NCBI RefSeq assembly: GCF_016424485.1
Contig: NZ_JAELUP010000004.1
Span: 64,345 to 128,344 of the forward strand
From: Paenibacillus roseus
Lineage (GTDB): Bacteria > Bacillota > Bacilli > Paenibacillales > Paenibacillaceae
Direction of reading: 5' to 3'
DNA: 64,000 bases
Positions 1 through 64,000 of the stretch are shown piece by piece. The notes beneath the pieces are model-generated. The model was given only the letters and a program-made list of their open reading frames with translations, was not told where the DNA came from and ran no database searches. Within the stretch, counting starts at the first letter, position 1. Each line of letters opens with the position of its first letter. The translations under genes and the position numbers were made by a program.

Positions 1-1
1 T

Positions 2-840
2 AAAGCATCGTTAAATGTAGGCTATGTCTCTGGAGACTCAGCAGCGGGCGTGACGCAAGACTTGAGCTTGCCAACAGCGGGAGCGAGCGGAACGACGGTT
101 ACATGGTCTTCCAGTAACGAAACAGTAATTGCGACCAATGGAACGGTAAACCGGCCAGCGAAAACAGCGAATGATGTCATTGTGACATTGACAGCAACGA
201 TCAAAAAGGGTGATGAGCAAGAAACGAAGCAGTTCACCGTAAACGTTCTGAAGCTAACAGCGTTTAACGATGTAGAGTCGGTAGCAACGGACAAAGCATC
301 GCTAAATGTAGGCTATGTCTCGGGAGATTCAGCAGCGGGCGTGACGCAAGACTTGACGTTGCCAACGGCGGGAGCGAACGGAACAGCGATTACATGGTCT
401 TCCAGTAACGAAACAGTAATCGCGACCAATGGAACGGTAAACCGGCCAGCGAAAACAGCAACCGATGTGATTGTGACATTGACAGCAACGATTAAAAAGG
501 GCGACGAGCAAGAAACGAAGCAGTTCACAGTAAACGTTCTGAAGTTAACAGCGTTTAACGATACAGAGTCGGTTCAAGCGGATAAAGCAGCTTTGAACAT
601 TGCTTTTGCCAGCGGTGAAACTTCCGTTAATGTTACGAAAAACCTGACGTTGCCGAATACAGGTGTGAACGGGACTACGATCACTTGGTCATCCAGCAAT
701 GAGGCCTTCCTTAAATCGGATGGAACAGTGACGCGCCCAGCTCATCATGTAGGTGACACAGCGATTACATTAACTGCTACGATTACGAAAAATGGAGTAT
801 CGGAGCAGAAAACTTTCGACGTCATCGTACTGAAGAACGG
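2..840 (+). repeat. Three tandem 291-bp repeats encoding Ig-like modules
   Basis: Units begin at 2, 293 and 584, an exact period of 291 bp (97 codons). Units 1 and 2 are almost identical at the DNA level, with mostly silent changes; unit 3 is clearly diverged. This pattern points to recent duplication or ongoing homogenisation of the first units. The array continues upstream of the window, so the total copy number is unknown. Confidence 0.9.
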
Positions 841-1429
841 TCAAACAGCAGCACCTGCTGCTTCTAGCATCTTGATCATGAATAACGTGACAGGACAAAA
901 TGATCTCATTCAGGTGTCTGGTTTGCTTGCAGGAGATATCGTGAAAGTGTACAGCTCTGAGGGTGATCAAATCGGAACCGCAACGGTTGCCAGCGGCGAA
1001 ACAATTGCAAGCTTGCAGATCACACAGCTTGGCGTAGAGGCTGGATCCGTGAAAGTTACGGTTACCCGCGGAACTTTGGACGAAAGTGAGAAAGTCACGG
1101 TTAATTATGCGAAAGAAGGAACGAAACCGTTTGTTATTTCCGAAAATGAATTGGTTACGACCAATGGTATTTCCGCGACAGTTACGGTTACCCCAACTGC
1201 TGGAACAGCGCATACTGGCAAAGAAGTTGTCGTCTTCCAACTGATGAAAGGCACCGAGCCAATCAGCATTGTTGTGTTGGAAAAAGACATTGTTGCTGCA
1301 GAGAAACTGACTGCGCGCTTTAATGTATCTGGTACAGGTTATTCTGTTAAGGTATTTGTAGTTGATTCTTACAGTGGAAGCTTTACAGAGGTTGGTAACA
1401 GCCTTGCATCCGCCATCGTTTTGGAATAG
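2..1429 (+). CDS. Repetitive Ig-like surface protein, C-terminal part (5' end outside window)
   Basis: The reading frame is open from base 2 to the stop at 1429, so the start lies upstream of the window. The protein is mostly three tandem 97-residue Ig-like modules of the atrophied bacterial Ig (BIG-like) type, each with the motifs ITWSSSNE, GTVNRPA and VTLTATI and ending in F.V.VLK. After about residue 280 follows a different beta-rich C-terminal region without an SLH domain or LPXTG signal. Such modules usually act as spacers in secreted or wall-associated proteins, so an extracellular role is inferred. The next gene encodes an SLH protein, which fits a cell-surface locus. A perfect hairpin follows the stop. 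No enzymatic domain is visible; a catalytic or anchoring domain may lie in the missing N-terminal part. Confidence 0.85.
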   Translation, partial: KASLNVGYVSGDSAAGVTQDLSLPTAGASGTTVTWSSSNETVIATNGTVNRPAKTANDVIVTLTATIKKGDEQETKQFTVNVLKLTAFNDVESVATDKASLNVGYVSGDSAAGVTQDLTLPTAGANGTAITWSSSNETVIATNGTVNRPAKTATDVIVTLTATIKKGDEQETKQFTVNVLKLTAFNDTESVQADKAALNIAFASGETSVNVTKNLTLPNTGVNGTTITWSSSNEAFLKSDGTVTRPAHHVGDTAITLTATITKNGVSEQKTFDVIVLKNGQTAAPAASSILIMNNVTGQNDLIQVSGLLAGDIVKVYSSEGDQIGTATVASGETIASLQITQLGVEAGSVKVTVTRGTLDESEKVTVNYAKEGTKPFVISENELVTTNGISATVTVTPTAGTAHTGKEVVVFQLMKGTEPISIVVLEKDIVAAEKLTARFNVSGTGYSVKVFVVDSYSGSFTEVGNSLASAIVLE

Positions 1430-1450
1430 TTAACGTCATTTAATTCCTGT

Positions 1451-1485
1451 AATCGAACCCGCCCACTCCCGGGTTCGATTATTCT
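1451..1485 (+). terminator. Hairpin after Ig-repeat gene
   Basis: Perfect 11-bp inverted repeat AATCGAACCCG / CGGGTTCGATT with an 8-base loop, 22 bases after the stop. The T-run is weak (ATTCT), so termination may be incomplete. Confidence 0.6.
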
Positions 1486-1506
1486 ATGAAAGAGAGGAAA
1501 TGTACT

Positions 1507-2868
1507 GTGAAGTTTCGATTGTTCAAGATCATGCTAATAGCCGCACTCTTGCTAATATCTCTTCCGTTAAGTGTTATGGCCGAACCTACGAATGTGACGT
1601 TAAAGGATGTTGCCAATAAAGTACAAGGGAATTCGTTAACGGTTGAAGGAACAACTAGCTATGAGGAAATCCTGATTAAGATTATTCGTCCAAATGGCAC
1701 TGTGTTTTATTATGATGTAGTAATCCCTGATACTACTGGGAAGTATATGGTTTCAGTTACATTGCCGAGCAATGCAGATGTAGGAACGTACACGATTGTA
1801 GCGGGTAAGGGTACTGATGTCGTAACTGGTCAATTCAACGTATCTGCCTCCAATCCGGGTACAGGCAATCCGGGTACTGGAAATGGTAGTGGCGGAGGAG
1901 GCGGCGGAGGTGGTTTGCCACCGACGAATACAGCTACTGTTCAAGCAGCCATTGGCGGGACGGTGACCCTGAATGGGGTAACGATCAATTTCCCGGCAGG
2001 AGTCCTGGGCAGCAATATCAAAGTAACGGTAGAAAAGGTAAGCGATCCTGCAAAGTTGCCAATTGATGCTTTGCAACGATTGGTTAGTGATGTCTTTGAA
2101 ATTACGAAAGACAAAGACGGCCTATTCGATAAAACGGTAACGATCACCTTGCCGTTTAATAAAAGCAAGGTAGAATTAGAAAAATTTGAAACTAAAATTT
2201 ATTGGCTGAATGAAACGACTGGTAAGTGGGTTCCTTTGGATAACCAGCAGATTGATTTCAATAACGGAACGATCAGCGGTACAGTCAATCACTTTACGAA
2301 GTTTGCTGTTCTCGCTACAGAGAAGCAAAAGCCGGCAGAACCGGAAGTGGCTCTGACTGACATCAAGGGGCATTGGGCAGAAGCGAGCATTGTGGGGCTT
2401 ATTAAGCTGGGAGCGATCAGCGGTTACCCGGATCATACCTTCAAGCCTAACAACAATATTACGCGGTCAGAATTTGTTTCCGTTCTAGTTAAGGCCTTCC
2501 AGTTGGAGACCTCAAATGGCAAAGTTTACTCCGATACAGCTAATCACTGGGCAAAAACTGCTATTAGCACAGCTGCAGAGCTAGGAATTGTAAACGGATA
2601 TAGCGAAACGACCTTTGGTCCAAACGATCCGATTACTCGTGAGCAAATGGCAGCAATGATTGTAAAGGCTGCCAAGCTTCCATTAGTAGAGGAAGGCAAA
2701 ACGTTTACAGATAGCTCGGATATCTCGGGATGGGCAGTACCTAGCATGGCTGCCGCGACTTCAAAAGGATTAATCGGCGGCTACAATGGTTCATTAAGAC
2801 CAAAAGGGAATGCGACTCGTGCAGAAGCGGCGGCGGTCATTCTAAAAGCAATCTCTATCAATAAGTAA
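1507..2868 (+). CDS. SLH-domain cell-surface protein with ZU5-like domain
   Basis: I chose the GTG at 1507 because AGAGAGG at 1491-1497 is well spaced and translation then begins directly with a signal peptide (KFRLFKIMLIAALLLISL, cleavage near VMA-EP). Domains in order: a short beta-rich Ig-like region (about 25-120), a Gly-rich linker (about 120-140), a ZU5-like beta domain (about 145-275; INFPAGVLG), then three SLH repeats (about 280-450) each with a W..A and a GY..G.F.P...ITR pattern. SLH domains bind pyruvylated secondary wall polymer, so the protein is secreted and anchored to the wall. No enzymatic motif is visible. It may form an S-layer-associated pair with the upstream Ig-repeat protein, from which it is separated by a hairpin. 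Confidence 0.85.
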   Translation: MKFRLFKIMLIAALLLISLPLSVMAEPTNVTLKDVANKVQGNSLTVEGTTSYEEILIKIIRPNGTVFYYDVVIPDTTGKYMVSVTLPSNADVGTYTIVAGKGTDVVTGQFNVSASNPGTGNPGTGNGSGGGGGGGGLPPTNTATVQAAIGGTVTLNGVTINFPAGVLGSNIKVTVEKVSDPAKLPIDALQRLVSDVFEITKDKDGLFDKTVTITLPFNKSKVELEKFETKIYWLNETTGKWVPLDNQQIDFNNGTISGTVNHFTKFAVLATEKQKPAEPEVALTDIKGHWAEASIVGLIKLGAISGYPDHTFKPNNNITRSEFVSVLVKAFQLETSNGKVYSDTANHWAKTAISTAAELGIVNGYSETTFGPNDPITREQMAAMIVKAAKLPLVEEGKTFTDSSDISGWAVPSMAAATSKGLIGGYNGSLRPKGNATRAEAAAVILKAISINK

Positions 2869-2927
2869 AATCATTAGTATTACATTAGAAAATCTGCAAT
2901 ATTAATAGCTTATACCAGTTGTCTAAG

Positions 2928-2958
2928 AGGACCAGAGCCGCGGCTTTGGTCCTTTTTT
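2928..2958 (+). terminator. Rho-independent terminator after SLH gene
   Basis: Stem AGGACCAGAGC / GCTTTGGTCCT (one G-U pair) followed by CCTTTTTTCC. Confidence 0.85.
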
Positions 2959-2992
2959 CCATTCCTATTACTAGCGCTAGCTGGGGCAGCAG

Positions 2993-3127
2993 CTTGACAA
3001 ACAGGAGAAAGCAGCGAAAGGGCAGAGGAATTCTGGAGAAACGGTAGTGCTCGCCTGTAAAGCGCGATTCCCCCTGCAAACCTCATTGCATACAGGAATC
3101 GGGCTTTAACAGCGATCGGAAGAATCC
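2993..3127 (-). repeat. Palindromic element copy R1 (type A, truncated)
   Basis: Read on the minus strand this copy carries the conserved block TTCTTCCGATCGCTGTT, the AAAGCCCGATTCC stem with its partner, and the block CGTTTCTCCAGAATTCC. One outer-stem arm is missing where the element abuts the response-regulator remnant at 3128. See the findings for the family. Confidence 0.85.
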
Positions 3128-3395
3128 GCGAAAAGAACAATATCCCGATCATTATTTTGAGTGCAAAAAGCGAGGATGCTGACAAGATATTGGGCCTTCA
3201 TATAGGTGCCGATAATTATGTTACCAACCGTTCAATCCGATGGACTTGTAGCCCGCGTGAGGTCCCAATTGAGAAGGTATGTGACTTTGGGTATTTTATG
3301 AAGGCATTAAAAAAAAATCGATTTAAACGGACTTACGCTGGACAAATCGGCAGTTGAATGGCAAGATACGACTGTTCCTGTTATCATAAAGATTG
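3128..3395 (+). pseudogene. Decayed OmpR-family response regulator fragment
   Basis: Translation of 3139-3216 gives [19 protein letters not shown] and GADNYVT, the beta-4/beta-5 part of a receiver domain including the conserved Lys region. The expected [19 protein letters not shown] follows only if two one-base deletions (near 3222 and 3250) are corrected. A later stretch at 3319-3372 reads [18 protein letters not shown], the start of an OmpR/PhoB winged-helix domain. The N-terminal half is absent; it stops exactly at repeat R1. The gene therefore cannot make a working regulator. No partner histidine kinase is present nearby. Confidence 0.8.
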
Positions 3396-3467
3396 CGAGA
3401 TATAACGGTGAGGGCAGACCGGAATTTTCGGGGGGTCCGAACTCTAACAGAAGCGAGGAGTTACTTG

Positions 3468-4061
3468 ATGACTAATAGTAGAATGAATTCTAAAGTTGAT
3501 GAATTTTTGGCTAAAGCTACCAAGTGGAAGCAAGAATATGAGAAGCTCAGACATATTGCTCTTGACTGTGAGCTGACTGAAGAAGTGAAATGGATGCATC
3601 CTTGCTACACATTTGATAAGAAAAACGTCGTATTAATACACGGGTTCAAAGAATACTGTGCGCTTCTATTCATCAAAGGCGCCTTGTTGAAAGATCCGCA
3701 TGGAATTCTAGTCCAGCAAACGGAGAATGTGCAGGCAGGGCGGCAAATCCGCTTCACCAATATTCAAGAAATCGTTGAAATGGAGCCTGTTCTGAAAGCC
3801 TATATCAATGAGGCCATTCACATTGAAAAAGCGGGTCTAAAAGTAGATTTGAAGGAACATAAAGAATACATTATTCCTGCGGAGTTTCAACAAAAACTCG
3901 ATGAGCTGCCCGCCTTGAAAACAGCTTTTGAAGCATTGACGCCCGGACGGCAAAGAGCGTACATCCTGCATTTTTCTCAGCCCAAACAATCCAAAACCCG
4001 GGAGTCCAGGATTGAAAAATGTATGCAGCAAATTTTAGACGGGAAAGGATTGACGGACTAA
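3468..4061 (+). CDS. YdeI/OmpD-associated family protein (DUF1801 type)
   Basis: ATG at 3468 is preceded by GCGAGGAG and gives MTNSRMNSKVDEFLAK, the usual family start; an in-frame extension to 3393 has no ribosome binding site. The product is 197 aa, normal for YdeI-like proteins. It has the DUF1801 core (about residues 15-120, with EVKWMHPCYTF and GFKEYCALLF) and a C-terminal YdeI/OmdA-type helical tail (LPALKTAFEALTPGRQRAY) with a basic end. Members are small soluble cytoplasmic proteins with an iron-chaperone-like fold; the role is not settled. It appears monocistronic: R1 and a pseudogene lie upstream and a new promoter follows. Confidence 0.85.
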   Translation: MTNSRMNSKVDEFLAKATKWKQEYEKLRHIALDCELTEEVKWMHPCYTFDKKNVVLIHGFKEYCALLFIKGALLKDPHGILVQQTENVQAGRQIRFTNIQEIVEMEPVLKAYINEAIHIEKAGLKVDLKEHKEYIIPAEFQQKLDELPALKTAFEALTPGRQRAYILHFSQPKQSKTRESRIEKCMQQILDGKGLTD

Positions 4062-4088
4062 AAGAAAAAGCCCGAAGAAATTTAAAAG

Positions 4089-4117
4089 TTGACAAATAAT
4101 CGGGATGTAACTATATT
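4089..4117 (+). promoter_or_regulatory. SigA-type promoter for the LLM monooxygenase gene
   Basis: TTGACA at 4089-4094, a 17-base spacer and TATATT at 4112-4117, about 85 bases upstream of the start codon. Confidence 0.75.
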
Positions 4118-4201
4118 AATTCTAGTAGTTTAATTCCGATTATTTTGATTTGTTTAAATGGAAGTAAAATGAATGGCATTATTAAAACGAGGTGGAGCAC
4201 G

Positions 4202-5215
4202 TTGTCAATTCGATTGAGCGCATTAGACAGGAGCCCTGTAAATAAAGGGGAAAATCCGACAGATGGTATTTTAAACACAGTGAAGCTGGCGCAAAAAGCG
4301 GAAGAATTGGGATTTCATCGTTTCTGGGTATCGGAACATCACGGTTCTGATGCATTGGCCGGTTCTTCTCCCGAAATCCTGATTTCTTATTTGGTATCCC
4401 AAACCAACCATATACGTATCGGCTCGGGCGGCGTCATGCTGCAGCACTATAGTCCCTATAAAGTAGCGGAAAATTTTAATTTGTTGTCGATTTTGGCTCC
4501 CGGCAGGATAGATCTTGGCGTCGGCCGAGGCCCCGGAGGGCTGCCGCGTTCAACGCATGCCCTCACCCCGGCCGTAAACGGGGAACCGATATCGCTTGAG
4601 GATAAAATAGACAATTTGAATCGTTACCTTCAGCCCGATGGAGTCGAAGGACTGCGCGCGCAGCCTGTTCCGACCTCCCCGCCAGAGCTGTATGTGCTCG
4701 GGACCGGCCAATCCAGCGCCGAATTGACGGCTGCACAAGGACTTCCTTACGTATATGCGCATTTTATTAACGGGGACGAGCCTTTGCTCAAGGAATCGTT
4801 ATCGACATATAGAACGAAGTTCAACGCAACCAAGGGAGAAGTACCGGAACTCATTTTAGCGATCTATGTGCTTTATGCGGATACCGATGAAGAAGCCGAA
4901 CGCCTCGCAGCGGAACAGGTGACCTATCAGGTTCACTTGCAAAGCAGCGGCAAAACGCTTTCGATTCAATCCCTGGAGCACGCAGAGAGAATTGGTCAGC
5001 AGGCCAATGAACCGTACACCATCAGTTCGAAGCCGACCAGCATTATTTATGGTACCAGGGAAACGGTTGTACGCAAGATTCTTAATATTAGCGAAGCTCA
5101 TAACATCGAAGAAATAATGATTTTGCCTGCCGTTCATAAATTGGAACAAAGACTTCAAACTTATGAATGGCTGTCTGCTGATATCAAACAATATCAGGAA
5201 GCGGAGAAGGTTTAA
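4202..5215 (+). CDS. LLM-class flavin-dependent oxidoreductase
   Basis: The start is the TTG at 4202, spaced six bases from GAGGTGG; this gives MSIRLSALDRSPVNKGE, the typical family N-terminus, while an upstream in-frame start at 4145 has no ribosome binding site. The 337-aa product is a luciferase-like TIM-barrel protein with the motifs GFHRFWVSEHH, IRIGSGGVML, HYSPYKVAENF and GRIDLGVGRGPGG that mark the bacterial LLM oxidoreductase subgroup (YceB/YvbT-like), which uses reduced flavin. The substrate cannot be read from sequence. It has its own promoter and is followed by a hairpin. It is probably cytoplasmic and monocistronic. Confidence 0.88.
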   Translation: MSIRLSALDRSPVNKGENPTDGILNTVKLAQKAEELGFHRFWVSEHHGSDALAGSSPEILISYLVSQTNHIRIGSGGVMLQHYSPYKVAENFNLLSILAPGRIDLGVGRGPGGLPRSTHALTPAVNGEPISLEDKIDNLNRYLQPDGVEGLRAQPVPTSPPELYVLGTGQSSAELTAAQGLPYVYAHFINGDEPLLKESLSTYRTKFNATKGEVPELILAIYVLYADTDEEAERLAAEQVTYQVHLQSSGKTLSIQSLEHAERIGQQANEPYTISSKPTSIIYGTRETVVRKILNISEAHNIEEIMILPAVHKLEQRLQTYEWLSADIKQYQEAEKV

Positions 5216-5248
5216 TTACGAATGGAATGACCGAATCATCAAGCGAAG

Positions 5249-5283
5249 AAAGCCCGAGCGGAGCAAGAAGCAGGGCTTTTCCG
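5249..5283 (+). terminator. Weak terminator after LLM gene
   Basis: AAAGCCC pairs with GGGCTTT across a 17-base loop, followed by TTCC. The long loop makes it a modest candidate. Confidence 0.45.
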
Positions 5284-5302
5284 CATTTAAAGGAGGAATT
5301 TG

Positions 5303-6520
5303 ATGACAGAAGGCATCTTGGACTATATCGATTCGTTAAAAGAAGAGATCATTGCAATTCGCAGAGATTTTCATCGCATCCCGGAGGTTTTGTTTGATAT
5401 TCCCCGTACTTCCGCCAAAGTAGCCGATTATTTGCGAGCTTTGGGACTGGAGGTGCACACCCATGTAGGCAAGCACTTTGGCAAGGGTGTGATCGGCATT
5501 CTCGACAGCGGCAGGAGCGGTCCTACTATTGTTCTTCGAGCCGACATGGACGGGCTTCCGATCAAGGAAGGCCATCAGCATTCATTTCGCTCAGAACACG
5601 ATGGCTTGATGCATGCCTGTGGCCATGATGCGCATATGGCGATACTCCTGGGAGCTGCCAAGGCACTTGTTCGCTATCGCGATCACCTGGCGGGAACGAT
5701 TAAATTTGTGTTCCAACCGGCTGAAGAAAGCGCCGTCCCAAGTCCTGTTGACGGACGAATGATTAGCGGCGGCAGGGATATGATTGAGGCGGGAGCGCTG
5801 GATGACGCCGATCTTTGTTTTGCGCTTCATGTGTGGCCGGAGCTTCCAGCAGGTACGATCGGCATCCATCGCAGCCATGCAATGGCGGCTTCCTCACATT
5901 TTCATATCTCATTTCAAGGAGTAAACGGGCATCACAGCACGCCGCATCTGGCGGTGGACGCTCTCTCCATGGCGACTCAGTATATTACGGATGTTAAATA
6001 TGCGCTTGCAACGGAATTGAATCCGTTCGAGACCAATGTGTTATGTTTTGGAACTCTCCATGCCGGAACAGCGATCAATGCCATTGCCGGAGAAAGCAAG
6101 TTAAGCGGTACATATCGGGTTTTAAGCTCGGAAATGGTAGACAAGCTGCACCGCATATTGGAAAGTCGGGCGGAAGCTATAGCCAGTGCATACGGAGGAA
6201 GCTACTCGTCTCAATATCGACTGGGAACGCCGCTTATCAATCATAAGGCTGCGGTGGAGCTGACAGTGCAGGCAGGCAGAACATTTTTAGTCGAGGAAAG
6301 CGTCGTATTGCTCGATAGGCCCAGCCTCGCGGGAGAGGATTTTGCTCTATACGTTCAGAAAATGCCCGGGGCTTTCGCCTTCCTTGGTATTGGAGACCCG
6401 TCAGGGGAACCCGTCTATCCGCTTCATCATCCGCTGTTTGAGGTGAACGAGGATGTACTGACTGTTGGGGCCAAGCTTTTCGTTCAATGGGTAAAAGAAG
6501 CAATAAAAACAGACGTATAA
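5303..6520 (+). CDS. M20 family metallo-amidohydrolase (N-acyl amino acid / hippurate hydrolase-like)
   Basis: ATG at 5303 follows AGGAGG at 5291-5296 with good spacing. The 405-aa protein has the M20D signature: RRDFHRIPE near residue 20, RADMDGLPI near 80, the metal-binding HACGHDAHMA near 105, the catalytic Glu in FQPAEES, HVWPELPAGTIG and a C-terminal AGEDFALY. The family hydrolyses amide bonds in N-acyl amino acids, hippurate or indole-acetyl conjugates using a dinuclear metal site; all ligands appear present. It is cytoplasmic (no signal peptide). It stands alone, between the LLM gene and a strong terminator. Alternative names are carboxypeptidase or IAA-amino acid hydrolase; the substrate is not resolved. 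Confidence 0.9.
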   Translation: MTEGILDYIDSLKEEIIAIRRDFHRIPEVLFDIPRTSAKVADYLRALGLEVHTHVGKHFGKGVIGILDSGRSGPTIVLRADMDGLPIKEGHQHSFRSEHDGLMHACGHDAHMAILLGAAKALVRYRDHLAGTIKFVFQPAEESAVPSPVDGRMISGGRDMIEAGALDDADLCFALHVWPELPAGTIGIHRSHAMAASSHFHISFQGVNGHHSTPHLAVDALSMATQYITDVKYALATELNPFETNVLCFGTLHAGTAINAIAGESKLSGTYRVLSSEMVDKLHRILESRAEAIASAYGGSYSSQYRLGTPLINHKAAVELTVQAGRTFLVEESVVLLDRPSLAGEDFALYVQKMPGAFAFLGIGDPSGEPVYPLHHPLFEVNEDVLTVGAKLFVQWVKEAIKTDV

Positions 6521-6586
6521 GCCCGGAAATCGGATAAGAGAGCGGACTTTCACCGCCTAGTCTCCCATGACGGGCGCACAATACTC

Positions 6587-6618
6587 AAGACACGGAAACC
6601 TCTTCCGTGTCTTTTTTT
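6587..6618 (+). terminator. Strong terminator after amidohydrolase gene
   Basis: AAGACACGGAA / TTCCGTGTCTT with a 5-base loop and eight T residues. Confidence 0.92.
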
Positions 6619-6724
6619 ATTCCCATAATGGTTCCATTTAACCTATCGTTTCTTTCATATTGTTTTTATGTGGTTTATCGTTGTGTTAACTTTGTAAAGC
6701 GACCGTTAAATCTCTCGAAAGCAG

Positions 6725-6753
6725 TTGAAACGTTCCGTTTTTGCGAGTATGAT
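6725..6753 (+). promoter_or_regulatory. Promoter of phosphonate catabolic operon
   Basis: TTGAAA at 6725-6730, 17-base spacer, TATGAT at 6748-6753. The shared bipartite motif starts eight bases after the -10 box. Confidence 0.7.
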
Positions 6754-6760
6754 GATTGTG

Positions 6761-6796
6761 AACAACATAATTAAAACTAAAAACACAAGAAAACAA
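6761..6796 (+). promoter_or_regulatory. Candidate DeoR-type operator, copy 1
   Basis: AACAACAT (6761-6768), 16 bases, then ACAAGAAAACAA (6785-6796). The same two blocks at the same spacing lie upstream of the ABC importer (13409-13444). The position just after the -10 box suits a repressor. That the DeoR regulator at 18161 binds it is inferred. Confidence 0.6.
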
Positions 6797-6828
6797 CTTT
6801 AGAATCCAAACTTGGGGAGATGGATCTT

Positions 6829-7806
6829 GTGAAAAACAAAATTTACTTAGATCGCAACAAAACAACGTACAAAGGCAATTTGCACCTTCACACCACATGG
6901 TCGGATGGATCGCTGCCGGCCGATCAAGTTGTCGAAGCTTTTAAAGCCAAAGGCTATCACTTCATTTCTTTATCCGATCATGAGGTGTATACGAGAACGA
7001 CCGAATTCAATGGCGAAGATTTCATTACATTGCCGGGAATGGAAAGAGGCGGACTGAATCTGGTTGCGGACAAAGATCCGGGTTATCACTTTGGTGTTCT
7101 TGATGATCCGACTGTAGAGCCGGAACAGAAGAGATTCGAACATTTGCAAACTTTCCCGACGCCAATCCCATGGGAAGGCGACCATTCGCCGCAGGACTTG
7201 ATTGATAAGATGCGTGCCCACGGCAATCTGGTTGTGTTCAATCACCCGGAATGGCATTTGACGCGTTTTGAAGATATGGTGAAATACGATGGATTTTTCG
7301 CGATTGAAATCTATAATCACGCTACGGAGTGGTCGACGTCAAGCTCTTACGGCGCAGCTTATTGGGATCATGCACTGCAGAACGGCAAACGCGTATTCGG
7401 AACCGCTGCAGACGACTCCCATGAGCATAACCCGAATTGGAACATCCCCGAATATGGCGGTGGCTGGGTACAGGTTCAAGCGGATGCGTTAACGCCTGCA
7501 AGCATTGTAAGCAATCTGAAAGAAGGCCGATTCTATTCGAGCAGCGGGCCTGAAATTTATGATCTGCGAGTGGAGGACGGGCAACTGGCGATTGAATGCT
7601 CGCCATGCAAGTTTATTATGTTTAAGGCATTCCCACTGAGAGGACCATTCGTCGGGAATTTCGAGAATGGCGAACCGCTGACGTTCGCATCCATGACCAT
7701 CGAAGAGGACATGCAGTACATTCGAGTGGAATGTGTTGACTTTGAAGGAAAAGTAGCTTGGTCCAATCCGGTGTTTGTCGCCGATCTGCTCCAGGAAGGG
7801 GAATAA
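6829..7806 (+). CDS. PHP-domain (CehA/McbA-like) metallohydrolase 1
   Basis: I chose the GTG at 6829, nine bases after GGGGAG; an ATG at 6820 touches that site directly, and the GTG start aligns exactly with the start of the next gene. The 325-aa protein opens with YKGNLHLHTTWSDGS, the PHP-domain HxH metal motif (H19, H21), followed by ISLSDHE and NHPEWH near residue 145 and AADDSHEHN near 195. PHP proteins hydrolyse phosphate esters or related bonds using two or three metal ions. It is the first gene of the phosphonate operon, next to a paralogue. A role in releasing a phosphonate from an ester or conjugate is inferred. No signal peptide: cytoplasmic. Confidence 0.85.
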   Translation: MKNKIYLDRNKTTYKGNLHLHTTWSDGSLPADQVVEAFKAKGYHFISLSDHEVYTRTTEFNGEDFITLPGMERGGLNLVADKDPGYHFGVLDDPTVEPEQKRFEHLQTFPTPIPWEGDHSPQDLIDKMRAHGNLVVFNHPEWHLTRFEDMVKYDGFFAIEIYNHATEWSTSSSYGAAYWDHALQNGKRVFGTAADDSHEHNPNWNIPEYGGGWVQVQADALTPASIVSNLKEGRFYSSSGPEIYDLRVEDGQLAIECSPCKFIMFKAFPLRGPFVGNFENGEPLTFASMTIEEDMQYIRVECVDFEGKVAWSNPVFVADLLQEGE

Positions 7807-7807
7807 A

Positions 7808-8764
7808 ATGAAATCGATCATCTATCTGGACGGGAGAAAGCTCAAATATAAGGGGAATCTTCATACGCATTCTACACGAAGCGACGGACAGTATGAGCCT
7901 GAAACGGTCATCCATGCTTATAAGAACAAGGGCTATGACTTCATGTGCTTGAGTGATCACGAAATTTATTTCAAATCCGATGCGTACGACGATGATCGCT
8001 TCATCATGATAGATGGTTATGAAATGGCATGTGAGATGAGCTGGCAGAAGATGGCCCAGCAGTATCATATTCATGGCTTGCTTGATCGGTCGTTGCAATC
8101 GGACTGCGAATTTGAGCATGACGAAGAACATGCGAAGCCGGATTATGAAAGCCTGGATACCATTCAGGAATTAATTGACGACATGCGGCATAAAGGCAAT
8201 TTGGTCATTATGAACCATCCGGAATGGTCCCGGAATAAACCGGAGGATTTATTGCAGTTGAACAACTATTTTGCCATTGAAATCTACAATCATCAGTCAG
8301 AGCTTGATGAAGCGGTTGGCTTCGGGGTTAACCACTGGGATTATCTCCTGAAAAATGGCCGGAAAGTGTTCGGGATTGCGGGAGATGATGCCCATGGCGG
8401 GGAGATAGACGCCGCGATTTCCGAGTTCTTCGGAGGCTGGGTTGAGGTAGAAGCAGAAAAGCTGGAACAGCAATCGATCATTAACGCCTTAAAGAGCGGC
8501 CATTATTACTCATCAAGCGGCCCGCAAATTACGGACCTTCGTGTGGAGGATGGTTTTATCAAGATCGAATGCTCACCTGTAAAGTTTATTAAATTTATTA
8601 CGCATCCTTTCAATGGTCGCACTTTATATCACCAAGATGCCTCTTCAATAAGCACAGGAGCTTACAGGATTGAAGGCAATGAGCAATATATCCGTATCGA
8701 ATGCGTGGACTTCGCAGGCAATATCGCCTGGTCCAACCCCATTTTTCCGGCGGATTTGCAGTAG
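7808..8764 (+). CDS. PHP-domain (CehA/McbA-like) metallohydrolase 2
   Basis: ATG at 7808 comes one base after the stop of its paralogue and is preceded by GAAGGGGAA. The 318-aa protein aligns with hydrolase 1 along its whole length: YKGNLHTHSTRSDGQ (HxH at 19/21), CLSDHEIY, NHPEWSR, FAIEIYNHQSE, GDDAHGGE and SSSGPQITDLRVEDG. All expected metal-ligand segments are kept, so both copies look active. Clear divergence in the middle (about residues 60-110) suggests different substrates rather than a fresh duplication. It lies between hydrolase 1 and a MATE transporter in the same operon and is probably translated together with hydrolase 1. Confidence 0.85.
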   Translation: MKSIIYLDGRKLKYKGNLHTHSTRSDGQYEPETVIHAYKNKGYDFMCLSDHEIYFKSDAYDDDRFIMIDGYEMACEMSWQKMAQQYHIHGLLDRSLQSDCEFEHDEEHAKPDYESLDTIQELIDDMRHKGNLVIMNHPEWSRNKPEDLLQLNNYFAIEIYNHQSELDEAVGFGVNHWDYLLKNGRKVFGIAGDDAHGGEIDAAISEFFGGWVEVEAEKLEQQSIINALKSGHYYSSSGPQITDLRVEDGFIKIECSPVKFIKFITHPFNGRTLYHQDASSISTGAYRIEGNEQYIRIECVDFAGNIAWSNPIFPADLQ

Positions 8765-8772
8765 GAGGACAT

Positions 8773-10137
8773 TTGAGCACCTTGGATTTGCAATTCCGCA
8801 TCGATATGAGGAAGCTCGTCCTGCCATCGGTATTACAGATGCTGGTCGGGAATTCATTCTCTCTGATCAACACGCTGATGGTTGGAAGTTTGGGAGACGC
8901 AGCCGTTGCAGCTATTGCAGCAGCAGGTCAAATCAGTTTCATTCTCAGTATGATTTTATCCGCCATTTTCGGGATAACCGCATTCATTACACAATTTTAC
9001 GGCAAAGCAGACAGGATGAATATGAGAAAAGCATTTGGTCTTATGCTCATTTCCAGTGTCGTCATTACTTTAGTAGTATGTGCCTTGGTGTCTGGGTTCA
9101 AAGAGCCGATCTTATCACTTTTTATGAAAGATGAAGTTGCTGTTGCATATGGCGTTCATTATTTATCGGTTATCGTATTTGTTTACCTGATTAATTCCAT
9201 CAAAGATGTCTACGGGAGCGCGCTTGGCTCAATCGGTCAAGTGAAGCTGACGCTGGTTGTCGGCGTGATTGCGATGATTGTGAATGTAGGATTGGATTAT
9301 GTCCTCATTTATGGAAAATTGGGATTTCCGAGGTACGGCATTGTCGGCGCGGCTTGGGCAACACTCGTTTCATCGATGATTGGCGCAATTCTGTTAATCG
9401 GTTACGTCTATTGGAAAAAATACGAAATTAATCTCAAATTAAGAGAACTATTTTCATTGGATTGGCCTTTCATCAAAAAAGTATATGGAACAACGTTGCC
9501 CCTTCTGTTTCATGAAGGAATGTGGTCGATCGGCAACATGCTTTATGCCGTTGCATTCGGTCATCTTGGCGTAGCTGCCCTTGCGACTTTTCAACTGGCG
9601 AACACATTTCAAGGGTATTTTATGGTCGGAATCTTCGGCTTCGCCTATGCGGCTAAAGTGATGATCGGTCAAAAACTAAGCCTGGAGAGTCCGGACGAAG
9701 CGATTGTATACGCGCGCAAATTCACCCGGATTGGATTGTATGCCGCATTGATCGCAAGCGTAGTCATTCTTCTAATAAGTCCTTTTCTCTACAAGTTGTT
9801 CCCGAATCTGAGCACGGAAGTGCAGTCATCTTTCCGCAACATCATGATTATTCAAGCTTTGGTCATGGTCATGTTCTTCTTGAACAATTTATGGATTGTG
9901 GGCATGTTCAGGGCAGGTGGCGACAACCTGTATACGATGAATTTAATTTTGATTACAACGTGGGTTATCACGTTGCCGCTTGTATTTGCTGGCGCGTACT
10001 GGTTTCGTTGGCCGGTAGAATGGGTGTATCTGATGTTCACGCTGGAGGAAGTGTCAAAGGCCTGTATCGGGTTCTTTAGATATCGCTCCAACAAATGGGC
10101 TCGGAATCTCGTGCGTGACCTACAGGAGGAATTATGA
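8773..10137 (+). CDS. MATE-family multidrug/metabolite transporter
   Basis: The TTG at 8773 follows TAGGAGG with short but normal spacing and gives MSTLDLQFRIDMRKLVLP; the longer frame overlaps the previous gene and has no ribosome binding site. The 454-aa product has the length and about 12 hydrophobic segments of a MATE transporter, with the family-typical LPSVLQMLVGNSFSLINTLMVG start and a mid-protein repeat (TLPLLFHEGMWSIGNML). MATE proteins are Na+ or H+ antiporters that usually export small molecules. Its place inside a catabolic operon is unusual; it may export a toxic by-product or a released moiety, or move the substrate. It ends in an ATGA overlap with phnW. Confidence 0.88.
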   Translation: MSTLDLQFRIDMRKLVLPSVLQMLVGNSFSLINTLMVGSLGDAAVAAIAAAGQISFILSMILSAIFGITAFITQFYGKADRMNMRKAFGLMLISSVVITLVVCALVSGFKEPILSLFMKDEVAVAYGVHYLSVIVFVYLINSIKDVYGSALGSIGQVKLTLVVGVIAMIVNVGLDYVLIYGKLGFPRYGIVGAAWATLVSSMIGAILLIGYVYWKKYEINLKLRELFSLDWPFIKKVYGTTLPLLFHEGMWSIGNMLYAVAFGHLGVAALATFQLANTFQGYFMVGIFGFAYAAKVMIGQKLSLESPDEAIVYARKFTRIGLYAALIASVVILLISPFLYKLFPNLSTEVQSSFRNIMIIQALVMVMFFLNNLWIVGMFRAGGDNLYTMNLILITTWVITLPLVFAGAYWFRWPVEWVYLMFTLEEVSKACIGFFRYRSNKWARNLVRDLQEEL

Positions 10138-11243
10138 GCAATCCCTATTTATTATTGACGCCTGGCCCGCTATCAACGACGTCGTCCGTTAAGGAAGCGA
10201 TGCTCAAAGACTGGTGTACCTGGGATGACGACTATAAGCAAATTGTGCAGTCGATACGAAGCAAGCTGCTTCAAGTCGGCCAAGTATCGGAAGCGCATTA
10301 TACGACCGTATTCATGCAAGGCAGCGGAACATTCGGAGTCGAAGCTGCTATTGGAACGGCAGTACCTGCAGACGGCAAGCTCCTCATTCTGGTTAATGGC
10401 GCCTACGGCACCCGTATGCAGGACATTGCGAAGGTGCTTGGCATCCGATCCGAAACATTGGTGTTTGCTTTTAATCAGAAGCTGGATGTGGAACAAGTAA
10501 ATGAAGCGCTGGAGCGGGACGATGAGATCACACATGTTGCCTTTGTCCATTGTGAGACGTCGACAGGAATTTTAAATCCGATTGACAAATTGATGAAGGT
10601 CATTAAACGACATCGTAAAATCGCAATTGTTGACGCGATGAGCAGCTTCGGCGGCATTCCGATAGCAGTGGAGGATTTGGGCATCGATTACGTCATCAGC
10701 AGCGCCAATAAATGCATTCAGGGCGTTCCCGGCTTCAGCTTCATCTTGTGCAGGATAAGTGAATTGGCCAAGTGCGAAGGCCGTGCCCGATCCCTGTCCT
10801 TGGACGTGTACGACCAATGGCGGGTAATGGACAGCGAACCGGGAAAATGGCGGTTTACTTCTCCTACACATGTCGTTCGCGCCTTTCATCAGGCATTGAT
10901 CGAACTTGAGCAAGAAGGCGGGGTGGAGAAACGCCACGAAAGGTATGTGCTTCACCAGTTGGCGTTAGTTTCCTTGATGGAGAAGGCAGGCTTTGCTACT
11001 CTTCTTCCTAAATCTTTGCAATCGCCGATTATTACAACGTTTAAATATCCGCTCCATAGCGAATTCACATTCGAATCGTTCTATCGTTTTCTTAAGGAGA
11101 AAGGCTTTGTGATCTATCCTGGAAAGTTAAGCGAGGAACATGTTTTTCGAATTGGCACAATCGGTGACATCAGTATGGAAAAAATGATTGAGCTTGGCAA
11201 GGCTGTGTCTGCGTATGTGACGGACATAATGGGAGGGCAATGA
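10134..11243 (+). CDS. phnW: 2-aminoethylphosphonate:pyruvate transaminase PhnW
   Basis: The 369-aa protein matches PhnW from end to end: YLLLTPGPLSTT at the start, the substrate region KDWCTWDDDY, the glycine-rich FMQGSGTFGVEA, FVHCETSTG, VDAMSSFGG (PLP Asp) and SSANKCIQGVPG with the Schiff-base Lys. It transfers the amino group of 2-aminoethylphosphonate to pyruvate, making phosphonoacetaldehyde and alanine. The ATG overlaps the MATE stop codon (ATGA), so translation is probably coupled. phnX follows after three bases. The enzyme is PLP-dependent and cytoplasmic. Confidence 0.95.
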   Translation: MSNPYLLLTPGPLSTTSSVKEAMLKDWCTWDDDYKQIVQSIRSKLLQVGQVSEAHYTTVFMQGSGTFGVEAAIGTAVPADGKLLILVNGAYGTRMQDIAKVLGIRSETLVFAFNQKLDVEQVNEALERDDEITHVAFVHCETSTGILNPIDKLMKVIKRHRKIAIVDAMSSFGGIPIAVEDLGIDYVISSANKCIQGVPGFSFILCRISELAKCEGRARSLSLDVYDQWRVMDSEPGKWRFTSPTHVVRAFHQALIELEQEGGVEKRHERYVLHQLALVSLMEKAGFATLLPKSLQSPIITTFKYPLHSEFTFESFYRFLKEKGFVIYPGKLSEEHVFRIGTIGDISMEKMIELGKAVSAYVTDIMGGQ

Positions 11244-11246
11244 ACC

Positions 11247-12077
11247 ATGAAAGTGAATGGCGTAATTATGGACTGGGCAGGTACGGCAGTGGATTACGGA
11301 TGTATGGCGCCTGTCCACGTATTTATCGATATATTCAGATCCAAAGGCATCGAACCGACGCTGGAGGAAGTACGGGCTCCGATGGGACTGCTGAAATGGG
11401 ATCATATGAAAACGATGCTGGAGATGCCTCGAATCGGGAAGCTGTTTGAAGAGCAGATGGGGCGTCCATATAACGACAGTGATGTCGATGAGATGCACGA
11501 AGAATTTGAACCGAAGCTGCTTGCGATTCTTCATGGTTTCGCAGAGCCGATTGAGCATGTCGTAGATGTTGTCAAGCAACTGCGGCAGGCTGGCTTGAAA
11601 ATCGGAGGTACGACCGGGTACAACGACGTGATGATGAAAATTGTTGCCGACAAAGCGGAGGAGTCAGGTTACGCGCCGGATTATTTTGTCACACCGGATG
11701 GTGTGAAAGGTAAAGGCCGCCCGTCGCCATATATGATCTATGCCAACATGATTCAATTGGATATGGGAGTGCCATCACAAGTTGTGAAGGTTGGCGATAC
11801 GGAATCAGATATGCAAGAAGCAAGAAACGCCGGGGTTTGGGCCATAGGTGTCATCAAAGGAAGCTCCATGCTGGGTTTGACCGAAGATGAAGTCGACCGT
11901 TTGGAAGCGGATGAGCTAACAAGCTTGATGGACGTCGCAAGAAGCCGGTTCATGCAGAGCGGAGCACATGCTGTTATTGAAGACATGTCACAGTTGCCTG
12001 ACATTATTGAAACCATTAATCATCGTTTGCAGGAAGGGGAACAATCAAGTGGATGTAAAACCCTTTTTAAGAACTGA
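11247..12077 (+). CDS. phnX: Phosphonoacetaldehyde hydrolase PhnX (phosphonatase)
   Basis: The 276-aa HAD-fold protein has the phosphonatase hallmarks: MDWAGTAVDYG with the nucleophile Asp, the cap-domain lysine segment MGLLKWDHMK used for Schiff-base formation with the substrate, GGTTGYN (motif 2), and VKVGDTESDMQEARNAG (motif 4). It cleaves the C-P bond of phosphonoacetaldehyde to acetaldehyde and phosphate, directly after PhnW in the pathway. The ATG is three bases after the phnW stop, preceded by GGGAGG. Its 3' end overlaps the next gene by 29 bases. The C-terminal tail (EQSSGCKTLFKN) lies within that overlap. Confidence 0.95.
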   Translation: MKVNGVIMDWAGTAVDYGCMAPVHVFIDIFRSKGIEPTLEEVRAPMGLLKWDHMKTMLEMPRIGKLFEEQMGRPYNDSDVDEMHEEFEPKLLAILHGFAEPIEHVVDVVKQLRQAGLKIGGTTGYNDVMMKIVADKAEESGYAPDYFVTPDGVKGKGRPSPYMIYANMIQLDMGVPSQVVKVGDTESDMQEARNAGVWAIGVIKGSSMLGLTEDEVDRLEADELTSLMDVARSRFMQSGAHAVIEDMSQLPDIIETINHRLQEGEQSSGCKTLFKN

Positions 12078-13407
12078 AGGGGATATTAATTTATCGAACG
12101 AGCGTCGTGAATGGCAGGAGAATCACTTGAGCCAGCAAACGTTGGATGTATTGGAGGAAGACAGTCGTTATTTCCTTCATCAGTCGATGTCCACGCCCTG
12201 CTTGAATGTGATCACGGATGCCGAGGGTATTTATTTGGAGGATATGGACGGCCGCAAAATTATAGATTTTCATGGCAATAGCGTCCATCAAGTTGGGCAT
12301 AAAAACCGTTATGTCATCGATGCAATGAAGAATCAGCTGGATGAATTGCCTTTTTTACCGCGTCGCTATACGAGCCCTATTGCCGTTAAATTGGCCAAGA
12401 AGCTGGTGGACCTGGCGCCTGGCGATCTGAATCGGGTATTATTTACGCCGGGCGGTACCAGTGCGGTCGGATTGGCGATGAAACTTGCGCGGAAAGCAAC
12501 GGGGAAGTTTAAAACCATATCGACATGGGATTCCTTTCATGGCGCTGGTCTGGATGCCATTTCCGTTGGAGGCGAAGGGGTATTCCGCAATCAGATCGGA
12601 CCGCTGCTGCCGGGCGCCGAGCATATGATGCCATACAATTCGTATCGCGGTCTCTTCAGTGGCAGTGAAGATAGCGGCATGAAGTCGCTGGAATATCTGG
12701 CGTATATGCTGGAGATGGAGAATGATATCGGGGCAATTATTATGGAGCCGATACGGAGTACCGATGTTCAGATTCCTCCTAAAGCCTACTTCCAGAGAAT
12801 TCGCCAGCTTTGTGATCAATATGGCGTTCTTCTCATATTGGACGAAATTCCTGGAGCATTCGGAAGAACGGGGAAAATGTTCGTCCATGAGCATTATGAT
12901 ATTGTCCCGGATATCGTCGTGATCGGCAAAGGGTTCGGCGGAGGGGTGTTCCCGATGGCAGGGATCATTGCCCGCGAAGGCCTGAACGTAGCTCAAGATA
13001 TTTCGCTTGGTCATTACACCCATGAGAAGAGTTCAGTAGGCTGTGCGGCTGCATTGGCTACAATTGAATTCATTGAAAACCACAATCTGCTGGCTCATGC
13101 CGAGCAAATGGGCGTATTCATGGAACAGCGTCTTAAGGAAATGATGGACAGGCATGAAATTGTTGGAGATGTGCGTGTTAAGGGAATGCTCGCAGGGGTG
13201 GAGCTTGTCACGAATCGTCAAACGAAAGAAAAAGCAGTAGAAGGAGCCGAGAAGGTCATGTACCGTTGTCTGGAGAAGGGCCTTAGCTTTAAAGTTTCGA
13301 ATGGCAATGTTATTACTTTGGTTCCGCCCCTAATTGCCACACAAGGGGAGGTAGAACAGGCGTTGTCCATTTTGGAGGAAGCAATTGGAGACGTTTTTAC
13401 AAATTAA
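12049..13407 (+). CDS. pbfA: Class III PLP enzyme, probable PbfA (1-hydroxy-2-aminoethylphosphonate ammonia-lyase)
   Basis: The GTG at 12049, preceded by GGAAGGGGA, gives MDVKPFLRTEGDINLSN; a longer frame from 11968 lies inside phnX without a ribosome binding site. The 452-aa protein has the class III aminotransferase fold: FHGNSVHQVGH, TPGGTSAVGLAMK, DSFHGAG, IIMEPIR, LILDEIPGAFGRTG and VVIGKGFGGGV with the PLP Lys. PbfA, known from Vibrio and others, is a class III PLP lyase that turns (R)-2-amino-1-hydroxyethylphosphonate into phosphonoacetaldehyde, feeding PhnX, and is commonly encoded with phnW and phnX. That context is the main reason for this name. A related amino-phosphonate or ethanolamine-phosphate lyase or transaminase is the alternative. 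Confidence 0.72.
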   Translation: MDVKPFLRTEGDINLSNERREWQENHLSQQTLDVLEEDSRYFLHQSMSTPCLNVITDAEGIYLEDMDGRKIIDFHGNSVHQVGHKNRYVIDAMKNQLDELPFLPRRYTSPIAVKLAKKLVDLAPGDLNRVLFTPGGTSAVGLAMKLARKATGKFKTISTWDSFHGAGLDAISVGGEGVFRNQIGPLLPGAEHMMPYNSYRGLFSGSEDSGMKSLEYLAYMLEMENDIGAIIMEPIRSTDVQIPPKAYFQRIRQLCDQYGVLLILDEIPGAFGRTGKMFVHEHYDIVPDIVVIGKGFGGGVFPMAGIIAREGLNVAQDISLGHYTHEKSSVGCAAALATIEFIENHNLLAHAEQMGVFMEQRLKEMMDRHEIVGDVRVKGMLAGVELVTNRQTKEKAVEGAEKVMYRCLEKGLSFKVSNGNVITLVPPLIATQGEVEQALSILEEAIGDVFTN

Positions 13408-13408
13408 A

Positions 13409-13444
13409 AACAACATTATTTCATAATAAACAACAAGAAAACAA
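13409..13444 (+). promoter_or_regulatory. Candidate DeoR-type operator, copy 2
   Basis: AACAACAT (13409-13416) and ACAAGAAAACAA (13433-13444), identical to copy 1 in both blocks and in the 16-base spacing. It starts two bases after the pbfA stop and lies 126 bases before the binding-protein start. I could not place a convincing -35/-10 pair here. Confidence 0.6.
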
Positions 13445-13570
13445 ATAATCAATGTGTTTTAATCTTCTTTTTACACTCGAAACGTATACTTGGTTTGTAG
13501 GACAAAATGATCAACAACAGAATGAGTAAGCAAAAAATGAGTGAGGACATCTTAATGAGGAGCTGAACAA

Positions 13571-14953
13571 ATGAAAAAGCTTATTATTGCTGCTTTGAGT
13601 ATGGTCGTGAGTGTAGGGTTATTGGCTGGTTGTGCACCGAACAAAGGATCGGATTCCCCGGTGACGCAAGGCAATTCCGGTTCTGCCGGCAAAGGAGAGA
13701 ACACAAAAGTCGTGACCATTTCTGTTCGTGAGAACAATTGGGGAGCGCGCAAAGATAACTTCGTCGAAGCCGAGAAGCGTGTCAATGAAGATTTGAAAGC
13801 GGAAGGCGTTCAAGTGAAAATCGATTGGTGGCCGGGAATTGGCGATGACGAGCTGATTCTCCAGGCGCAAGCTGGCAAAGCAGCGGACGTCTTCATTAAT
13901 TCCAGTGTGGATATTGGATGGCAGCGTGACGCAGGAATCATCCAGGCTGTTGACTGGGTGAAAGATTCTAAAGTGTTTAAGAACGTGCCGGAATCGTATA
14001 CAAATATTATGCAGTACGAGGGCCATTATTATGGCGCTATCCAGGACATGGATGCTTCCCCGGTATTCATTAGCCGCAAAGCGCTGCAGGGTCTCGGTTG
14101 GACGGACGAGCAAATCAATGGTTTGAAGGGCCGTGTAGATTCCGGAGACTTCACATTCGGCGATTTGGTCGATCTGGCAGACGAAGCGAAGAAGAAAAGT
14201 CTGGTAAAAATCGGCTTCGCCGTAGAAGACATCCGATTCGAAGGTTGGAACTATACGTTCGGCAATTATAACTATAATCCGGAACAGAACAAGATGGTTC
14301 TTGCTGCCAAGGCGAAGGATGTCTACTCTTTCTGGGCTGATGCGGTGAAGCGCGGAGTCATTGCGGAAGGCATCGCAGATATTGATACAGATAAGGCTGC
14401 GCCTATGTTTGTCAAAGGAGACGTTTTTGCTGAGTTTGCCCGTACGGAATTTTATCAAATGATGCGCGAAGCCAATGGAATGAAAGATAATATCGAAGGC
14501 TACAATGCCTGGTTCAAAGAAAATGTGGTATGGATTCCCGTACCATCAGCGACCAAAGGCGGCAAGCCGTCCTCGTACAGCAACCCGGCTATGATCTTCG
14601 TAGGTCCTAAAGTCGATGATGCGAAAATGCCATACGTGCAAAAACTGATTGAACATGTTCTTGATGCTGATCTGCAGGTCAACCATACGATTGCCAGCGG
14701 AAAACTGCCTGTCACGCCTGAAGCTCAAGCGGACCCGCGCTTTAAAGAAATGGAGTTCTACAAAGACCATGCATACCTGGTTGAGTTCACTCGGACTCGT
14801 CCGCCACAACCGGATTATGCTGTCTTTGTTAAAGGCTATACGTTGGGCGTAGACGCGATTCTGACCAAAGGCAAGTCCGCAGATGAAGCGTATGACTTAT
14901 TCAAAAAGGATGTTAAGCAAAATGTTCCTGCGGATCGGGTCATCATTGAATAA
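13571..14953 (+). CDS. ABC importer solute-binding lipoprotein (family 1 / UgpB-MalE type)
   Basis: ATG at 13571 follows GAGGAGC. The 460-aa protein begins with a lipoprotein signal peptide ending in the lipobox LLAGC (Cys 21) and a Ser/Gly-rich linker, so it is anchored outside the membrane. The body is an extracellular solute-binding protein of the large carbohydrate/glycerol-phosphate/oligosaccharide class, rich in aromatic residues (VKIDWWPGIGDD, GWNYTFGNYNYN, TEFYQMM). Such proteins bind rather large polar ligands, not free aminoethylphosphonate, which usually uses PhnD or AepX-type proteins. The permeases and ATPase follow, with repeat R4 and a hairpin in the gap, a layout that typically leaves the binding protein in excess. 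Confidence 0.88.
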   Translation: MKKLIIAALSMVVSVGLLAGCAPNKGSDSPVTQGNSGSAGKGENTKVVTISVRENNWGARKDNFVEAEKRVNEDLKAEGVQVKIDWWPGIGDDELILQAQAGKAADVFINSSVDIGWQRDAGIIQAVDWVKDSKVFKNVPESYTNIMQYEGHYYGAIQDMDASPVFISRKALQGLGWTDEQINGLKGRVDSGDFTFGDLVDLADEAKKKSLVKIGFAVEDIRFEGWNYTFGNYNYNPEQNKMVLAAKAKDVYSFWADAVKRGVIAEGIADIDTDKAAPMFVKGDVFAEFARTEFYQMMREANGMKDNIEGYNAWFKENVVWIPVPSATKGGKPSSYSNPAMIFVGPKVDDAKMPYVQKLIEHVLDADLQVNHTIASGKLPVTPEAQADPRFKEMEFYKDHAYLVEFTRTRPPQPDYAVFVKGYTLGVDAILTKGKSADEAYDLFKKDVKQNVPADRVIIE

Positions 14954-14955
14954 GG

Positions 14956-15118
14956 CCAGGCCTGCGTGTGAAAGGTTCTTCCGATCGCTGTTGTTCCCGG
15001 ATTTCTTGAATGAACGGTAGTAACAGGGGAAATCCGGGAACAAAGGCGAGCGCTCCGCTTCTCCAGAATCCTTTCACACTCCGGTTACCCGCCACCGTGT
15101 CTTAAGTACAACTTATAT
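14956..15118 (+). repeat. Palindromic element copy R4 (type B)
   Basis: Starts two bases after the stop of the binding-protein gene and ends with ACAACTTATATAG. Outer stem TGTGAAAGG / CCTTTCACA; inner stem GTTCCCGGATTTC / GAAATCCGGGAAC (perfect); conserved blocks TTCTTCCGATCGCTGTT and CGCTTCTCCAGAAT. The left terminal repeat seen in R6 is absent here. Confidence 0.9.
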
Positions 15119-15137
15119 AGCAAGAGTCTTTCTTAAC

Positions 15138-15178
15138 GGAAGGTGCTCTAATCCAGGTTAGGGCGCCTTCCATTTCAT
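15138..15178 (+). terminator. Intercistronic terminator/attenuator between binding protein and permeases
   Basis: GGAAGGTGCTCTAA pairs with TTAGGGCGCCTTCC (a few non-canonical pairs), followed by ATTTCATTTT. Since no promoter is evident after it, partial read-through is likely, giving less permease than binding protein. Confidence 0.65.
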
Positions 15179-15196
15179 TTTAGCGAAAGCTGGTGA

Positions 15197-16135
15197 ATGG
15201 TCGGTATGGAAAACGCAGTGCCTCAAGCGTACAAAAAACCGTTCAGCAAAAAAATCTATCCTTATTTGTTCATTATGCCGTTTGCGTTGCTGGTATTTGT
15301 CTTTTTCATCTTGCCTGCCATCGCGACAGTAGTAATGGCATTTACGGATTTAAATGCATCGTTGAAACCAAAATTCGTCGGCTTTAGTAATTTTGCGAAA
15401 ATATTCTCGGACTACAATCTGCCGCAAATATTATGGAATTCAGCTATCTTTGCTGTTTTGTCTTTAGCCTTCTCCCTGATCTTTGCGCTGATTATAGCTA
15501 TTGCGACGCAATATTTTCTGAAAGGCAAAGTATCAGCCGTTATCTACAGAGTGCTGTGGCTGATTCCAAGTATTATCCCTGCTGTTGTCTATGTTACATT
15601 TTGGAAGTACGTATTCGATCCTACGGATGAAGGATTTCTTAATAGCTTGATGCATGACTTCGGCATCACCACTGATCCTGTGTCCTGGTTTACGAAAGGC
15701 GCGATGGGAATTGTAATCCTGGCGACGATCGTTTCCACCATTTCGGGGGGCATGATCTTGTTATCAGCTGCTATTAACTCCATCCCCGAAGACTTATACA
15801 AAGCCGCCCGTGTTGATGGAGCGAGTGAGAAGTCGGTTATTTTCAAAATCATTCTGCCTACTTTGAAATGGCCCTTAATGTATATTACCATCTCAGAGCT
15901 GATCGGCTTCGTATCGTCGTACTTCTTCATCATGCTTTTGACAAACGGAGGACCGATGAGAGATACGACAACCTTGTCTCTCTATGCTTATCAGCAGGCC
16001 TTCAACCTCAAGTATTACGGTTATGGTGCGGCCGTTTCATTAATTGTCGTGCTGATTTCATTTGTGCTGACTTTATTTTTCTTACGCCTGTTCGATTTTG
16101 ACCAGATGATTAAACGCTCCAGAATTGAGGATTAA
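15197..16135 (+). CDS. ABC importer permease (MalF/UgpA type)
   Basis: The 312-aa protein has about six membrane segments and the cytoplasmic EAA loop (EDLYKAARVDGASEKSVIFK) that docks on the ATPase. The N-terminus KKIYPYLFIMPFALLVFVFF is typical for the first permease of carbohydrate-class (CUT1) importers. The ATG at 15197 has only a weak ribosome binding site; the ATG at 15206 is an alternative. It forms the membrane channel with the next gene product. The substrate is inferred from context to be a phosphonate conjugate. Confidence 0.88.
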   Translation: MVGMENAVPQAYKKPFSKKIYPYLFIMPFALLVFVFFILPAIATVVMAFTDLNASLKPKFVGFSNFAKIFSDYNLPQILWNSAIFAVLSLAFSLIFALIIAIATQYFLKGKVSAVIYRVLWLIPSIIPAVVYVTFWKYVFDPTDEGFLNSLMHDFGITTDPVSWFTKGAMGIVILATIVSTISGGMILLSAAINSIPEDLYKAARVDGASEKSVIFKIILPTLKWPLMYITISELIGFVSSYFFIMLLTNGGPMRDTTTLSLYAYQQAFNLKYYGYGAAVSLIVVLISFVLTLFFLRLFDFDQMIKRSRIED

Positions 16136-16155
16136 TCCAGGGAGGAAACAGCCCG

Positions 16156-16986
16156 ATGTCAACAAGTACGCTCAAAAAAGCGCTTGTACACACGTACATG
16201 ACGTTGTTTACGCTGCCTATTGCGGCTATGATCGTGTGGTACTTTCTTGCGGCGACCATGAACTTTACAACCGGACAATTCTCCTTGGACAATTTCTCGT
16301 TTTTCCAGGAGCCTGTTCAATATTCCGGAGTGAAGCTGCCGATGATCTGGCCGATTGTTTTGAATACGATGATGTATTCGATATTAATTGTGATCATTGA
16401 GGCGTGCATATCTGTGCCTACTGCGTATGCCTTCTCAAGACTGGATTTCAAGGGAAGACGATCCGCAATGAAGTTTTTGTTCCTGATGCGGTCCTTTCCG
16501 GGCATCACCCTTATTATCGCGACTTTCTTTATCCTTGTGCAGATGAATCTGGTTAATACGTATTTGGGCGTTCTGCTTGTTGCGGTTACCGGTTCCTTGC
16601 CTGGGCGCGTCTATATTATGAAAGGTTTTTTCGACGAAGTTCCATGGGATATCGAATGGGCAGCCATGGTCGATGGATGCACCCGATTTGGCGCTTTCAA
16701 GAAAGTGCTGGTTCCTTACGTTCTTCCCGGAATCGGAGCAATTGCGGTATTCTCGTTTCTCGGCGCTTACGGGGAATGGTTTTTGTTCAAGCTGCTTATA
16801 TTCAATGACGATATGCTGACGCTTGCCGGCTATTTATCCAAACTGGTAACGAAAGAAAATCAAATCGTCAATTACGGTTTGATTACCGCCATCGGATTAT
16901 TCTATACGCTGCCTATTGTTGTGTTTTATATATTCACCCAGAAAATATTCATGAAGGTGAACTTGGGAGGAGCGAAGCAGGTATGA
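16156..16986 (+). CDS. ABC importer permease (MalG/UgpE type)
   Basis: ATG at 16156 follows CAGGGAGGAA. The 276-aa protein has six predicted membrane helices and the EAA-type loop (PWDIEWAAMVDGCTRFGAFK) near residue 170, normal for the second CUT1 permease. It lies 20 bases after the first permease and overlaps the ATPase start by an ATGA. One periplasmic-side loop (about residues 35-65) is longer than usual. It works as a heterodimer with the MalF-type permease. Confidence 0.88.
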   Translation: MSTSTLKKALVHTYMTLFTLPIAAMIVWYFLAATMNFTTGQFSLDNFSFFQEPVQYSGVKLPMIWPIVLNTMMYSILIVIIEACISVPTAYAFSRLDFKGRRSAMKFLFLMRSFPGITLIIATFFILVQMNLVNTYLGVLLVAVTGSLPGRVYIMKGFFDEVPWDIEWAAMVDGCTRFGAFKKVLVPYVLPGIGAIAVFSFLGAYGEWFLFKLLIFNDDMLTLAGYLSKLVTKENQIVNYGLITAIGLFYTLPIVVFYIFTQKIFMKVNLGGAKQV

Positions 16987-18098
16987 TTACGTTGAAAAAT
17001 ATCGTCAAGGCATATGACGGCAAGCAAGCAGGCAACAAAGCTGTGGACGGCTTGAATCTGGAGATTAACAAAGGCGAATTCGTAGCTTTGCTCGGACCTT
17101 CCGGGTGCGGGAAAACGACGACGTTAATGATGCTTGCAGGACTGCTGAAACCAACAGCGGGAGAAATCTATTTTGGCGAGCGGCTGGTCAATCACGTGGA
17201 GCCGAAAGACCGCAATATCGGAATGGTCTTTCAATCGTATGCATTGTATCCGCATCTGACCGTCAGGGATAACATTGCCTTTCCGTTAAGAGAACGGAAG
17301 ATTCCCAAGCAGGAAGCCTATGCGCGCGCCAAGGAAACGAGTAAGATTTTGCAAATCGATCATTTGCTGGATCGTAAACCGTCTCAATTATCGGGTGGGC
17401 AGCAGCAGCGGGTAGCAATGGCGAGAGCGCTCTCGAAGAATCCGGAAATTCTGTTGCTGGACGAGCCGATGTCCAATCTGGATGCAAGATTGAAGCTGGA
17501 TGTACGGGACGAAATTCGCAAAATCCAGTTGAGCCTGGGCGTAACTACAATTATCGTCACCCATGATCAGGAAGAGGCGCTGGCGATTTCCGATCGCGTG
17601 GCCATCTTGAACGGCGGCAAAATTCAGCAATACGCCGCACCGCATGAATTATTCAATTATCCGATCAACTTATTCGTGGCAAGCTTTCTGGGCAGCCCTC
17701 CGATGAATCTGGTGGACGGCAAGCTGGAGGACAAATCCGGGGACCAGGTTGTGGTGACAGATGGCTTTGAATACAAACTTCCGGAGGACAAAATATTGGA
17801 CCGGACCTATATGGGGAAGACGATTAAATTCGGTATTCGGCCGCATGACCTTGTAGTCTGTGACAAAAACGATAATCAGGCGATTCCGATGAAGGTTGAT
17901 TTGGTTGAGCATCTGGGCAGCGGGAAGCTGGTGAAGGTGACGGACACGCAGGGAAAACTCGAAACGATGATCCGGTTGCTGACGGATAATGAAAAAGAAA
18001 TCCAGCCGGGAGATTTGATTTATATCAAAGTCAAAGCAAATAAATTTCATCTTTTCGATATGACAAATAACGGCCAAAGTATATATTATACATGTTAA
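16983..18098 (+). CDS. ABC importer ATPase (MalK/UgpC/MsmX type)
   Basis: The 371-aa protein has Walker A GPSGCGKTT, Q-loop VFQSYALYPHLTV, signature LSGGQQQRVAMARAL, Walker B ILLLDEP, the D-loop MSNLDA and the switch His in IIVTHDQEEA, followed by a C-terminal OB-fold (TOBE) regulatory domain (about 240-365), as in MalK and UgpC. It powers the two permeases on the cytoplasmic face. The start overlaps the upstream permease stop (ATGA), showing coupling. An extended -10 box for the DeoR gene begins five bases after its stop. Confidence 0.93.
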   Translation: MITLKNIVKAYDGKQAGNKAVDGLNLEINKGEFVALLGPSGCGKTTTLMMLAGLLKPTAGEIYFGERLVNHVEPKDRNIGMVFQSYALYPHLTVRDNIAFPLRERKIPKQEAYARAKETSKILQIDHLLDRKPSQLSGGQQQRVAMARALSKNPEILLLDEPMSNLDARLKLDVRDEIRKIQLSLGVTTIIVTHDQEEALAISDRVAILNGGKIQQYAAPHELFNYPINLFVASFLGSPPMNLVDGKLEDKSGDQVVVTDGFEYKLPEDKILDRTYMGKTIKFGIRPHDLVVCDKNDNQAIPMKVDLVEHLGSGKLVKVTDTQGKLETMIRLLTDNEKEIQPGDLIYIKVKANKFHLFDMTNNGQSIYYTC

Positions 18099-18102
18099 CA
18101 TT

Positions 18103-18111
18103 TGGTATAAT
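18103..18111 (+). promoter_or_regulatory. Extended -10 promoter for the DeoR regulator
   Basis: TGGTATAAT, an extended -10 box, lies 50 bases upstream of the GTG start. The -35 region (about 18083-18088) is poor, as is usual for extended -10 promoters. Confidence 0.55.
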
Positions 18112-18160
18112 GGTTGCGATAAAGTAAAGATTATATTTTCGAAAAAAAGGGGGGAGTAGA

Positions 18161-18955
18161 GTGTCGCTTGCAGGAGAAGAACGGCGGATAGGCATAATGA
18201 CTCTGCTCAATGAGAAGGGGAAAGTCATTGCGAGCGAGCTTTCCCAGTTGTTCGAAGTGTCAACGGAAACGATCCGAAGAGATCTGGATGAACTGGAGAA
18301 AGATAATAAGCTCAAGAAGGTCTATGGCGGCGCAGTCAAGTTCAAAGTGGAAGTAGAGCCGGCCCACTACGAAAGAGAGATTATTCGTGCGGAAGCAAAG
18401 CGCAAGATCGGTTTTCTGGCCGCGGGGTTAATCGAGGACAACGATGTGATTGTCATTGATGAAGGAAGCACCGCCCTGCAAATTATTCATTTTCTGGATA
18501 ATAAACATAATCTGACGATTTTGACCAGTTCCATTCCTGCTCTTATGCTGCTGATTGAACATCAAAAACGGGGAATTTTTGACGGCAAGATTATATTTAT
18601 TGGCGGAGAAGTCAATGCCAAGCATCTGCGCGTGTCCGGGCCAATTGCCGAGAAAATAATGGAAGATTTCTTCGTCAATAAATCGTTTGTTTCTGTGGAC
18701 GGGATTTCATTGGAACACGGCGTTACGAGCTATGACTATGATCGCTCCTTTTTCACAAGGAAATTAATAAACTGCTCGGAGACCTCGATCGTAGTGGCGG
18801 ATCACTCCAAAATTGCAAAACGTACGGTAGCCAAAATTACCGATCTGGCAGATATTCACATTGTGGTGTCCGATCAAGCCCCTCCTGAAGAATGGGCAGC
18901 AGGATTGGACAACCTTAATTTGCGCTGGATACATGACTCTAAAGAGGTGAATTAA
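18161..18955 (+). CDS. DeoR/GlpR-family transcriptional regulator
   Basis: GTG at 18161 is preceded by AAGGGGGGAG. The 264-aa protein has the DeoR N-terminal winged helix (about residues 8-55; VIASELSQLFEVSTETIRRD followed by LDELEKD) and the sugar-phosphate-sensing DeoRC domain with IDEGSTALQ, LTILTSSIPA, FIGGEV and SVDGISLEHGVTSYD. Members usually repress catabolic operons and are released by a phosphorylated intermediate. Its position at the end of the ABC operon suggests that it controls the phosphonate regulon through the bipartite motif at 6761 and 13409. No copy of that motif is seen before its own gene. Its ligand could be a phosphorylated or phosphonylated breakdown product. Confidence 0.9.
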   Translation: MSLAGEERRIGIMTLLNEKGKVIASELSQLFEVSTETIRRDLDELEKDNKLKKVYGGAVKFKVEVEPAHYEREIIRAEAKRKIGFLAAGLIEDNDVIVIDEGSTALQIIHFLDNKHNLTILTSSIPALMLLIEHQKRGIFDGKIIFIGGEVNAKHLRVSGPIAEKIMEDFFVNKSFVSVDGISLEHGVTSYDYDRSFFTRKLINCSETSIVVADHSKIAKRTVAKITDLADIHIVVSDQAPPEEWAAGLDNLNLRWIHDSKEVN

Positions 18956-19004
18956 CAAACGGTCAGCCTGGCAGGAGCAACTGTCAAGCTGCTAACATAA
19001 CAAC

Positions 19005-19036
19005 AGCCCTGTAGACACAAATCTGCAGGGCTTTTC
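19005..19036. terminator. Bidirectional terminator between DeoR and APC genes
   Basis: AGCCCTGTAGA / TCTGCAGGGCT with a 6-base loop and TTTTCG; it sits between two convergent genes. Confidence 0.8.
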
Positions 19037-19063
19037 GTTATTTTATGAGATTCAGGATGCATG

Positions 19064-20395
19064 TCAACTCTCGGAAATCGTTACCGTTGCTTCCCGCGAG
19101 GAAGCAATGGTTGTTTTTTGCAAGGCGTAATAAACCAGACCGATCACAATCCAGGCTGACCCTAACATTAAGGAAGCCTTGTCGAGCTGTGTGATCAGGT
19201 AAAGAATGAATCCGGCGCCAAGGAGCGGACAGATCAAGCGCAGCAGCAAATCTTGGGGAGAACGCTGCCTTTGCCTAACAATATAGTGGCATATTACGGA
19301 GAGATTGACGAAGAGGAATGCGGTTAACGCGCCGAAACTGACGAATTTGATTGCAGTCTCCAGACTGATAAATAGAGCGAAAAGCGAGATGATGCTCACC
19401 AGAATAATATTGAACACGGGAGTCCTGTACCTGGGATGGACAGATGCGAACTTTCGGGGCAGCAGGGAGGTGCGCCCCATAACGAACAGCAGCCGGGTCA
19501 CAGTCGTCATGGACGACATCCCCTGCGACAGGATAGAAAAGATAATGACAAAGGTGAAAATTGCCGCCAAGGTCCCGCCGCCGATCATCTGCATCAGCTC
19601 GTAGCCTGCGGAGTCGACATTCGAATATTTGAAAGCGGGGTACATTTGCTGAATTAAATACGCGGTTACAAAATACAACAGGCCAGCGGTAACTACAATA
19701 ATCAAAATGGCGCGGGGGATCGTTTTCTTCGGCTCCTTTGTTTCTTCAGCCATTGTCGTAATGGAATCGAAGCCAAGGAATGAAAAGCATACGAGAGACG
19801 CCCCTGCAAGTATAGAGGTTAAGGAAACACCTTCGCCGCTGGCAGCAAACGGATCTAACCCCGCAGTAATTCCACCGTTCATTGCCTTGTAAACAAGCAG
19901 CGCACAAAAGCCGCTAATAAACAAAATTTGCATGAGCACGAATATTTTGCTGATATTCGCTGATGTTTTAATCCCAATAATATTAATGACCATAATAATT
20001 AACGTCAATAACAAAATCCAAATGTACGAAGGGACCGCGGGGAATTGGGCGTTCAGATTAATGCCGAACATGAGAACTGCCACAATACAGGAGAATAGAT
20101 AATCGAGCAATATTGCCCAGCCCACCACAAACCCGACGAGCGGATTCATCGCCTTGGAGACGTAGGTGTATGCCGAACCGGATACAGGAAAAGCGGAGGC
20201 CATTTGCCCGTAGCTGGATGCTGTGAAAATAATAGCTGTAAAAGCAAGCATGTAGGCGGCAAGCAGCATTCCTCCCGAACCTTCATGAAGAACCCCGAAG
20301 CTGGTAAAAAAAATCATCGGTGACATCCAGGCAAGACCCATCGTGACGACATGGGATAAGGATAAATCCCGTTTGAGCACATTGTGATTTGACAT
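19064..20395 (-). CDS. APC superfamily amino acid/amine permease
   Basis: ATG at 20395 (minus strand) follows AGAGGGGAA. The 443-aa protein has about 12 hydrophobic segments and APC motifs: SHVVTMGLAWMSPMIFF at the start of helix 1 and CFSFLGFDSITTMAEETKEP in the loop after helix 6. These proteins import amino acids or amines by H+ or Na+ symport. It is divergent from the guanidine operon, so guanidine or a related amine is a reasonable substrate guess, but it is not under the guanidine riboswitch, which is on the other strand. A plain amino acid carrier is the alternative. Confidence 0.85.
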   Translation of the reverse strand: MSNHNVLKRDLSLSHVVTMGLAWMSPMIFFTSFGVLHEGSGGMLLAAYMLAFTAIIFTASSYGQMASAFPVSGSAYTYVSKAMNPLVGFVVGWAILLDYLFSCIVAVLMFGINLNAQFPAVPSYIWILLLTLIIMVINIIGIKTSANISKIFVLMQILFISGFCALLVYKAMNGGITAGLDPFAASGEGVSLTSILAGASLVCFSFLGFDSITTMAEETKEPKKTIPRAILIIVVTAGLLYFVTAYLIQQMYPAFKYSNVDSAGYELMQMIGGGTLAAIFTFVIIFSILSQGMSSMTTVTRLLFVMGRTSLLPRKFASVHPRYRTPVFNIILVSIISLFALFISLETAIKFVSFGALTAFLFVNLSVICHYIVRQRQRSPQDLLLRLICPLLGAGFILYLITQLDKASLMLGSAWIVIGLVYYALQKTTIASSREATVTISES

Positions 20396-20600
20396 GCGGT
20401 TCCCCTCTTTCGATGTGTAATCTCTGTGAAGAAATTTAAATGTGTAATATTATCTAACGCGAATAAGAACAATTTGAATATAACAAGGTTTTTATAAGTC
20501 TGTAAATAAGAATATATGTTCTGTTTCAGGACTGAAAAACGGATGTCTTCTTCTAAACACGCATAATTTTAACTACGAAAAATTTATATATTGCGTTTAT

Positions 20601-20629
20601 TTGATTTTGATGTTAGTATTTCTTACATA
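20601..20629 (+). promoter_or_regulatory. Candidate promoter of guanidine operon
   Basis: TTGATT at 20601-20606, 17-base spacer, TACATA at 20624-20629; transcription would start just before the riboswitch. Confidence 0.5.
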
Positions 20630-20647
20630 AACAAAATAAAGATGTTT

Positions 20648-20803
20648 TCTAGGGTTCCGAGCTATAAAAGAGGCTGGCTGGTCCGAGAGAAAACGCAGTT
20701 ATTGCAATAAGCAGTAGCTGTCCACGGCGGGATAAAAGCCCGGGAGAATCTGTCAAAGCCTGTGTGTGCTTTGCTTTTTCTCCCGGGCTTTTATCTATTT
20801 TTT
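20648..20803 (+). ncRNA. Guanidine-I (ykkC) riboswitch with expression platform
   Basis: The conserved guanidine-I elements are present in order: CTAGGGTTCCG, CTGGTCCGAGAGAAAACGCA, CACGGCGGGATAAAAGCCCG and GGGAGA. The last element (20731-20748) is also the left arm of an 18-bp terminator whose right arm is 20778-20795, followed by TATTTTTT. Guanidine binding keeps the left arm in the aptamer and lets transcription continue; without it the terminator forms. This is a genetic ON switch and identifies the operon as one for guanidine rather than urea. Confidence 0.95.
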
Positions 20804-20829
20804 CAGCCCATTTCGAGGAGGTATGCGAT

Positions 20830-21552
20830 ATGACAAAAGTTTTTACGGTTCAAGCAGGGGAAAAATGGTCTGGCATTATCGGGCGTGGAAGGTTGATTAA
20901 CATGAAAGCTCTCGGGAACCGTTCCAATCTTTCGGCACTCTTCTTTCACGCCCCGTATTTTTCCGAGCGCTATAATATGCCGGATACATTGAAAGCACAG
21001 CATAGCGCTTATTTAACGCAAGGCCATATTCTAATGAGCGACCAGGGCAAGGCCATGATCTCGATTACGGAGGATAGCGTTGGCTGGCATGATCCGTTAT
21101 CCGGGTATACAACAAGAAGCGGGACGGATGCCAAATACGGGTTGACCCGCTATCAGACGGAGCGCAATAACTGGTACCGAAGCGGTGCGGAGAACTTCAC
21201 GGTGGAAATGTATCGGCATCAGCTAACGCCAAGGGATCTGACCACGCCGGTCAACTTTTTCTCCAAGGTAGTGTGCGAGCTGGACGGCTCCATGAGATAC
21301 ATGAGTCAGGAAACTGCGGGACGCAGCGTCACACTGCGAACCGAGATGGATGTGCTGGTCGTCTTCTCCAACACTCCGAATCCGTTCGATCCGGACACCG
21401 GATACCCGACCACTGCCATCGAGATTGCAGTGAGCGATGCGCGGCCCTTGCAAGAGGATGACTGCTGTCTGAACTATTGCGCCGAGAACCGAAGGGCTTT
21501 CGAGAATACATGGAACGCTTACGAACTGATGAGGGGAGCTATTCAATCATGA
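20830..21552 (+). CDS. cgdA: Carboxyguanidine deiminase subunit (UAAP1 type, DUF1989)
   Basis: ATG at 20830 follows GAGGAGG at 20815-20821. The 240-aa protein has the DUF1989 fold and the UAAP1 hallmarks: [42 protein letters not shown] and TPVNFFSKV. Proteins once called urea carboxylase-associated proteins 1 and 2 form a heteromeric carboxyguanidine deiminase (CgdAB) that makes allophanate and ammonia from carboxyguanidine. It is the first gene after the riboswitch. The ATGA overlap with the next gene couples the two subunits, as expected for a complex. The assignment of letter A to this subunit follows the UAAP1/UAAP2 order and is less certain than the family. Confidence 0.88.
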
Positions 21553-22223
21553 CTACGACAGCATTTACTTCTGTAACCAGCGCGTTTGATCCGAAGGATG
21601 CCGTATATGATCATATCATTCCGGCAGGTGAAGGCTGGCTGCATGATCTGCTGCCCGGACAGATACTGCGTATTGTGGATATGGAGGGCAATCAGGCGGT
21701 AGATACTTTGTTTTACTCGACTGAGGAGCCTTCCGACCATTACAGTGCCATTCGTACCATTACGAATCAGAACAATCTTTATTTGACGACCGGTTCTGTG
21801 CTTCTTGCAGAATCAGGGCGCGAGCTGTTGCGAATTATCGCTGACACTTGCGGCAGGCATGATACGATTGGCGGGGCCTGCTCCGCGCAGAGCAATACAG
21901 TTCGCTATTCGCACGATACGCTGCCGATGCATAATTGCCGGGACACGTTTATGCTGATGCTGTCCAGCCGCAGCGAGTTCACCAAACGGGACTTGGCTCC
22001 GAATGTCAACTTCTTCATGAATGTGCCGGTGACACCGGAAGGGAAGCTGACCTTTGCAGACGGCATCTCAGGTCCAGGGCGTTACGTGGAACTGACTGCA
22101 CTCACTGCGGTCACGGTGCTGATCAGCAATTGTCCGCAGCTTAATAACCCGTGCAACGCCTATAATCCGACACCGGCGCGGGTGTTGATCTGGAATGGGG
22201 AGGGGGAACAGAATCATGTTTAA
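21549..22223 (+). CDS. cgdB: Carboxyguanidine deiminase subunit (UAAP2 type, DUF1989)
   Basis: ATG at 21549 overlaps the previous stop (ATGA). The 224-aa protein has the UAAP2 pattern: [50 protein letters not shown] and [12 protein letters not shown], with Cys and His residues in positions typical of the metal-binding DUF1989 family. It pairs with the upstream subunit to deiminate carboxyguanidine. The last eight bases overlap the carboxylase gene. No targeting signal is present, so it is cytoplasmic. Confidence 0.88.
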
Positions 22224-25200
22224 CAAAGTTTTAATTGCCAACAGAGGAGCTATTGCAGTGCGAATTATCCGTACGCTGAAGAAAATGGGCATCGCATCGG
22301 TTGCCGTCTATACACGCGCGGATCGGGACAGTCTCCATGTGGCGATGGCGGATGAAGCGGCTGAGATCGGAGAAGGGCCGGCAAAGGAAAGCTATGTAAA
22401 CGCGGAGTTGATTTTGCAGACGGCAATTGCATTCGGGGCGGACGCTATTCATCCCGGATACGGATTTTTAAGTGAAAATTCCTCCTTCGCCCAAGCTTGT
22501 GCCAGGGAAGGCATCACATTTATTGGTCCGTCTCCCGCGCATATCGAGCTGTTCGGGCTGAAACATACAGCAAGAGACATGGCGCGGCAGGCTGGTGTGC
22601 CGCTCTTGCCGGGCACCGGGCTGATGGGCAATCTGGGTGAGGCAATCGAACATGGGGCGACGATTGGCTATCCTGTCATGCTCAAGAGCACAGCCGGAGG
22701 CGGGGGCATCGGAATGCGCATATGCGAGAGTGAAGCTGCGTTGACAGAAGCCTATGAATCCGTTACACGTCTGGCGGCGGCTAATTTTAACGACGGCGGT
22801 GTGTTTCTGGAAAAATATATCCCGCGCGCCAGACATATCGAGGTGCAAATCTTCGGCAATGCCTATGGTGAAGCGGTAGCGCTCGGAGAGCGGGATTGCT
22901 CGGTACAGCGCCGCAATCAGAAAATCATCGAAGAAACACCTGCTCCGATGCTGCCGGAGGCTGTTCGCAGGGAAATGCATGAGAGCGCCAGAAAGCTTGC
23001 TGCTGCTTCCTCCTACCGGAATGCGGGAACGGTCGAATTTTTGTACGATGCGGATACCAAGCGCTATTATTTTCTAGAGGTGAATACCCGGTTGCAGGTG
23101 GAGCACGGAGTAACGGAGGAAGTGCTGGGTATCGATCTGGTAGAGTGGATGATTGTGGAGGCGGCGGGGCAATTGCAGGGTTTGACGGGAAGGCTGCGGG
23201 AGCCGCAAGGACATAGCCTGCAAGTTCGTCTTTATGCTGAGGATTGCGATCAGGATTTTCGACCAAGCGATGGACAGATTGATGGCATTGTCTGGCCGGA
23301 GAACGCGCGGGTGGAGACCTGGATTCAGCCGGGTGCCAAAGTCACGACGCTGTATGATCCGATGTTGGCGAAATTGATTGTCCATGCAGATTCAAGAGAC
23401 GAAGCCATCAGGCGAATGATTGCATGTCTGGACGAACTTCGTGTGTACGGAATAACGACCAATCAGGCATACATTGAGGCTTTTCTTGGGACGGAAGCTT
23501 TTCAGAGCGGTCATGTCTATACGAGTATGTTGACCGGGTTCAAGCCTGCAGAGCGGGCGATTGAAGTGATAGATGGCGGAATCCAGACGACGGTCCAGGA
23601 CTATCCGGGGCGTATCGGCTATTGGGATATCGGGGTGCCGCCATCGGGGCCAATGGATGCACTGGCATTCAGACTGGGCAACCGGATGCTGGGCAATGAT
23701 GAGTCCGCTGCTGGCCTGGAAATGACCCTGCGCGGGGGCGCCTACCGATTCCGGGACAGCTTGTTGTTTTGTCTGACCGGCGCTGATATGTCGGCAACGC
23801 TGGACGGCGAGCGGGTACCGCTCTATACTCCGGTAAAAGCTGCCCCAGGTTCGGTACTGACCTTTGGCGAATCTTTGACCGGGATGCGGGGCTATCTGCT
23901 GGTGGCTGGCGGATTGGATATGCCGCTTACACTGGGCAGCACCTCAACCTTTACGCTTGGCGGCTTCGGCGGTCATGGCGGCAGCGCACTGCGGCCCGGA
24001 GCTGTGCTGCGCGTCAAGCCGCAAACACAACCTGATATACAGCCTGTTTCTATGCAGCCGCTTCCGTTGGAGTCCCGTCCTTTACTGGCTAACGAATGGA
24101 CAATCGGCGTCATTCCGGGTCCGCATTGTACCCAGGAATATCTGCTCCCTGCTTACTTGAAGCAATTGACCGACACCGTGTGGGAAGTGCATTTTAACAG
24201 TTCTCGCACGGGGGTGCGTCTGATTGGTCCGGCTCCGCTATGGGCAAGGGAAGACGGCGGCGACGCGGGACTTCATCCATCCAATATTCATGACAATGCT
24301 TATGCGGTGGGCGCGCTGGATTTGACAGGAGATATGCCGATCCTGTTGGGCCCGGACGGTCCGAGCCTTGGCGGGTTCGTCTGTCCGGTGACAACGGCAT
24401 CCGCTGAATTGTGGAAGATCGGGCAGCTTCGTCCGGGCGACAAAATCCGGTTCCAATTGATCTCGGTTGAAGAAGCCGCAAGGATGCGGCAGCAACAGGA
24501 GCGGTTTCTTAGCAGGATCATCGGGAGGGGGGCGTCTGCGGATAATTCGGAACCGGCTGAGAATGGGACACAGTTGCCGGCATTGCCGCTTTTGCCTGAA
24601 CGCTCCAGTGACAACTACAATCCGGTGCTTGCTTATGAGGAAAAGGGGAGACGCTTCAAGCTGGCAATTCGCTGCTCAGGCGATGAGAACATTCTGATTG
24701 AATACGGCGACAGGGAGCTTGATCTATTATATCGCTTCCAGGTGTACGTGCTTATGCAAGCCGTCAAGGAGAGCGGCAGCATTCCATATATCGACATGAC
24801 TCCCGGCATTCGTTCTTTGCAAATTCATCTGGACCGGACGCGCATCACGGTGCGGGAGGCGGCAGCCCGTGTTCTGGAACTGGACTTGACCCTGCCTCCC
24901 CTGGAATCCATCGAGGTGCCGTCACGGATCGTGAAGCTTCCATTGTCATGGGATGATCCGGCAACCAGGCTGGCTATTGAACGCTATCAGCAAAATGTTC
25001 GCCCGGACGCGCCATGGTGTCCGAGCAATCTGGAGTTTATCCGGCGGATTAACGGTCTAGGCTCCATTGAAGAGGTAGCGGAAGTAGTGTTTAACGCATC
25101 GTATCTTGTCATGGGGCTGGGGGATGTCTATTTGGGGGCGCCAGTTGCGGTACCGCTTGATCCGCGTCACAGGCTGGTGACAACCAAATACAACCCTGCG

Positions 25201-25890
25201 CGGACATGGACGCCGGAGAATGCCGTCGGTATTGGCGGAGCCTACTTGTGCGTATACGGTATGGAAGGTCCGGGCGGCTATCAGTTCGTGGGGCGGACCG
25301 TGCAAATGTGGAATAAATTCCGCTCGACAGCGAATTTTGAGTCTGGCAAACCATGGCTGCTCCGTTTTTTTGACCAGATCCGTTTTTACCCGGTTACGGA
25401 GGAAGAGCTGCTGCACATGAGAGAAGATTTTCTGCGCGGGGACTTTACCGTCGAAACGGAAGAGACGAAGTTCCGCCTGGGAGACTATTTGAGTTGGCTG
25501 GAGACGATTCAGGGAGAATCGGATCTGTTCAGACAATCGCGGCAAGCCGCTTTTCAGCAGGAAAGAGAGTTATGGAAGCAGCTTGGTATTGCAGAGCATG
25601 TGGCCGAGTCTGAGGCCGCGGCTGGACAGGAAGAGGGCGCTTTGCCGGAGGGCAGCGTGGCGATGAACAGCTCTATGTCCGGCAGTGTATGGAAAGTGCT
25701 GGTGGAACCGGGGCAAACGGTTAACAAGGGTGACACCATTATTATAGAAGAAAGCATGAAGATGGAATTCCATCAGCAAGCGCCGTTCAGCGGAGTTATT
25801 GCGTCTGTGTTGGTGTCGCCAGGTGATCAGGTCCGCGCTGGAGACTGTATTGCCGCCATTTATCCGCAAGAGGAGGAGATCGCATCATGA
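22216..25890 (+). CDS. Biotin-dependent guanidine carboxylase (urea carboxylase family)
   Basis: ATG at 22216 follows GGGGAGGGGGAAC. The 1224-aa multifunctional enzyme contains, in order, biotin carboxylase (about 1-450: [17 protein letters not shown]-grasp [28 protein letters not shown]), the two KipA/KipI-like carboxyltransferase domains (about 460-780, [14 protein letters not shown]; and about 820-1020), and a C-terminal biotinyl domain with [10 protein letters not shown] (biotin Lys). It carboxylates guanidine (or urea) using bicarbonate and ATP. The guanidine riboswitch and adjacent CgdAB genes indicate guanidine as substrate. Residues that would discriminate urea from guanidine were not checked. 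Length is normal for the family. Confidence 0.93.
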
Positions 25891-27644
25891 GCAAGCAAGC
25901 GGTGCCTTCAATATTGACTATTGGCGCTTTACGACAAGGCTATCGGAATGGAAGCTTTACGCCGGTTGAAGTCATTGAGGCGATTGTTGAACGTGCGGAG
26001 GCAAGCGTCGAAAGTCGCATATGGATCACCCCTCCGGCGCTGGAGCGAATTCATCCTTACCTCAATGATCTGGAGAAGCTTGAGCCTGACCAATGCCCGC
26101 TCTGGGGAATTCCGTTCGCTGTGAAAGACAATATTGAAGTTGCGGACTGGCCGATAACGGCTGCTTGCCCGGATTTTGCCTATACGGCCGAGCGGAATGC
26201 GGCTGTCGTGGAGCGGCTTATTGCAGCCGGAGCAGTCCCGGTTGGCAAAGCCAACCTCGACCAGTTCGCCACCGGGCTTGTCGGCACGCGCAGTCCTTAC
26301 GGCGGGACGCATAACGCGCTGCGGCCCGAACTGATCAGCGGCGGTTCAAGCTCCGGCTCTGCGATCGCTGTCGCCCGTGGTCAAGCGGCGTTCTCGCTGG
26401 GAACCGATACAGCAGGCTCGGGCCGGGTTCCGGCGGCGCTCAATGGACTTGTCGGCTACAAGCCTGCTGTAGGGGCTTGGCCTACAGAGGGGGTTATCCC
26501 GGCCTGTCGCAGTCTTGACTGCGTGACCGTATTTGCCCATTCGATAGACGATTGTCTGGCAGTCGATCAACAGGCAAGGGGATATTTGGCGAGCGATCCG
26601 TACTCAGCCGCTCGCCCCCTGGCGCATCCGGTTATGCCTGCTGTCTTCCTGATCCCTCAAGGTTCGCTGGAGTTTTTCGGTCCCTTCGCGGCTCTCTATG
26701 AACAAGCCTGGGAGCGGGCCAAGATCATGCTTAACGATACAGGATGCCGGGTGGTGGAAACAGATATTTCCATACTGCTTGAAGCTTCGGCATTGCTGTA
26801 TGAGGGACCGCTAGTGGCAGAACGTTGGGCGGATCTGGAGACATTTGTAGCGAATCATCCTGGTGCGGCCCTTCCGGTTACGGAAGAAATTCTTCGTACG
26901 GGTGCGAAAGCAGACTATTCGGCTTCGGCTCTGTACCGCGCGCAGCATAGGCTGGCCCAAATCAGGCGCGAGACCGAGAAATTGCTGAGGAATGCGGTGC
27001 TGGTGCTGCCTACAGCGGGAGGTACATGGACGCGCGAGCAAATTGAGGCCGATCCTGTTGCGACAAATCTCAAAATGGGGCTGTATACCAATCATTGCAA
27101 TCTGCTCGACTTGAGCGCCATTGCGATTCCGGCCGGTGAAGCGGATGACAAGCTGCCTTTTGGCATTACACTGTTTTCACTTGCGAATGAGGAAGGGAAT
27201 TTGGGCCAAGCCGCACGGGCATTCCTTCGTCAAGGGGAGAGCGTTACAGTAGCTGTGTGCGGACTGCATATGCGAGGTATGGCACTGGAGCAGCAAATGC
27301 TAGGTCTTGGTGCAGTTTTTATGGAGGAAACAGAGACGGCTCCGGTTTATGAAATGTATCAGTTGTCCACCGTTCCGCCCAAGCCAGGACTTGTGCGGGC
27401 AAGAGGAGAGGGGACTGGTTCTGCGATTTCGATAGAGCTGTGGAAAATGCCGCTTGATGCTTTTGGAAGATTTACAGCGTCGATTCCTGCTCCGCTCGGC
27501 ATTGGCAAGGTCGAATTGGCGGATGGGCGCGCAGTGCCTGGTTTCTTGTGCGAGAGCCATGTAGCAGATACTGAACGGAATATCTCCGCGTCAGGCGGAT
27601 GGAGGAACTGGTTAAGATCAGCCTACGAAGATAACCTGAGGTGA
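25887..27644 (+). CDS. atzF: Allophanate hydrolase
   Basis: The start overlaps the carboxylase stop (ATGA). The 585-aa protein has an amidase-signature domain (about 1-440) with the catalytic triad elements: Lys in PFAVKDNIEV, the cis-Ser in GGSSSGSAIAVARGQ and the nucleophile Ser in TDTAGSGRVPAA; a C-terminal allophanate hydrolase domain follows (about 460-580). It splits allophanate into two ammonia and two carbon dioxide, the final step of guanidine nitrogen assimilation. It closes the operon and is followed by a hairpin. Confidence 0.93.
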   Translation: MSKQAVPSILTIGALRQGYRNGSFTPVEVIEAIVERAEASVESRIWITPPALERIHPYLNDLEKLEPDQCPLWGIPFAVKDNIEVADWPITAACPDFAYTAERNAAVVERLIAAGAVPVGKANLDQFATGLVGTRSPYGGTHNALRPELISGGSSSGSAIAVARGQAAFSLGTDTAGSGRVPAALNGLVGYKPAVGAWPTEGVIPACRSLDCVTVFAHSIDDCLAVDQQARGYLASDPYSAARPLAHPVMPAVFLIPQGSLEFFGPFAALYEQAWERAKIMLNDTGCRVVETDISILLEASALLYEGPLVAERWADLETFVANHPGAALPVTEEILRTGAKADYSASALYRAQHRLAQIRRETEKLLRNAVLVLPTAGGTWTREQIEADPVATNLKMGLYTNHCNLLDLSAIAIPAGEADDKLPFGITLFSLANEEGNLGQAARAFLRQGESVTVAVCGLHMRGMALEQQMLGLGAVFMEETETAPVYEMYQLSTVPPKPGLVRARGEGTGSAISIELWKMPLDAFGRFTASIPAPLGIGKVELADGRAVPGFLCESHVADTERNISASGGWRNWLRSAYEDNLR

Positions 27645-27663
27645 ACGAGGGCAGCCCTCGGAG

Positions 27664-27702
27664 CAAGAAAGGACGTCGCTTTGTGCGGCGTTCTTTCTTG
27701 TT
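27664..27702. terminator. Terminator between convergent atzF and SDR genes
   Basis: CAAGAAAGGACGTCGC / GCGGCGTTCTTTCTTG (one mismatch) with a 5-base loop. The T-run is short on both sides. Confidence 0.65.
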
Positions 27703-27713
27703 GAAAAGGAAGG

Positions 27714-28466
27714 CTACAGTTCCTCAATCACCGCAGTATGGCCATAATCAGGGCTGAGCAAAATATCGATTAGTTTGCCTGCGGTATATGCGGGAGTTTG
27801 CAGATGGTCTTGTTCGGCGATCTGGATAAACTGATCCACAAAGGAGAAGGTTTCCCGGCTGATTGAACGGATTTCGGTCTGCATTTGCGTATCGACCATT
27901 CCCGGATAGACGGAGACAACTTTAACTGGATTCGGGTTATTCATCTGCTCCAGGCATACGCTTTTGGTGAATGAGTCCAATGCGGCCTTGGAGGTACTGT
28001 AGCAGCTTTGCGAGGGCAGCAAGTATTTGGCTGATGCCGAAGAGATATTCATAATTCGCTTGTCAACCGGCAACGCTAGCGTATGCCGGATAAAACTTGA
28101 TGTCATTGCCATTGGCGCAAGCAAATTTACCGTCACATTTTCAACGATATCGGCCGCGTTGATTTGTTCAATTGGTGCAATAGGAGACAACATTCCGGCA
28201 TTGTTAATCAGACAGATGGCATTGATACCCGGCAATTGTTGAATCGTACCCATTAACTCTGCAAAGAGGTCATCTATCGCAGTTATATGATTCAGATCAA
28301 AAGAATGATAGCTTAATCGTTTATTGTTATCTCTTGCCAGATTGATGAGGTTCTCATTAACAGCTCTTGAAATGCAGCAAACATGATGAGAGTCGTCGCC
28401 CATCAACTGTGCGGCCAAGGCTTCACCGATTCCCCTTGAGGTGCCTGTAATAATAAATACGTTCAT
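27714..28466 (-). CDS. Short-chain dehydrogenase (YueD / benzil reductase-like)
   Basis: The 250-aa protein has the SDR motifs TGTSRGIGEALA (NADP binding), LINNAGML, the catalytic Ser in NISSASAKY and YSTSKAA (Tyr, Lys), plus a YPGMVDTQMQ ending. Length and motifs fit the YueD/sepiapterin reductase-like subgroup, known in Bacillus as benzil reductase. ATG at 28466 lies 12 bases from AAGGAGG, slightly long. It seems monocistronic and convergent with the guanidine operon. The physiological carbonyl substrate is unknown. Confidence 0.85.
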   Translation of the reverse strand: MNVFIITGTSRGIGEALAAQLMGDDSHHVCCISRAVNENLINLARDNNKRLSYHSFDLNHITAIDDLFAELMGTIQQLPGINAICLINNAGMLSPIAPIEQINAADIVENVTVNLLAPMAMTSSFIRHTLALPVDKRIMNISSASAKYLLPSQSCYSTSKAALDSFTKSVCLEQMNNPNPVKVVSVYPGMVDTQMQTEIRSISRETFSFVDQFIQIAEQDHLQTPAYTAGKLIDILLSPDYGHTAVIEEL

Positions 28467-28660
28467 CAGGTGCCATACCCTCCTTGCATACTTCAGTTCT
28501 CCTTATTTGAACTTTGGCTATACAATATTCGACAACGTTTTTAAATTTTCCTGTTTCATAATTTTATATTTTCTGACGTCCGATAAGTGTCCGTGTCTTG
28601 CCGAGTAGACCTGACATACGATGTCTTAGACAAATATGTAATTTGAAAGGAGCGATAAAG

Positions 28661-29569
28661 TTGCCTAAGATTACTGCGTTGATCTCAACGTATAATTCTT
28701 CCGGCTATATCCAGGCTGCTGTACAAAGTATCCTGGACCAGACATTTAAAGATTTTGAATTAATAATCATTGACGACGGATCAACCGACGACACCTTAGT
28801 AAAATTGGGGCAATTTACAGACCCTAGAATACGGCTCGTCATCCACGAACAGAATCAAGGCTTGATTCGCTCCCTGAATGAAGGTATCGAACTAGCTACG
28901 GGGGAGTACATCGCCAGAATGGACGCTGATGATATCGCGGTGCTGGATCGCTTCGAACATCAAGTGGCTTTTCTTGATGCGAATCCTCAAGTAGGGGTAC
29001 TAGGTGGACTTATGAAATGGTTGCATAACAACGAACCGATTCCCAAGCCTATCACACATCATGGTATTCGCTGCTGGCAATTGTTCCACACATGTCTTTG
29101 CCATCCGACCATCATGATGCGCACACGCGTATTGCATGATCATGCCATTCGTTATGATGAACAATATCCTCATGCCGAGGATTATGAATTATGGGATCGT
29201 CTGGGCCATATAACCCAGTTGGCGAATTTACCCCAATATGTTCATTATTATCGGGCACATGTCGGACAGGTATCTATACAGCATGCGATTTTACAAGAGC
29301 AAAGTGCAAAAAAAGTACACTATAACCAACTACGAAGTATAGGAATTACGCCGACTGATGAAGAGTACGCCATTCATATGCAACTCGCCCATTTTAAGGT
29401 TCCGATCTACAACTCTGAAGCCTACTACAAGGCTATCGATTGGGTCAGCAAGCTTATTGTGAGTAATCATTATGCACAAATTTACGATGGCAAGCAGTTG
29501 GAGAGTGTGCTGAACAGATGCTTAATCTATTCCGGAAAAATTCCAGAAGGAGTTTATGAGTCGGATTAG
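28661..29569 (+). CDS. Family 2 glycosyltransferase
   Basis: The TTG at 28661 follows GAAAGGAG and gives MPKITALISTYNSSGYI, the correct family start; the upstream in-frame extension has no ribosome binding site. The 302-aa protein has a GT2 GT-A fold: ISTYNSSGYI, QTFKDFELIIIDDGSTDDT, NEGIELATGEYIARMDADD (the DxD nucleotide-sugar motif) and a C-terminal EDYELWDRL acceptor segment. It probably transfers a sugar onto a cell-surface polymer. No other glycan genes surround it, so the product is unknown. Confidence 0.88.
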   Translation: MPKITALISTYNSSGYIQAAVQSILDQTFKDFELIIIDDGSTDDTLVKLGQFTDPRIRLVIHEQNQGLIRSLNEGIELATGEYIARMDADDIAVLDRFEHQVAFLDANPQVGVLGGLMKWLHNNEPIPKPITHHGIRCWQLFHTCLCHPTIMMRTRVLHDHAIRYDEQYPHAEDYELWDRLGHITQLANLPQYVHYYRAHVGQVSIQHAILQEQSAKKVHYNQLRSIGITPTDEEYAIHMQLAHFKVPIYNSEAYYKAIDWVSKLIVSNHYAQIYDGKQLESVLNRCLIYSGKIPEGVYESD

Positions 29570-29604
29570 AGTCCATATGTTGCAAGAGAAACACGACTTT
29601 TACG

Positions 29605-29649
29605 GAAAAAAGGCAGTATCATTAAGCGCCAAGCGCCGCGGATACTGCC
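29605..29649 (-). terminator. Terminator of the chitinase gene
   Basis: On the minus strand GGCAGTATC / GATACTGCC is followed by TTTTTTCC. It also lies 40 bases after the plus-strand glycosyltransferase stop, where the T-run is lacking. Confidence 0.75.
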
Positions 29650-29690
29650 ATACTGCTTATTTCTAGTATTTCATTTTCTTTGCTCTCCGT

Positions 29691-32600
29691 TTACTTGCTC
29701 TGCTCGGCAGCATCCAGCAAGCGGATGACGGCAACGACAGCTTGTGCCTTCGTCAGATTGGCTTGCGGACTAAAGCGGGTAGCAGATACCCCTTGTAAAA
29801 TGCCTTTCTCTACAAGCAGTGCGATTGAATTTTTGGCATAGCCGCTTACTGCGGATTTATCTGTGAAACGATCCAGCACGGATGGATCAGTATCAGCCTG
29901 CAAGCCTGCATGCTGCCAGACGCGGCCCAGAATAGTGGCCATTTCCTGTCTTGTCAGCGTATTGCCAGGCTGGAATGAATCTGCTGTCCGGCCTTGAATA
30001 ATGCCCAGTTTCTTGGCGGCAGCGATATCTCCAGCGTAAGCTGAACCAGCAGGTACATCCTGGAATGGCTGCTCAGAATAATCTGGCAGGACGCCGAGAC
30101 CTCTAACAATGATAGAGACGAATTCACCACGGGTGATTTCAGTTGCAGCTCCAAAATGGTTATCCGTTGCGCCGGTTGTTATCAGCTTGGCAGTAGCTCT
30201 CTCGACAGCTTTGCGGGCCCATTCTGCCGACACATCCTCGTATTGGAAGAGGGACTCGACTATGACATTCAAGCTGCCTGCCGTTTGCGTAAATTCGACA
30301 TGCAGTTTGCCGTCCGTGCCTTTAATGATAGCTGTCGGGATCGCTCTGAATTCCTTGCCATCCGGCAAATATACAACTGCTGTCAGGCGCTCGTTGTTCA
30401 ATGGCTTCCCATCCAGAGTATAGCTGCGCTTGAACGTATGTGTAAGGATATCGGCTGGCGGCGCATACTTGCCATCGGTTCCGAGAACTTCGACTTTCAG
30501 CTCAAGTATTTTTCCAACCAGTTTCAGTTGGCTATCCTTTGCAAATTTCGTAATATCTGTTGCAACTGCTGTGCCGGGGGGAGCAAGTGTAATTTTAATG
30601 TCAGCAGAGCGGTTAATGGCAGGGGCCGGAATTTGATAGGAAACGCCATTCCAGATAACGGTCAGCAAGGCTTGTTTTCCTTTTTCGGCAAGCGCGTCCG
30701 CAACCTCTTTTGGAATGAAAACTTCAAGGGTGGAGGCCGCTGCATCGTCCTGGACTGTAATGGTATAGCTATCGTTGTCTTTATTGGCATTAATCGTCTG
30801 AACGCCGGCATTTTTCGTTACGGTCAAGCGCAGCGTATCCTGATCTTTGACCGTTGTGACATCCAGTTCGGTCTTGCTAGTATCGAATACAGGTGCAGAC
30901 GGATAGTAGATATTGCTTGGTATTCTTACGCTCCCCGTCTTGCTCGCTGGAGAGACCTCCTCGATTTGATCATCTGATTTGCGAATTGCAAATACATAGA
31001 CATCATAGGTTGTGTTTGGTTGAAGATCGTTTGCCTCAAACTCGGTTGATGTTGTGTAGCCGGCGTAAGCATGATTGATGAATACTTCATACCCTGTTGC
31101 ACCCGCAACTGTATTCCATTGCGCCTTCAGTGAAGTTGATTTGGATTGATTCACGGACAGATGAGCAGGGGCTTCCAGGGCTTGTTCATTAAAGCGGCCA
31201 TTCGCAGGCAGGTCACGATTAAGCTGCCGAAGCAGTACCCGCTCACGGTCTGCGCTTACTTCCCAGCTCATAACGCCAGCGAGGTTCAGTGTTTTGACGA
31301 GTGAAGCGCTGTAGATCATGGTTGTGCGATCATTGTAGGTGATGAACTGTTGGGTTTCCGGGCTGTAGAGATAAGCAACTTTGGCAGCTTCATTCCAGTA
31401 ACGGACATAGCCGTTTTGGCCGACATAATTGGTGACCACATCATGATAATCGAAAACTCCGCTTTCCCATGTTCCTGGAGGTACGCCGGTACAAGTGACA
31501 TATTGGCCTGGCTCCGCACATCCGCTCCAGCCTTTTCCGTAGAACGGGAGTCCAAGCACAAGCTTATGTTCCGGTACGCCGCCATTCAGATGCCCGACTG
31601 CTCCGCCTCTTACGTTGCTGCGGGGTGCAGAGCTTTTCGGAAGCTTGCTGTCATAATAGAGCGGTGCATTATGGTTGGCGAGCTTTTCCCAACTACCGCC
31701 GAAGTCGTAGGTCATAATATTGATAAAGTCCAGATAGGAGACTGAGTTTGCCAGGTCAGCATTGACGACGAAGCTGTCGCTCTGACCGGAAGCGATCGTC
31801 AGCAAATAATATTTGCCGTCCTCGGAGCCAGCCGCATCAAGCGCTTCACGCAAGGTTTTCATTAGCAGGGTGAAATTTTGCTTATCTTCCGGACGGTGAA
31901 TATTATGTGTTTCCCCGCCCTCTACCGGGTACTCCCAGTCAATATCAAGGCCGTCAAGCTTATATTCACGCAGAAATTTGACGGCGGAATTCGCAAACGT
32001 TCTGCGGGTAATCTCATCGGCTGCCACGTCGGAGAAGCTCCTGGACCAGGACCAGCCGCCGACGGACACCAACAGCTTCAGATCCGGATTGGCTTGCTTG
32101 ATATCTGCAAATGCAGCAAAGTTGGCAGGATCTGCTTCAGGGTCGCCGATAATGATTTCCCCGTTATATACATAGTCTTTCTGTAGAGGCAATTCATCAT
32201 TTTGGCAAATATTGTTTGGATTTGTTCCTTTCTTATTCCAGCAAACGTCAGCAAAAGCGTAGTTAATATGGGTAACCTGTGAAACGTCGATATCGCTTGG
32301 ATAAAACTTGCGGTCATAGATTGACCATTGCGTATAATAGGTTACATTCGTATAATTGGCGCCCGGTACCGCAACTGTCGGCTCACTGGCAGCCGAAGTC
32401 CACAAGTCATTGCGCGCCACAACTGTGAAGCTGTAGGATTGACCTTCTGTCAGACCGCTAGCCGTATAACGGTTGCTATCTGATGTACCGACGAGTTGTT
32501 CATCCTGATAAATATCATATTCTGTAGCTCCGGGTACAGAGGCCCAGCCAATAACGGCTGTTGTCCGGTTTGCTGTAATGACCTGCACATCCTTGGCTGT

Positions 32601-33332
32601 TGCCAGTTCGCCTTGAATCAGACGGACCGTATTGCTTTTTTCAGATGTCTCCAGAGGACCATCCCCGATTTTTTGTTGCGCAGCAACTTCGAATTTGTAG
32701 GCTGTGCCTGGAGCGCTTCCTTCAGGCCATGCGAATGTGTAGTAGCTGTCAGAGCCGTTCCATACGCCGCCATTCCAGCCATCATTGACGTAGAAATCAT
32801 ACCCGCTGGCTCCCGGGCTGCCTTGCCATGTAAAGGTGATGCCGGAGTCGGTTACAGCGGATACTTTCAGATTTTGCGGGGGAGTCAGAGGGGGCTTTTT
32901 GTATTCCGATGTATCCGCTAGTGTGGTGAATTCCACAATGTTGCTTTTATGAAGCCGGGTTGCCGGTCTTTCATCCCAGGTAATGTAGATGCGGTAGGTC
33001 GTCTCGGGTTTGAGACCGCCAATTGCACGTTTCCAAAGATGACCGTAGGTAATAGAGGCATCGGTGTCTGCATTCCAAATATCGATATTATTCGGGTTTT
33101 GCGGATCGAGGTCCGTCCCGATAAAATCCCATTCGATGCCAACGGAGTCATGGGTAAGCGTCCCTTCAGTAATTCTCAGGTTTTGGGGAGCTTTCGGGGC
33201 TTCTGCGGGTTGTTGTGATGTCTCATCATCGGCTGCGTACAAGATCGACGCATTGAGAACAGAGCCTAGTAGCAGGGCGATGCATAGGAGCAAACTTAAC
33301 GGACGGAGCTGCTTTTTTGTGGAGTAGTACAA
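29691..33332 (-). CDS. SLH-anchored multidomain GH18 chitinase
   Basis: The protein is about 1213 aa. I prefer the TTG at 33332, five bases after the strong site AGAGGTGA; the GTG at 33341 overlaps that site. A signal peptide (LLLCIALLLGSVLNASILYA) is followed by three fibronectin type III domains (about 45-330), a GH18 catalytic domain (about 335-720) with SVGGWSWS and the catalytic DGLDIDWEYP (acid Glu), another FN3 domain (about 730-820), a beta-rich region and three C-terminal SLH repeats (about 1025-1210). It should hydrolyse chitin while attached to the cell wall. A perfect cre site upstream suggests glucose repression. It is monocistronic. Confidence 0.92.
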   Translation of the reverse strand: MYYSTKKQLRPLSLLLCIALLLGSVLNASILYAADDETSQQPAEAPKAPQNLRITEGTLTHDSVGIEWDFIGTDLDPQNPNNIDIWNADTDASITYGHLWKRAIGGLKPETTYRIYITWDERPATRLHKSNIVEFTTLADTSEYKKPPLTPPQNLKVSAVTDSGITFTWQGSPGASGYDFYVNDGWNGGVWNGSDSYYTFAWPEGSAPGTAYKFEVAAQQKIGDGPLETSEKSNTVRLIQGELATAKDVQVITANRTTAVIGWASVPGATEYDIYQDEQLVGTSDSNRYTASGLTEGQSYSFTVVARNDLWTSAASEPTVAVPGANYTNVTYYTQWSIYDRKFYPSDIDVSQVTHINYAFADVCWNKKGTNPNNICQNDELPLQKDYVYNGEIIIGDPEADPANFAAFADIKQANPDLKLLVSVGGWSWSRSFSDVAADEITRRTFANSAVKFLREYKLDGLDIDWEYPVEGGETHNIHRPEDKQNFTLLMKTLREALDAAGSEDGKYYLLTIASGQSDSFVVNADLANSVSYLDFINIMTYDFGGSWEKLANHNAPLYYDSKLPKSSAPRSNVRGGAVGHLNGGVPEHKLVLGLPFYGKGWSGCAEPGQYVTCTGVPPGTWESGVFDYHDVVTNYVGQNGYVRYWNEAAKVAYLYSPETQQFITYNDRTTMIYSASLVKTLNLAGVMSWEVSADRERVLLRQLNRDLPANGRFNEQALEAPAHLSVNQSKSTSLKAQWNTVAGATGYEVFINHAYAGYTTSTEFEANDLQPNTTYDVYVFAIRKSDDQIEEVSPASKTGSVRIPSNIYYPSAPVFDTSKTELDVTTVKDQDTLRLTVTKNAGVQTINANKDNDSYTITVQDDAAASTLEVFIPKEVADALAEKGKQALLTVIWNGVSYQIPAPAINRSADIKITLAPPGTAVATDITKFAKDSQLKLVGKILELKVEVLGTDGKYAPPADILTHTFKRSYTLDGKPLNNERLTAVVYLPDGKEFRAIPTAIIKGTDGKLHVEFTQTAGSLNVIVESLFQYEDVSAEWARKAVERATAKLITTGATDNHFGAATEITRGEFVSIIVRGLGVLPDYSEQPFQDVPAGSAYAGDIAAAKKLGIIQGRTADSFQPGNTLTRQEMATILGRVWQHAGLQADTDPSVLDRFTDKSAVSGYAKNSIALLVEKGILQGVSATRFSPQANLTKAQAVVAVIRLLDAAEQSK

Positions 33333-33425
33333 GCTTTTCACCTCTATATCTAATTTTGTTGTGCCTATGACGGAATTGGTGTGAGAAGTCCTCCTTGGCA
33401 GTGATAATAGTCGTGAGATCAGTTT

Positions 33426-33439
33426 TGAAAACGATTACA
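33426..33439 (-). promoter_or_regulatory. CcpA cre site upstream of chitinase
   Basis: TGAAAACGATTACA matches the cre consensus TGWAANCGNTNWCA at every fixed position. It is about 95 bases upstream of the chitinase start. Carbon catabolite repression is inferred. Confidence 0.7.
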
Positions 33440-33584
33440 GTGAATTTGACTATAAAATTTTTGTATCTTGAAGTGTCGAGGGAATGCAGGCGTATTTCCT
33501 TGAGATGCATGAGTTTTTCGAATCATTTTTTGACCGGTTATATTGAGTCTAAGAGGTTTGGGTGGAAAAATAGGTTAGGGGTAT

Positions 33585-33622
33585 TGTTTTGCCCGTCGAA
33601 AGACGGCAAAGCCGTTTGCGCT
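33585..33622 (+). repeat. CCGTC repeat, copy C1
   Basis: Contains the hairpin CCGTCGAAAGACGG followed by CAAAGCCGTTTGCGCTT. This matches copies at 34788, 43250 and 47584. The left part of the unit (CTTATATTTCACCACGAAA) is not conserved here. Confidence 0.7.
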
Positions 33623-33849
33623 TATGAAGAGTTGACATCGTCATCAGTTGAGGTAAACACGGCTTAAACCCGTTTTGAGGTTTTTCGCATCGATCACCAC
33701 CCTTTCTGATTGAACATGGATGAATCTCGTAGTTTCTCAGAAAGCTAGTTTACTCGTACGTGTAACTCCATGATAAATTTAGTTGGAAGTACATGGAAGG
33801 GATAAAATATGTTTTTTAGGGGGGAAATATTTATAAAATGATATAAAAT

Positions 33850-33895
33850 GATAGGAAACACATGAAGAGGGCGATTCAGGACCGTCTTCATGTGT
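33850..33895 (-). terminator. Terminator of HAD gene
   Basis: 11-bp perfect arms ACACATGAAGA / TCTTCATGTGT with a loop of about 16 bases, just downstream of the minus-strand HAD gene; T-rich tail TTTCC only. Confidence 0.6.
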
Positions 33896-33929
33896 GATCT
33901 GATGGCTGATTGAATGCAAATCGAGCTAT

Positions 33930-34580
33930 TTAAAGCAGAATGCCGGAAATTCCTCTTACATCTTCAACAATATACGTAGGTGAAGCCTGTTGCATTTCCT
34001 CCAGAGGGCCGTAACCGTAAAGGACGCCAATGGAATGAATTCCTGTATGATGAGCCCCGATAATATCATGTCTCCGGTCGCCGATCATAATAAACTCCTG
34101 TTTATCGTATGAATTCAACTCTCCCAGAATGTGGCTGATGATCTCTGCCTTGGCGACTCTTGTTCCGTCCAGGTTGCTGCCAATGACGAGGTCAAAGTAA
34201 TGGTCGATAGAAAAGTATTGCAAAATCTGTTCTGCAAACACAGTCGGCTTCGACGTCGCCAAGACAAGCACTTTTCCTGCCGCCTTTAATTGCTCCAACA
34301 GCTTCGGAATTTCAGGAAAGAGAATGTTTTCATATAAACCCTTCACTTTGAAGCGCTCCCTGTAGTAGGCGATGCCTTGTTTGCACTGTTCTTCGTTAAA
34401 ACCGTAAAATTTCTCGAATGATTCTTCAAGCGGCGGCCCGATAAACGGCTCCAGTTTGTCCAGATCAGGCTCTGAAATTCCGAATTTCTCCAGTGCATAC
34501 TGGACGCTTTTGGTAATTCCGACTTTGGGGTCTGATAATGTCCCGTCCAGGTCGAATAAGATGATGTTGTAATTACTCAT
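33930..34580 (-). CDS. HAD-superfamily phosphatase (phosphoglycolate phosphatase-like)
   Basis: The 216-aa protein carries the four HAD motifs: FDLDGTLSDP (nucleophile Asp and acid Asp), VLATSKPT (Thr/Ser), the Lys in VAKAEI and MIGDRRHDIIGA. The cap between residues 15 and 80 is the helical C1 type seen in phosphoglycolate phosphatase and related 5'-nucleotidases. It is a soluble Mg2+-dependent phosphatase whose substrate is not resolved. ATG at 34580 follows AAAAAGGAGATC. It is monocistronic. Confidence 0.85.
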   Translation of the reverse strand: MSNYNIILFDLDGTLSDPKVGITKSVQYALEKFGISEPDLDKLEPFIGPPLEESFEKFYGFNEEQCKQGIAYYRERFKVKGLYENILFPEIPKLLEQLKAAGKVLVLATSKPTVFAEQILQYFSIDHYFDLVIGSNLDGTRVAKAEIISHILGELNSYDKQEFIMIGDRRHDIIGAHHTGIHSIGVLYGYGPLEEMQQASPTYIVEDVRGISGILL

Positions 34581-34787
34581 GGGCGGATCTCCTTTTTCCG
34601 ATATGCCTTATGATTTTGTTGCCTGAGCAAGAAGCTTCTTAAAAGTAATATTCTGTCTCAAGCGCCGACCCCCTTTTTTTATGAGTACAAATGCATTGAA
34701 GCACTTGAATAGACTTGCAAAAACGACATTCTCCTGAAATAAAATCCTAGTAAGGCGACCATCGCATTTGTTATACTATTGCTACAC

Positions 34788-34853
34788 CCAAGCGCAAACG
34801 GCTTTGCTGTCCTTTGACGGCCAAAAGCTTTGTTTCACGGAGAGATATAAGCC
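34788..34853 (-). repeat. CCGTC repeat, copy C2
   Basis: On the minus strand it reads GGCTTATATCTCTCCGTGAA, then CCGTCAAAGGACAG and CAAAGCCGTTTGCGCTT. It contains both halves of the unit, in inverse orientation to the other three copies. Confidence 0.75.
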
Positions 34854-34892
34854 ATTTATAAAAGGAAATTTATAAATTCTTATATTTTTGAG

Positions 34893-34916
34893 AATCCGGC
34901 CACGGCCGGATTTTTG
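34893..34916 (+). terminator. Terminator or attenuator in MFS leader
   Basis: AATCCGGC / GCCGGATT around CACG, followed by TTT. It lies about 95 bases upstream of the MFS start with no gene before it on this strand. Confidence 0.7.
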
Positions 34917-35011
34917 CTCGTTAATAAAGAGAGTTGGATAAGCGTATTCAGCATTTAGAAGAATAGAAAAAGAGTTGCTGCACTTTGGAGACGAATGTGG
35001 AGGGGAAAGTT

Positions 35012-36196
35012 TTGAAAACTCAACAGGCAATGACCTGGCCTTTTTTGCGTTTATATGGGCTTGCTTTTCTATTTTTCAGCGCCAATCCGATATTGAACGT
35101 TATTCTTCCGCTCCGCGGTGAAAGTCTGGGCGCCAACAACGCCCAAATTGGTCTGGTTATGGGAAGCTATATGCTGACGAGCATGGTTCTCCGTCCATGG
35201 GCCGGGTATTTTACGCAAAAATACGGCCCGCTTAACATTTTACGCATACTGCTTGTTGCCAATGGTCTGGCGCTTATCTTGTACACCATCAGTGGGCTGG
35301 AGGGCTTTGTGGCAGCGAGGCTCATACAGGGAGTATCAACAGCCTTTGTCTCGATGGCACTGCAAATGGGGATTATTGACGCCCTGCCTGATCATGAACG
35401 TTCTCAAGGCGTATCCTTGTTAACCTTATCGACTTACATACCGTCCATTATTGGTCCGTTGCTTGCGCTTGGCATCTGGGAGTGGGGCGGGATGAATGCT
35501 TTTACGATGGCTATGGTCGGCATTGCAGTCATTACCGCGGTGTTCGGGTTTAATGCGCCGATTCAGTCATCTCCCAAAGCGGAAGGCGGGGCTGTGAAAT
35601 CCAGTCCAGGGATGTTCAAAGCTTTCGGGCAACTTGTTACCAACCGCTCGCTAATGATTAGCAGCATCCTTATGTTCGCCGCGTCTGTTGTGTTTGGTGC
35701 GGTCACCATGTTCCTTCCGTTGTACGCGACCCAGATTAATAACGGCAATGCAGGCATCTACCTGATGATACAAGCAGCTGTTGTCGTGCTGTCGCGTTTT
35801 CTGCTTCGCAACCGGATTCCGTCCGATGGGAAGTGGCATCCCCGGTTAGTTATTGGGATTCTCCTTATTGCCGCGGGGGCGGCGGAACTGCTGTCCTTAT
35901 CGAAGCTGGCGGGAGCCGGCCTGCTTTACGCTTCGGCTGTTTTAATGGGAACGGCGCAGGCGTTGTTGTATCCAATCCTGATGACTTATTTAACATTTGT
36001 CCTTCCTGCAGTATCAAGAAATGTACGGATCGGCTTGTTCATCGCAATGGCTGATTTTGGAATGTCCATGGGCGGCATTGTAATGGGCCTAGTGGCGGAT
36101 GTATGGTCTTATTCTGCGATGTACGCGTTTTGTTCAGGACTTCTAATAGCGGCAGGGCTGGTTGCTTTCTTTAGCCGAAATGCAAAAGAAATGTAG
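35012..36196 (+). CDS. MFS transporter
   Basis: The TTG at 35012 is six bases after GGAGGGG and gives MKTQQAMTWPFLRLYGL; the frame extends to 34985 without a ribosome binding site. The 394-aa protein has 12 predicted membrane helices and the MFS loop 2-3 motif region (GSYMLTSMVLRPWAGYFTQK). It resembles the YfkF/YfmO-like drug or metabolite efflux group. The substrate is unknown. It is monocistronic; repeat R2 begins 12 bases after the stop and its large hairpin may end transcription. Confidence 0.85.
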   Translation: MKTQQAMTWPFLRLYGLAFLFFSANPILNVILPLRGESLGANNAQIGLVMGSYMLTSMVLRPWAGYFTQKYGPLNILRILLVANGLALILYTISGLEGFVAARLIQGVSTAFVSMALQMGIIDALPDHERSQGVSLLTLSTYIPSIIGPLLALGIWEWGGMNAFTMAMVGIAVITAVFGFNAPIQSSPKAEGGAVKSSPGMFKAFGQLVTNRSLMISSILMFAASVVFGAVTMFLPLYATQINNGNAGIYLMIQAAVVVLSRFLLRNRIPSDGKWHPRLVIGILLIAAGAAELLSLSKLAGAGLLYASAVLMGTAQALLYPILMTYLTFVLPAVSRNVRIGLFIAMADFGMSMGGIVMGLVADVWSYSAMYAFCSGLLIAAGLVAFFSRNAKEM

Positions 36197-36208
36197 GTTC
36201 GTTATTCC

Positions 36209-36422
36209 GGCTCAAAACCAAAATTAGTGGTTGGCCATCTAGGTGGAGGAGGCGCTGCGTGGCAGAGGATTCTTCCGATCGCTGTTAAAGCCTGATTTCT
36301 TTATAGGATAGAGGTTAGCAGGGGAAATCGGGCTTTAAAAGGCGAGCGCTTCGCTTCTCCAGAATTCCTCTGCCACTACGCTGTTCTCTCCCTATGTAAA
36401 CCACTAATTTTTAGGTTGAGCC
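36209..36422 (+). repeat. Palindromic element copy R2 (type A, full length with terminal inverted repeats)
   Basis: Terminal inverted repeats GGCTCAAAACC...TTAGTGGTT and AACCACTAA...GGTTGAGCC. Inside are outer stem GGCAGAGGA / TCCTCTGCC, block TTCTTCCGATCGCTGTT, inner stem AAAGCCTGATTTC / GAAATCGGGCTTT and block GCGAGCGCTTCGCTTCTCC. Flanked by GTTATT on both sides (36201-36206 and about 36423-36428), a possible target duplication. Confidence 0.92.
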
Positions 36423-36469
36423 GTTATTTATATCCTTAATTTGAGGGAAAGACAGAGGGAGGAAGACAA

Positions 36470-36766
36470 ATGATTGATATAGTTGTTAAATCTAAATTTA
36501 CAGTTATCGGAAAACTAGGTCAGGGACTTGCTACAGAAGGGTCCAGCTGGGTACCGCCGTTATGGGAAGAGGCAAATGATAAATTTTCTGAAATAAGCAA
36601 TCTTGCAAAACTGAATCCTGACGGCAGTATAGCAGGGTGGATTGTCAGCAGTAACTCAGACAGTTTTTTTAAGGGCTGCCCTGCAGCTCCTCACAAGGAT
36701 ACGGCTCTGATTTCCCGTGCCTTTTTTCAAAATGGCAAGCCAACAGATCACTTTACGAGCAGTTAG
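36470..36766 (+). pseudogene. Truncated effector-binding (GyrI-like) domain protein
   Basis: ATG at 36470 has a good ribosome binding site (AGGGAGGAAG). The first 60 of 98 residues (VVKSKFTVIGKLGQG, SSWVPPLWEEANDKF) resemble the start of GyrI-like/AraC-type small-molecule binding domains of about 155 aa. The expected second half is missing and the tail (SFFKGCPAAPHKDTALISR) does not look like the family. I therefore call it a probable broken gene in the decayed island. The family name is from memory of the motif and moderately sure. Confidence 0.45.
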
Positions 36767-36971
36767 TAAGGAACGGGCACACCGATATAAACAGGAAACG
36801 ATTACTTCTGAAATCAGCGCGTAGAGGTTCCTGGATCATTGATATTAAAAATAGGTAACTACTAGAGTCGCAATTGGGAGGGGGTACATAGAATAATAAG
36901 GTAAGGAGCCCTGGATACAAGAAGGGAAAAACGATTGAAAATCACACAATCACTTAAAGGAGGCTACATGT

Positions 36972-37250
36972 ATGGAAGGTTCAATGAGATTCGTGGCATT
37001 TCCTGCCGAGGTATTATACCCGGGTGGGGGAAATAAAAGGCAGTATGATCATTTTCAGGTAGATGAGGGACTTAAAACAGCTAAAACAGCTAAAACAGCT
37101 GCATATGCATTTGTGGCTGATGAGTGTCCCGACCCCCAATGCGACGGGATGAGTAACTTAGCTCCAAACCTATTTGAGATTTTTGAGCCGTACTTTATCG
37201 TGGAGTACAACGATGAAAATGCAGTCGAAAAACTCCCTTATATGAAATAA
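36972..37250 (+). CDS. Hypothetical 92-aa protein
   Basis: ATG at 36972 is eight bases from a perfect AAAGGAGG. The 92-aa product has no signal peptide or membrane segment, is acidic towards the end (EYNDENAVEKLPYMK) and contains a triple TAK microrepeat from three copies of a 9-bp unit (about 37077-37103). Two Cys residues occur in DECPDPQCDG, a possible metal or disulfide pair. I do not recognise the family. It lies in the decayed island next to a broken IS3, so it may be a remnant. Confidence 0.45.
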   Translation: MEGSMRFVAFPAEVLYPGGGNKRQYDHFQVDEGLKTAKTAKTAAYAFVADECPDPQCDGMSNLAPNLFEIFEPYFIVEYNDENAVEKLPYMK

Positions 37251-37279
37251 AATGAAAGCAAACGAGGGGACAAGTGACA

Positions 37280-38380
37280 ATGAATCGATACGACAAAGCA
37301 TTTAAAGAAGAAGCCGTAAGATTGAGCGATGAGATTGGATCAAGACGGCCCGTGAAATCGAATTAGAAAGAGAAATAGGCGAGTTGCGTCGCGCGAATGA
37401 CATTCTCAAGGACGCACTCGGTTTTTTCGCAAAAGACCGGAAGCGGTAAAGGCATGCCAGCTCTATGCATACATCCGTGAACGACGGAATCAGTGGACCG
37501 TCAAGGAGATGTGCGAGGTACTTGCTGTCAGCGAATCGGGTTATTACCGTAGCTTGAAGCCCATACCCAAACAGGAGAGGCAGCAACTTCTTCTGGTCAA
37601 AATCAAAGATATCATTGGTGAACATGAAGACAACCGGAATTACGGTGTCCAGCGTATTCTGCTGGCGCTGTCCCAAATCGAGATCACAACCAGCTACAGC
37701 ACCGTCTACCGAATCATGAAGAAACATGACCTGCTGAAGAAAGTGAGGCGTCACCCACACGGCATTACACGCGAAGATGCCGCAGCTCAAAAGAGCGAGA
37801 ATCTGATCCAGAGAGACTTCAAAGCCTCAGCACCCAACCAGAAATGGCTATCGGATATCACCGAAATCCCTTGTTCAGACGGCAAGCTCTATCTGTCCGC
37901 GGTCCTGGATGGTTTCAACGGAGAGATCGTGGGCCTGGCCATGGACGACAACATGCGTAAGGAACTCTGCATCCAAGCCTTTGAGAACGCCTGCAAAGCG
38001 AGAAATGCTCGCGGAATGACTTTTCACAGCGATCGAGGCAGCCCATTCACGAGTCATGCTTTCCGGGAGAGTCTGGCTAAACGTAACGCCATTCAAAGCA
38101 TGAACGGCACGGGCCGTTGTTATGACAACGCAAGGAAAGCTTTTTTGCTACGCTAAAGAAAGAGAAGGTGTACAAGATCAAAACGGAGCGCTATCCGATG
38201 GCCGATATAAAATCGATCATCTTTAGATACATTATGGTTTACTACAACAGGCGGCGGATCTACACCTCTAATCCAGGAGGCTGGCCCCCAGCTATTTATC
38301 GCGAAAGAATGCTGTTACAAGCAGCATAGCAACGGGATTTCTGTATGAGGGTGTTTTCAAACTGCACTTTTTTTGACAAC
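37280..38380 (+). mobile_element. Degenerate IS3-family insertion sequence
   Basis: orfA begins at 37280 (MNRYDKAFKEEAVRLSDEI) but has an internal deletion, rejoining at ELRRANDILKDALGFF before a stop near 37450. orfB is out of frame at its end (see next entry). The right end is about 38360-38380 (CAAACTGCAC then TTTTTTTGACA); no matching inverted copy is found at the left, so the left end is probably lost. The element cannot move on its own. Confidence 0.85.
37455..38329 (+). pseudogene. IS3-family transposase OrfB, frameshifted
   Basis: The frame reads QLYAYIRERRNQWTVKEMCE, the HTH_21 segment VSESGYYR, YGVQRILLAL and the rve integrase core: first Asp in KWLSDITEIP, second in FHSDRGSPFTSH. 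At the T-run near 38142 an extra base shifts the frame and stops it at 38156 (RKAFLLR). In the next frame the expected ESFFATLKKEKVY with the catalytic Glu continues to 38329 (RERMLLQAA). The DDE triad is therefore split by the frameshift. It belongs to the IS3 family by these motifs; the exact subgroup is not decided. Confidence 0.88.
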
Positions 38381-38403
38381 TCCACTACTCTGTAGTGATT
38401 TGA

Positions 38404-38432
38404 GGCCCTCTGAGGAAGACGGAGGGCTTTTT
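38404..38432 (+). terminator. Terminator in island after IS3 remnant
   Basis: GCCCTC / GAGGGC with an 11-base loop and CTTTTTC. No complete gene precedes it, so it is probably the end of a lost transcription unit. Confidence 0.7.
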
Positions 38433-38633
38433 CGTATGTTTACATTTTAAAAGCAAAAAAGATACAAAAGGTGCTATTCTGATTCTCATTCACAAGCAAA
38501 TTCGAAATGCAATGTTAGCCGGAAGGTGGAGCAGCAATAAGAAAAACAAACAATTCATCATTTTCCTTTTTGCTGCTGTAACAGGCCGCATCTGAAGCGA
38601 GGTCCCTGGATGATTCAGGAGAGTTGATCTATA

Positions 38634-38823
38634 AATCAGTGCTGACAAACAGGAGAGAGCAGCGAAGGGGCAGAGGAATTCTGGAGAAGCGAAGCGCTCG
38701 CCTGTTAAAGCCCGAGTCCCTCTGCTAGCCTCTATCCTATAAAGGAATCGGGCTTTAACAGCGATCGGAAGAATCCTCTGCCACGCAGCGTTCCCTCCAC
38801 CTGGAGGGCAACCACTAATTTTG
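38634..38823 (-). repeat. Palindromic element copy R3 (type A, inverted relative to R2)
   Basis: On the minus strand it contains AAAATTAGTGGTTG, outer stem GGCAGAGGA / TCCTCTGCC, TTCTTCCGATCGCTGTT, inner stem AAAGCCCGA...TCGGGCTTT and GCGAGCGCTTCGCTTCTCC. The outermost GGCTCAA ends seen in R2 and R8 are lost. It is about 190 bp and faces R2 across 2.2 kb. Confidence 0.9.
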
Positions 38824-38959
38824 TGCGCCAGTCAGCCTGGATACCGCTTTGTATACAATAATTCTAAATTTTCATTCATTTCCTCCATCCTTTAAACGCC
38901 AGGAAAGTATTATGCTAAAGGAAGACTAGCATTTGCGAACGAAGGATGGTGTATCCGGT

Positions 38960-39571
38960 ATGCATTTTTTTCAACGGGATATTGTACTAGAGAATCATAT
39001 TGTGAAACTTGTGCCCTTTCACGGCAAATATAAAGATGGCCTGCGAAAAATTATTTTCGATAAGGAAATCACGAAATATACCGAGGATCATATCCTGGAC
39101 GATTATGCGCTGGAGCATTATATAGCGAGAACGCTGGCTGACCAGGTGGAGAAAGTCTCTTATCCGTTCATAGTCATTGACAAGGCAACAGGTGAAGTAG
39201 CCGGTTCAACCCGATATGGAAATCTGGCATTTTTCAGCAAAAGACTGGAAATCGGGTGGACCTGGTATGGCGCGCCTTACAGAGGCACGCAAATTAACAA
39301 AGCGACCAAGTTTGAACTGCTGAAGTTTGCCTTTGAGGCAATGGGCTTCCACCGTGTGCAGTTTAGCGTTGATATAGAAAATATCCGGTCTCAAAAGGCG
39401 GTCCTCAAGCTGGGCGCCAAGCAGGAAGGGATTTTCCGCAATAACTATTTGAATGCCAGAGGAGAAAGCAGAGATGATGTGTATTACAGCATCATTCATA
39501 CGGAGTGGCCGGAACTGAAACGTACAATTTTCCGTGAGTTCGCCGAATTGCCTGCGGTTTCATCACACTAG
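38960..39571 (+). CDS. GNAT acetyltransferase (RimJ/RimL-like)
   Basis: The 203-aa product from ATG 38960 (preceded by GAAGGATGG) starts MHFFQRDIVLENHIVKLVP; a TTG at 38933 after AAAGGAAG is a real alternative giving nine more residues. GNAT features: FIVIDKATGEVAGSTRY, LEIGWTWYGAPYRGTQINK (acetyl-CoA pyrophosphate loop, modified) and HRVQFSVDIENIRSQKAVLKLGA cut by motif boundaries. It probably acetylates a protein N-terminus or an amino compound in the cytoplasm. It is monocistronic and convergent with the next acetyltransferase. Confidence 0.85.
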   Translation: MHFFQRDIVLENHIVKLVPFHGKYKDGLRKIIFDKEITKYTEDHILDDYALEHYIARTLADQVEKVSYPFIVIDKATGEVAGSTRYGNLAFFSKRLEIGWTWYGAPYRGTQINKATKFELLKFAFEAMGFHRVQFSVDIENIRSQKAVLKLGAKQEGIFRNNYLNARGESRDDVYYSIIHTEWPELKRTIFREFAELPAVSSH

Positions 39572-39586
39572 ACTTTCGGAGCATGA

Positions 39587-39610
39587 AGAGGGGGAAACCC
39601 CTCTATTTTA
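39587..39610. terminator. Bidirectional terminator between two GNAT genes
   Basis: AGAGGGG / CCCCTCT around GAAA, followed by ATTTT on the plus strand. Confidence 0.8.
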
Positions 39611-40189
39611 AAACTCATCCCCGCGAACTTTGGAAAAGACCAGCGTGTGTCGAAGACCGCCATTTACATCACATGCATCATTACGAAGCGTGCCTTCAAA
39701 TGTGTAGCCTGAACGCTCTGCGACCTTCCGGCTGTTCGAGTTGCGGGAGTCGCAGCGAATTTCAATGCGATTGGCCTGCAACTCATGGATCGCATAGTTC
39801 GTAATGGCATGGACCGCTTCCGTAATATACCCGTTTCCGACTTGCGATGTTCTCGCCCAATACCCAATCTCAAACTTGCGTGCCTGCCAGTCTATCCGAT
39901 GCAGGCCGCTGCCGCCGACAAGCTCTCCCGTTTTTTTAAGAAATATATGAAGCCTCAAATCTCTGCGTGCCAAAAAGTCCAGCCGGGCATACCGAATATT
40001 CGACTCCGTGTCTTCAACCGAAGGAACGGTTTGTGCCCAAGGCATCCACGGGCGAAGCTCTTCAATACTGTCCCGAATCGCTTCGTTAACCACTGCGCCG
40101 TCTCCCCACAGCGGGGCGCGAACAAGCAGCCTCTCACTTTCAAAACTTTCAGGAAATTCGGTCAGAATTTGATCTGTATCAGCAGCCAT
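39608..40189 (-). CDS. GNAT acetyltransferase (RimJ/RimL-like)
   Basis: The 193-aa protein has RimJ/RimL features: FESERLLVRAPLWGDG near the start, ELRPWMPWAQ, KKTGELVGGSGLHRIDW, FEIGYWARTSQVGNGYITEA (acetyl-CoA binding) and IEIRCDSRNSNSRKVAERSG. The ATG at 40189 follows GGAGGGGG. It lies 42 bases after an SDR gene on the same strand, so the two are probably cotranscribed. The acceptor is unknown. It is not a close duplicate of the acetyltransferase facing it. Confidence 0.87.
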   Translation of the reverse strand: MAADTDQILTEFPESFESERLLVRAPLWGDGAVVNEAIRDSIEELRPWMPWAQTVPSVEDTESNIRYARLDFLARRDLRLHIFLKKTGELVGGSGLHRIDWQARKFEIGYWARTSQVGNGYITEAVHAITNYAIHELQANRIEIRCDSRNSNSRKVAERSGYTFEGTLRNDACDVNGGLRHTLVFSKVRGDEF

Positions 40190-40231
40190 TTTCCCAACCC
40201 CCTCCGAAATATTTCCAACGAATACACGATT

Positions 40232-40891
40232 TCATTCTTTTCCTGTGAATACGATCTCATGCTTTTCCCGTGTCTCGTACAAGTCCCAATACAACTCAGC
40301 AATCCGGGCGGGGTCAAAATTAGTGCCAGGCTTTACCTGTCCAGCTATCGTCACCGTACCTACAAAGATACCCTGGGGTGAAAGCTCCTCGGCCAAAGAG
40401 AGCGCCAGGTTGCGCATGGCTGCTTTTCCGATGGACAAAGACGCATAGTTTGCCGAAGGATAGAGAGACAGAGCGCCTCCTGTAAACAGAATCGTACCGT
40501 CCTGCCGCTCTGTCTGATCAGGAACTACCTGCAGGGCGCTTGTTAAAGCTCCCGCCACATCAACCTGCAAATGCCGGATCAGCGTTTCTGCCGTGAGGGA
40601 GGTTGGTTTTCCACCCCCAAGTACAGCGGCATTGTATACCAATACGTCCGTTACCCCGTGATGCTGCTTCACCTGAGCAAAGGCAGCTTGCAGAGACTCG
40701 GTACTTCCTGCATCCCCCGCTACTCCGTGGGCTTCAATGCCTAGAGCGCGCAGCTCGTCAACATATTGCTCCAGGCTGTTCGGGTTGCGCGAAATGAGCA
40801 CAATGCGGAACCCATTCTCTCCGAATTTCTTGGCTACATGATTGCCGACACCAGGACCCGCTCCTACAATTACAGCTAATTTTGAGTTCAT
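40232..40891 (-). CDS. Short-chain dehydrogenase/reductase
   Basis: The 219-aa protein begins KLAVIVGAGPGVGNHVAKKF, an atypical SDR glycine motif (GxGxGxG), followed by DVLVYNAAV (NAA in place of NNAG) and an active-site region ALSLYPSANYASLSIGKAAM with Ser, Tyr and Lys in approximately the right order. The cofactor-binding fold is clear but the catalytic Tyr spacing should be checked. RBS GGGGG precedes the ATG. It heads a two-gene unit with the acetyltransferase. The substrate is unknown. Confidence 0.83.
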   Translation of the reverse strand: MNSKLAVIVGAGPGVGNHVAKKFGENGFRIVLISRNPNSLEQYVDELRALGIEAHGVAGDAGSTESLQAAFAQVKQHHGVTDVLVYNAAVLGGGKPTSLTAETLIRHLQVDVAGALTSALQVVPDQTERQDGTILFTGGALSLYPSANYASLSIGKAAMRNLALSLAEELSPQGIFVGTVTIAGQVKPGTNFDPARIAELYWDLYETREKHEIVFTGKE

Positions 40892-41017
40892 TTTTTACCC
40901 CCTGAAGTGGTTGTATGTTACATTAATAAGAGCGATTATACGCCTGACTGGTCCAAATGGAAAGCATGAATTTATTCTATACCAGTTCATACAATTCGAA
41001 CAAACTCACGATATAAC

Positions 41018-41617
41018 ATGAAGAAACTCATCCTGGCTATTATTTTAGCAATTAGGATCATTCTTCTGCTTGTATGGGGCAACCATTACATTATCGGAAC
41101 CAAGTCCCGGACGCCGCCGGTTGAGTCTCCTGTCGATTCGACTTCAGCAGGTTCTGCTGACAGCACAAATTTTACAGATACCGAGCACTTGCTCCTTGAT
41201 CCGGATGCCGACGACGAAGATACAGGCAGTGACGGGAAATGGATCTATTTAACGTTCGATGACGGCCCATCATCTGTAAGCGATAAAATTTTGGATATAT
41301 TGGATCAGTACAAGGTCAAAGCAACGTTTTTCATGCTGGAGCCTCATATGAGGACATACCCGGAAATCCTGAAGCGGATGGTGAAGGAAGGCCATGGGGT
41401 TGGGATACATGGCGTCACGCATGATAAGCATAAATTTTACCATTCCGAGCAAACGGCTTTTGACGAGATGATCAAAGGCCAGGCGACGCTGGAGAGTATC
41501 ACTGGGATAAAGACGGAGCTGATCCGCTCTCCGTACGGCAGCATTCCGTATTTGCTGGACTCCTATCGACAAGTGTTGGACTATTTGAAAGCAAACCCTC
41601 TCAGCTTCAATTGTTAG
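41018..41617 (+). pseudogene. Polysaccharide deacetylase (NodB), C-terminally truncated
   Basis: The frame encodes 199 aa: an N-terminal membrane anchor (LILAIILAIRIILLLVW), an acidic Ser/Asp linker (about 35-72), then a NodB domain with motif 1 YLTFDDGPS (metal Asp), motif 2 GIHGVTHDKHKF (His pair) and motif 3 RSPYGSIPYLL. After SYRQVLDYL the family sequence stops and KANPLSFNC follows before the stop codon. Motifs 4 and 5 (catalytic Trp and His) are missing, so the enzyme is probably inactive. The family acts on peptidoglycan or chitin outside the membrane. No strong ribosome binding site is seen. Confidence 0.75.
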
Positions 41618-41720
41618 AGCCGGTGTCGACATGTTAGAGAGTAATTCGTCTTTCATTTCCCGATTGTTGGTCTTGTCCATGGCAGTCAGCAAATATTTTG
41701 CCCAAATTTCAAAAATACTG

Positions 41721-41749
41721 TTTACCTGATCTTTAATTTTTGATAATAT
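41721..41749 (+). promoter_or_regulatory. Promoter of T-box/asd transcript
   Basis: TTTACC at 41721-41726, 17-base spacer, TAATAT at 41744-41749; start predicted near 41756, the beginning of the T-box leader. Confidence 0.7.
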
Positions 41750-41755
41750 AACTTC

Positions 41756-42053
41756 CATAAGCAAATGCGATGACGAGATGAGTAGATAAATGAATTCTTT
41801 CGCAGAGAGCTCCGGAAGCTGAGAAGGAGTAAAGAATTGTTTATTGAAGAAAGACTCTGAGCAGCATATCGGAATCCCGCATAGGGAGGGTGATGTGCCA
41901 GGGGCTCCTGTTACAGAGCTAGAGTATATGCATTGCCAAGGCAATGCCGTACTTGAAGAGGCTGATATGGCGACATATGAGCAAATTTAGGGTGGTACCA
42001 CGAGGATACAATCTCGTCCCTGAGACAATAGTCTTAGGGATGGGATTTTTTTG
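41756..42053 (+). ncRNA. T-box leader controlling asd (candidate isoleucine specifier)
   Basis: The T-box sequence AGGGTGGTACCACG is at 41989-42002, followed by the antiterminator partner CTCGTCCCT and a terminator ending in seven T residues. Stem I elements are visible: GATGAGTAGAT, AGAGAGCTCCGG, and a specifier-loop-like GCATATCGGAAT. The codon in the usual place before GGAA is ATC (41868-41870), which would sense tRNA-Ile. Uncharged tRNA would favour antitermination and asd expression. The T-box call is firm; the specifier is an inference that needs structure modelling. Confidence 0.88.
42011..42053 (+). terminator. T-box regulated terminator
   Basis: ATCTCGTCCCTGAGAC pairs imperfectly with GTCTTAGGGATGGGAT, then TTTTTT. 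Its left arm overlaps the antiterminator. Confidence 0.85.
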
Positions 42054-42112
42054 TTATCTATTGGCAAGATTACAACAACTTATGACAACCTTTGAAAGGA
42101 TGGAATACCTAC

Positions 42113-43198
42113 ATGACACAAAAATTAAGAGCAGGAATCGTTGGCGGCACCGGCATGGTCGGCCAGCGCTTTATTGAACTGCTGGATCAGCATCCTTGGT
42201 TCCAGGTTACAGCGATTGCCGCAAGCGCCGGATCGGCAGGAAAAGCCTATGAGCAAGCGGTTCAGGGAAGATGGAAGCTAAGCACTCCGATACCTGAGGA
42301 GATTAAATCTATTGTTGTACAGGACGCTTCCAAAGTCGATGCGTTCGCTGCAGAAGTTGATTTTATCTTCTGTGCAGTCGATATGAAGAAAGATGAAGTC
42401 AAGGCGCTGGAGGAAGCGTACGCGAAGACTGGCACGCCTGTTGTATCCAACAACTCCGCACACCGCTGGACGCCGGACGTGCCGATGGTTATTCCGGAGA
42501 TCAACCCGGAACATTTGGAAGTGATTGCTGCTCAACGCGAGCGGCTGGGCACCTCCACCGGGTTTATCGCAGTGAAGCCGAACTGCTCGATCCAAAGCTA
42601 TGTGCCGATGCTGAACGCTCTTCGGGAATTCAAGCCGACCACCGTCGTAGCCTCCACCTATCAGGCGATCTCCGGCGCAGGCAAGAACTTTACCGACTGG
42701 CCAGAGATGCTGGATAACGTGATTCCATATATCGGCGGCGAGGAAGAGAAGAGCGAGCAGGAGCCGCTGCGCATCTGGGGCAGTGTGGAGAACGGGGAAA
42801 TTGTAAAAGCAAGCGAGCCGCTTATCACAACTCAATGTATTCGTGTACCGGTTACAGACGGTCATTTGGCTACGGTATTCGTATCCTTCGAGCAAAAGCC
42901 GACCAAGGAAGAAATACTTGACCGCTGGCAGCAGTACACAGGCCGTCCGCAGAAGTTGGAATTGCCAAGCGCACCAAAGCAGTTCATCACGTACTTCGAG
43001 GAAGAGAATCGTCCTCAGACCAATCTGGACCGTGATATTGAGCATGGTATGGGCATATCCGCAGGCAGATTGCGTGAGGATTCCCTTTACGATTACAAAT
43101 TCGTAGGTCTATCCCACAATACTTTGCGCGGGGCTGCCGGCGGAGCCGTCCTGATCGCGGAGTTGCTGAAAGCAGAAGGCTACATTCAACCAAAATAA
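42113..43198 (+). CDS. asd: Aspartate-semialdehyde dehydrogenase
   Basis: ATG at 42113 gives MTQKLRAGIVGGTGMVGQRF; AAGGA lies 12 bases upstream and the longer frame to 42092 has no site. The 361-aa protein has the NADP glycine motif, SNNSAHRW, the catalytic Cys in VKPNCSIQSY, STYQAISGAG and the C-terminal LSHNTLRGAAGGAVL. Length and NCSIQ place it in the longer archaeal/fungal-like Asd branch that also occurs in Gram-positives. It reduces aspartyl phosphate to aspartate semialdehyde, the branch point for lysine, threonine, methionine and isoleucine. It stands alone behind a T-box leader. Confidence 0.94.
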   Translation: MTQKLRAGIVGGTGMVGQRFIELLDQHPWFQVTAIAASAGSAGKAYEQAVQGRWKLSTPIPEEIKSIVVQDASKVDAFAAEVDFIFCAVDMKKDEVKALEEAYAKTGTPVVSNNSAHRWTPDVPMVIPEINPEHLEVIAAQRERLGTSTGFIAVKPNCSIQSYVPMLNALREFKPTTVVASTYQAISGAGKNFTDWPEMLDNVIPYIGGEEEKSEQEPLRIWGSVENGEIVKASEPLITTQCIRVPVTDGHLATVFVSFEQKPTKEEILDRWQQYTGRPQKLELPSAPKQFITYFEEENRPQTNLDRDIEHGMGISAGRLREDSLYDYKFVGLSHNTLRGAAGGAVLIAELLKAEGYIQPK

Positions 43199-43220
43199 TT
43201 CGGTAACTCATTTATTTGTT

Positions 43221-43245
43221 AGACCGTCCTTGAGGCGGTCTTTTT
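43221..43245 (+). terminator. Terminator of asd
   Basis: AGACCG / CGGTCT with an 8-base loop, followed by TTTTT. Confidence 0.85.
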
Positions 43246-43249
43246 AATG

Positions 43250-43295
43250 GCTTATATTTCACCACGAAACGAAGTTTTTGCCCGTCAAAGGACGG
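43250..43295 (+). repeat. CCGTC repeat, copy C3
   Basis: GGCTTATATTTCACCACGAA, then the hairpin CCGTCAAAGGACGG. The right part of the unit (CAAAGCCGTTT) is missing. Confidence 0.7.
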
Positions 43296-43308
43296 AAAGG
43301 GGATAACG

Positions 43309-43380
43309 ATGAACAAAACCGTATTTGCAACCGGGGCGGACAGGGGATTGCCTTCAACACGACAACGTTTGATGTGTTGA
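43309..43380 (+). pseudogene. SDR 5'-end remnant
   Basis: The 23-aa frame MNKTVFATGADRGLPSTRQR resembles the first 14 residues of an SDR (NKTVFITGADRGLG) and then breaks off. AAAGGGG precedes the ATG. The stop codon lies in the -35 box of the zagA promoter. Too short for certainty. Confidence 0.35.
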
Positions 43381-43405
43381 CAGTCCACTAAAACGTCTGT
43401 ATATT
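43377..43405 (+). promoter_or_regulatory. Promoter of zagA
   Basis: TTGACA at 43377-43382, 17-base spacer, TATATT at 43400-43405. Confidence 0.85.
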
Positions 43406-43407
43406 AA

Positions 43408-43430
43408 TTAATAGTAATAATTACTATTAA
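43408..43430 (+). promoter_or_regulatory. Zur box upstream of zagA
   Basis: Perfect 11-bp inverted repeat TTAATAGTAAT and ATTACTATTAA around a single A, centred on the predicted transcription start. It fits the Bacillus Zur box (TCGTAATnATTACGA-like). Zinc-dependent repression is inferred. Confidence 0.8.
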
Positions 43431-43444
43431 AGAGGTGTTAAAGC

Positions 43445-44644
43445 ATGAACACTCAGACGATAGAGGATAAAATCCCCGTCACGGTATTGAGCGGCTATCT
43501 GGGAGCGGGGAAAACTACGATTCTCAACCATGTCCTGAACAATCGTGAAGGTCTTCGGGTAGCAGTAATTGTCAACGATCTCAGCGAGGTCAACATCGAT
43601 GCAGAATTGGTGAAGGGCGGGGGCGGTTTAAGCCGCACAGAGGAAAAGCTGGTGGAGATGTCTAACGGCTGCATCTGCTGTACACTGCGGGATGATCTGC
43701 TGAAGGAGGTCGAGCGGCTTGCACTGGAGAAGCGATTTGACTACATATTAATTGAATCGACAGGTGTAGGAGAACCGCTGCCGGTGGCACAGACTTTTAC
43801 ATACGTGGATGAAGAGCAGAACATCGATCTGTCGAAGTTGACCCGACTTGATTGTATGGTAACCGTCGTTGACGCAAGCTCCTTCTGGAAGGACTATCAC
43901 ACACGGGAAAGTCTTATGGATCGTGGTCAGGAAGCGAGTGAAGGGGACAACCGAGGTGTTGTCGATCTGTTGATTGATCAGGTGGAGTTCTGCGATGTGC
44001 TAATCATTAACAAATGCGACATGGCAAGCGAAGACGAACTTCAAAAGCTGGAAACTGCCTTAAGAGGGCTTCAGCCGAGAGCGAAGCTGATCCGTACTTC
44101 ACATGGGGCTGTTGATCCGAAGGAGATTCTGAACACCCGTCTGTTCGATTTTGAAGCCGCCAGCCGCTCGGCAGGCTGGATTCAGGAGCTGGAGAAGGAA
44201 CATCACACACCGGAGACGGAGGAATACGGCATATCATCCTTCGTTTATTTGAGGAAAAGGCCGTTTCATCCCGAACGATTGCGGAAATGGATGAGCAGAT
44301 GGCCGGAGTCCGTTGTTCGTTCCAAAGGCATTATGTGGCTTGCTACCCGCAATAATATGGCATTGTCGTTTAGCCAAGCCGGCATATCTTTGCAGCTGTC
44401 GCCTGCGGGACTTTGGGTGGCGGCACTGTCGGTAGAGGAGCGGTTCGCTTATTTTGGCAGCAATATTCCAAAAACCCCGGATTGGGATGAAGAGTGGGGC
44501 GACCGCGTGAACAAGCTTGTATTCATCGGGGTACAGATGGAGCGTGAGGAAATCATCCGCACATTGGATGAGACGTTGCTGACCGATGCGGAAATGACAG
44601 CAGGCAATTGGCGAGAATTGCCCGATCCAATGCCCAAATTTTAA
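43445..44644 (+). CDS. zagA: Zinc-starvation GTPase metallochaperone (ZagA/YciC, COG0523)
   Basis: ATG at 43445 follows AGAGGTG. The 399-aa protein is a G3E GTPase: Walker [10 protein letters not shown] near residue 15, the zinc-binding CxCC motif in [14 protein letters not shown], the Walker B-like [11 protein letters not shown], the NKCD base-specificity motif, and a C-terminal CobW_C domain (about 260-380). Its length matches Bacillus YciC/ZagA, which supplies zinc to essential enzymes such as the folate enzyme GTP cyclohydrolase when zinc is scarce. The perfect Zur box supports this over cobalamin (CobW) or nitrile hydratase chaperones. It is monocistronic. Confidence 0.9.
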
Positions 44645-44760
44645 CCTTAGTGTACGCAAGGTGTGAATCGTTTTTTTGTGATCCAGGCACTATATTTTGA
44701 CATCTCTATTCACTATAATGGATAAAGTAGTTACAAAACGTCACAAAAGGAGGTGCGCCT

Positions 44761-44868
44761 ATGGTTCCACCAATCGGATTTGGACAAAAAGATGTGAAAA
44801 AAGGAAGCGGCTTTGGAAAAATCGTCATTGCTAATGACGCATTGAGAGCTCAAGTACAAGCCAAGTAA
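44761..44868 (+). CDS. Small 35-aa protein of unknown function
   Basis: ATG at 44761 is four bases from a strong GGAGGTG. The 35 residues read MVPPIGFGQKDVKKGSGFG then KIVIANDALRAQVQAK. It is basic and has no membrane segment. It is bounded by AT-rich upstream DNA and a perfect terminator, the layout of a real small gene; its ribosome binding site is among the best in the window. A sporulation or nucleic-acid-binding role would be speculation. I do not recognise the family. Confidence 0.6.
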   Translation: MVPPIGFGQKDVKKGSGFGKIVIANDALRAQVQAK

Positions 44869-44892
44869 GAGCAATAATAACGGTTCAAAATG

Positions 44893-44924
44893 ACACCGGC
44901 AAGCCGCGCTTGCCGGTGTTTTTA
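44893..44924. terminator. Terminator after the 35-aa gene
   Basis: Perfect 12-bp arms ACACCGGCAAGC / GCTTGCCGGTGT, loop CGC, then TTTTTA. It can also serve the convergent DUF423 gene. Confidence 0.92.
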
Positions 44925-44932
44925 TGCCTGAA

Positions 44933-45301
44933 CTAACCTTGAATAACAGCAAGAGCCAGAACAATCCATCCGGCGATAAAGCATAAGCCGCCAAGCGGCG
45001 TAATGGCTCCCAGTCGTTTGACCCCGGTAAGCGCAAGCGCATACAGACTGCCGCTGAATAGTATAATCCCTGCAAACAGAAGCCAGCCTGCTGTCAGCAC
45101 AAGCCCGCTTTGCAATACACCTCCAGCCAGCACCCCGAGCAATAACAGTCCAAGACCATGAGCGATATGATAGTGGACCCCTGTCTGGTAAATGTCGAGC
45201 ATCTCCGAAGTGAGCTTTTTCTTAAGCGCATGAGCGCCGAATGCTCCCAGCATGATGACAACCGCCAAATTCAAGCTGCCGAGCAACAGCAATGTCTCCA
45301 T
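44933..45301 (-). CDS. DUF423 family membrane protein (YwdK-like)
   Basis: ATG at 45301 (minus strand) follows GGGAGG; the in-frame TTG one codon earlier is less likely. The 122-aa protein has four hydrophobic segments and the family pattern LGAFGAHALKKKL near residue 20, GVHYHIAHGLGLLL, and GSLYALALTG with GAITPLGG. DUF423 proteins are small integral membrane proteins of unknown function, widespread in bacteria. It is monocistronic. Confidence 0.85.
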   Translation of the reverse strand: METLLLLGSLNLAVVIMLGAFGAHALKKKLTSEMLDIYQTGVHYHIAHGLGLLLLGVLAGGVLQSGLVLTAGWLLFAGIILFSGSLYALALTGVKRLGAITPLGGLCFIAGWIVLALAVIQG

Positions 45302-45461
45302 CAAAATAACCTCCCTTTAATAGGTATCAATCAGATTGCCTGAATGTATTGTAAACCCTGCGAAGTCTCCAATCAAATCCCGGCGGCCTGGAAGACTATC
45401 AATGGCAACGAGTACCATCTGAGATTTAATGAAAAGTTCGTCCTTTTTACTGTCCAGAGCG

Positions 45462-45490
45462 TTGACAGCAGGCGCCTAATCGTATACATT
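45462..45490 (+). promoter_or_regulatory. Promoter of ABC exporter gene
   Basis: TTGACA at 45462-45467, 17-base spacer, TACATT at 45485-45490. Confidence 0.7.
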
Positions 45491-45535
45491 TGTACACAGA
45501 TTGGTTATTCGTTTGGTACCGGAGCACAGACCGCA

Positions 45536-45560
45536 GGCAGGACAGCGTCCTGCCTTCTTG
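45536..45560 (+). terminator. Possible attenuator hairpin before ABC exporter
   Basis: GGCAGGAC / GTCCTGCC around AGC, followed by TTCTTG. It lies between promoter and start codon; the T-run is imperfect. Confidence 0.5.
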
Positions 45561-45644
45561 CATGAGCGGCAAGTCGGCAGGCTTCAGGATCAGACGAATA
45601 GAATTGGAGAATGATCAGGAAAAGAGAGAGGAGATCAGGAAGGC

Positions 45645-47363
45645 ATGCTTCGAAGATTTTTTTCATACTATCGTCCTTATAAAGGATTATTCGTGCTCGA
45701 TTTTACTTGCGCCATTATTGCCGGACTGCTCGAACTTGCTTTTCCACTGGCTGTGAGCAGATTTATTGACGAATTGCTGCCAAGCGGAAATTGGCGGATG
45801 ATCGTGGTGGCAGGTATTGGACTGCTTGCCATATATGCACTCAATACCTTGTTGAATTATGTGGTCACTTACTGGGGGCATATGCTGGGGATCAACATCG
45901 AGACTGATATGCGGAGGAAAGTGTTCGACCACCTCCAGAAGCTCTCATTCCGGTTCTATGACAACAACAAGACAGGTCATTTGGTGGGTCGCGTGACCAA
46001 TGATTTGAATGAGATCGGTGAGGTTGCGCACCACGGTCCGGAAGATGTTTTCATCGCGATTATGACGCTTATCGGCTCATTCTCTGTGATGGCGTATATT
46101 AATCTGGAACTGGCGCTGCTGACGTTTGTTATTATTCCGGTGATGGCTTGGCTCATTATTGTGTTCGGGGGCAAAATGACGCAAACCTATCGCCGCCTGT
46201 TCGGCAATGTCGGCAGCTTCAATGCTCGAATTGAAGAAAATGTGGGCGGAATTCGCGTGGTTCAGTCGTTCGCAAACGAAGAGCATGAAAAAAAGCTGTT
46301 CGCCAAGGACAACCAGAATTTCCGTGAAACGAAGCTGATGGCCTACAAAACGATGGCGAAAAGTTTGTCCATCAATTACATGCTGATGCGTTTGATTACG
46401 GTCTTTGTTATGATCTGCGGTGCTTGGTTCTTTATTAACGGCAAGCTGGAGCTTGGGGAATTTATGGCATTTTTGCTGCTGTCCAATATCTTCTTCCGTC
46501 CAATCGAGAAAATCAACGCCGTCATCGAGAGCTATCCAAAGGGAATCGCCGGATTCAAGCGTTATGTCGAGCTTCTGGATACAGAACCGGATATCGTGGA
46601 TGCAAAGGATGCGACCGAGGCCAAGTCATTAAGCGGAGACATTCGCTTCAACAATGTGACCTTCGGTTATGAGCAGGGCAGAGATATTTTAAAAAGCATT
46701 AACTTGTCCATTCGTGCCGGGGAGACCATAGCTTTCGTTGGTCCGTCCGGAGCGGGCAAAACAACGATCTGCAGCCTGCTGCCGCGGTTTTATGATGTGG
46801 ATAAGGGCAGCATTACAGTCGATGGCAAAGACATTCGCAAGCTCAAGCTGCAGTCGCTGCGCAAAAATATCGGGATTGTCCAGCAGGATGTGTTCCTGTT
46901 CTCCGGTACGATCAGGCAGAATATCGCCTATGGCGACTTGAAGGCTACCGATGAGCAAATCTGGGAGGCTGCGCGGCGGGCATCCTTGCTGGACATGATC
47001 AAGCAGCTTCCAGATGGCATGGATACGGTCATCGGGGAACGCGGGGTCAAGCTCTCTGGCGGTCAGAAGCAACGGATGGCAATCGCCCGCATGTTCCTCA
47101 AGAACCCGCCGATTCTGATCCTGGATGAGGCGACCTCGGCGCTCGATACAGAGACAGAGGCGATGATCCAGAAATCTTTGTCCGAACTATCCCAGGGGAG
47201 AACGACACTCGTCATCGCTCATCGTCTGGCAACAATCAAGAATGCGGACCGGATTATTGTCGTTGACGAAAGTGGCATTGCAGAGCAAGGCAGTCATCAG
47301 GAACTCATTGCTTCCGGCGGCATCTATAGCCGGCTACATCATGCACAATATCAATACAGTTAA
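45645..47363 (+). CDS. ABC exporter, fused permease-ATPase (YfiB/YknU-like)
   Basis: The 572-aa protein has an N-terminal type I exporter membrane domain with six helices (about 1-310) and a C-terminal ATPase (about 330-570): Walker A GPSGAGKTT, VQQDVFLFSGTIRQNIAYG, signature LSGGQKQRMAIAR, Walker B ILILDEATSALD and the switch His in VIAHRLATI. It is a half transporter and should work as a homodimer, exporting a lipid, peptide or drug; no neighbouring partner gene exists. ATG at 45645 follows GATCAGGAAGG. It has its own promoter and terminator. Confidence 0.93.
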   Translation: MLRRFFSYYRPYKGLFVLDFTCAIIAGLLELAFPLAVSRFIDELLPSGNWRMIVVAGIGLLAIYALNTLLNYVVTYWGHMLGINIETDMRRKVFDHLQKLSFRFYDNNKTGHLVGRVTNDLNEIGEVAHHGPEDVFIAIMTLIGSFSVMAYINLELALLTFVIIPVMAWLIIVFGGKMTQTYRRLFGNVGSFNARIEENVGGIRVVQSFANEEHEKKLFAKDNQNFRETKLMAYKTMAKSLSINYMLMRLITVFVMICGAWFFINGKLELGEFMAFLLLSNIFFRPIEKINAVIESYPKGIAGFKRYVELLDTEPDIVDAKDATEAKSLSGDIRFNNVTFGYEQGRDILKSINLSIRAGETIAFVGPSGAGKTTICSLLPRFYDVDKGSITVDGKDIRKLKLQSLRKNIGIVQQDVFLFSGTIRQNIAYGDLKATDEQIWEAARRASLLDMIKQLPDGMDTVIGERGVKLSGGQKQRMAIARMFLKNPPILILDEATSALDTETEAMIQKSLSELSQGRTTLVIAHRLATIKNADRIIVVDESGIAEQGSHQELIASGGIYSRLHHAQYQYS

Positions 47364-47367
47364 GCTT

Positions 47368-47404
47368 AAAAGCTGTCCCGTAATTTTTTCGGGGCAGCTT
47401 TTTA
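47368..47404 (+). terminator. Terminator of ABC exporter gene
   Basis: AAAAGCTGTCCCG / CGGGGCAGCTTTT with an 8-base loop and T-run. Confidence 0.9.
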
Positions 47405-47438
47405 AATAAGCATTTATAAAGTTCCTTCTATAAAATGA

Positions 47439-47575
47439 GGCTCAAAACCAAAATCAGTGCTTGACCATTAGCGAGGGAATCGGGTTTTAAAGGCGACCAC
47501 GATCGTTTCTCCAGAATTCCTTTGCCCCTTCGCTGCTTTCTCCTGTCTGTCAAACACTGTTTTTTAGGTTGAGCC
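47439..47575 (+). repeat. Palindromic element copy R8 (type A, internally shortened, with terminal repeats)
   Basis: Ends GGCTCAAAACC and GGTTGAGCC are terminal inverted repeats as in R2. The block TTCTTCCGATCGCTGTT is missing, but GGGAATCGGGTTTTAAAGGCGA and TTTCTCCAGAATTCC remain as fragments of the core. TAAAATG occurs directly on both sides (47431-47437 and 47576-47582), a likely target duplication of 7-8 bp. Confidence 0.85.
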
Positions 47576-47583
47576 TAAAATGT

Positions 47584-47648
47584 GCTTATATTTTCACCAC
47601 GAAATGAAGTTTCTCCGTCAAAGGACGGCAAAGCCGTTTACGCTTGTG
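47584..47648 (+). repeat. CCGTC repeat, copy C4
   Basis: GCTTATATTTTCACCACGAA, then hairpin CCGTCAAAGGACGG, then CAAAGCCGTTTACGCTTGTG. The complete unit of about 65 bp, directly next to R8. Confidence 0.75.
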
Positions 47649-47660
47649 CAGCGATAATGC

Positions 47661-48248
47661 CTAGCCCAGGAATGAAAGGGCCACGTTAGAGACGCTTTGC
47701 AGCGCCGCGCGGTCGGTCGCTGTTTTGGCCATCGTATACAGACCGTGTCTGGTATTGACTAAAAATCTCGCCAAATCACGCACGCTATGCTTGCTGGCGA
47801 GATTGCCGTTAGGTTGCGCTCGCTGCAGCAAATCGCAAAAACTTGATTCCAGCTTCAAATTGAAGGCTTCTACATGACTCGCTATGTTCGCGTCGAAAGC
47901 TGCCAGATCCATTGCCGTGTTTGTCATGAAGCATCCCTTTAGACCTTTCTCATTTTCATTCAAGGCCCAGTCAATCGTTTGCTCAAAAAATAATCTTAAT
48001 ATTTCCTTCGGATCGCCGGGGCAGTTCAGTCGCTCCGCCACGAATTTGTAACTGCTCTGTTGAAAACGATTCAAACAAGCCAGAAACAATTGATACTTAT
48101 CGCCAAATGTATCGTAAAGGCTGCCCCGATGGACGTTGGTGTATGCAACCAGATCGGCAATGGAGGTACGTTCATAACCTTTGGCCCAAAACAGTTCCAT
48201 TGCTTTCTCCAGCACCTGATTCTGATCAAATTCTCTTGGTCGTGCCAT
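47661..48248 (-). CDS. TetR-family transcriptional regulator
   Basis: I chose the ATG at 48248 because AGGAGG lies five bases upstream and MARPREFDQ is the usual family start; the longer frame to 48275 reads through that site. The 195-aa protein has the TetR N-terminal helix-turn-helix (about 10-56; VLEKAMELFWAKGYERTSIA, VHRGSLYDTFGDK) and a C-terminal ligand domain with the LKGCFMTN segment of the YvdT/AcrR-like TetR_C group. It is divergent from an aldo/keto reductase and an Old Yellow Enzyme gene and probably represses them and itself in response to an electrophilic compound. Confidence 0.88.
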   Translation of the reverse strand: MARPREFDQNQVLEKAMELFWAKGYERTSIADLVAYTNVHRGSLYDTFGDKYQLFLACLNRFQQSSYKFVAERLNCPGDPKEILRLFFEQTIDWALNENEKGLKGCFMTNTAMDLAAFDANIASHVEAFNLKLESSFCDLLQRAQPNGNLASKHSVRDLARFLVNTRHGLYTMAKTATDRAALQSVSNVALSFLG

Positions 48249-48277
48249 CTGCGCCTCCTGTTTTTCTTTTATCATAC

Positions 48278-48298
48278 CCGTTTAAGAATGATCAGTAA
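48278..48298. promoter_or_regulatory. Candidate TetR operator near its own gene
   Basis: TTTAAGAATGATCAGTAA lies about 30 bases upstream of the TetR start. It resembles, in inverse orientation, TGACTGACCGTTCTTAAA at 48424-48441 in the reductase promoter. Confidence 0.45.
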
Positions 48299-48318
48299 AC
48301 AATAATTAATGCTTATCT

Positions 48319-48400
48319 CCAGGCAGGCGGGGAACGCTACAGGGCAGAGGATTGTTCCGATCGCTGTTAAAGCCCGATTCCTTGATTTGAAGGTTAGGCC
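48319..48400 (+). repeat. Palindromic element copy R7 (type A, left half only)
   Basis: Contains GGGAACGCTACAGGGCAGAG, the block TTGTTCCGATCGCTGTT (one change) and AAAGCCCGATTCC, then ends at the apical loop. The right half of the hairpin is missing. Confidence 0.8.
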
Positions 48401-48424
48401 AAAAATTTTATTCAAAAAACATAC

Positions 48425-48454
48425 TTGACTGACCGTTCTTAAATCAGGTATAGT
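48425..48454 (+). promoter_or_regulatory. Promoter of AKR-OYE operon with operator half-site
   Basis: TTGACT at 48425-48430, 18-base spacer containing CCGTTCTTAAA, TATAGT at 48449-48454. Confidence 0.65.
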
Positions 48455-48487
48455 CATTGCGAGACGTAATGCAGTTTGCATTTTAGA

Positions 48488-48507
48488 TTAAGAATGATTA
48501 TTCTTAA
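48488..48507. promoter_or_regulatory. Candidate TetR operator palindrome
   Basis: Perfect inverted repeat TTAAGAAT / ATTCTTAA around GATT, about 35 bases after the -10 box. Its half-site matches the motif in front of the TetR gene and in the promoter spacer. Confidence 0.65.
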
Positions 48508-48610
48508 ATTACAGTTGATTTAATGAAGGCTTGTTGATGCTCAGAAATTGGTCTGTTTGTGGTCAGTTCGCAAGTCTCGTCACAGTCACGATTGTTAAGG
48601 AGTGGTGAAG

Positions 48611-49648
48611 GTGGAATATCGGCTTCTGGGGCGTACAGGCTTGAAGATTAGCAGTTATACGCTCGGTACAGGTAATTTCGGGGAATGGGGAAACGCGAAT
48701 ACGGAGGATTGTATTCGGATCGTTGATGCTGCGCTCGAAAAAGGAGTTAACATCATCGATACGGCTGATGTTTATTCGGCTGGACGTTCTGAGGAGATTG
48801 TCGGTGAAGCCCTCAAGGGCCGCCGGGAGCAAATTATACTGGCAACTAAAGTGGGTAATCCGATGGGGAAAGGGCTGCATGAAAGAGGAAATTCCCGGCT
48901 GTGGATCAGGCGTGCGGTCGAGAATAGTCTGCGCAGGCTCCAAACGGATTACATTGATCTGTACCAGCTCCATCGGCCTGACCTGAATACGGATCTTGAG
49001 GAAACGCTGGATGTGCTGACGGACTTGGTTCGCGAAGGGAAAATTCGTTATTTTGGCTCTTCCACTTTTCAAGCCTGGCAACTGGCAGAAGCACAGCGGA
49101 TCAGCGATCGCCGCAACTTGCTGCGCTTCTCAAGCGAGCAACCGCCGTATTCCATTATAAATCGCGCTATCGAGCTGGATGTGCTGGAAGCGGCGCGCAA
49201 GTATGAACTGGGTATTCTAATATGGAGCCCAATGTCCGGGGGGCTGCTCTCCGGCAGATATACGCAAGGCGAGAAAGCGCCAGAAGGCTCGCGAGCCCAG
49301 AAGTTTCAGGGACATTTTATGGGTAAAATTGTCGACCCAACACGTGAGGAAAACAAGGTCAAGTTTGAGGTGATCAAACAGCTTCAGACAATTGCCAATG
49401 ACGCGGGCCTGACGCTGGGGCATATGGCGATGGCCTTTACCCAGGCGCACCCTGGGGTAACCTCTACAATTATTGGTCCGCGCACAGTGGAGCAACTGGA
49501 GGATTCGCTCCAGGCTGCAACGATAAGCTTGACGTCGGATGTTCTTGACGCTATCGACGCCATTGTGCCTCCGGGAATAACGCTCGACGATCTCGAGCGC
49601 GGATGGACTCCCGATTGGCTTGATGTCACAAGAAGACGCAGATTTTAA
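48611..49648 (+). CDS. Aldo/keto reductase (voltage-gated K-channel beta-like group)
   Basis: GTG at 48611 is eight bases after AAGGAG and gives MEYRLLGRTGLKISSYTLG, matching the start of the second aldo/keto reductase at 51840; earlier GTGs overlap the binding site. The 345-aa TIM-barrel protein has IIDTADVY (catalytic Asp and Tyr), the Lys in LATKVGNPMG, YIDLYQLHRPD (His) and the C-terminal NADPH segment STIIGPRTVEQLEDSLQA. It reduces aldehydes or ketones with NADPH. It is followed after 33 bases by an Old Yellow Enzyme gene, suggesting shared detoxification of electrophiles. Confidence 0.92.
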   Translation: MEYRLLGRTGLKISSYTLGTGNFGEWGNANTEDCIRIVDAALEKGVNIIDTADVYSAGRSEEIVGEALKGRREQIILATKVGNPMGKGLHERGNSRLWIRRAVENSLRRLQTDYIDLYQLHRPDLNTDLEETLDVLTDLVREGKIRYFGSSTFQAWQLAEAQRISDRRNLLRFSSEQPPYSIINRAIELDVLEAARKYELGILIWSPMSGGLLSGRYTQGEKAPEGSRAQKFQGHFMGKIVDPTREENKVKFEVIKQLQTIANDAGLTLGHMAMAFTQAHPGVTSTIIGPRTVEQLEDSLQAATISLTSDVLDAIDAIVPPGITLDDLERGWTPDWLDVTRRRRF

Positions 49649-49681
49649 CTGGATCGATTCAAAAACTCAGGAGGCCTTCCA

Positions 49682-50791
49682 ATGACCATTAATTCTACAG
49701 TGCAAGCTGTTCATTCCCTGTTTCAGCCACTTACAACTGAGAAAATCAGTGTGAAAAATCGGATCGTAATGGCGCCAATGACGAGACTCTTTTCCCCTGG
49801 CGGAGTGCCTGGAGCTGATGTGGCGGCCTACTACCGTCGTCGTGCGGCCAACAGTACGGGCTTGATAATTACGGAAGGGACGACCATTAACCATCCGGCT
49901 GCTTCTAATCATGCGAATATTCCGACCTTCCACGGCGAAGCTGCCCTGAACGGATGGGCTCAGGTAGTGAAGGAAGTTCACGAAGCAGGCGGAAAAATTA
50001 TTCCTCAAATTTGGCATGTGGGAACAGCCCGGAAGCAAGGCGACCCTGTATCCAATCCCGAGGTTCTTCCGGTAGGTCCGTCTGGATTGAATGTAAAAGG
50101 AGACGAAACAGGCAAAGCTCTGACAGAAGCGGAAATCGCGGATATTGTACAGGCTTTTGCACAGGCTGCAGCCGATGCGAAGCGGATTGGCTTTGACGGG
50201 GTGGCCCTGCACGGGGCGCATGGTTATCTGATTGACCAGTTTTTCTGGGAAGTCACCAACAAACGTACAGACCGCTATGGCGGCGATATCGCTGGCCGCA
50301 CACAGTTTGCAGTTGAAATTGTAGAGGCCATCCGCAAGGCTGTCGGGCCAGACTTTCCAATCGTGCTGCGCATATCACAATTCAAGCAGGAAGCATATGC
50401 CGCCAAGCTTGCCAATAACCCTGAGGAGCTGGAACAATTCCTGGCGCCACTCGTCAAGGCAGGCGTAGATATCTTCGATTGCTCGGCACGCCGTTTCTGG
50501 GAGCCGGAATTCGAGGGATCGCCTTTAAGCTTTGCCGGATGGGTGAAGAAGCTGAGCGGCAAACCGGTCATTACAGTAGGCTCCGTCGGGCTTAATGTAG
50601 ACATGACCGGGCAGCATACGGAAGACTCCAAGATCGAGACATTGATCGAGAAGCTGGATAACCAGGAATTTGATCTTGTAGCTGTTGGCCGCGCTTTGCT
50701 GGCTGACCCGGAATGGGTTGAGAAAATTCGTACCGGCCGCGATGAAGAGACCCTTCCTTACACCAGGGAGTCCGTAGCCACGCTTTATTAA
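49682..50791 (+). CDS. NADH:flavin oxidoreductase (Old Yellow Enzyme family)
   Basis: ATG at 49682 follows CAGGAGG. The 369-aa FMN TIM-barrel protein has IVMAPMTR near residue 29, LIITEGTTINHPA, IWHVGTA, FDGVALHGAHGYLIDQFF with the usual His pair replaced by a His/Gly-Ala-His arrangement typical of this subgroup, DRYGGDIAGRTQF and VAVGRALLADPEW. It reduces activated C=C bonds such as enones. Being cotranscribed with an aldo/keto reductase under a TetR regulator supports a role in reactive carbonyl defence. A terminator follows. Confidence 0.9.
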   Translation: MTINSTVQAVHSLFQPLTTEKISVKNRIVMAPMTRLFSPGGVPGADVAAYYRRRAANSTGLIITEGTTINHPAASNHANIPTFHGEAALNGWAQVVKEVHEAGGKIIPQIWHVGTARKQGDPVSNPEVLPVGPSGLNVKGDETGKALTEAEIADIVQAFAQAAADAKRIGFDGVALHGAHGYLIDQFFWEVTNKRTDRYGGDIAGRTQFAVEIVEAIRKAVGPDFPIVLRISQFKQEAYAAKLANNPEELEQFLAPLVKAGVDIFDCSARRFWEPEFEGSPLSFAGWVKKLSGKPVITVGSVGLNVDMTGQHTEDSKIETLIEKLDNQEFDLVAVGRALLADPEWVEKIRTGRDEETLPYTRESVATLY

Positions 50792-50814
50792 TCACTGCCA
50801 TATCCATAAATATG

Positions 50815-50855
50815 AACCGGCTGTCTCTCGATATAGATGAGGACAGCCGGTTTTT
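50815..50855. terminator. Bidirectional terminator between OYE and AKR2 genes
   Basis: AACCGGCTGTC / GACAGCCGGTT with T-run, between convergent genes. Confidence 0.88.
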
Positions 50856-50868
50856 GCATGGGTTTCAT

Positions 50869-51840
50869 TTATGGCAAGCGGTAAACGGCAAAAGGTTTGC
50901 CATGGCGGAACGGTTCGCTAATGGCATCCAGCTCATCCTTCTGCTCCTGACTTAGCACAAGCGCGGTGCTTTGCAGATTTTCCTCAAGCTGCTCCGTACG
51001 CGTAGCGCCGACAATAACAGTAGAGACGGCAGGGCGGTCTATTAGCCAGGCAAGCGAGAGGGTGCTTGGCGTCGTGCCGTATGCTTCTGCGAGTCTGCTG
51101 ACCTGCTGTCCAAGCTGAATGTTCCTCTCTTCCAGGAAGCGGTTAAAGCCTGGGTCTGTGCTCGCTCTGGATGCAGCCGGAATGTCCCTGCTGCCGTACT
51201 TGCCGCTCAAGATACCGCCTGCCAGCGGGAAATAAGGGATAATGCCAAGTCCCTGATCCAGACATAACGGAACCAGTTCCTGCTCAATTGTACGATCAGC
51301 CAGCGAATAGCTGTTTTGGGTGGAGGTATAGCGAATGAAGCCCTTATAATCACTGATGCCAAGCGCTTTCATCAGTTCCCATGCGGCATAGTTGGAGGCG
51401 CCGATATAACGGACCTTTCCTGAGCTTACCATATCATCGAGTGTGCGAAGCGTTTCCTCCAGCGGGGTGTACGGATCAAATGTATGAATCTGATACAAGT
51501 CGACGTAATCCGTCTTCAGACGGCGAAGGCTGCTTTCCAGTTCCTGCTGCAAATGAAACCGTGAAGAGCCGCGGTCATTGGGGCCTTGCCCGTTGATTAG
51601 CCCGGCCTTGGTGGTCAGGACGGCGCTCTGACGTCGGCCGCTCAGTGCTTCTCCGATAATCCGCTCCGACTCTGAACCAGCATAAATATTGGCGGTATCA
51701 ATGAAATTAATGCCACTGTCCAGCGCTTGATGAATGATCCGGATTGATGTTGCCTCATCGGCTCGTTTTCCGAAGGCATTCGTGCCAAGTCCTAGTACGG
51801 ACACGTTCATTCCGCATCTTCCAAGCTGGCGATATTCCAA
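50869..51840 (-). CDS. Aldo/keto reductase 2
   Basis: TTG at 51840 (minus strand) follows AAGGGGA and gives MEYRQLGRCGMNVSVLGLG. The 323-aa TIM-barrel protein has FIDTANIYAGSES (Asp, Tyr), the Lys in LTTKAGLINGQ, YVDLYQIHTFDP (His) and STVIVGATRTEQLEENLQS for NADPH. It is related to, but clearly diverged from, the enzyme at 48611. It is convergent with the OYE operon and monocistronic. The substrate is unknown. Confidence 0.92.
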   Translation of the reverse strand: MEYRQLGRCGMNVSVLGLGTNAFGKRADEATSIRIIHQALDSGINFIDTANIYAGSESERIIGEALSGRRQSAVLTTKAGLINGQGPNDRGSSRFHLQQELESSLRRLKTDYVDLYQIHTFDPYTPLEETLRTLDDMVSSGKVRYIGASNYAAWELMKALGISDYKGFIRYTSTQNSYSLADRTIEQELVPLCLDQGLGIIPYFPLAGGILSGKYGSRDIPAASRASTDPGFNRFLEERNIQLGQQVSRLAEAYGTTPSTLSLAWLIDRPAVSTVIVGATRTEQLEENLQSTALVLSQEQKDELDAISEPFRHGKPFAVYRLP

Positions 51841-51864
51841 TTTAATCGTCCCCTTTGTTGAATG

Positions 51865-51925
51865 TCAGGCAAGGCCTGCGTGAGAGATTCTTCCGATCGC
51901 TATTGTTCCCGAATTTCTGCAACTT
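51865..51925 (+). repeat. Palindromic element copy R5 (type B, left half only)
   Basis: GTCAGGCAAGGCCTGCGTGA, TTCTTCCGATCGCTATT (one change) and GTTCCCGAATTTC; the sequence then leaves the family at the apical loop, as in R7. Confidence 0.8.
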
Positions 51926-52007
51926 TTAAAATTGTACTATACAACGGAAAGGGGAATCCAGTACACTACGAAATGCTAGTTAAGAAGTAGATCGAATCAC
52001 AAGAAGG

Positions 52008-52391
52008 TTACACTTGATGCTTCTTTATTGTATTCTCGAACAGCTTGTACACCTTAAGAGCCAGAGCGACGCGTTCGGGAAGATCACGCTGAAGCTGTCT
52101 GAAGTATTCGAGGCCCGAGTCCGTGATTTCATAAAACCGGTTATAACGGTTGTCGTCATCCCATTGACTGGCGGCATGGCCTTTCTCAGCAAGTTTCTTC
52201 AAGCGCTGAGCGAGGTAGGAGTCGTTGACGCCGACGCCTTGCAGCGCCGTTGTAATTACACGATCCAGCTGTTTTCCATAACGGCGCCCGTTTTGCAGCT
52301 CAGCCAGAACAAGAAAATCAATGACATGCTGGACTTTGACCACATGGCCGAGTGACGATTCTTTCTCAATATCCGTATCGTAATCCTTCAT
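52008..52391 (-). CDS. PadR-family transcriptional regulator
   Basis: ATG at 52391 follows AAGGAGG. The 127-aa protein has a PadR-like winged helix (about 22-105): HVIDFLVLAELQNGRRYGKQ, DSYLAQRLKKLAEKG and NRFYEITDSGLEYFRQL, ending in a short helical tail. Such repressors respond to phenolics or drugs and often control neighbouring transporters or enzymes. It is divergent from the CocE hydrolase/oligopeptide ABC operon and could control it; no operator could be assigned. Confidence 0.82.
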   Translation of the reverse strand: MKDYDTDIEKESSLGHVVKVQHVIDFLVLAELQNGRRYGKQLDRVITTALQGVGVNDSYLAQRLKKLAEKGHAASQWDDDNRYNRFYEITDSGLEYFRQLQRDLPERVALALKVYKLFENTIKKHQV

Positions 52392-52636
52392 CGTTCATAA
52401 CCTCCTTCGGCAGTTCCTGTTTTGTGGATAGACAGTGTTTATTTGAGTCTTATTATAACATAATTGACCAATATACGTGACATAATTATACGTGTTTGCA
52501 CGCATTAATATTCAAAACAAATGTTATTTAGACACCTATACGAAACCTGCGACACAACTTTATCTAGTTACTCATTTATACCATTGCTTAAAAGGGAAAG
52601 AAAGACCCTGAATTATAAACTCCTCTCAAAAAAGAG

Positions 52637-52666
52637 TTGACGTCGAACGGAAAGAAATGGTAATAT
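52637..52666 (+). promoter_or_regulatory. Promoter of hydrolase/oligopeptide ABC operon
   Basis: TTGACG at 52637-52642, 18-base spacer, TAATAT at 52661-52666. Confidence 0.65.
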
Positions 52667-52719
52667 CTCTCCATAAAACCAACTAATTTAATGGGAATAG
52701 TCATATTGACCGGTAAACC

Positions 52720-52754
52720 GGAGATGTGCTGTGCGAGCAGTGCATCTCCTTTTT
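52720..52754 (+). terminator. Leader terminator/attenuator of the operon
   Basis: GGAGATG / CATCTCC stem extended by GCTG/CAGT pairing, followed by TTTTT, about 50 bases after the predicted start. Preceded by a small hairpin ACCGG/CCGG. An attenuation role is inferred since no gene ends here. Confidence 0.65.
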
Positions 52755-52783
52755 GAGTTCGATGAAGGGGGAAAGAGACAGCG

Positions 52784-54523
52784 ATGGCAAGTCAGAACAG
52801 AATCGAAGACATCCTGATCGAGCGGAATGTGCCCGTAGTCATGCGCGACGGCGTCAAGCTGTATGCGGACATCTATCGGCCTGATACGGCTGATCGCTAT
52901 CCCGTGCTGCTCATACGCACGCCCTACAACAAAGAAGATGCACAGACGATGAACTATGCCCACCCTGCCTGGTACGCGCGTCACGACTATGTCGTGATTG
53001 CCCAGGATACTCGAGGAAGGTGGTCATCCGAAGGGGATTTTCATCCATATGACCATGAAGCCGAGGACGGCTACGATACGGTCGAATGGGCGGCAGCACT
53101 TCCATTTGCACTGCCACGTGTAGGCATGTATGGATTTTCGTATGTCGGCGCTGCCCAACTGCTGACTGCGGCGGCGCATCCGCCAGCGCTCACATGCATC
53201 GTACCGGCAATGATAGGTTCGGATGCCTATCAGGGCAAGGTGTATCGCAATGGTGCTTTCGCGCTTGCCTGCAACTTGTCCTGGGTGCTATTTGTCAGTC
53301 AGGACACCGCATTGCGACAAGGGAGAGGCGAATGGGCTTCCGAGATTTCGGCCCGTTATGCAGCAGCAACTGCGCTCTACAAGCATCTTCCATTGACGGA
53401 GACGCCCGGTATAATCGGAGAGCTTGCTCCTTACTACAAGGAATGGCTAGATCACCCGTTGCGTGACGATTACTGGCGAAAGCATTCGATCAAGGAGCAG
53501 TATGATCAGATCGGCGTGCCTGCGTTGCACTTGGCAGGCTGGTACGATATTTTCCTTGATGGCACGATTGAGAATTTTGGCGGATTGCGCCAGCTGGCAT
53601 CGAGCAGCGAGGCAAGAGAGCATCAATATTTGATAGTTGAACCCTGGTTCCATATGCCATGGTCCAGGTATGTCGGCGAACTCGACTTTGGGTCAGAGGC
53701 TGACAACCGGATTGACCAGCTTCAACTGCGGTGGTTCGACCGCTGGCTCAAGGGAAAGGAAGCAAGTTGGGATGGAGTTGCCCCTGTACAGTATTTTTTG
53801 ATGGGTGCGAACCGTTGGGAGCAGTCTCCACAGTGGCCGCCTGCCGACGCGGTGCAAGTTCCCTATTATTTGCACAGCAAAGAAAGAGCCAATTCTATTA
53901 ACGGGGACGGCAGTCTGTCGCCTGAACCTCCCTTGCAGGAGCAGCCGGATCTATTCGTCTATCATCCGTCAATCCCGGTTCCGGCGTTAGGCGGCCGATC
54001 GGGCGCAGTACCTGATTTGACGCCTATGGGGCCGAAGAATCAGCTTCCGATCGAGATCCGCAACGATGTGCTGGTCTATACGTCAGCGCCTCTTGCTGAG
54101 GATACAGTCATCGCCGGTGAAATCAAGGTTGTGCTGTATGCAGCGACATCGACAGAGGATACCGACTTCGTCGCCAAGCTTGTAGACGTCTATCCCGATG
54201 GTTCAGCTTATAACATTGCAGAAGGCATCATACGCGCTTCATGCCGCAACTCTCTGGAGAAGCAGGAAGCTGTAGAGCCCTGGAAGGTCATCCGCTATGA
54301 AATATCGCTCGGCTCGACCGCCATTCTGCTCAAGAAGGGTCATGCAATCCGTCTGGATGTGACCAGTTCATTGTTCCCGACATTCGATCGCAATCCGAAT
54401 CGCATTTTGCCGCCGGGGGAGGTGAGGGAGGCAGATTTTCGTACGGCTACTCAGACCGTTTATCATGACGAGCGCTATCCGTCACACATTCTGCTGCCTG
54501 TCAGCTCATCTGCAACTACATAA
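52784..54523 (+). CDS. CocE/NonD family alpha/beta hydrolase (X-Pro dipeptidyl-peptidase S15-like)
   Basis: ATG at 52784 follows GGGGGAAAGAG. The 579-aa protein has an S15-type alpha/beta hydrolase domain (about 15-330): VMRDGVKLYADIYRP, IAQDTRGRWSSEG, the nucleophile elbow MYGFSYVGA, Asp in HLAGWYDIFLDG and His in EPWFHMPW; a PepX C-terminal jelly-roll (about 340-575) follows. The family hydrolyses X-Pro dipeptides, cocaine-type esters or acylated antibiotics. There is no signal peptide, so it is cytoplasmic. Leading an oligopeptide importer operon, it probably acts on the imported compound. Confidence 0.9.
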   Translation: MASQNRIEDILIERNVPVVMRDGVKLYADIYRPDTADRYPVLLIRTPYNKEDAQTMNYAHPAWYARHDYVVIAQDTRGRWSSEGDFHPYDHEAEDGYDTVEWAAALPFALPRVGMYGFSYVGAAQLLTAAAHPPALTCIVPAMIGSDAYQGKVYRNGAFALACNLSWVLFVSQDTALRQGRGEWASEISARYAAATALYKHLPLTETPGIIGELAPYYKEWLDHPLRDDYWRKHSIKEQYDQIGVPALHLAGWYDIFLDGTIENFGGLRQLASSSEAREHQYLIVEPWFHMPWSRYVGELDFGSEADNRIDQLQLRWFDRWLKGKEASWDGVAPVQYFLMGANRWEQSPQWPPADAVQVPYYLHSKERANSINGDGSLSPEPPLQEQPDLFVYHPSIPVPALGGRSGAVPDLTPMGPKNQLPIEIRNDVLVYTSAPLAEDTVIAGEIKVVLYAATSTEDTDFVAKLVDVYPDGSAYNIAEGIIRASCRNSLEKQEAVEPWKVIRYEISLGSTAILLKKGHAIRLDVTSSLFPTFDRNPNRILPPGEVREADFRTATQTVYHDERYPSHILLPVSSSATT

Positions 54524-54538
54524 TCGCTTGGAGGAAGC

Positions 54539-55252
54539 ATGAATAAATCTTACGCTTGGTTTGATCTGGGCTATACCCTGGTTTACTTGCCCAGAGAACA
54601 AGGATTTCAACAATGGTTGCAGGAGAAGGGCATTCACCGGGATATCGGACAAATCGAGCGCGCCTATCATCTGACAGACAAACTGTTTATGCGCCAGTAC
54701 CCCGGCGTGCTGGGAAAAGCGCAGGAGACTTTTTTCCCCTGGTATCTGGGGCTGCTTAATTATGAGCTTGGCGTCCATGTTGGTCTACATGAGCAGCATC
54801 AGCGGCTGACCGCCATTGGGAAGGAGCAGGGCCACGACTGGCGGGCCTTCCCCTTTACTGTTCAAGTGCTGCAAGAGCTTAAACGCCGTTCCATCGGCAT
54901 CGGCCTGATCAGCAATTGGGACCATACAGCGCGCCGTGTATTGGATGAGAATGGATTGACGCCATTTTTTGATCATATTGTCATTTCATCCGAAGCAGGA
55001 GAAGAGAAACCATCGCGTAAAATTTTCGATTATTCCCTCCGTCTGGCAGGAGTAACCCCGAGTGAATGCATCTATGTCGGAGACAATTACTATGACGATG
55101 TTGCAGGCAGCGCAAAGGCTGGCCTTGACTCAATACTGGTCAATCGATTTGGCCGACTGGGCATTGAGGAGATCCAGCATGACCTGACTGTTCATTCTAT
55201 TGAGGAAATTCCATCGCTCTTAACGAGTGCCTATAGGAGGAGAAGTCTGTGA
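54539..55252 (+). CDS. HAD-superfamily hydrolase
   Basis: ATG at 54539 follows TTGGAGGAAG. The 237-aa protein has HAD motif I as FDLGYTLVY, so the second Asp of DxD is Gly; motif 2 GLISNWDHTA, Lys in EEKPSRKIF and motif 4 YVGDNYYDDVAGSAKAG are normal. The DxG change is known in some HAD subgroups and may alter the chemistry (less acid catalysis). It lies 15 bases after the hydrolase gene and overlaps the binding-protein start (GTGA). Its substrate is unknown. Confidence 0.85.
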   Translation: MNKSYAWFDLGYTLVYLPREQGFQQWLQEKGIHRDIGQIERAYHLTDKLFMRQYPGVLGKAQETFFPWYLGLLNYELGVHVGLHEQHQRLTAIGKEQGHDWRAFPFTVQVLQELKRRSIGIGLISNWDHTARRVLDENGLTPFFDHIVISSEAGEEKPSRKIFDYSLRLAGVTPSECIYVGDNYYDDVAGSAKAGLDSILVNRFGRLGIEEIQHDLTVHSIEEIPSLLTSAYRRRSL

Positions 55253-56871
55253 AACCAACTGTCAAATCCAAATCCGCCCGCTATCTGCTGCAGATAAGCG
55301 TTAGCCTGCTTGCACTTGTCATGCTGGCTGCCTGTGCCGGGGGAAATACGGGGAACAAAAACAATGCTGCCAAAGCCGCCAATCCGCCGGCATCATCCAA
55401 TGAAACGGACAAAGTGGACAAAAAAGAAGATACGCCGGCCGAAGGGGATAAAATCGAAGGGGGAAATGCTGTCGTCATCGTCCCTCAAGACCCGGATTAT
55501 CTCGACCCTCACCTGGCTGTCGCTGCCGGGACGACAGAAATTATGTTCAATGTTTTCGAAGGATTGCTGAAGCCGAATGAAAAAGGCGAACTCTACCCGG
55601 CGGTTGCCGAGTCCTATGAGATTTCACCGGATGGACTGGCGTATACGTTCAAGCTTCGCTCCGGTGTTAAATTCCACAACGGCAACCCGGTCAAGGCTGA
55701 GGATGTGAAATATTCTTACGACCGTCTGGCAGGTGCAGATACAGGCAAGCCGCTCAATGTCAGTTTTGCCGGTATAGCGAATATTGAGACTCCCGACGAA
55801 TCGACCGTTGTATTCAAACTGAAGGAGAATAATTCATCTTTCCTCACGGCATTGACAGCAGCAATTATTCCAAAGGATTATGCCGACAGCAACACGAAAC
55901 CAATCGGCACCGGGCCGTTCAAGTTCAAGGAATATTTGCCTGGCCAGCGGCTTGTTGTAGAAAAGAACGAAACCTACTATGTCAGTGGAATTCCATCGCT
56001 CGATAAAGTCGAGTTCCGCATTATACCGGACCAGGAAGCAGGATTCCTGACATTCAAATCCGGAGAGGCCGATATCTACCCGAGAATCGGAACAGAAAAG
56101 CTGGAAGAGCTTGGCGACAGCTACCAGGCTGTCAGCGGACCGCAAAATCTGGTGCAAGTGCTGGTGTACAATATTGCGAAAAAACCGTTCGATGACATTC
56201 GGGTACGCCAGGCTATCAATCACGCGGTCAACAAGGATGAGCTGATTCAAGGCGTAGCGATTGGCCGTGGCATCAAACTAGGCTCCCATCTCAGTCCGAT
56301 TATGAAGCATTATTTCCAAGAAGGGCTGGAGGATCTGTACGCTTATGATGCAGATAAAGCGAAAGCATTGCTCGCTGAGGCTGGACATGCTGACGATATT
56401 TCCATCAAACTGTCGGTTCCGTCCAATTACGCGTTCCATGTATCGACGGGAGAAGTGATTGCACAGCAATTGTCCAAGGTAGGTATCAAAGTAACGATTG
56501 AGCCGGTGGAATGGGCAGTATGGCTGGAGCGCATCTATAAAGGCCGGGATTACGAGGCGACAATTATTGGCTTTGACGGCAAGCTCAACCCTTATGATAT
56601 CTTGAACAAGTATTTATCCGACTCGTCGAATAATTTCTTTAACTACAACAGCCCTGAATTCGACAAAACGTTGACAGCTACGGTGACTGAGGTAGATGCC
56701 GCCAAACGTACAGACTTGTTCAAGCAGGCGCAGACCATACTGGCCAAGGACGCGGCAGCGGTGTACATTATGGACCCTTACTTGAATGTTGCTCTCAAGC
56801 CGAAGCTCCAGGGCTACAAGCAATATCCGCTTTATGTGCAGGATTTGTCCACCGTCTATTGGACGAAGTAA
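55249..56871 (+). CDS. Oligopeptide-type ABC solute-binding lipoprotein (SBP family 5)
   Basis: GTG at 55249 overlaps the HAD stop codon (GTGA) and follows AGGAGGAGA. The 540-aa protein has a lipoprotein signal ending in MLAACAGG and a disordered Asn/Lys/Glu linker, then the DppA/OppA fold: DPDYLDPHLAVAAGTTE, FEGLLKPNEKGELYPAVAES, the family-5 signature region YTFKLRSGVKFHNGNPVKAEDV within the first 150 residues (quoted in parts) and QAINHAVNKDELIQG. It binds a peptide, dipeptide, nickel-chelate or opine-like ligand outside the cell. It is followed by two permeases and two ATPases. Confidence 0.92.
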   Translation: MKPTVKSKSARYLLQISVSLLALVMLAACAGGNTGNKNNAAKAANPPASSNETDKVDKKEDTPAEGDKIEGGNAVVIVPQDPDYLDPHLAVAAGTTEIMFNVFEGLLKPNEKGELYPAVAESYEISPDGLAYTFKLRSGVKFHNGNPVKAEDVKYSYDRLAGADTGKPLNVSFAGIANIETPDESTVVFKLKENNSSFLTALTAAIIPKDYADSNTKPIGTGPFKFKEYLPGQRLVVEKNETYYVSGIPSLDKVEFRIIPDQEAGFLTFKSGEADIYPRIGTEKLEELGDSYQAVSGPQNLVQVLVYNIAKKPFDDIRVRQAINHAVNKDELIQGVAIGRGIKLGSHLSPIMKHYFQEGLEDLYAYDADKAKALLAEAGHADDISIKLSVPSNYAFHVSTGEVIAQQLSKVGIKVTIEPVEWAVWLERIYKGRDYEATIIGFDGKLNPYDILNKYLSDSSNNFFNYNSPEFDKTLTATVTEVDAAKRTDLFKQAQTILAKDAAAVYIMDPYLNVALKPKLQGYKQYPLYVQDLSTVYWTK

Positions 56872-56986
56872 GGGGAAGACGTTCTCAGAAGCAGCGGCCG
56901 GAAGTCCAAGCTTGATTCAAGCTCGGGCGGCCGGCACGCGCGTTTACGCCGTGCAATCAGATAGCAAGGAAGGGGAGGTGCCTAAA

Positions 56987-57919
56987 GTGTTCGTAGCGCG
57001 GCGAATGCTGACTCTTGTTCTTACGTTGCTCTTCGTCATTCTGCTGACCTTCCTGGCCTTTCGGATTATCCCCGGCAATCCGGCGCATACGATCCTTGGC
57101 ATGGATGCGTCCCCGGAGCAGATCGCAGAGCTGGAACAGAAGCTCGGGCTCGGAGGACCGCTGCATGAGCAGTTTTTTAGCTGGATCGGCGGCGTGCTGC
57201 AATTTGATTTCGGACAATCGCTGCGATTTTCCGAACCGGTGCTTGATTTGATCGTCAGTCGGCTCCCTGTGACATTCTCATTAGCTGTTCTGACATTGTT
57301 CATTACAATAATCGTATCTGTTCCGCTGGGCATTGCTGCCGCCAGAGCCAGAGGGAAGGCCGTGGATCTGATCATTTCGATTGGCACACAGTTGGGGCTT
57401 GCCATCCCATCCTTCTGGTCAGGCATTCTGCTTATTCTCGTCTTTGGACTTATGCTGAAATGGTTCTCGGTCAGCGCTTATGTGCCCTGGTCGGAAAATA
57501 TATGGTTGTCTCTCAAATCGCTGACACTTCCGGCAATTGCGCTGGCGATCCCGCAAATTGCAATTGTCGTGCGGTATCTGCGGACAACGATGCTCGAGCA
57601 GCTAGGGGAGGATTATGTACGAACGGCTCATAGCAAAGGCCTTAAGAACAGTTCCGTCTATTACCGGCATGTGCTCAAAAACGCGCTTATTCCCGTCATC
57701 ACGGTAATCGGGGTTAATTTTGGGGAGATATTGGCCGGCAGCCTTGTCATTGAACAGGTGTTCACCCTTCCCGGTATGGGGAGGCTGCTCATTACAGCGA
57801 TTGGAAATCGGGATTTTCCGCTTGTCCAGGGCATGGTGCTGCTCATTGCATTAATCGTAATTACTGTGAATCTGATCGTTGATCTGTCATACCGGTGGCT
57901 TAATCCGAAAATCCGGTGA
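56987..57919 (+). CDS. Oligopeptide-type ABC permease (DppB/OppB-like)
   Basis: GTG at 56987 is eight bases after GGGGAGG and gives MFVARRMLTLVLTLLFVIL; the in-frame extension to 56786 overlaps the binding-protein gene. The 310-aa protein has six membrane helices, the DppB start FRIIPGNPA and HTILGMDASPEQIA, and the EAA-type loop EDYVRTAHSKGLKNSSVYY. It forms the channel with the next permease. Confidence 0.92.
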   Translation: MFVARRMLTLVLTLLFVILLTFLAFRIIPGNPAHTILGMDASPEQIAELEQKLGLGGPLHEQFFSWIGGVLQFDFGQSLRFSEPVLDLIVSRLPVTFSLAVLTLFITIIVSVPLGIAAARARGKAVDLIISIGTQLGLAIPSFWSGILLILVFGLMLKWFSVSAYVPWSENIWLSLKSLTLPAIALAIPQIAIVVRYLRTTMLEQLGEDYVRTAHSKGLKNSSVYYRHVLKNALIPVITVIGVNFGEILAGSLVIEQVFTLPGMGRLLITAIGNRDFPLVQGMVLLIALIVITVNLIVDLSYRWLNPKIR

Positions 57920-57975
57920 GTGTATATAATAGCCCATAATCTAAATTACCTTACAAATAGGGGGCGCTCGTCCCG

Positions 57976-58785
57976 ATGAAAAGCAAAACAAAATCAACGC
58001 TTTGGATTGGCATTGTGCTGGTCGCGATCCTGTTTGCGATGATGATCATCAGCTTTGTCTATCTCCCGCATGATGTGAATGAAATGAATATACAGTCCCG
58101 GCTGCAAGCGCCGGGAGACGTCCACTGGTTCGGAACAGATAATTTCGGACGGGATATTTTCAGCAGAGTGATGGAAGCATCAAGGACGGCATTTGCAGTC
58201 GGCCTCGTATCCGTCGCCATTGGGTTGACTGGCGGTTTCGTTATAGGCGCAACAGCCGGATATGTCGGTCGCTGGGCAGACGAGACACTCATGCGCATCG
58301 TAGATGCGCTGCTCGCTTTTCCCGGAATCCTGCTGGCGCTCATTCTCGTTACGGTCTTTGAACCAAGCCTGTTCCAGACGATGATAGCCATCGGCATCTT
58401 GTCCATCCCGAATTTTGCGCGCGTCATTCGCAGCGGCTTTCTCCAATTCAAGCAGGCAGAATTCGTCAGGGCGGCGCGCGGTCTTGGAGCCGGGCACGGC
58501 ACGCTTATATTTCGGCATATGATGCCGCATGTGATTTCTCCCGTCATCGTTGCCGCTTCGCTCAGCTTCTCGACCGCCATTCTGGTGGAAGCCGCTTTAA
58601 GCTATCTGGGGCTTGGCGTGCAGCCGCCCGATCCAAGCTGGGGACGAATGCTCAATGAATCGCAAAGCTATATCAGCAAAGCGCCCTGGTTCGCGCTTGC
58701 TCCGGGGCTGTTCATCACGCTGACTGTGCTCGGTTTCAATCTGCTTGGAGACGGCATTCGCGACTTGCGGGACCAACGAGCCTAA
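57976..58785 (+). CDS. Oligopeptide-type ABC permease (DppC/OppC-like)
   Basis: The 269-aa protein has the DppC pattern: WFGTDNFGRDIFSRVM near residue 50, six membrane helices and EAA loop EFVRAARGLGAGHGTLIFRH, ending GDGIRDLRDQR. ATG at 57976 lies 56 bases after the first permease; GGGGG at 57961-57965 is the nearest ribosome-binding-like site. It pairs with DppB-type permease. The usual cytoplasmic N-terminal stretch is short. Confidence 0.92.
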   Translation: MKSKTKSTLWIGIVLVAILFAMMIISFVYLPHDVNEMNIQSRLQAPGDVHWFGTDNFGRDIFSRVMEASRTAFAVGLVSVAIGLTGGFVIGATAGYVGRWADETLMRIVDALLAFPGILLALILVTVFEPSLFQTMIAIGILSIPNFARVIRSGFLQFKQAEFVRAARGLGAGHGTLIFRHMMPHVISPVIVAASLSFSTAILVEAALSYLGLGVQPPDPSWGRMLNESQSYISKAPWFALAPGLFITLTVLGFNLLGDGIRDLRDQRA

Positions 58786-58800
58786 GGAGGAGAAACCCAG

Positions 58801-60036
58801 GTGCTGAAATTACCTAAAAAGAAAGAACGGTCAGCCGTTCAAAGCTTAAAAGAAAAAGAGTCGGCATGGATGGAGTACGGTATGCCTGAACGTTTTCTTT
58901 CAAGCTTTGGCGAACATGAACAGGCGCTGCCGGATTTGCAGGATTCCTCGGAGTCGGAGCCAAGGGCCCAACAGAACATGAAGGAGAAGCCACGTCCTCA
59001 ACGCAACTCATCCGCCTCCGCAGAACCATTGCTAGATATTCGCGGTCTGGAGGTGCAGCTAAATGGAAGGGACCCGCTTACCGTTATTGACAGCATTGAT
59101 CTAACGGTCCATCAAGGTGAAATTATTGGCATCGTAGGAGAATCCGGCTGTGGCAAAAGCGTGCTGTCTCTAGCCATCATGGGACTGCTCGCCAAGGACA
59201 TGCACATTCATGACGGAGAGATCTGGTACGACGAGAAGCCGGTGCATCAATTGACCGCCGAGCAGGTTCGCAAATTAAGGGGCAAAGAACTGGCCATGAT
59301 TTTCCAAGACCCGCTCACTTCGCTCAATCCGTCCTTGACCGTTGGGCAGCAAATTACTGAGATGCTGCGTCTGCATCTGAAATATACGAAGAAGCAGGCG
59401 AAGGAGGAAGCTCTCCGGCTGCTCCAGCGGGTAGGGCTGCCAAAACCGGAGGCACTGCTGAAAGCCTATCCCCATCAGTTATCCGGCGGCATGCGCCAGC
59501 GTGTCATGATCGCAATTGCGCTGAGCTGCGGCCCCAGACTGCTCATTGCCGATGAACCGACAACTGCGCTGGATGTGACCATTCAGGCAGATATTCTGGA
59601 TTTGCTGCGGCAAATTCGCGATGAGGACCAGACTTCTATTTTGTTCATCTCCCATGATCTTGGTGTTATTGCCGAACTATGTGACCGGATTGCCGTCATG
59701 TACGCCGGACAAATCGTGGAGCAGGGGACGGCAAACGAGCTGTTCGATGCTCCCAAGCATCCGTATACGGTCGGATTGCTGCAATCTATCCCCTCACCAG
59801 ACAAAAAACATGAACGGCTGTACGCCATACCCGGCGCTGTGCCAGCACTTCATAATCGGAACGAGGGCTGCAGATTCTATTCCCGATGCCAGCTGGCAAC
59901 CGAGATTTGCCGCATGCACCAGCCCGCATTGGTCGGAATGGGAGGACAGCATCGTGTACGGTGCTTCGCAGCCGAGCAGGAAGGGGGAATAAGCCATGGC
60001 GATTCAGCTCGAGCCACAGAGACAGCCATTAGTTGA
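58801..60036 (+). CDS. Oligopeptide-type ABC ATPase (DppD/OppD-like) with N-terminal extension
   Basis: GTG at 58801 follows AAGGAGG. The 411-aa protein has Walker [25 protein letters not shown], signature [12 protein letters not shown], Walker [13 protein letters not shown], switch His [10 protein letters not shown] and the C-terminal oligopeptide-ATPase Cys cluster (CRFYSRC, CRMHQP) expected of this class. Unusually, about 75 residues rich in Glu, Gln, Ser and Lys precede the ATPase domain (which starts near [13 protein letters not shown]). Family members lack this. The 3' end overlaps the next gene by 41 bases. Confidence 0.92.
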
Positions 60037-60979
60037 AATCGATCAGCTTCAGATGCATTATCCGCTTGGCAGTATATGGGGAAGCAAACAGACCTTGAAG
60101 GCGGTTGATGGCATATCGCTCCATATCCGCAAGGGAGAAACACTCGGACTTGTCGGGGAAAGCGGCTGCGGCAAGTCGACTGTCGGACAGCTCACGGCGA
60201 GATTGCTGGAGCCGACAGGCGGACGGCTTTTCTACAAAGGCGAGGATTTGCAAAAACTAAGGTCTGGTCGTGACAATCAGCTGCGCAAGCAAATTCAGTA
60301 TGTGTTCCAGGACCCGTATACGTCCATGAACCCGAAGCATATAATTGCCGCCCTGCTGGAGGAGCCGCTTCGCATTCACCGTATCGGTACACGTCCTGAG
60401 CGAAAGGCGAAGGTACGCGATATGCTGAAGCAAATCGGGTTAAATGAATCCTATGAATTCAGGTATATTCATGAGTTGAGCGGGGGACAGAGACAGCGGA
60501 TCGGCATTGCGAGAGCGCTTATGCTTCAGCCGGAATTTCTTATTCTGGATGAGCCCGTATCCGCGCTTGACGTATCGGTTCAGTCGCAAATTTTGAATTT
60601 GCTCAAAGATTTGCAGCAACAATTTTCATTGACCTACCTGTTCATCTCTCATGACCTGAATGTCGTCCATTACATGAGCGACCGTGTAGCAGTCATGTAT
60701 TTGGGCAAAATCGTGGAATTGGCAGATGTGAACGATCTGTATACGTCCCCGCTGCATCCCTATACGAGAGCGCTCGTATCTGCCATCCCGGCGAAGCACA
60801 GAGGGCAAAGGCAAGAGCGAATCAGGCTTCAAGGGGAGATTCCGAGTGCTTCCGCTACGCCTTCCGGCTGCGCTTTTCACACCCGCTGCCCATTTGCAGT
60901 GGAACGCTGCCGCCGGGAGACGCCGACTTTACGTCTGATTCGGCCGGGAAGAAGGGTGAGCTGCCACTTGCATGAGTAG
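59996..60979 (+). CDS. Oligopeptide-type ABC ATPase (DppF/OppF-like)
   Basis: ATG at 59996 follows AAGGGGGAA inside the preceding gene. The 327-aa protein has the OppF pattern: [14 protein letters not shown], Walker [24 protein letters not shown], signature [15 protein letters not shown], Walker [33 protein letters not shown] in parts, and the C-terminal Cys-rich segment ([15 protein letters not shown]). It forms the ATPase heterodimer with the upstream protein. No terminator is evident after it; a minus-strand pseudogene begins 15 bases later. Confidence 0.93.
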
Positions 60980-60993
60980 AGAAAATCAGCCGC

Positions 60994-61503
60994 TTAAGCT
61001 CGTTGTATAAAAGTATCGCCTTCATACTCGCTGCGGACAAGCCCTCTTGATTGCAGGATAGGTACAACCAGGTCCACGAAATCCTCCAACCCGTCAGGCA
61101 GCGACGGGGCCATCAGCATAAAGCCGTCGGTTGCTTCCTCCCGAAACCAGCGCTCCAGCGTATTGGCAATTTTGTCTGGTGTTCCAACCAGCTCATCACG
61201 GCTGAATGCGCCTGTAAGCATGGAATATAACTCCCGCAGCGTCGGATTGTCCCTGACGATGACAGGGTGGTGTTTTTGAAAATCGGGGAAGCTGTGTTCC
61301 AGATGTTCCTCAGCGCCAAAATTCCGGGTTGGATTGCCGGATAAATCCCTAGTCGTAACAATATTCCAGCCGGCTCGTCCTTTGCTGATATGGTCAACTG
61401 ACATTAGCAAGCGCGCCAAATTGAATGGCTCTATATAGGAGGTTGAGGCGGTAGCGACAAGTCCAATCCTGGAGGTTGCGCCTGCCAGAGCAGCAATGGG
61501 TGA
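60994..61503 (-). pseudogene. Truncated NtaA/SnaA-type flavin monooxygenase
   Basis: On the minus strand 61502-60994 encodes PIAALAGATSRIGLVATAST, EPFNLARLLMSVDHISKGRA and GWNIVTTRDLSGNP, a hallmark of the NtaA/SnaA/DszA monooxygenases, then jumps from NFGAEEHLEHS directly to FPDFQKHHPVIV and a normal C-terminus (FSRDELVGTPDKIAN). The first about 70 and the central about 200 residues of the usual 440 are missing, and an in-frame stop occurs just upstream. It cannot be a working enzyme. It lies next to an importer, as is common for such enzymes, so the operon may have lost a catabolic partner. Confidence 0.82.
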
Positions 61504-61538
61504 TCAGTCAACGGGACTGCACCTAAGTGAGACAAATC

Positions 61539-61601
61539 AAAACACCTTCAAGATAATCCATCTGCATCGGAAGATGTGAGGGGCAAACTTGGGGTGTTTT
61601 G
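61539..61601. terminator. Long inverted repeat, possible bidirectional terminator
   Basis: AAAACACC...CAAG pairs with CTTG...GGTGTTTT around a loop of about 35 bases that holds a smaller CATCT/AGATG hairpin. No intact gene ends here. Confidence 0.4.
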
Positions 61602-61676
61602 CGTTAAGAAGACACTGACTACACGGGTATCGAGCATCTCGTTAGAAAATGATTGTTTCTGCCAAAACAATAATTC

Positions 61677-61706
61677 TTTACTTTGGGAAAATAATTCAGA
61701 TATGAT
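61677..61706 (+). promoter_or_regulatory. Promoter before the HTH remnant and membrane protein
   Basis: TTTACT at 61677-61682, 18-base spacer, TATGAT at 61701-61706. Confidence 0.5.
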
Positions 61707-61727
61707 TAGGTAAGGGAGTGTGATTTT

Positions 61728-61839
61728 ATGAGCATGATCATTTAAGGGAAGAATGCTGCTTGAGGCAAGAGAAATGAGCATTGCTGATTTAGCCGATAGA
61801 TTAGAACCAAACAACCGGGAAAATATTACCAAAAAATAA
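61728..61839 (+). pseudogene. Small HTH (XRE-like) regulator remnant
   Basis: ATG at 61728 (RBS AAGGGAG) reads MSMII and stops; one extra T near 61742 shifts the frame, after which KGRMLLEAREMSIADLADR continues to a stop at 61839. The part MSIADLADRLEP resembles the first helices of a small XRE-type HTH domain. The rest is missing. The call rests on a short motif. Confidence 0.4.
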
Positions 61840-61850
61840 GGGGAAATAGA

Positions 61851-62237
61851 ATGAAGAGAATAATTCTGAGGAAGATTATATCTGCTATATTTTCAAGTGT
61901 AATTTTATCGTATTTCTTGGTACTTATTTATGGTTCTTCTTCATTTGTAGTCTATTTCACAATTTTCTGTATTGGTTATTTAATCATTGGAGTACCCTGC
62001 TCTATTGCAGCAGAATTAATTAGCTTAAGAATAAAAGGAAATATACTGGGACTGCTCATGGGGGGGATTATACATTTAATATTTGCAGGGATGGTTATCT
62101 TTTGGCTCGCGCTCAACGATCTAGAAGGATTTCCTTCTCTTATGAAATATAGCGGCGGGATAGTGTACACAGTGATTGTGGCAGCAATGGGATTATGGTT
62201 GATTGATACCATTTTTAAACATATCTTACGTAAATAA
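61851..62237 (+). CDS. Small four-helix membrane protein (UPF0715-like)
   Basis: ATG at 61851 follows AAGGGGAAA. The 128-aa protein has four hydrophobic segments (about 8-30, 33-55, 62-85, 100-122), a short basic start (MKRIILRK) and end (FKHILRK). It resembles the UPF0715 group of Bacillus membrane proteins of unknown function (YoaG/YwlA-like); this match is by general pattern only. Codon use is AT-rich compared with the GC-richer ABC operon upstream, a possible sign of transfer. It starts 11 bases after the HTH remnant. Confidence 0.65.
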   Translation: MKRIILRKIISAIFSSVILSYFLVLIYGSSSFVVYFTIFCIGYLIIGVPCSIAAELISLRIKGNILGLLMGGIIHLIFAGMVIFWLALNDLEGFPSLMKYSGGIVYTVIVAAMGLWLIDTIFKHILRK

Positions 62238-62310
62238 AGATCACAAGATGTCAGCAGATTTATAAGTATTACAATGTTTTGGGTCTGTAAAATAAATCCA
62301 TATTATAGAG

Positions 62311-62354
62311 CCGTCCAGAAAGTCAGTGAAAACTGACTACTGGACATCCCTTTT
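62311..62354 (+). terminator. Terminator after membrane protein gene
   Basis: GTCCAG...AGTCAGT / ACTGACT..CTGGAC with a small loop, followed by ATCCCTTTTG. Confidence 0.7.
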
Positions 62355-62521
62355 GCGTTGAAATAAACATCGACGAGGAGAACGATAAAATTAAATAAGA
62401 ATCAATCATTTTTTTATAAATTTTTCCTTTTATAGTATGTCACGATGATTAGGCTGGTTAAGAGGTTTGATCTCGAATAACAAAGTGATATTATGGAAAT
62501 AAGAAATAAGATGGAATACAT

Positions 62522-62715
62522 CTATATAAGTTGAACGAAAGAAAGTCAGGCCAGGCCTGCGTGTGAAAGGTTCTTCCGATCGCTGTTGTTCCCGGATTTC
62601 TTGAATGAAGAGTAGTAACAGGGGAAATTCGGGAACAAAGGCCAGCGCTCTGCTTCTCCAGAATCCTTTCACACTCCGGCTACCCGCCACCGTTTCTTAA
62701 GTACAACTTATATAG
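62522..62715 (+). repeat. Palindromic element copy R6 (type B, with terminal inverted repeats)
   Basis: Left end CTATATAAGTTG and right end CAACTTATATAG are perfect 12-bp inverted repeats, extended imperfectly (AAAGAAA / TTTCTTA). Inside: outer stem TGTGAAAGG / CCTTTCACA, TTCTTCCGATCGCTGTT, inner stem GTTCCCGGATTTC / GAAATTCGGGAAC and CTGCTTCTCCAGAAT. It is about 90 percent identical to R4. No exact target duplication was found. Confidence 0.9.
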
Positions 62716-62932
62716 GATACGATAAATTCCTGTAATAGCAAAACCAAAAGAATTCTCTTTAAGAGAGCGGCAGATATTTTGGGAGAAAGAACTTGGGGTC
62801 TACACTTGAATAATCCAGCGATCTAAAGCCAAGTAGTATGCTCATAATTTCTCCACAATCGCTGCTATGAATTTTCCCGTTTTCATAGAGTTGAAACATT
62901 AAATTTTTAGACTCTGTTGTCAGGCCTGTTGA

Positions 62933-63172
62933 TTATCCAGAAGCGGGTAACCGATTAAGGAATAGCAAGCGAGCAAATCGAACAAAAGAGAGCTCAGTGT
63001 GGCGGGGCAAGTCATGCTGAGCCCCATCAAACAGCCATTTGAGCAGCACAAAGACGATCAGCGCTGTGAACAATTGGCCGTAGACGGCATTTTCTGTCGT
63101 GCCAAATAGAGTAGGAATGTTCAAGTGCTGCTTGATCCAACGAAAGAAAACTTGTCGGGTAAAGGACTGGCG
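62933..63172 (-). pseudogene. IS4-family transposase, C-terminal fragment
   Basis: The minus-strand frame reads FFRWIKQHLNIPTLFGTTEN, AVYGQLFTALIVFVLLKWLF and ELSFVRFARLLFLNRLP, the conserved end of IS4-family (ISPa/IS1634-like) DDE transposases with the Y-(2)-R-(3)-E-(6)-K region truncated at its start. The rest is replaced by a group II intron end. It is therefore an interrupted or broken transposase. Confidence 0.75.
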
Positions 63173-63209
63173 CGGTGTCATTGAACCCGTTTCCAGCCCC
63201 TCCCCATAA

Positions 63210-63242
63210 GAACTGCTCGTGAGGTTTTCCCTCAAGCAGCTC
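63210..63242 (-). ncRNA. Group II intron domain V
   Basis: On the minus strand GAGCTGCT pairs with AGCAGTTC, with inner pairs TGAGG/CCTCA around GAAAA and the bulge CG; AGC near the 5' end is the catalytic triad. Total 33 nt against the usual 34. Confidence 0.75.
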
Positions 63243-63289
63243 ACCCAGCAAACTTCATCGAACGGGTTATGGGACCTATCGGTATGGCG

Positions 63290-64000
63290 AACACTTTCAT
63301 CGGTACGCTGTTGCGCTTTGGAGCGGTTGGACTTTCCAGTCCTAATACAGTCCCAGCACGCCATACAGATACTCATTACTCCATCTCCGCCATCCGATGC
63401 TACTTTTTCGTCTCCGTTTCCTTCTGGTTAGCAACGTCCGAAGTTTCATCTCCGTGTAATCGCGTATTTCGCTGAATGCGTCGCTGGCGTTCCCCACGCG
63501 GAAGTAATTCACCCACCCGGCCAGTTATCGCGTTAATCTCCTTCACGATGTCTTGGGTCGGTTTTGTGCCGCCATTACGAATCGTTTCGCGGATTCGCGC
63601 TTTAGCGGCCATTCGGGCTTTCTTCTTCGGTGTCATGAGGATAAAATAGCCCGTTCCACTTCGCTTCTTCACGCGACGCAGATCAAATCCCAGAAACGCG
63701 AAGGCGTCTCCTTTCAAGGCATTGACCATGCGTGTTTTCTCCAGATTCAGTTCCACACCCAAAGGCTCCAAATGTTCCCGCAGCCGCTGTAAGGCTAATT
63801 CCGCCCATCCTCGTTTGCTGGAGTGTCCGCTCACGGTGATCAGCATATCATCTGCAAACCGATGGTAGTTGACCGCTTCGTAGGACCCTTCCGCTGTTTT
63901 CCGCCGGATGTCGTCAAACTTCCAGTCCACCTCATTCAGGTAGTAATGGTGAAAATGGGCCGCCTTGCGGCACGCCGATCTTTCCTGCTGCCTTTATGAC
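63290..64000 (-). pseudogene. Group II intron reverse transcriptase/maturase, frameshifted and partial
   Basis: Starting at the window edge: GVPQGGPFSPLL, then a deletion that shifts the frame and removes the usual ANIY residues, then YLNEVDW, YHRFADDMLITVSG (RT active site with FADD), LNLEKTRMVNALKGDAFAFL and the thumb/maturase region. A second shift near 63516 is needed to read GWVNYFRVGNASDAF and SIGWRRWSNEYLYGVLGL, the maturase X-domain C-terminus. The original product would be about 450 aa or more. Confidence 0.8.

Follow-up and report, generated by a model that had tools for sequence, protein, structure and literature searches.

The phosphonate locus of Paenibacillus roseus raises the question of whether its two operons, one for enzymes and one for an importer, answer to a common regulator, and through which DNA sites. 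The locus lies in a stretch of 64,000 nucleotides (the window; contig NZ_JAELUP010000004.1, positions 64,345 to 128,344, with the coordinates below counted from its first base). The enzyme operon (6820–13407, plus strand) comprises six genes, which encode two CehA/McbA (PHP) metallohydrolases, a MATE transporter, PhnW, PhnX and PbfA; the last three are phosphonatase pathway enzymes that score above cut-off with the equivalog-level models TIGR02326, TIGR01422 and NF049939. The importer operon (13571–18098, plus strand) encodes a solute-binding protein, two permeases and an ATPase, and is followed by the gene for a DeoR-family regulator (18161–18955, plus strand). The protein made from the latter matches HTH_DeoR (E 8e-16) and DeoRC (E 9e-41), and PF08220 (58 bits) and PF00455 (139.9 bits), which both exceed their cut-offs, place it in the DeoR family; its sensor domain matches the deoxyribose operon repressor structure 7l6l, and no NCBIfam subfamily reaches its cut-off with this protein, the best being AgaR with 159.7 of 260. 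The tandem CehA/McbA-type hydrolase genes and the MATE gene (6820–10137) are tied to the phosphonate pathway by their place in the operon, and their substrates are perhaps phosphonate esters or conjugates.

The preliminary description of this DNA had reported a bipartite sequence, AACAACAT-N16-ACAAGAAAACAA, in two exact copies ahead of the two operons. Both copies are indeed present with 0 mismatches (6761–6796 and 13409–13444), and the gene layout confirms their placement: the first ends 23 bp 5′ of the ATG at 6820, and the second starts right after the last stop codon of the enzyme operon and ends 126 bp ahead of the first importer gene. When ≤3 mismatches are allowed, the window contains no third match (shuffling expectation 0.00), and the genome-wide scan that had been proposed as a check returned only 2 matches in 5.37 Mb (5,365,102 bases), both forward and each ahead of one operon, with 0 on the reverse strand and 0 for a reversed-pattern control, so there is no excess of random matches. 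The bipartite structure itself did not hold up. The 16 bp “spacer” contains weaker repeat units at both sites, and the notion of a meaningless spacer was dropped for this reason; a unit scan instead describes operators 1 and 2 as tandem arrays of about four AAACAAC-like direct repeats at 9–11 bp steps. Written in lines of ∼10 bp, the first of the two arrays as listed reads GAACAACAT/AATTAAAACTA/AAAACACAAGA/AAACAAC, and the second reads AAACAACATT/ATTTCATAAT/AAACAACAAG/AAAACAAATA.

An array scan for four AAACAACA-like units at 9–11 bp steps (maximum score 32) found exactly three arrays in the window at a score ≥23: operator 1 (6760–6799, plus strand), operator 2 (13408–13447, plus strand) and a third, inverted array (6647–6686, minus strand, where it contains ACACAACGATAAACCACATAAAAACAATATGAAAGAAACG; 25/32 in the window). 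Thus the two matched sites of the preliminary description stand, but as four-unit arrays, and they are joined by a third. At this stringency, sites of this kind are limited here to one pathway, as would be expected of a local regulon: the 2 genome-wide matches at ≤3 mismatches and the inverted array; more degenerate copies may exist elsewhere. Operators of the DeoR family are direct repeats with a period of 10–11 bp (PMC3870299); the direct-repeat character that had been ascribed to DeoR-type sites agrees with this, and the present arrays have it too, being four imperfect units at 9–11 bp steps in a promoter or 5′ UTR. Operators 1 and 2 have an array score of 25/32, and in 1.8 Mb of Markov-shuffled sequence there were zero arrays with a score ≥24. 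Against composition-matched shuffles of its own promoter, operator 1 has a P of ∼0.001–0.002. In the same type of shuffle operator 2 reaches only 0.015–0.06, a score like its own being not rare in A-rich promoter sequence, and its significance therefore derives from its exact match to operator 1 and from conservation.

The arrays stand in close contact with promoter elements. A sigma-A-type promoter, TTGAAA-N17-TATGAT (6725–6753, plus strand), is conserved before the enzyme operon in relatives; operator 1 begins 6–7 bp past its −10 and covers about +1 to +40, which, as judged from this predicted promoter, is the position of a classical repressor. Upstream of the promoter are the PhoP-box-like hexamers GTTAAC, GTAAAG and GTTAAA (6685–6710, plus strand; the last two 11 bp apart), which are conserved in an alignment of 31 promoters and are putatively assigned to PhoP, and the inverted array adjoins them on the upstream side. 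The importer operon has the −10 element TATACT (13485–13490, plus strand); operator 2 ends ∼38 bp ahead of it and so lies at about −89 to −50, and the interval contains PhoP-box-like 11 bp repeats (13448–13475, plus strand), the first of them degenerate in the window. In relatives this interval reads TTAACG-N5-TTAATC-N5-TTTACA, a layout with the 11 bp period of Bacillus Pho boxes. In most relatives 13–16 of 18 importer promoter positions fit the Pho hexamers; the window copy fits less well, and the enzyme promoters fit partially. PhoP-activated promoters of Bacillus likewise have TTWACA-like repeats of 11 bp period just upstream of the −10, but here the repeats adjoin DeoR arrays. The preliminary description did not report the PhoP-box-like elements, and it is new here that the arrays adjoin such 11 bp repeats and sigma-A promoters. 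The genome has a single exact match to a three-hexamer Pho pattern; it separates phoR- and phoP-like genes and lies a few kb ahead of pstS. This position speaks for TTWACA repeats as the PhoP box of this genome; on the other hand, a generic three-hexamer PhoP pattern does not flag the window's own phosphonate promoters, and for this reason Pho control of them is called no more than probable. PhoP, WalR or some other two-component response regulator might be thought to bind the arrays as well, since such regulators also recognize direct repeats of ∼11 bp and PhoP-box-like repeats lie alongside; this seems very improbable, as the AAACAAC unit is unlike the TTTACA boxes of the organism's own phoR-phoP/pst locus and the arrays track a particular DeoR clade (see below).

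Alignments of the promoters show which of these elements are retained. Among the importer promoters (n = 14, the window and 13 relatives), the −10 is the best-conserved stretch, with a mean pairwise identity of 0.90; the operator follows at 0.77 and the Pho-like part at 0.70, compared to 0.36 just upstream of the operator and 0.32 between the Pho box and the −10. Among the enzyme promoters (n = 31), the operator reaches 0.71 versus 0.41 in the −35/−10 spacer. Roughly 20 of the 31 enzyme (PHP1) promoters also have an inverted array (score ≥22) ∼90–200 bp upstream of the main one, at offsets of ∼91–113 and 188–198 bp; the phasing of the pair on the helix is suggestive, though not decisive. Such an arrangement allows a DNA loop without proving one. 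The arrays are very A-rich and operator 1 is inside the presumed 5′ leader, which could be taken to mean that they are simply DNA of low complexity in a promoter or leader, or an element that acts at the RNA level; however, the C positions of the repeat units are kept across diverged species, and operator 2 and the inverted arrays lie outside the transcript leader and on either strand, so an explanation without a bound protein is hardly credible.

If the arrays are bound by the DeoR protein, as the preliminary description had proposed, they should accompany its gene. A search of 396 genomes of the family (ortholog cut-off E ≤ 1e-95) found the DeoR ortholog in 38 and the first enzyme gene in 32, all of which also have the DeoR ortholog. 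Most sites in relatives escaped a search with the exact bipartite pattern but were recovered by the unit-array scan. In the loci around deoR that were inspected in 37 relatives, an array (score ≥24) precedes the phosphonate operon or operons in 34, whatever the gene content, and nearly all array matches in relatives stand ahead of phosphonate operons; the three loci in which a deoR ortholog has no array nearby also have no intact phosphonate neighbours. Some of the loci that carry the operator are much reduced, two to phnW-phnX-deoR and two to pbfA-deoR; in eleven others mate-deoR and the next operon are present along with the operator, and in one genome mate-deoR, the enzyme operon and the importer operon are separate, each with its own array. 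The gene common to operator-bearing loci of such varied content is deoR. Four loci (L056, L057, L058 and L061) have a second PbfA-like gene, 46–48% identical, which separates the importer ATPase gene from deoR. As deoR is mostly linked to the operons, its co-occurrence with the operator is due in part to this physical linkage and to shared ancestry. Among the genomes with an orphan deoR, an operator search gave no match in G318 and G127. In G218, where the deoR ortholog is not flanked by phosphonate genes, an operator-like array (L118:9723–9762) lies 20 bp ahead of a metallophosphoesterase gene that is followed by a PHP-type gene; it is possibly an unlinked target or a chance match, as it has 3 mismatches and the reversed control pattern gave one chance match in the same 12 genomes.

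Homologous clusters that have a different DeoR protein provide the contrast. PhnX homologs occur in 100 of the 396 genomes, and 40 further phn clusters were inspected, of which 24 are of a type whose DeoR, called DeoR3, is divergent (∼30% identical), and 13 have a paralog, DeoR2. None of the 24 phnWX clusters of the DeoR3 type has an array with a score ≥24; the DeoR3 gene is visible inside the inspected sequence in about half of these, and the others share the ABC-phnW-phnX layout in sequences that end ahead of that gene. This absence, and the way the array follows the DeoR clade through rearranged loci, make common control by the protein at 18161 the best-supported reading of the sequences, and it counts as well against the array being mere A-rich DNA. 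The control clusters do have Pho-like repeats and TATACT before the transporter, as read from their sequence, without AAC arrays; the Pho-like and AAC parts are therefore separable, which argues against PhoP or a similar regulator as the protein that binds the arrays. Nor is the contrast one of lineage only, since one genus (g9) includes genomes of both kinds. Members of the DeoR clade share an almost invariant recognition-helix region, V[ST]TETIRRDLDELEK; DeoR3 has ISVDTLRRDLNLLT there. The clusters with DeoR2, which is 46–50% identical, have related but weaker arrays (score 23–26) in 10 of 13 cases, not always directly before phnX. Several genomes (L158–L168, L194, L196 and L197) carry a second phnX-phnW-deoR2 cluster with such weaker AAC arrays, and cross-talk between DeoR and DeoR2 is possible there. 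In the clusters of the divergent DeoR (L171–L193 and L195), the Pho-like repeats and TATACT are preceded by other repeated motifs (ATATGCATAATTTAC), which are perhaps the operator of that protein in the same position.

The arrays are thus very probably the operators of the local DeoR-family protein, which would act as a repressor that is released by a metabolite. Its bound form is probably a multimer that contacts four direct repeats, each one turn of the helix from the next. At the enzyme operon this multimer would cover about +1 to +40 and block initiation or promoter clearance, and the inverted upstream array may strengthen repression by cooperative binding or by a loop. At the importer operon, DeoR would occupy about −89 to −50, abutting the Pho-like repeats, and most simply keep PhoP from activating; from the sequence, interference with PhoP and activation are both possible at this site. 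A role as an activator at both sites, or at the importer promoter only with repression at the enzyme promoter, aiding PhoP or RNA polymerase, would suit operator 2, which adjoins the Pho-like repeats on their upstream side in every importer promoter aligned, and the inverted arrays, which occupy the equivalent place in many enzyme promoters. Most DeoR-family regulators are repressors, which makes such a role unlikely, and operator 1 comes after the −10; DeoR-family sites there, in 5′ UTRs or on promoters, indicate repressors (PMC8579813). With DeoR as a repressor, uptake of phosphonate would lead to a pathway metabolite that releases it. The smallest operator-bearing operons encode only PhnW-PhnX or PbfA, and their common metabolite, phosphonoacetaldehyde, the product of both PhnW and PbfA, is the best guess for the inducer and nothing more than that. 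As the deoR gene lies within or beside the importer operon, it is probably autoregulated, and, as the arrays lie beside PhoP-box-like repeats, induction probably needs phosphate shortage and a phosphonate signal together. The sensor domains of DeoR-family proteins are a class known for phosphorylated sugars. A more elaborate scheme can be offered tentatively, in which this domain has been adapted to a C-P compound (phosphonoacetaldehyde) and the head-to-head arrays flank the PhoP sites in a repression loop, giving an AND gate whose inputs are phosphate starvation and phosphonate supply.

This looks like a so far undescribed local regulon of a familiar, ordinary type. The Bacillus subtilis IolR protein, also of the DeoR family, has a tandem direct-repeat operator with several ∼11-mer repeats per site and a CAA core (compared here by description); it governs the inositol pathway and is not known to be linked to Pho boxes. 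RhaR is similarly a local DeoR-family regulator with imperfect 10–11 bp direct repeats and one to several operons per genome (PMC3870299), but it serves rhamnose catabolism rather than phosphonates and its operators have two repeats, with other unit sequences, rather than about four. A 2023 review of phosphonate catabolism describes LysR-type regulators for C-P hydrolase operons and none of the DeoR family; AepR, PhnR and PalR exert the same substrate-specific local control of phosphonate hydrolysis as is proposed here, but they are LysR-type proteins described in Proteobacteria rather than a DeoR-family protein with direct-repeat operators (PMC10574752). A search of the open-access literature found nothing relevant on DeoR with phosphonate genes. 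The arrays provide a concrete candidate regulon for aminophosphonate use in this bacterial family (the relatives include Cohnella and Paenibacillus), in which the adjacency of DeoR and Pho-like elements would account for the integration of the substrate signal with the phosphate signal; this combination and the inducer are its points of interest, and a phosphonate biosensor might be built from the locus. Downstream in the window (20764–27644) are genes that, by eye from their translations, resemble those for urea carboxylase-associated proteins, urea carboxylase and allophanate hydrolase, and have the appearance of a separate nitrogen-scavenging locus.
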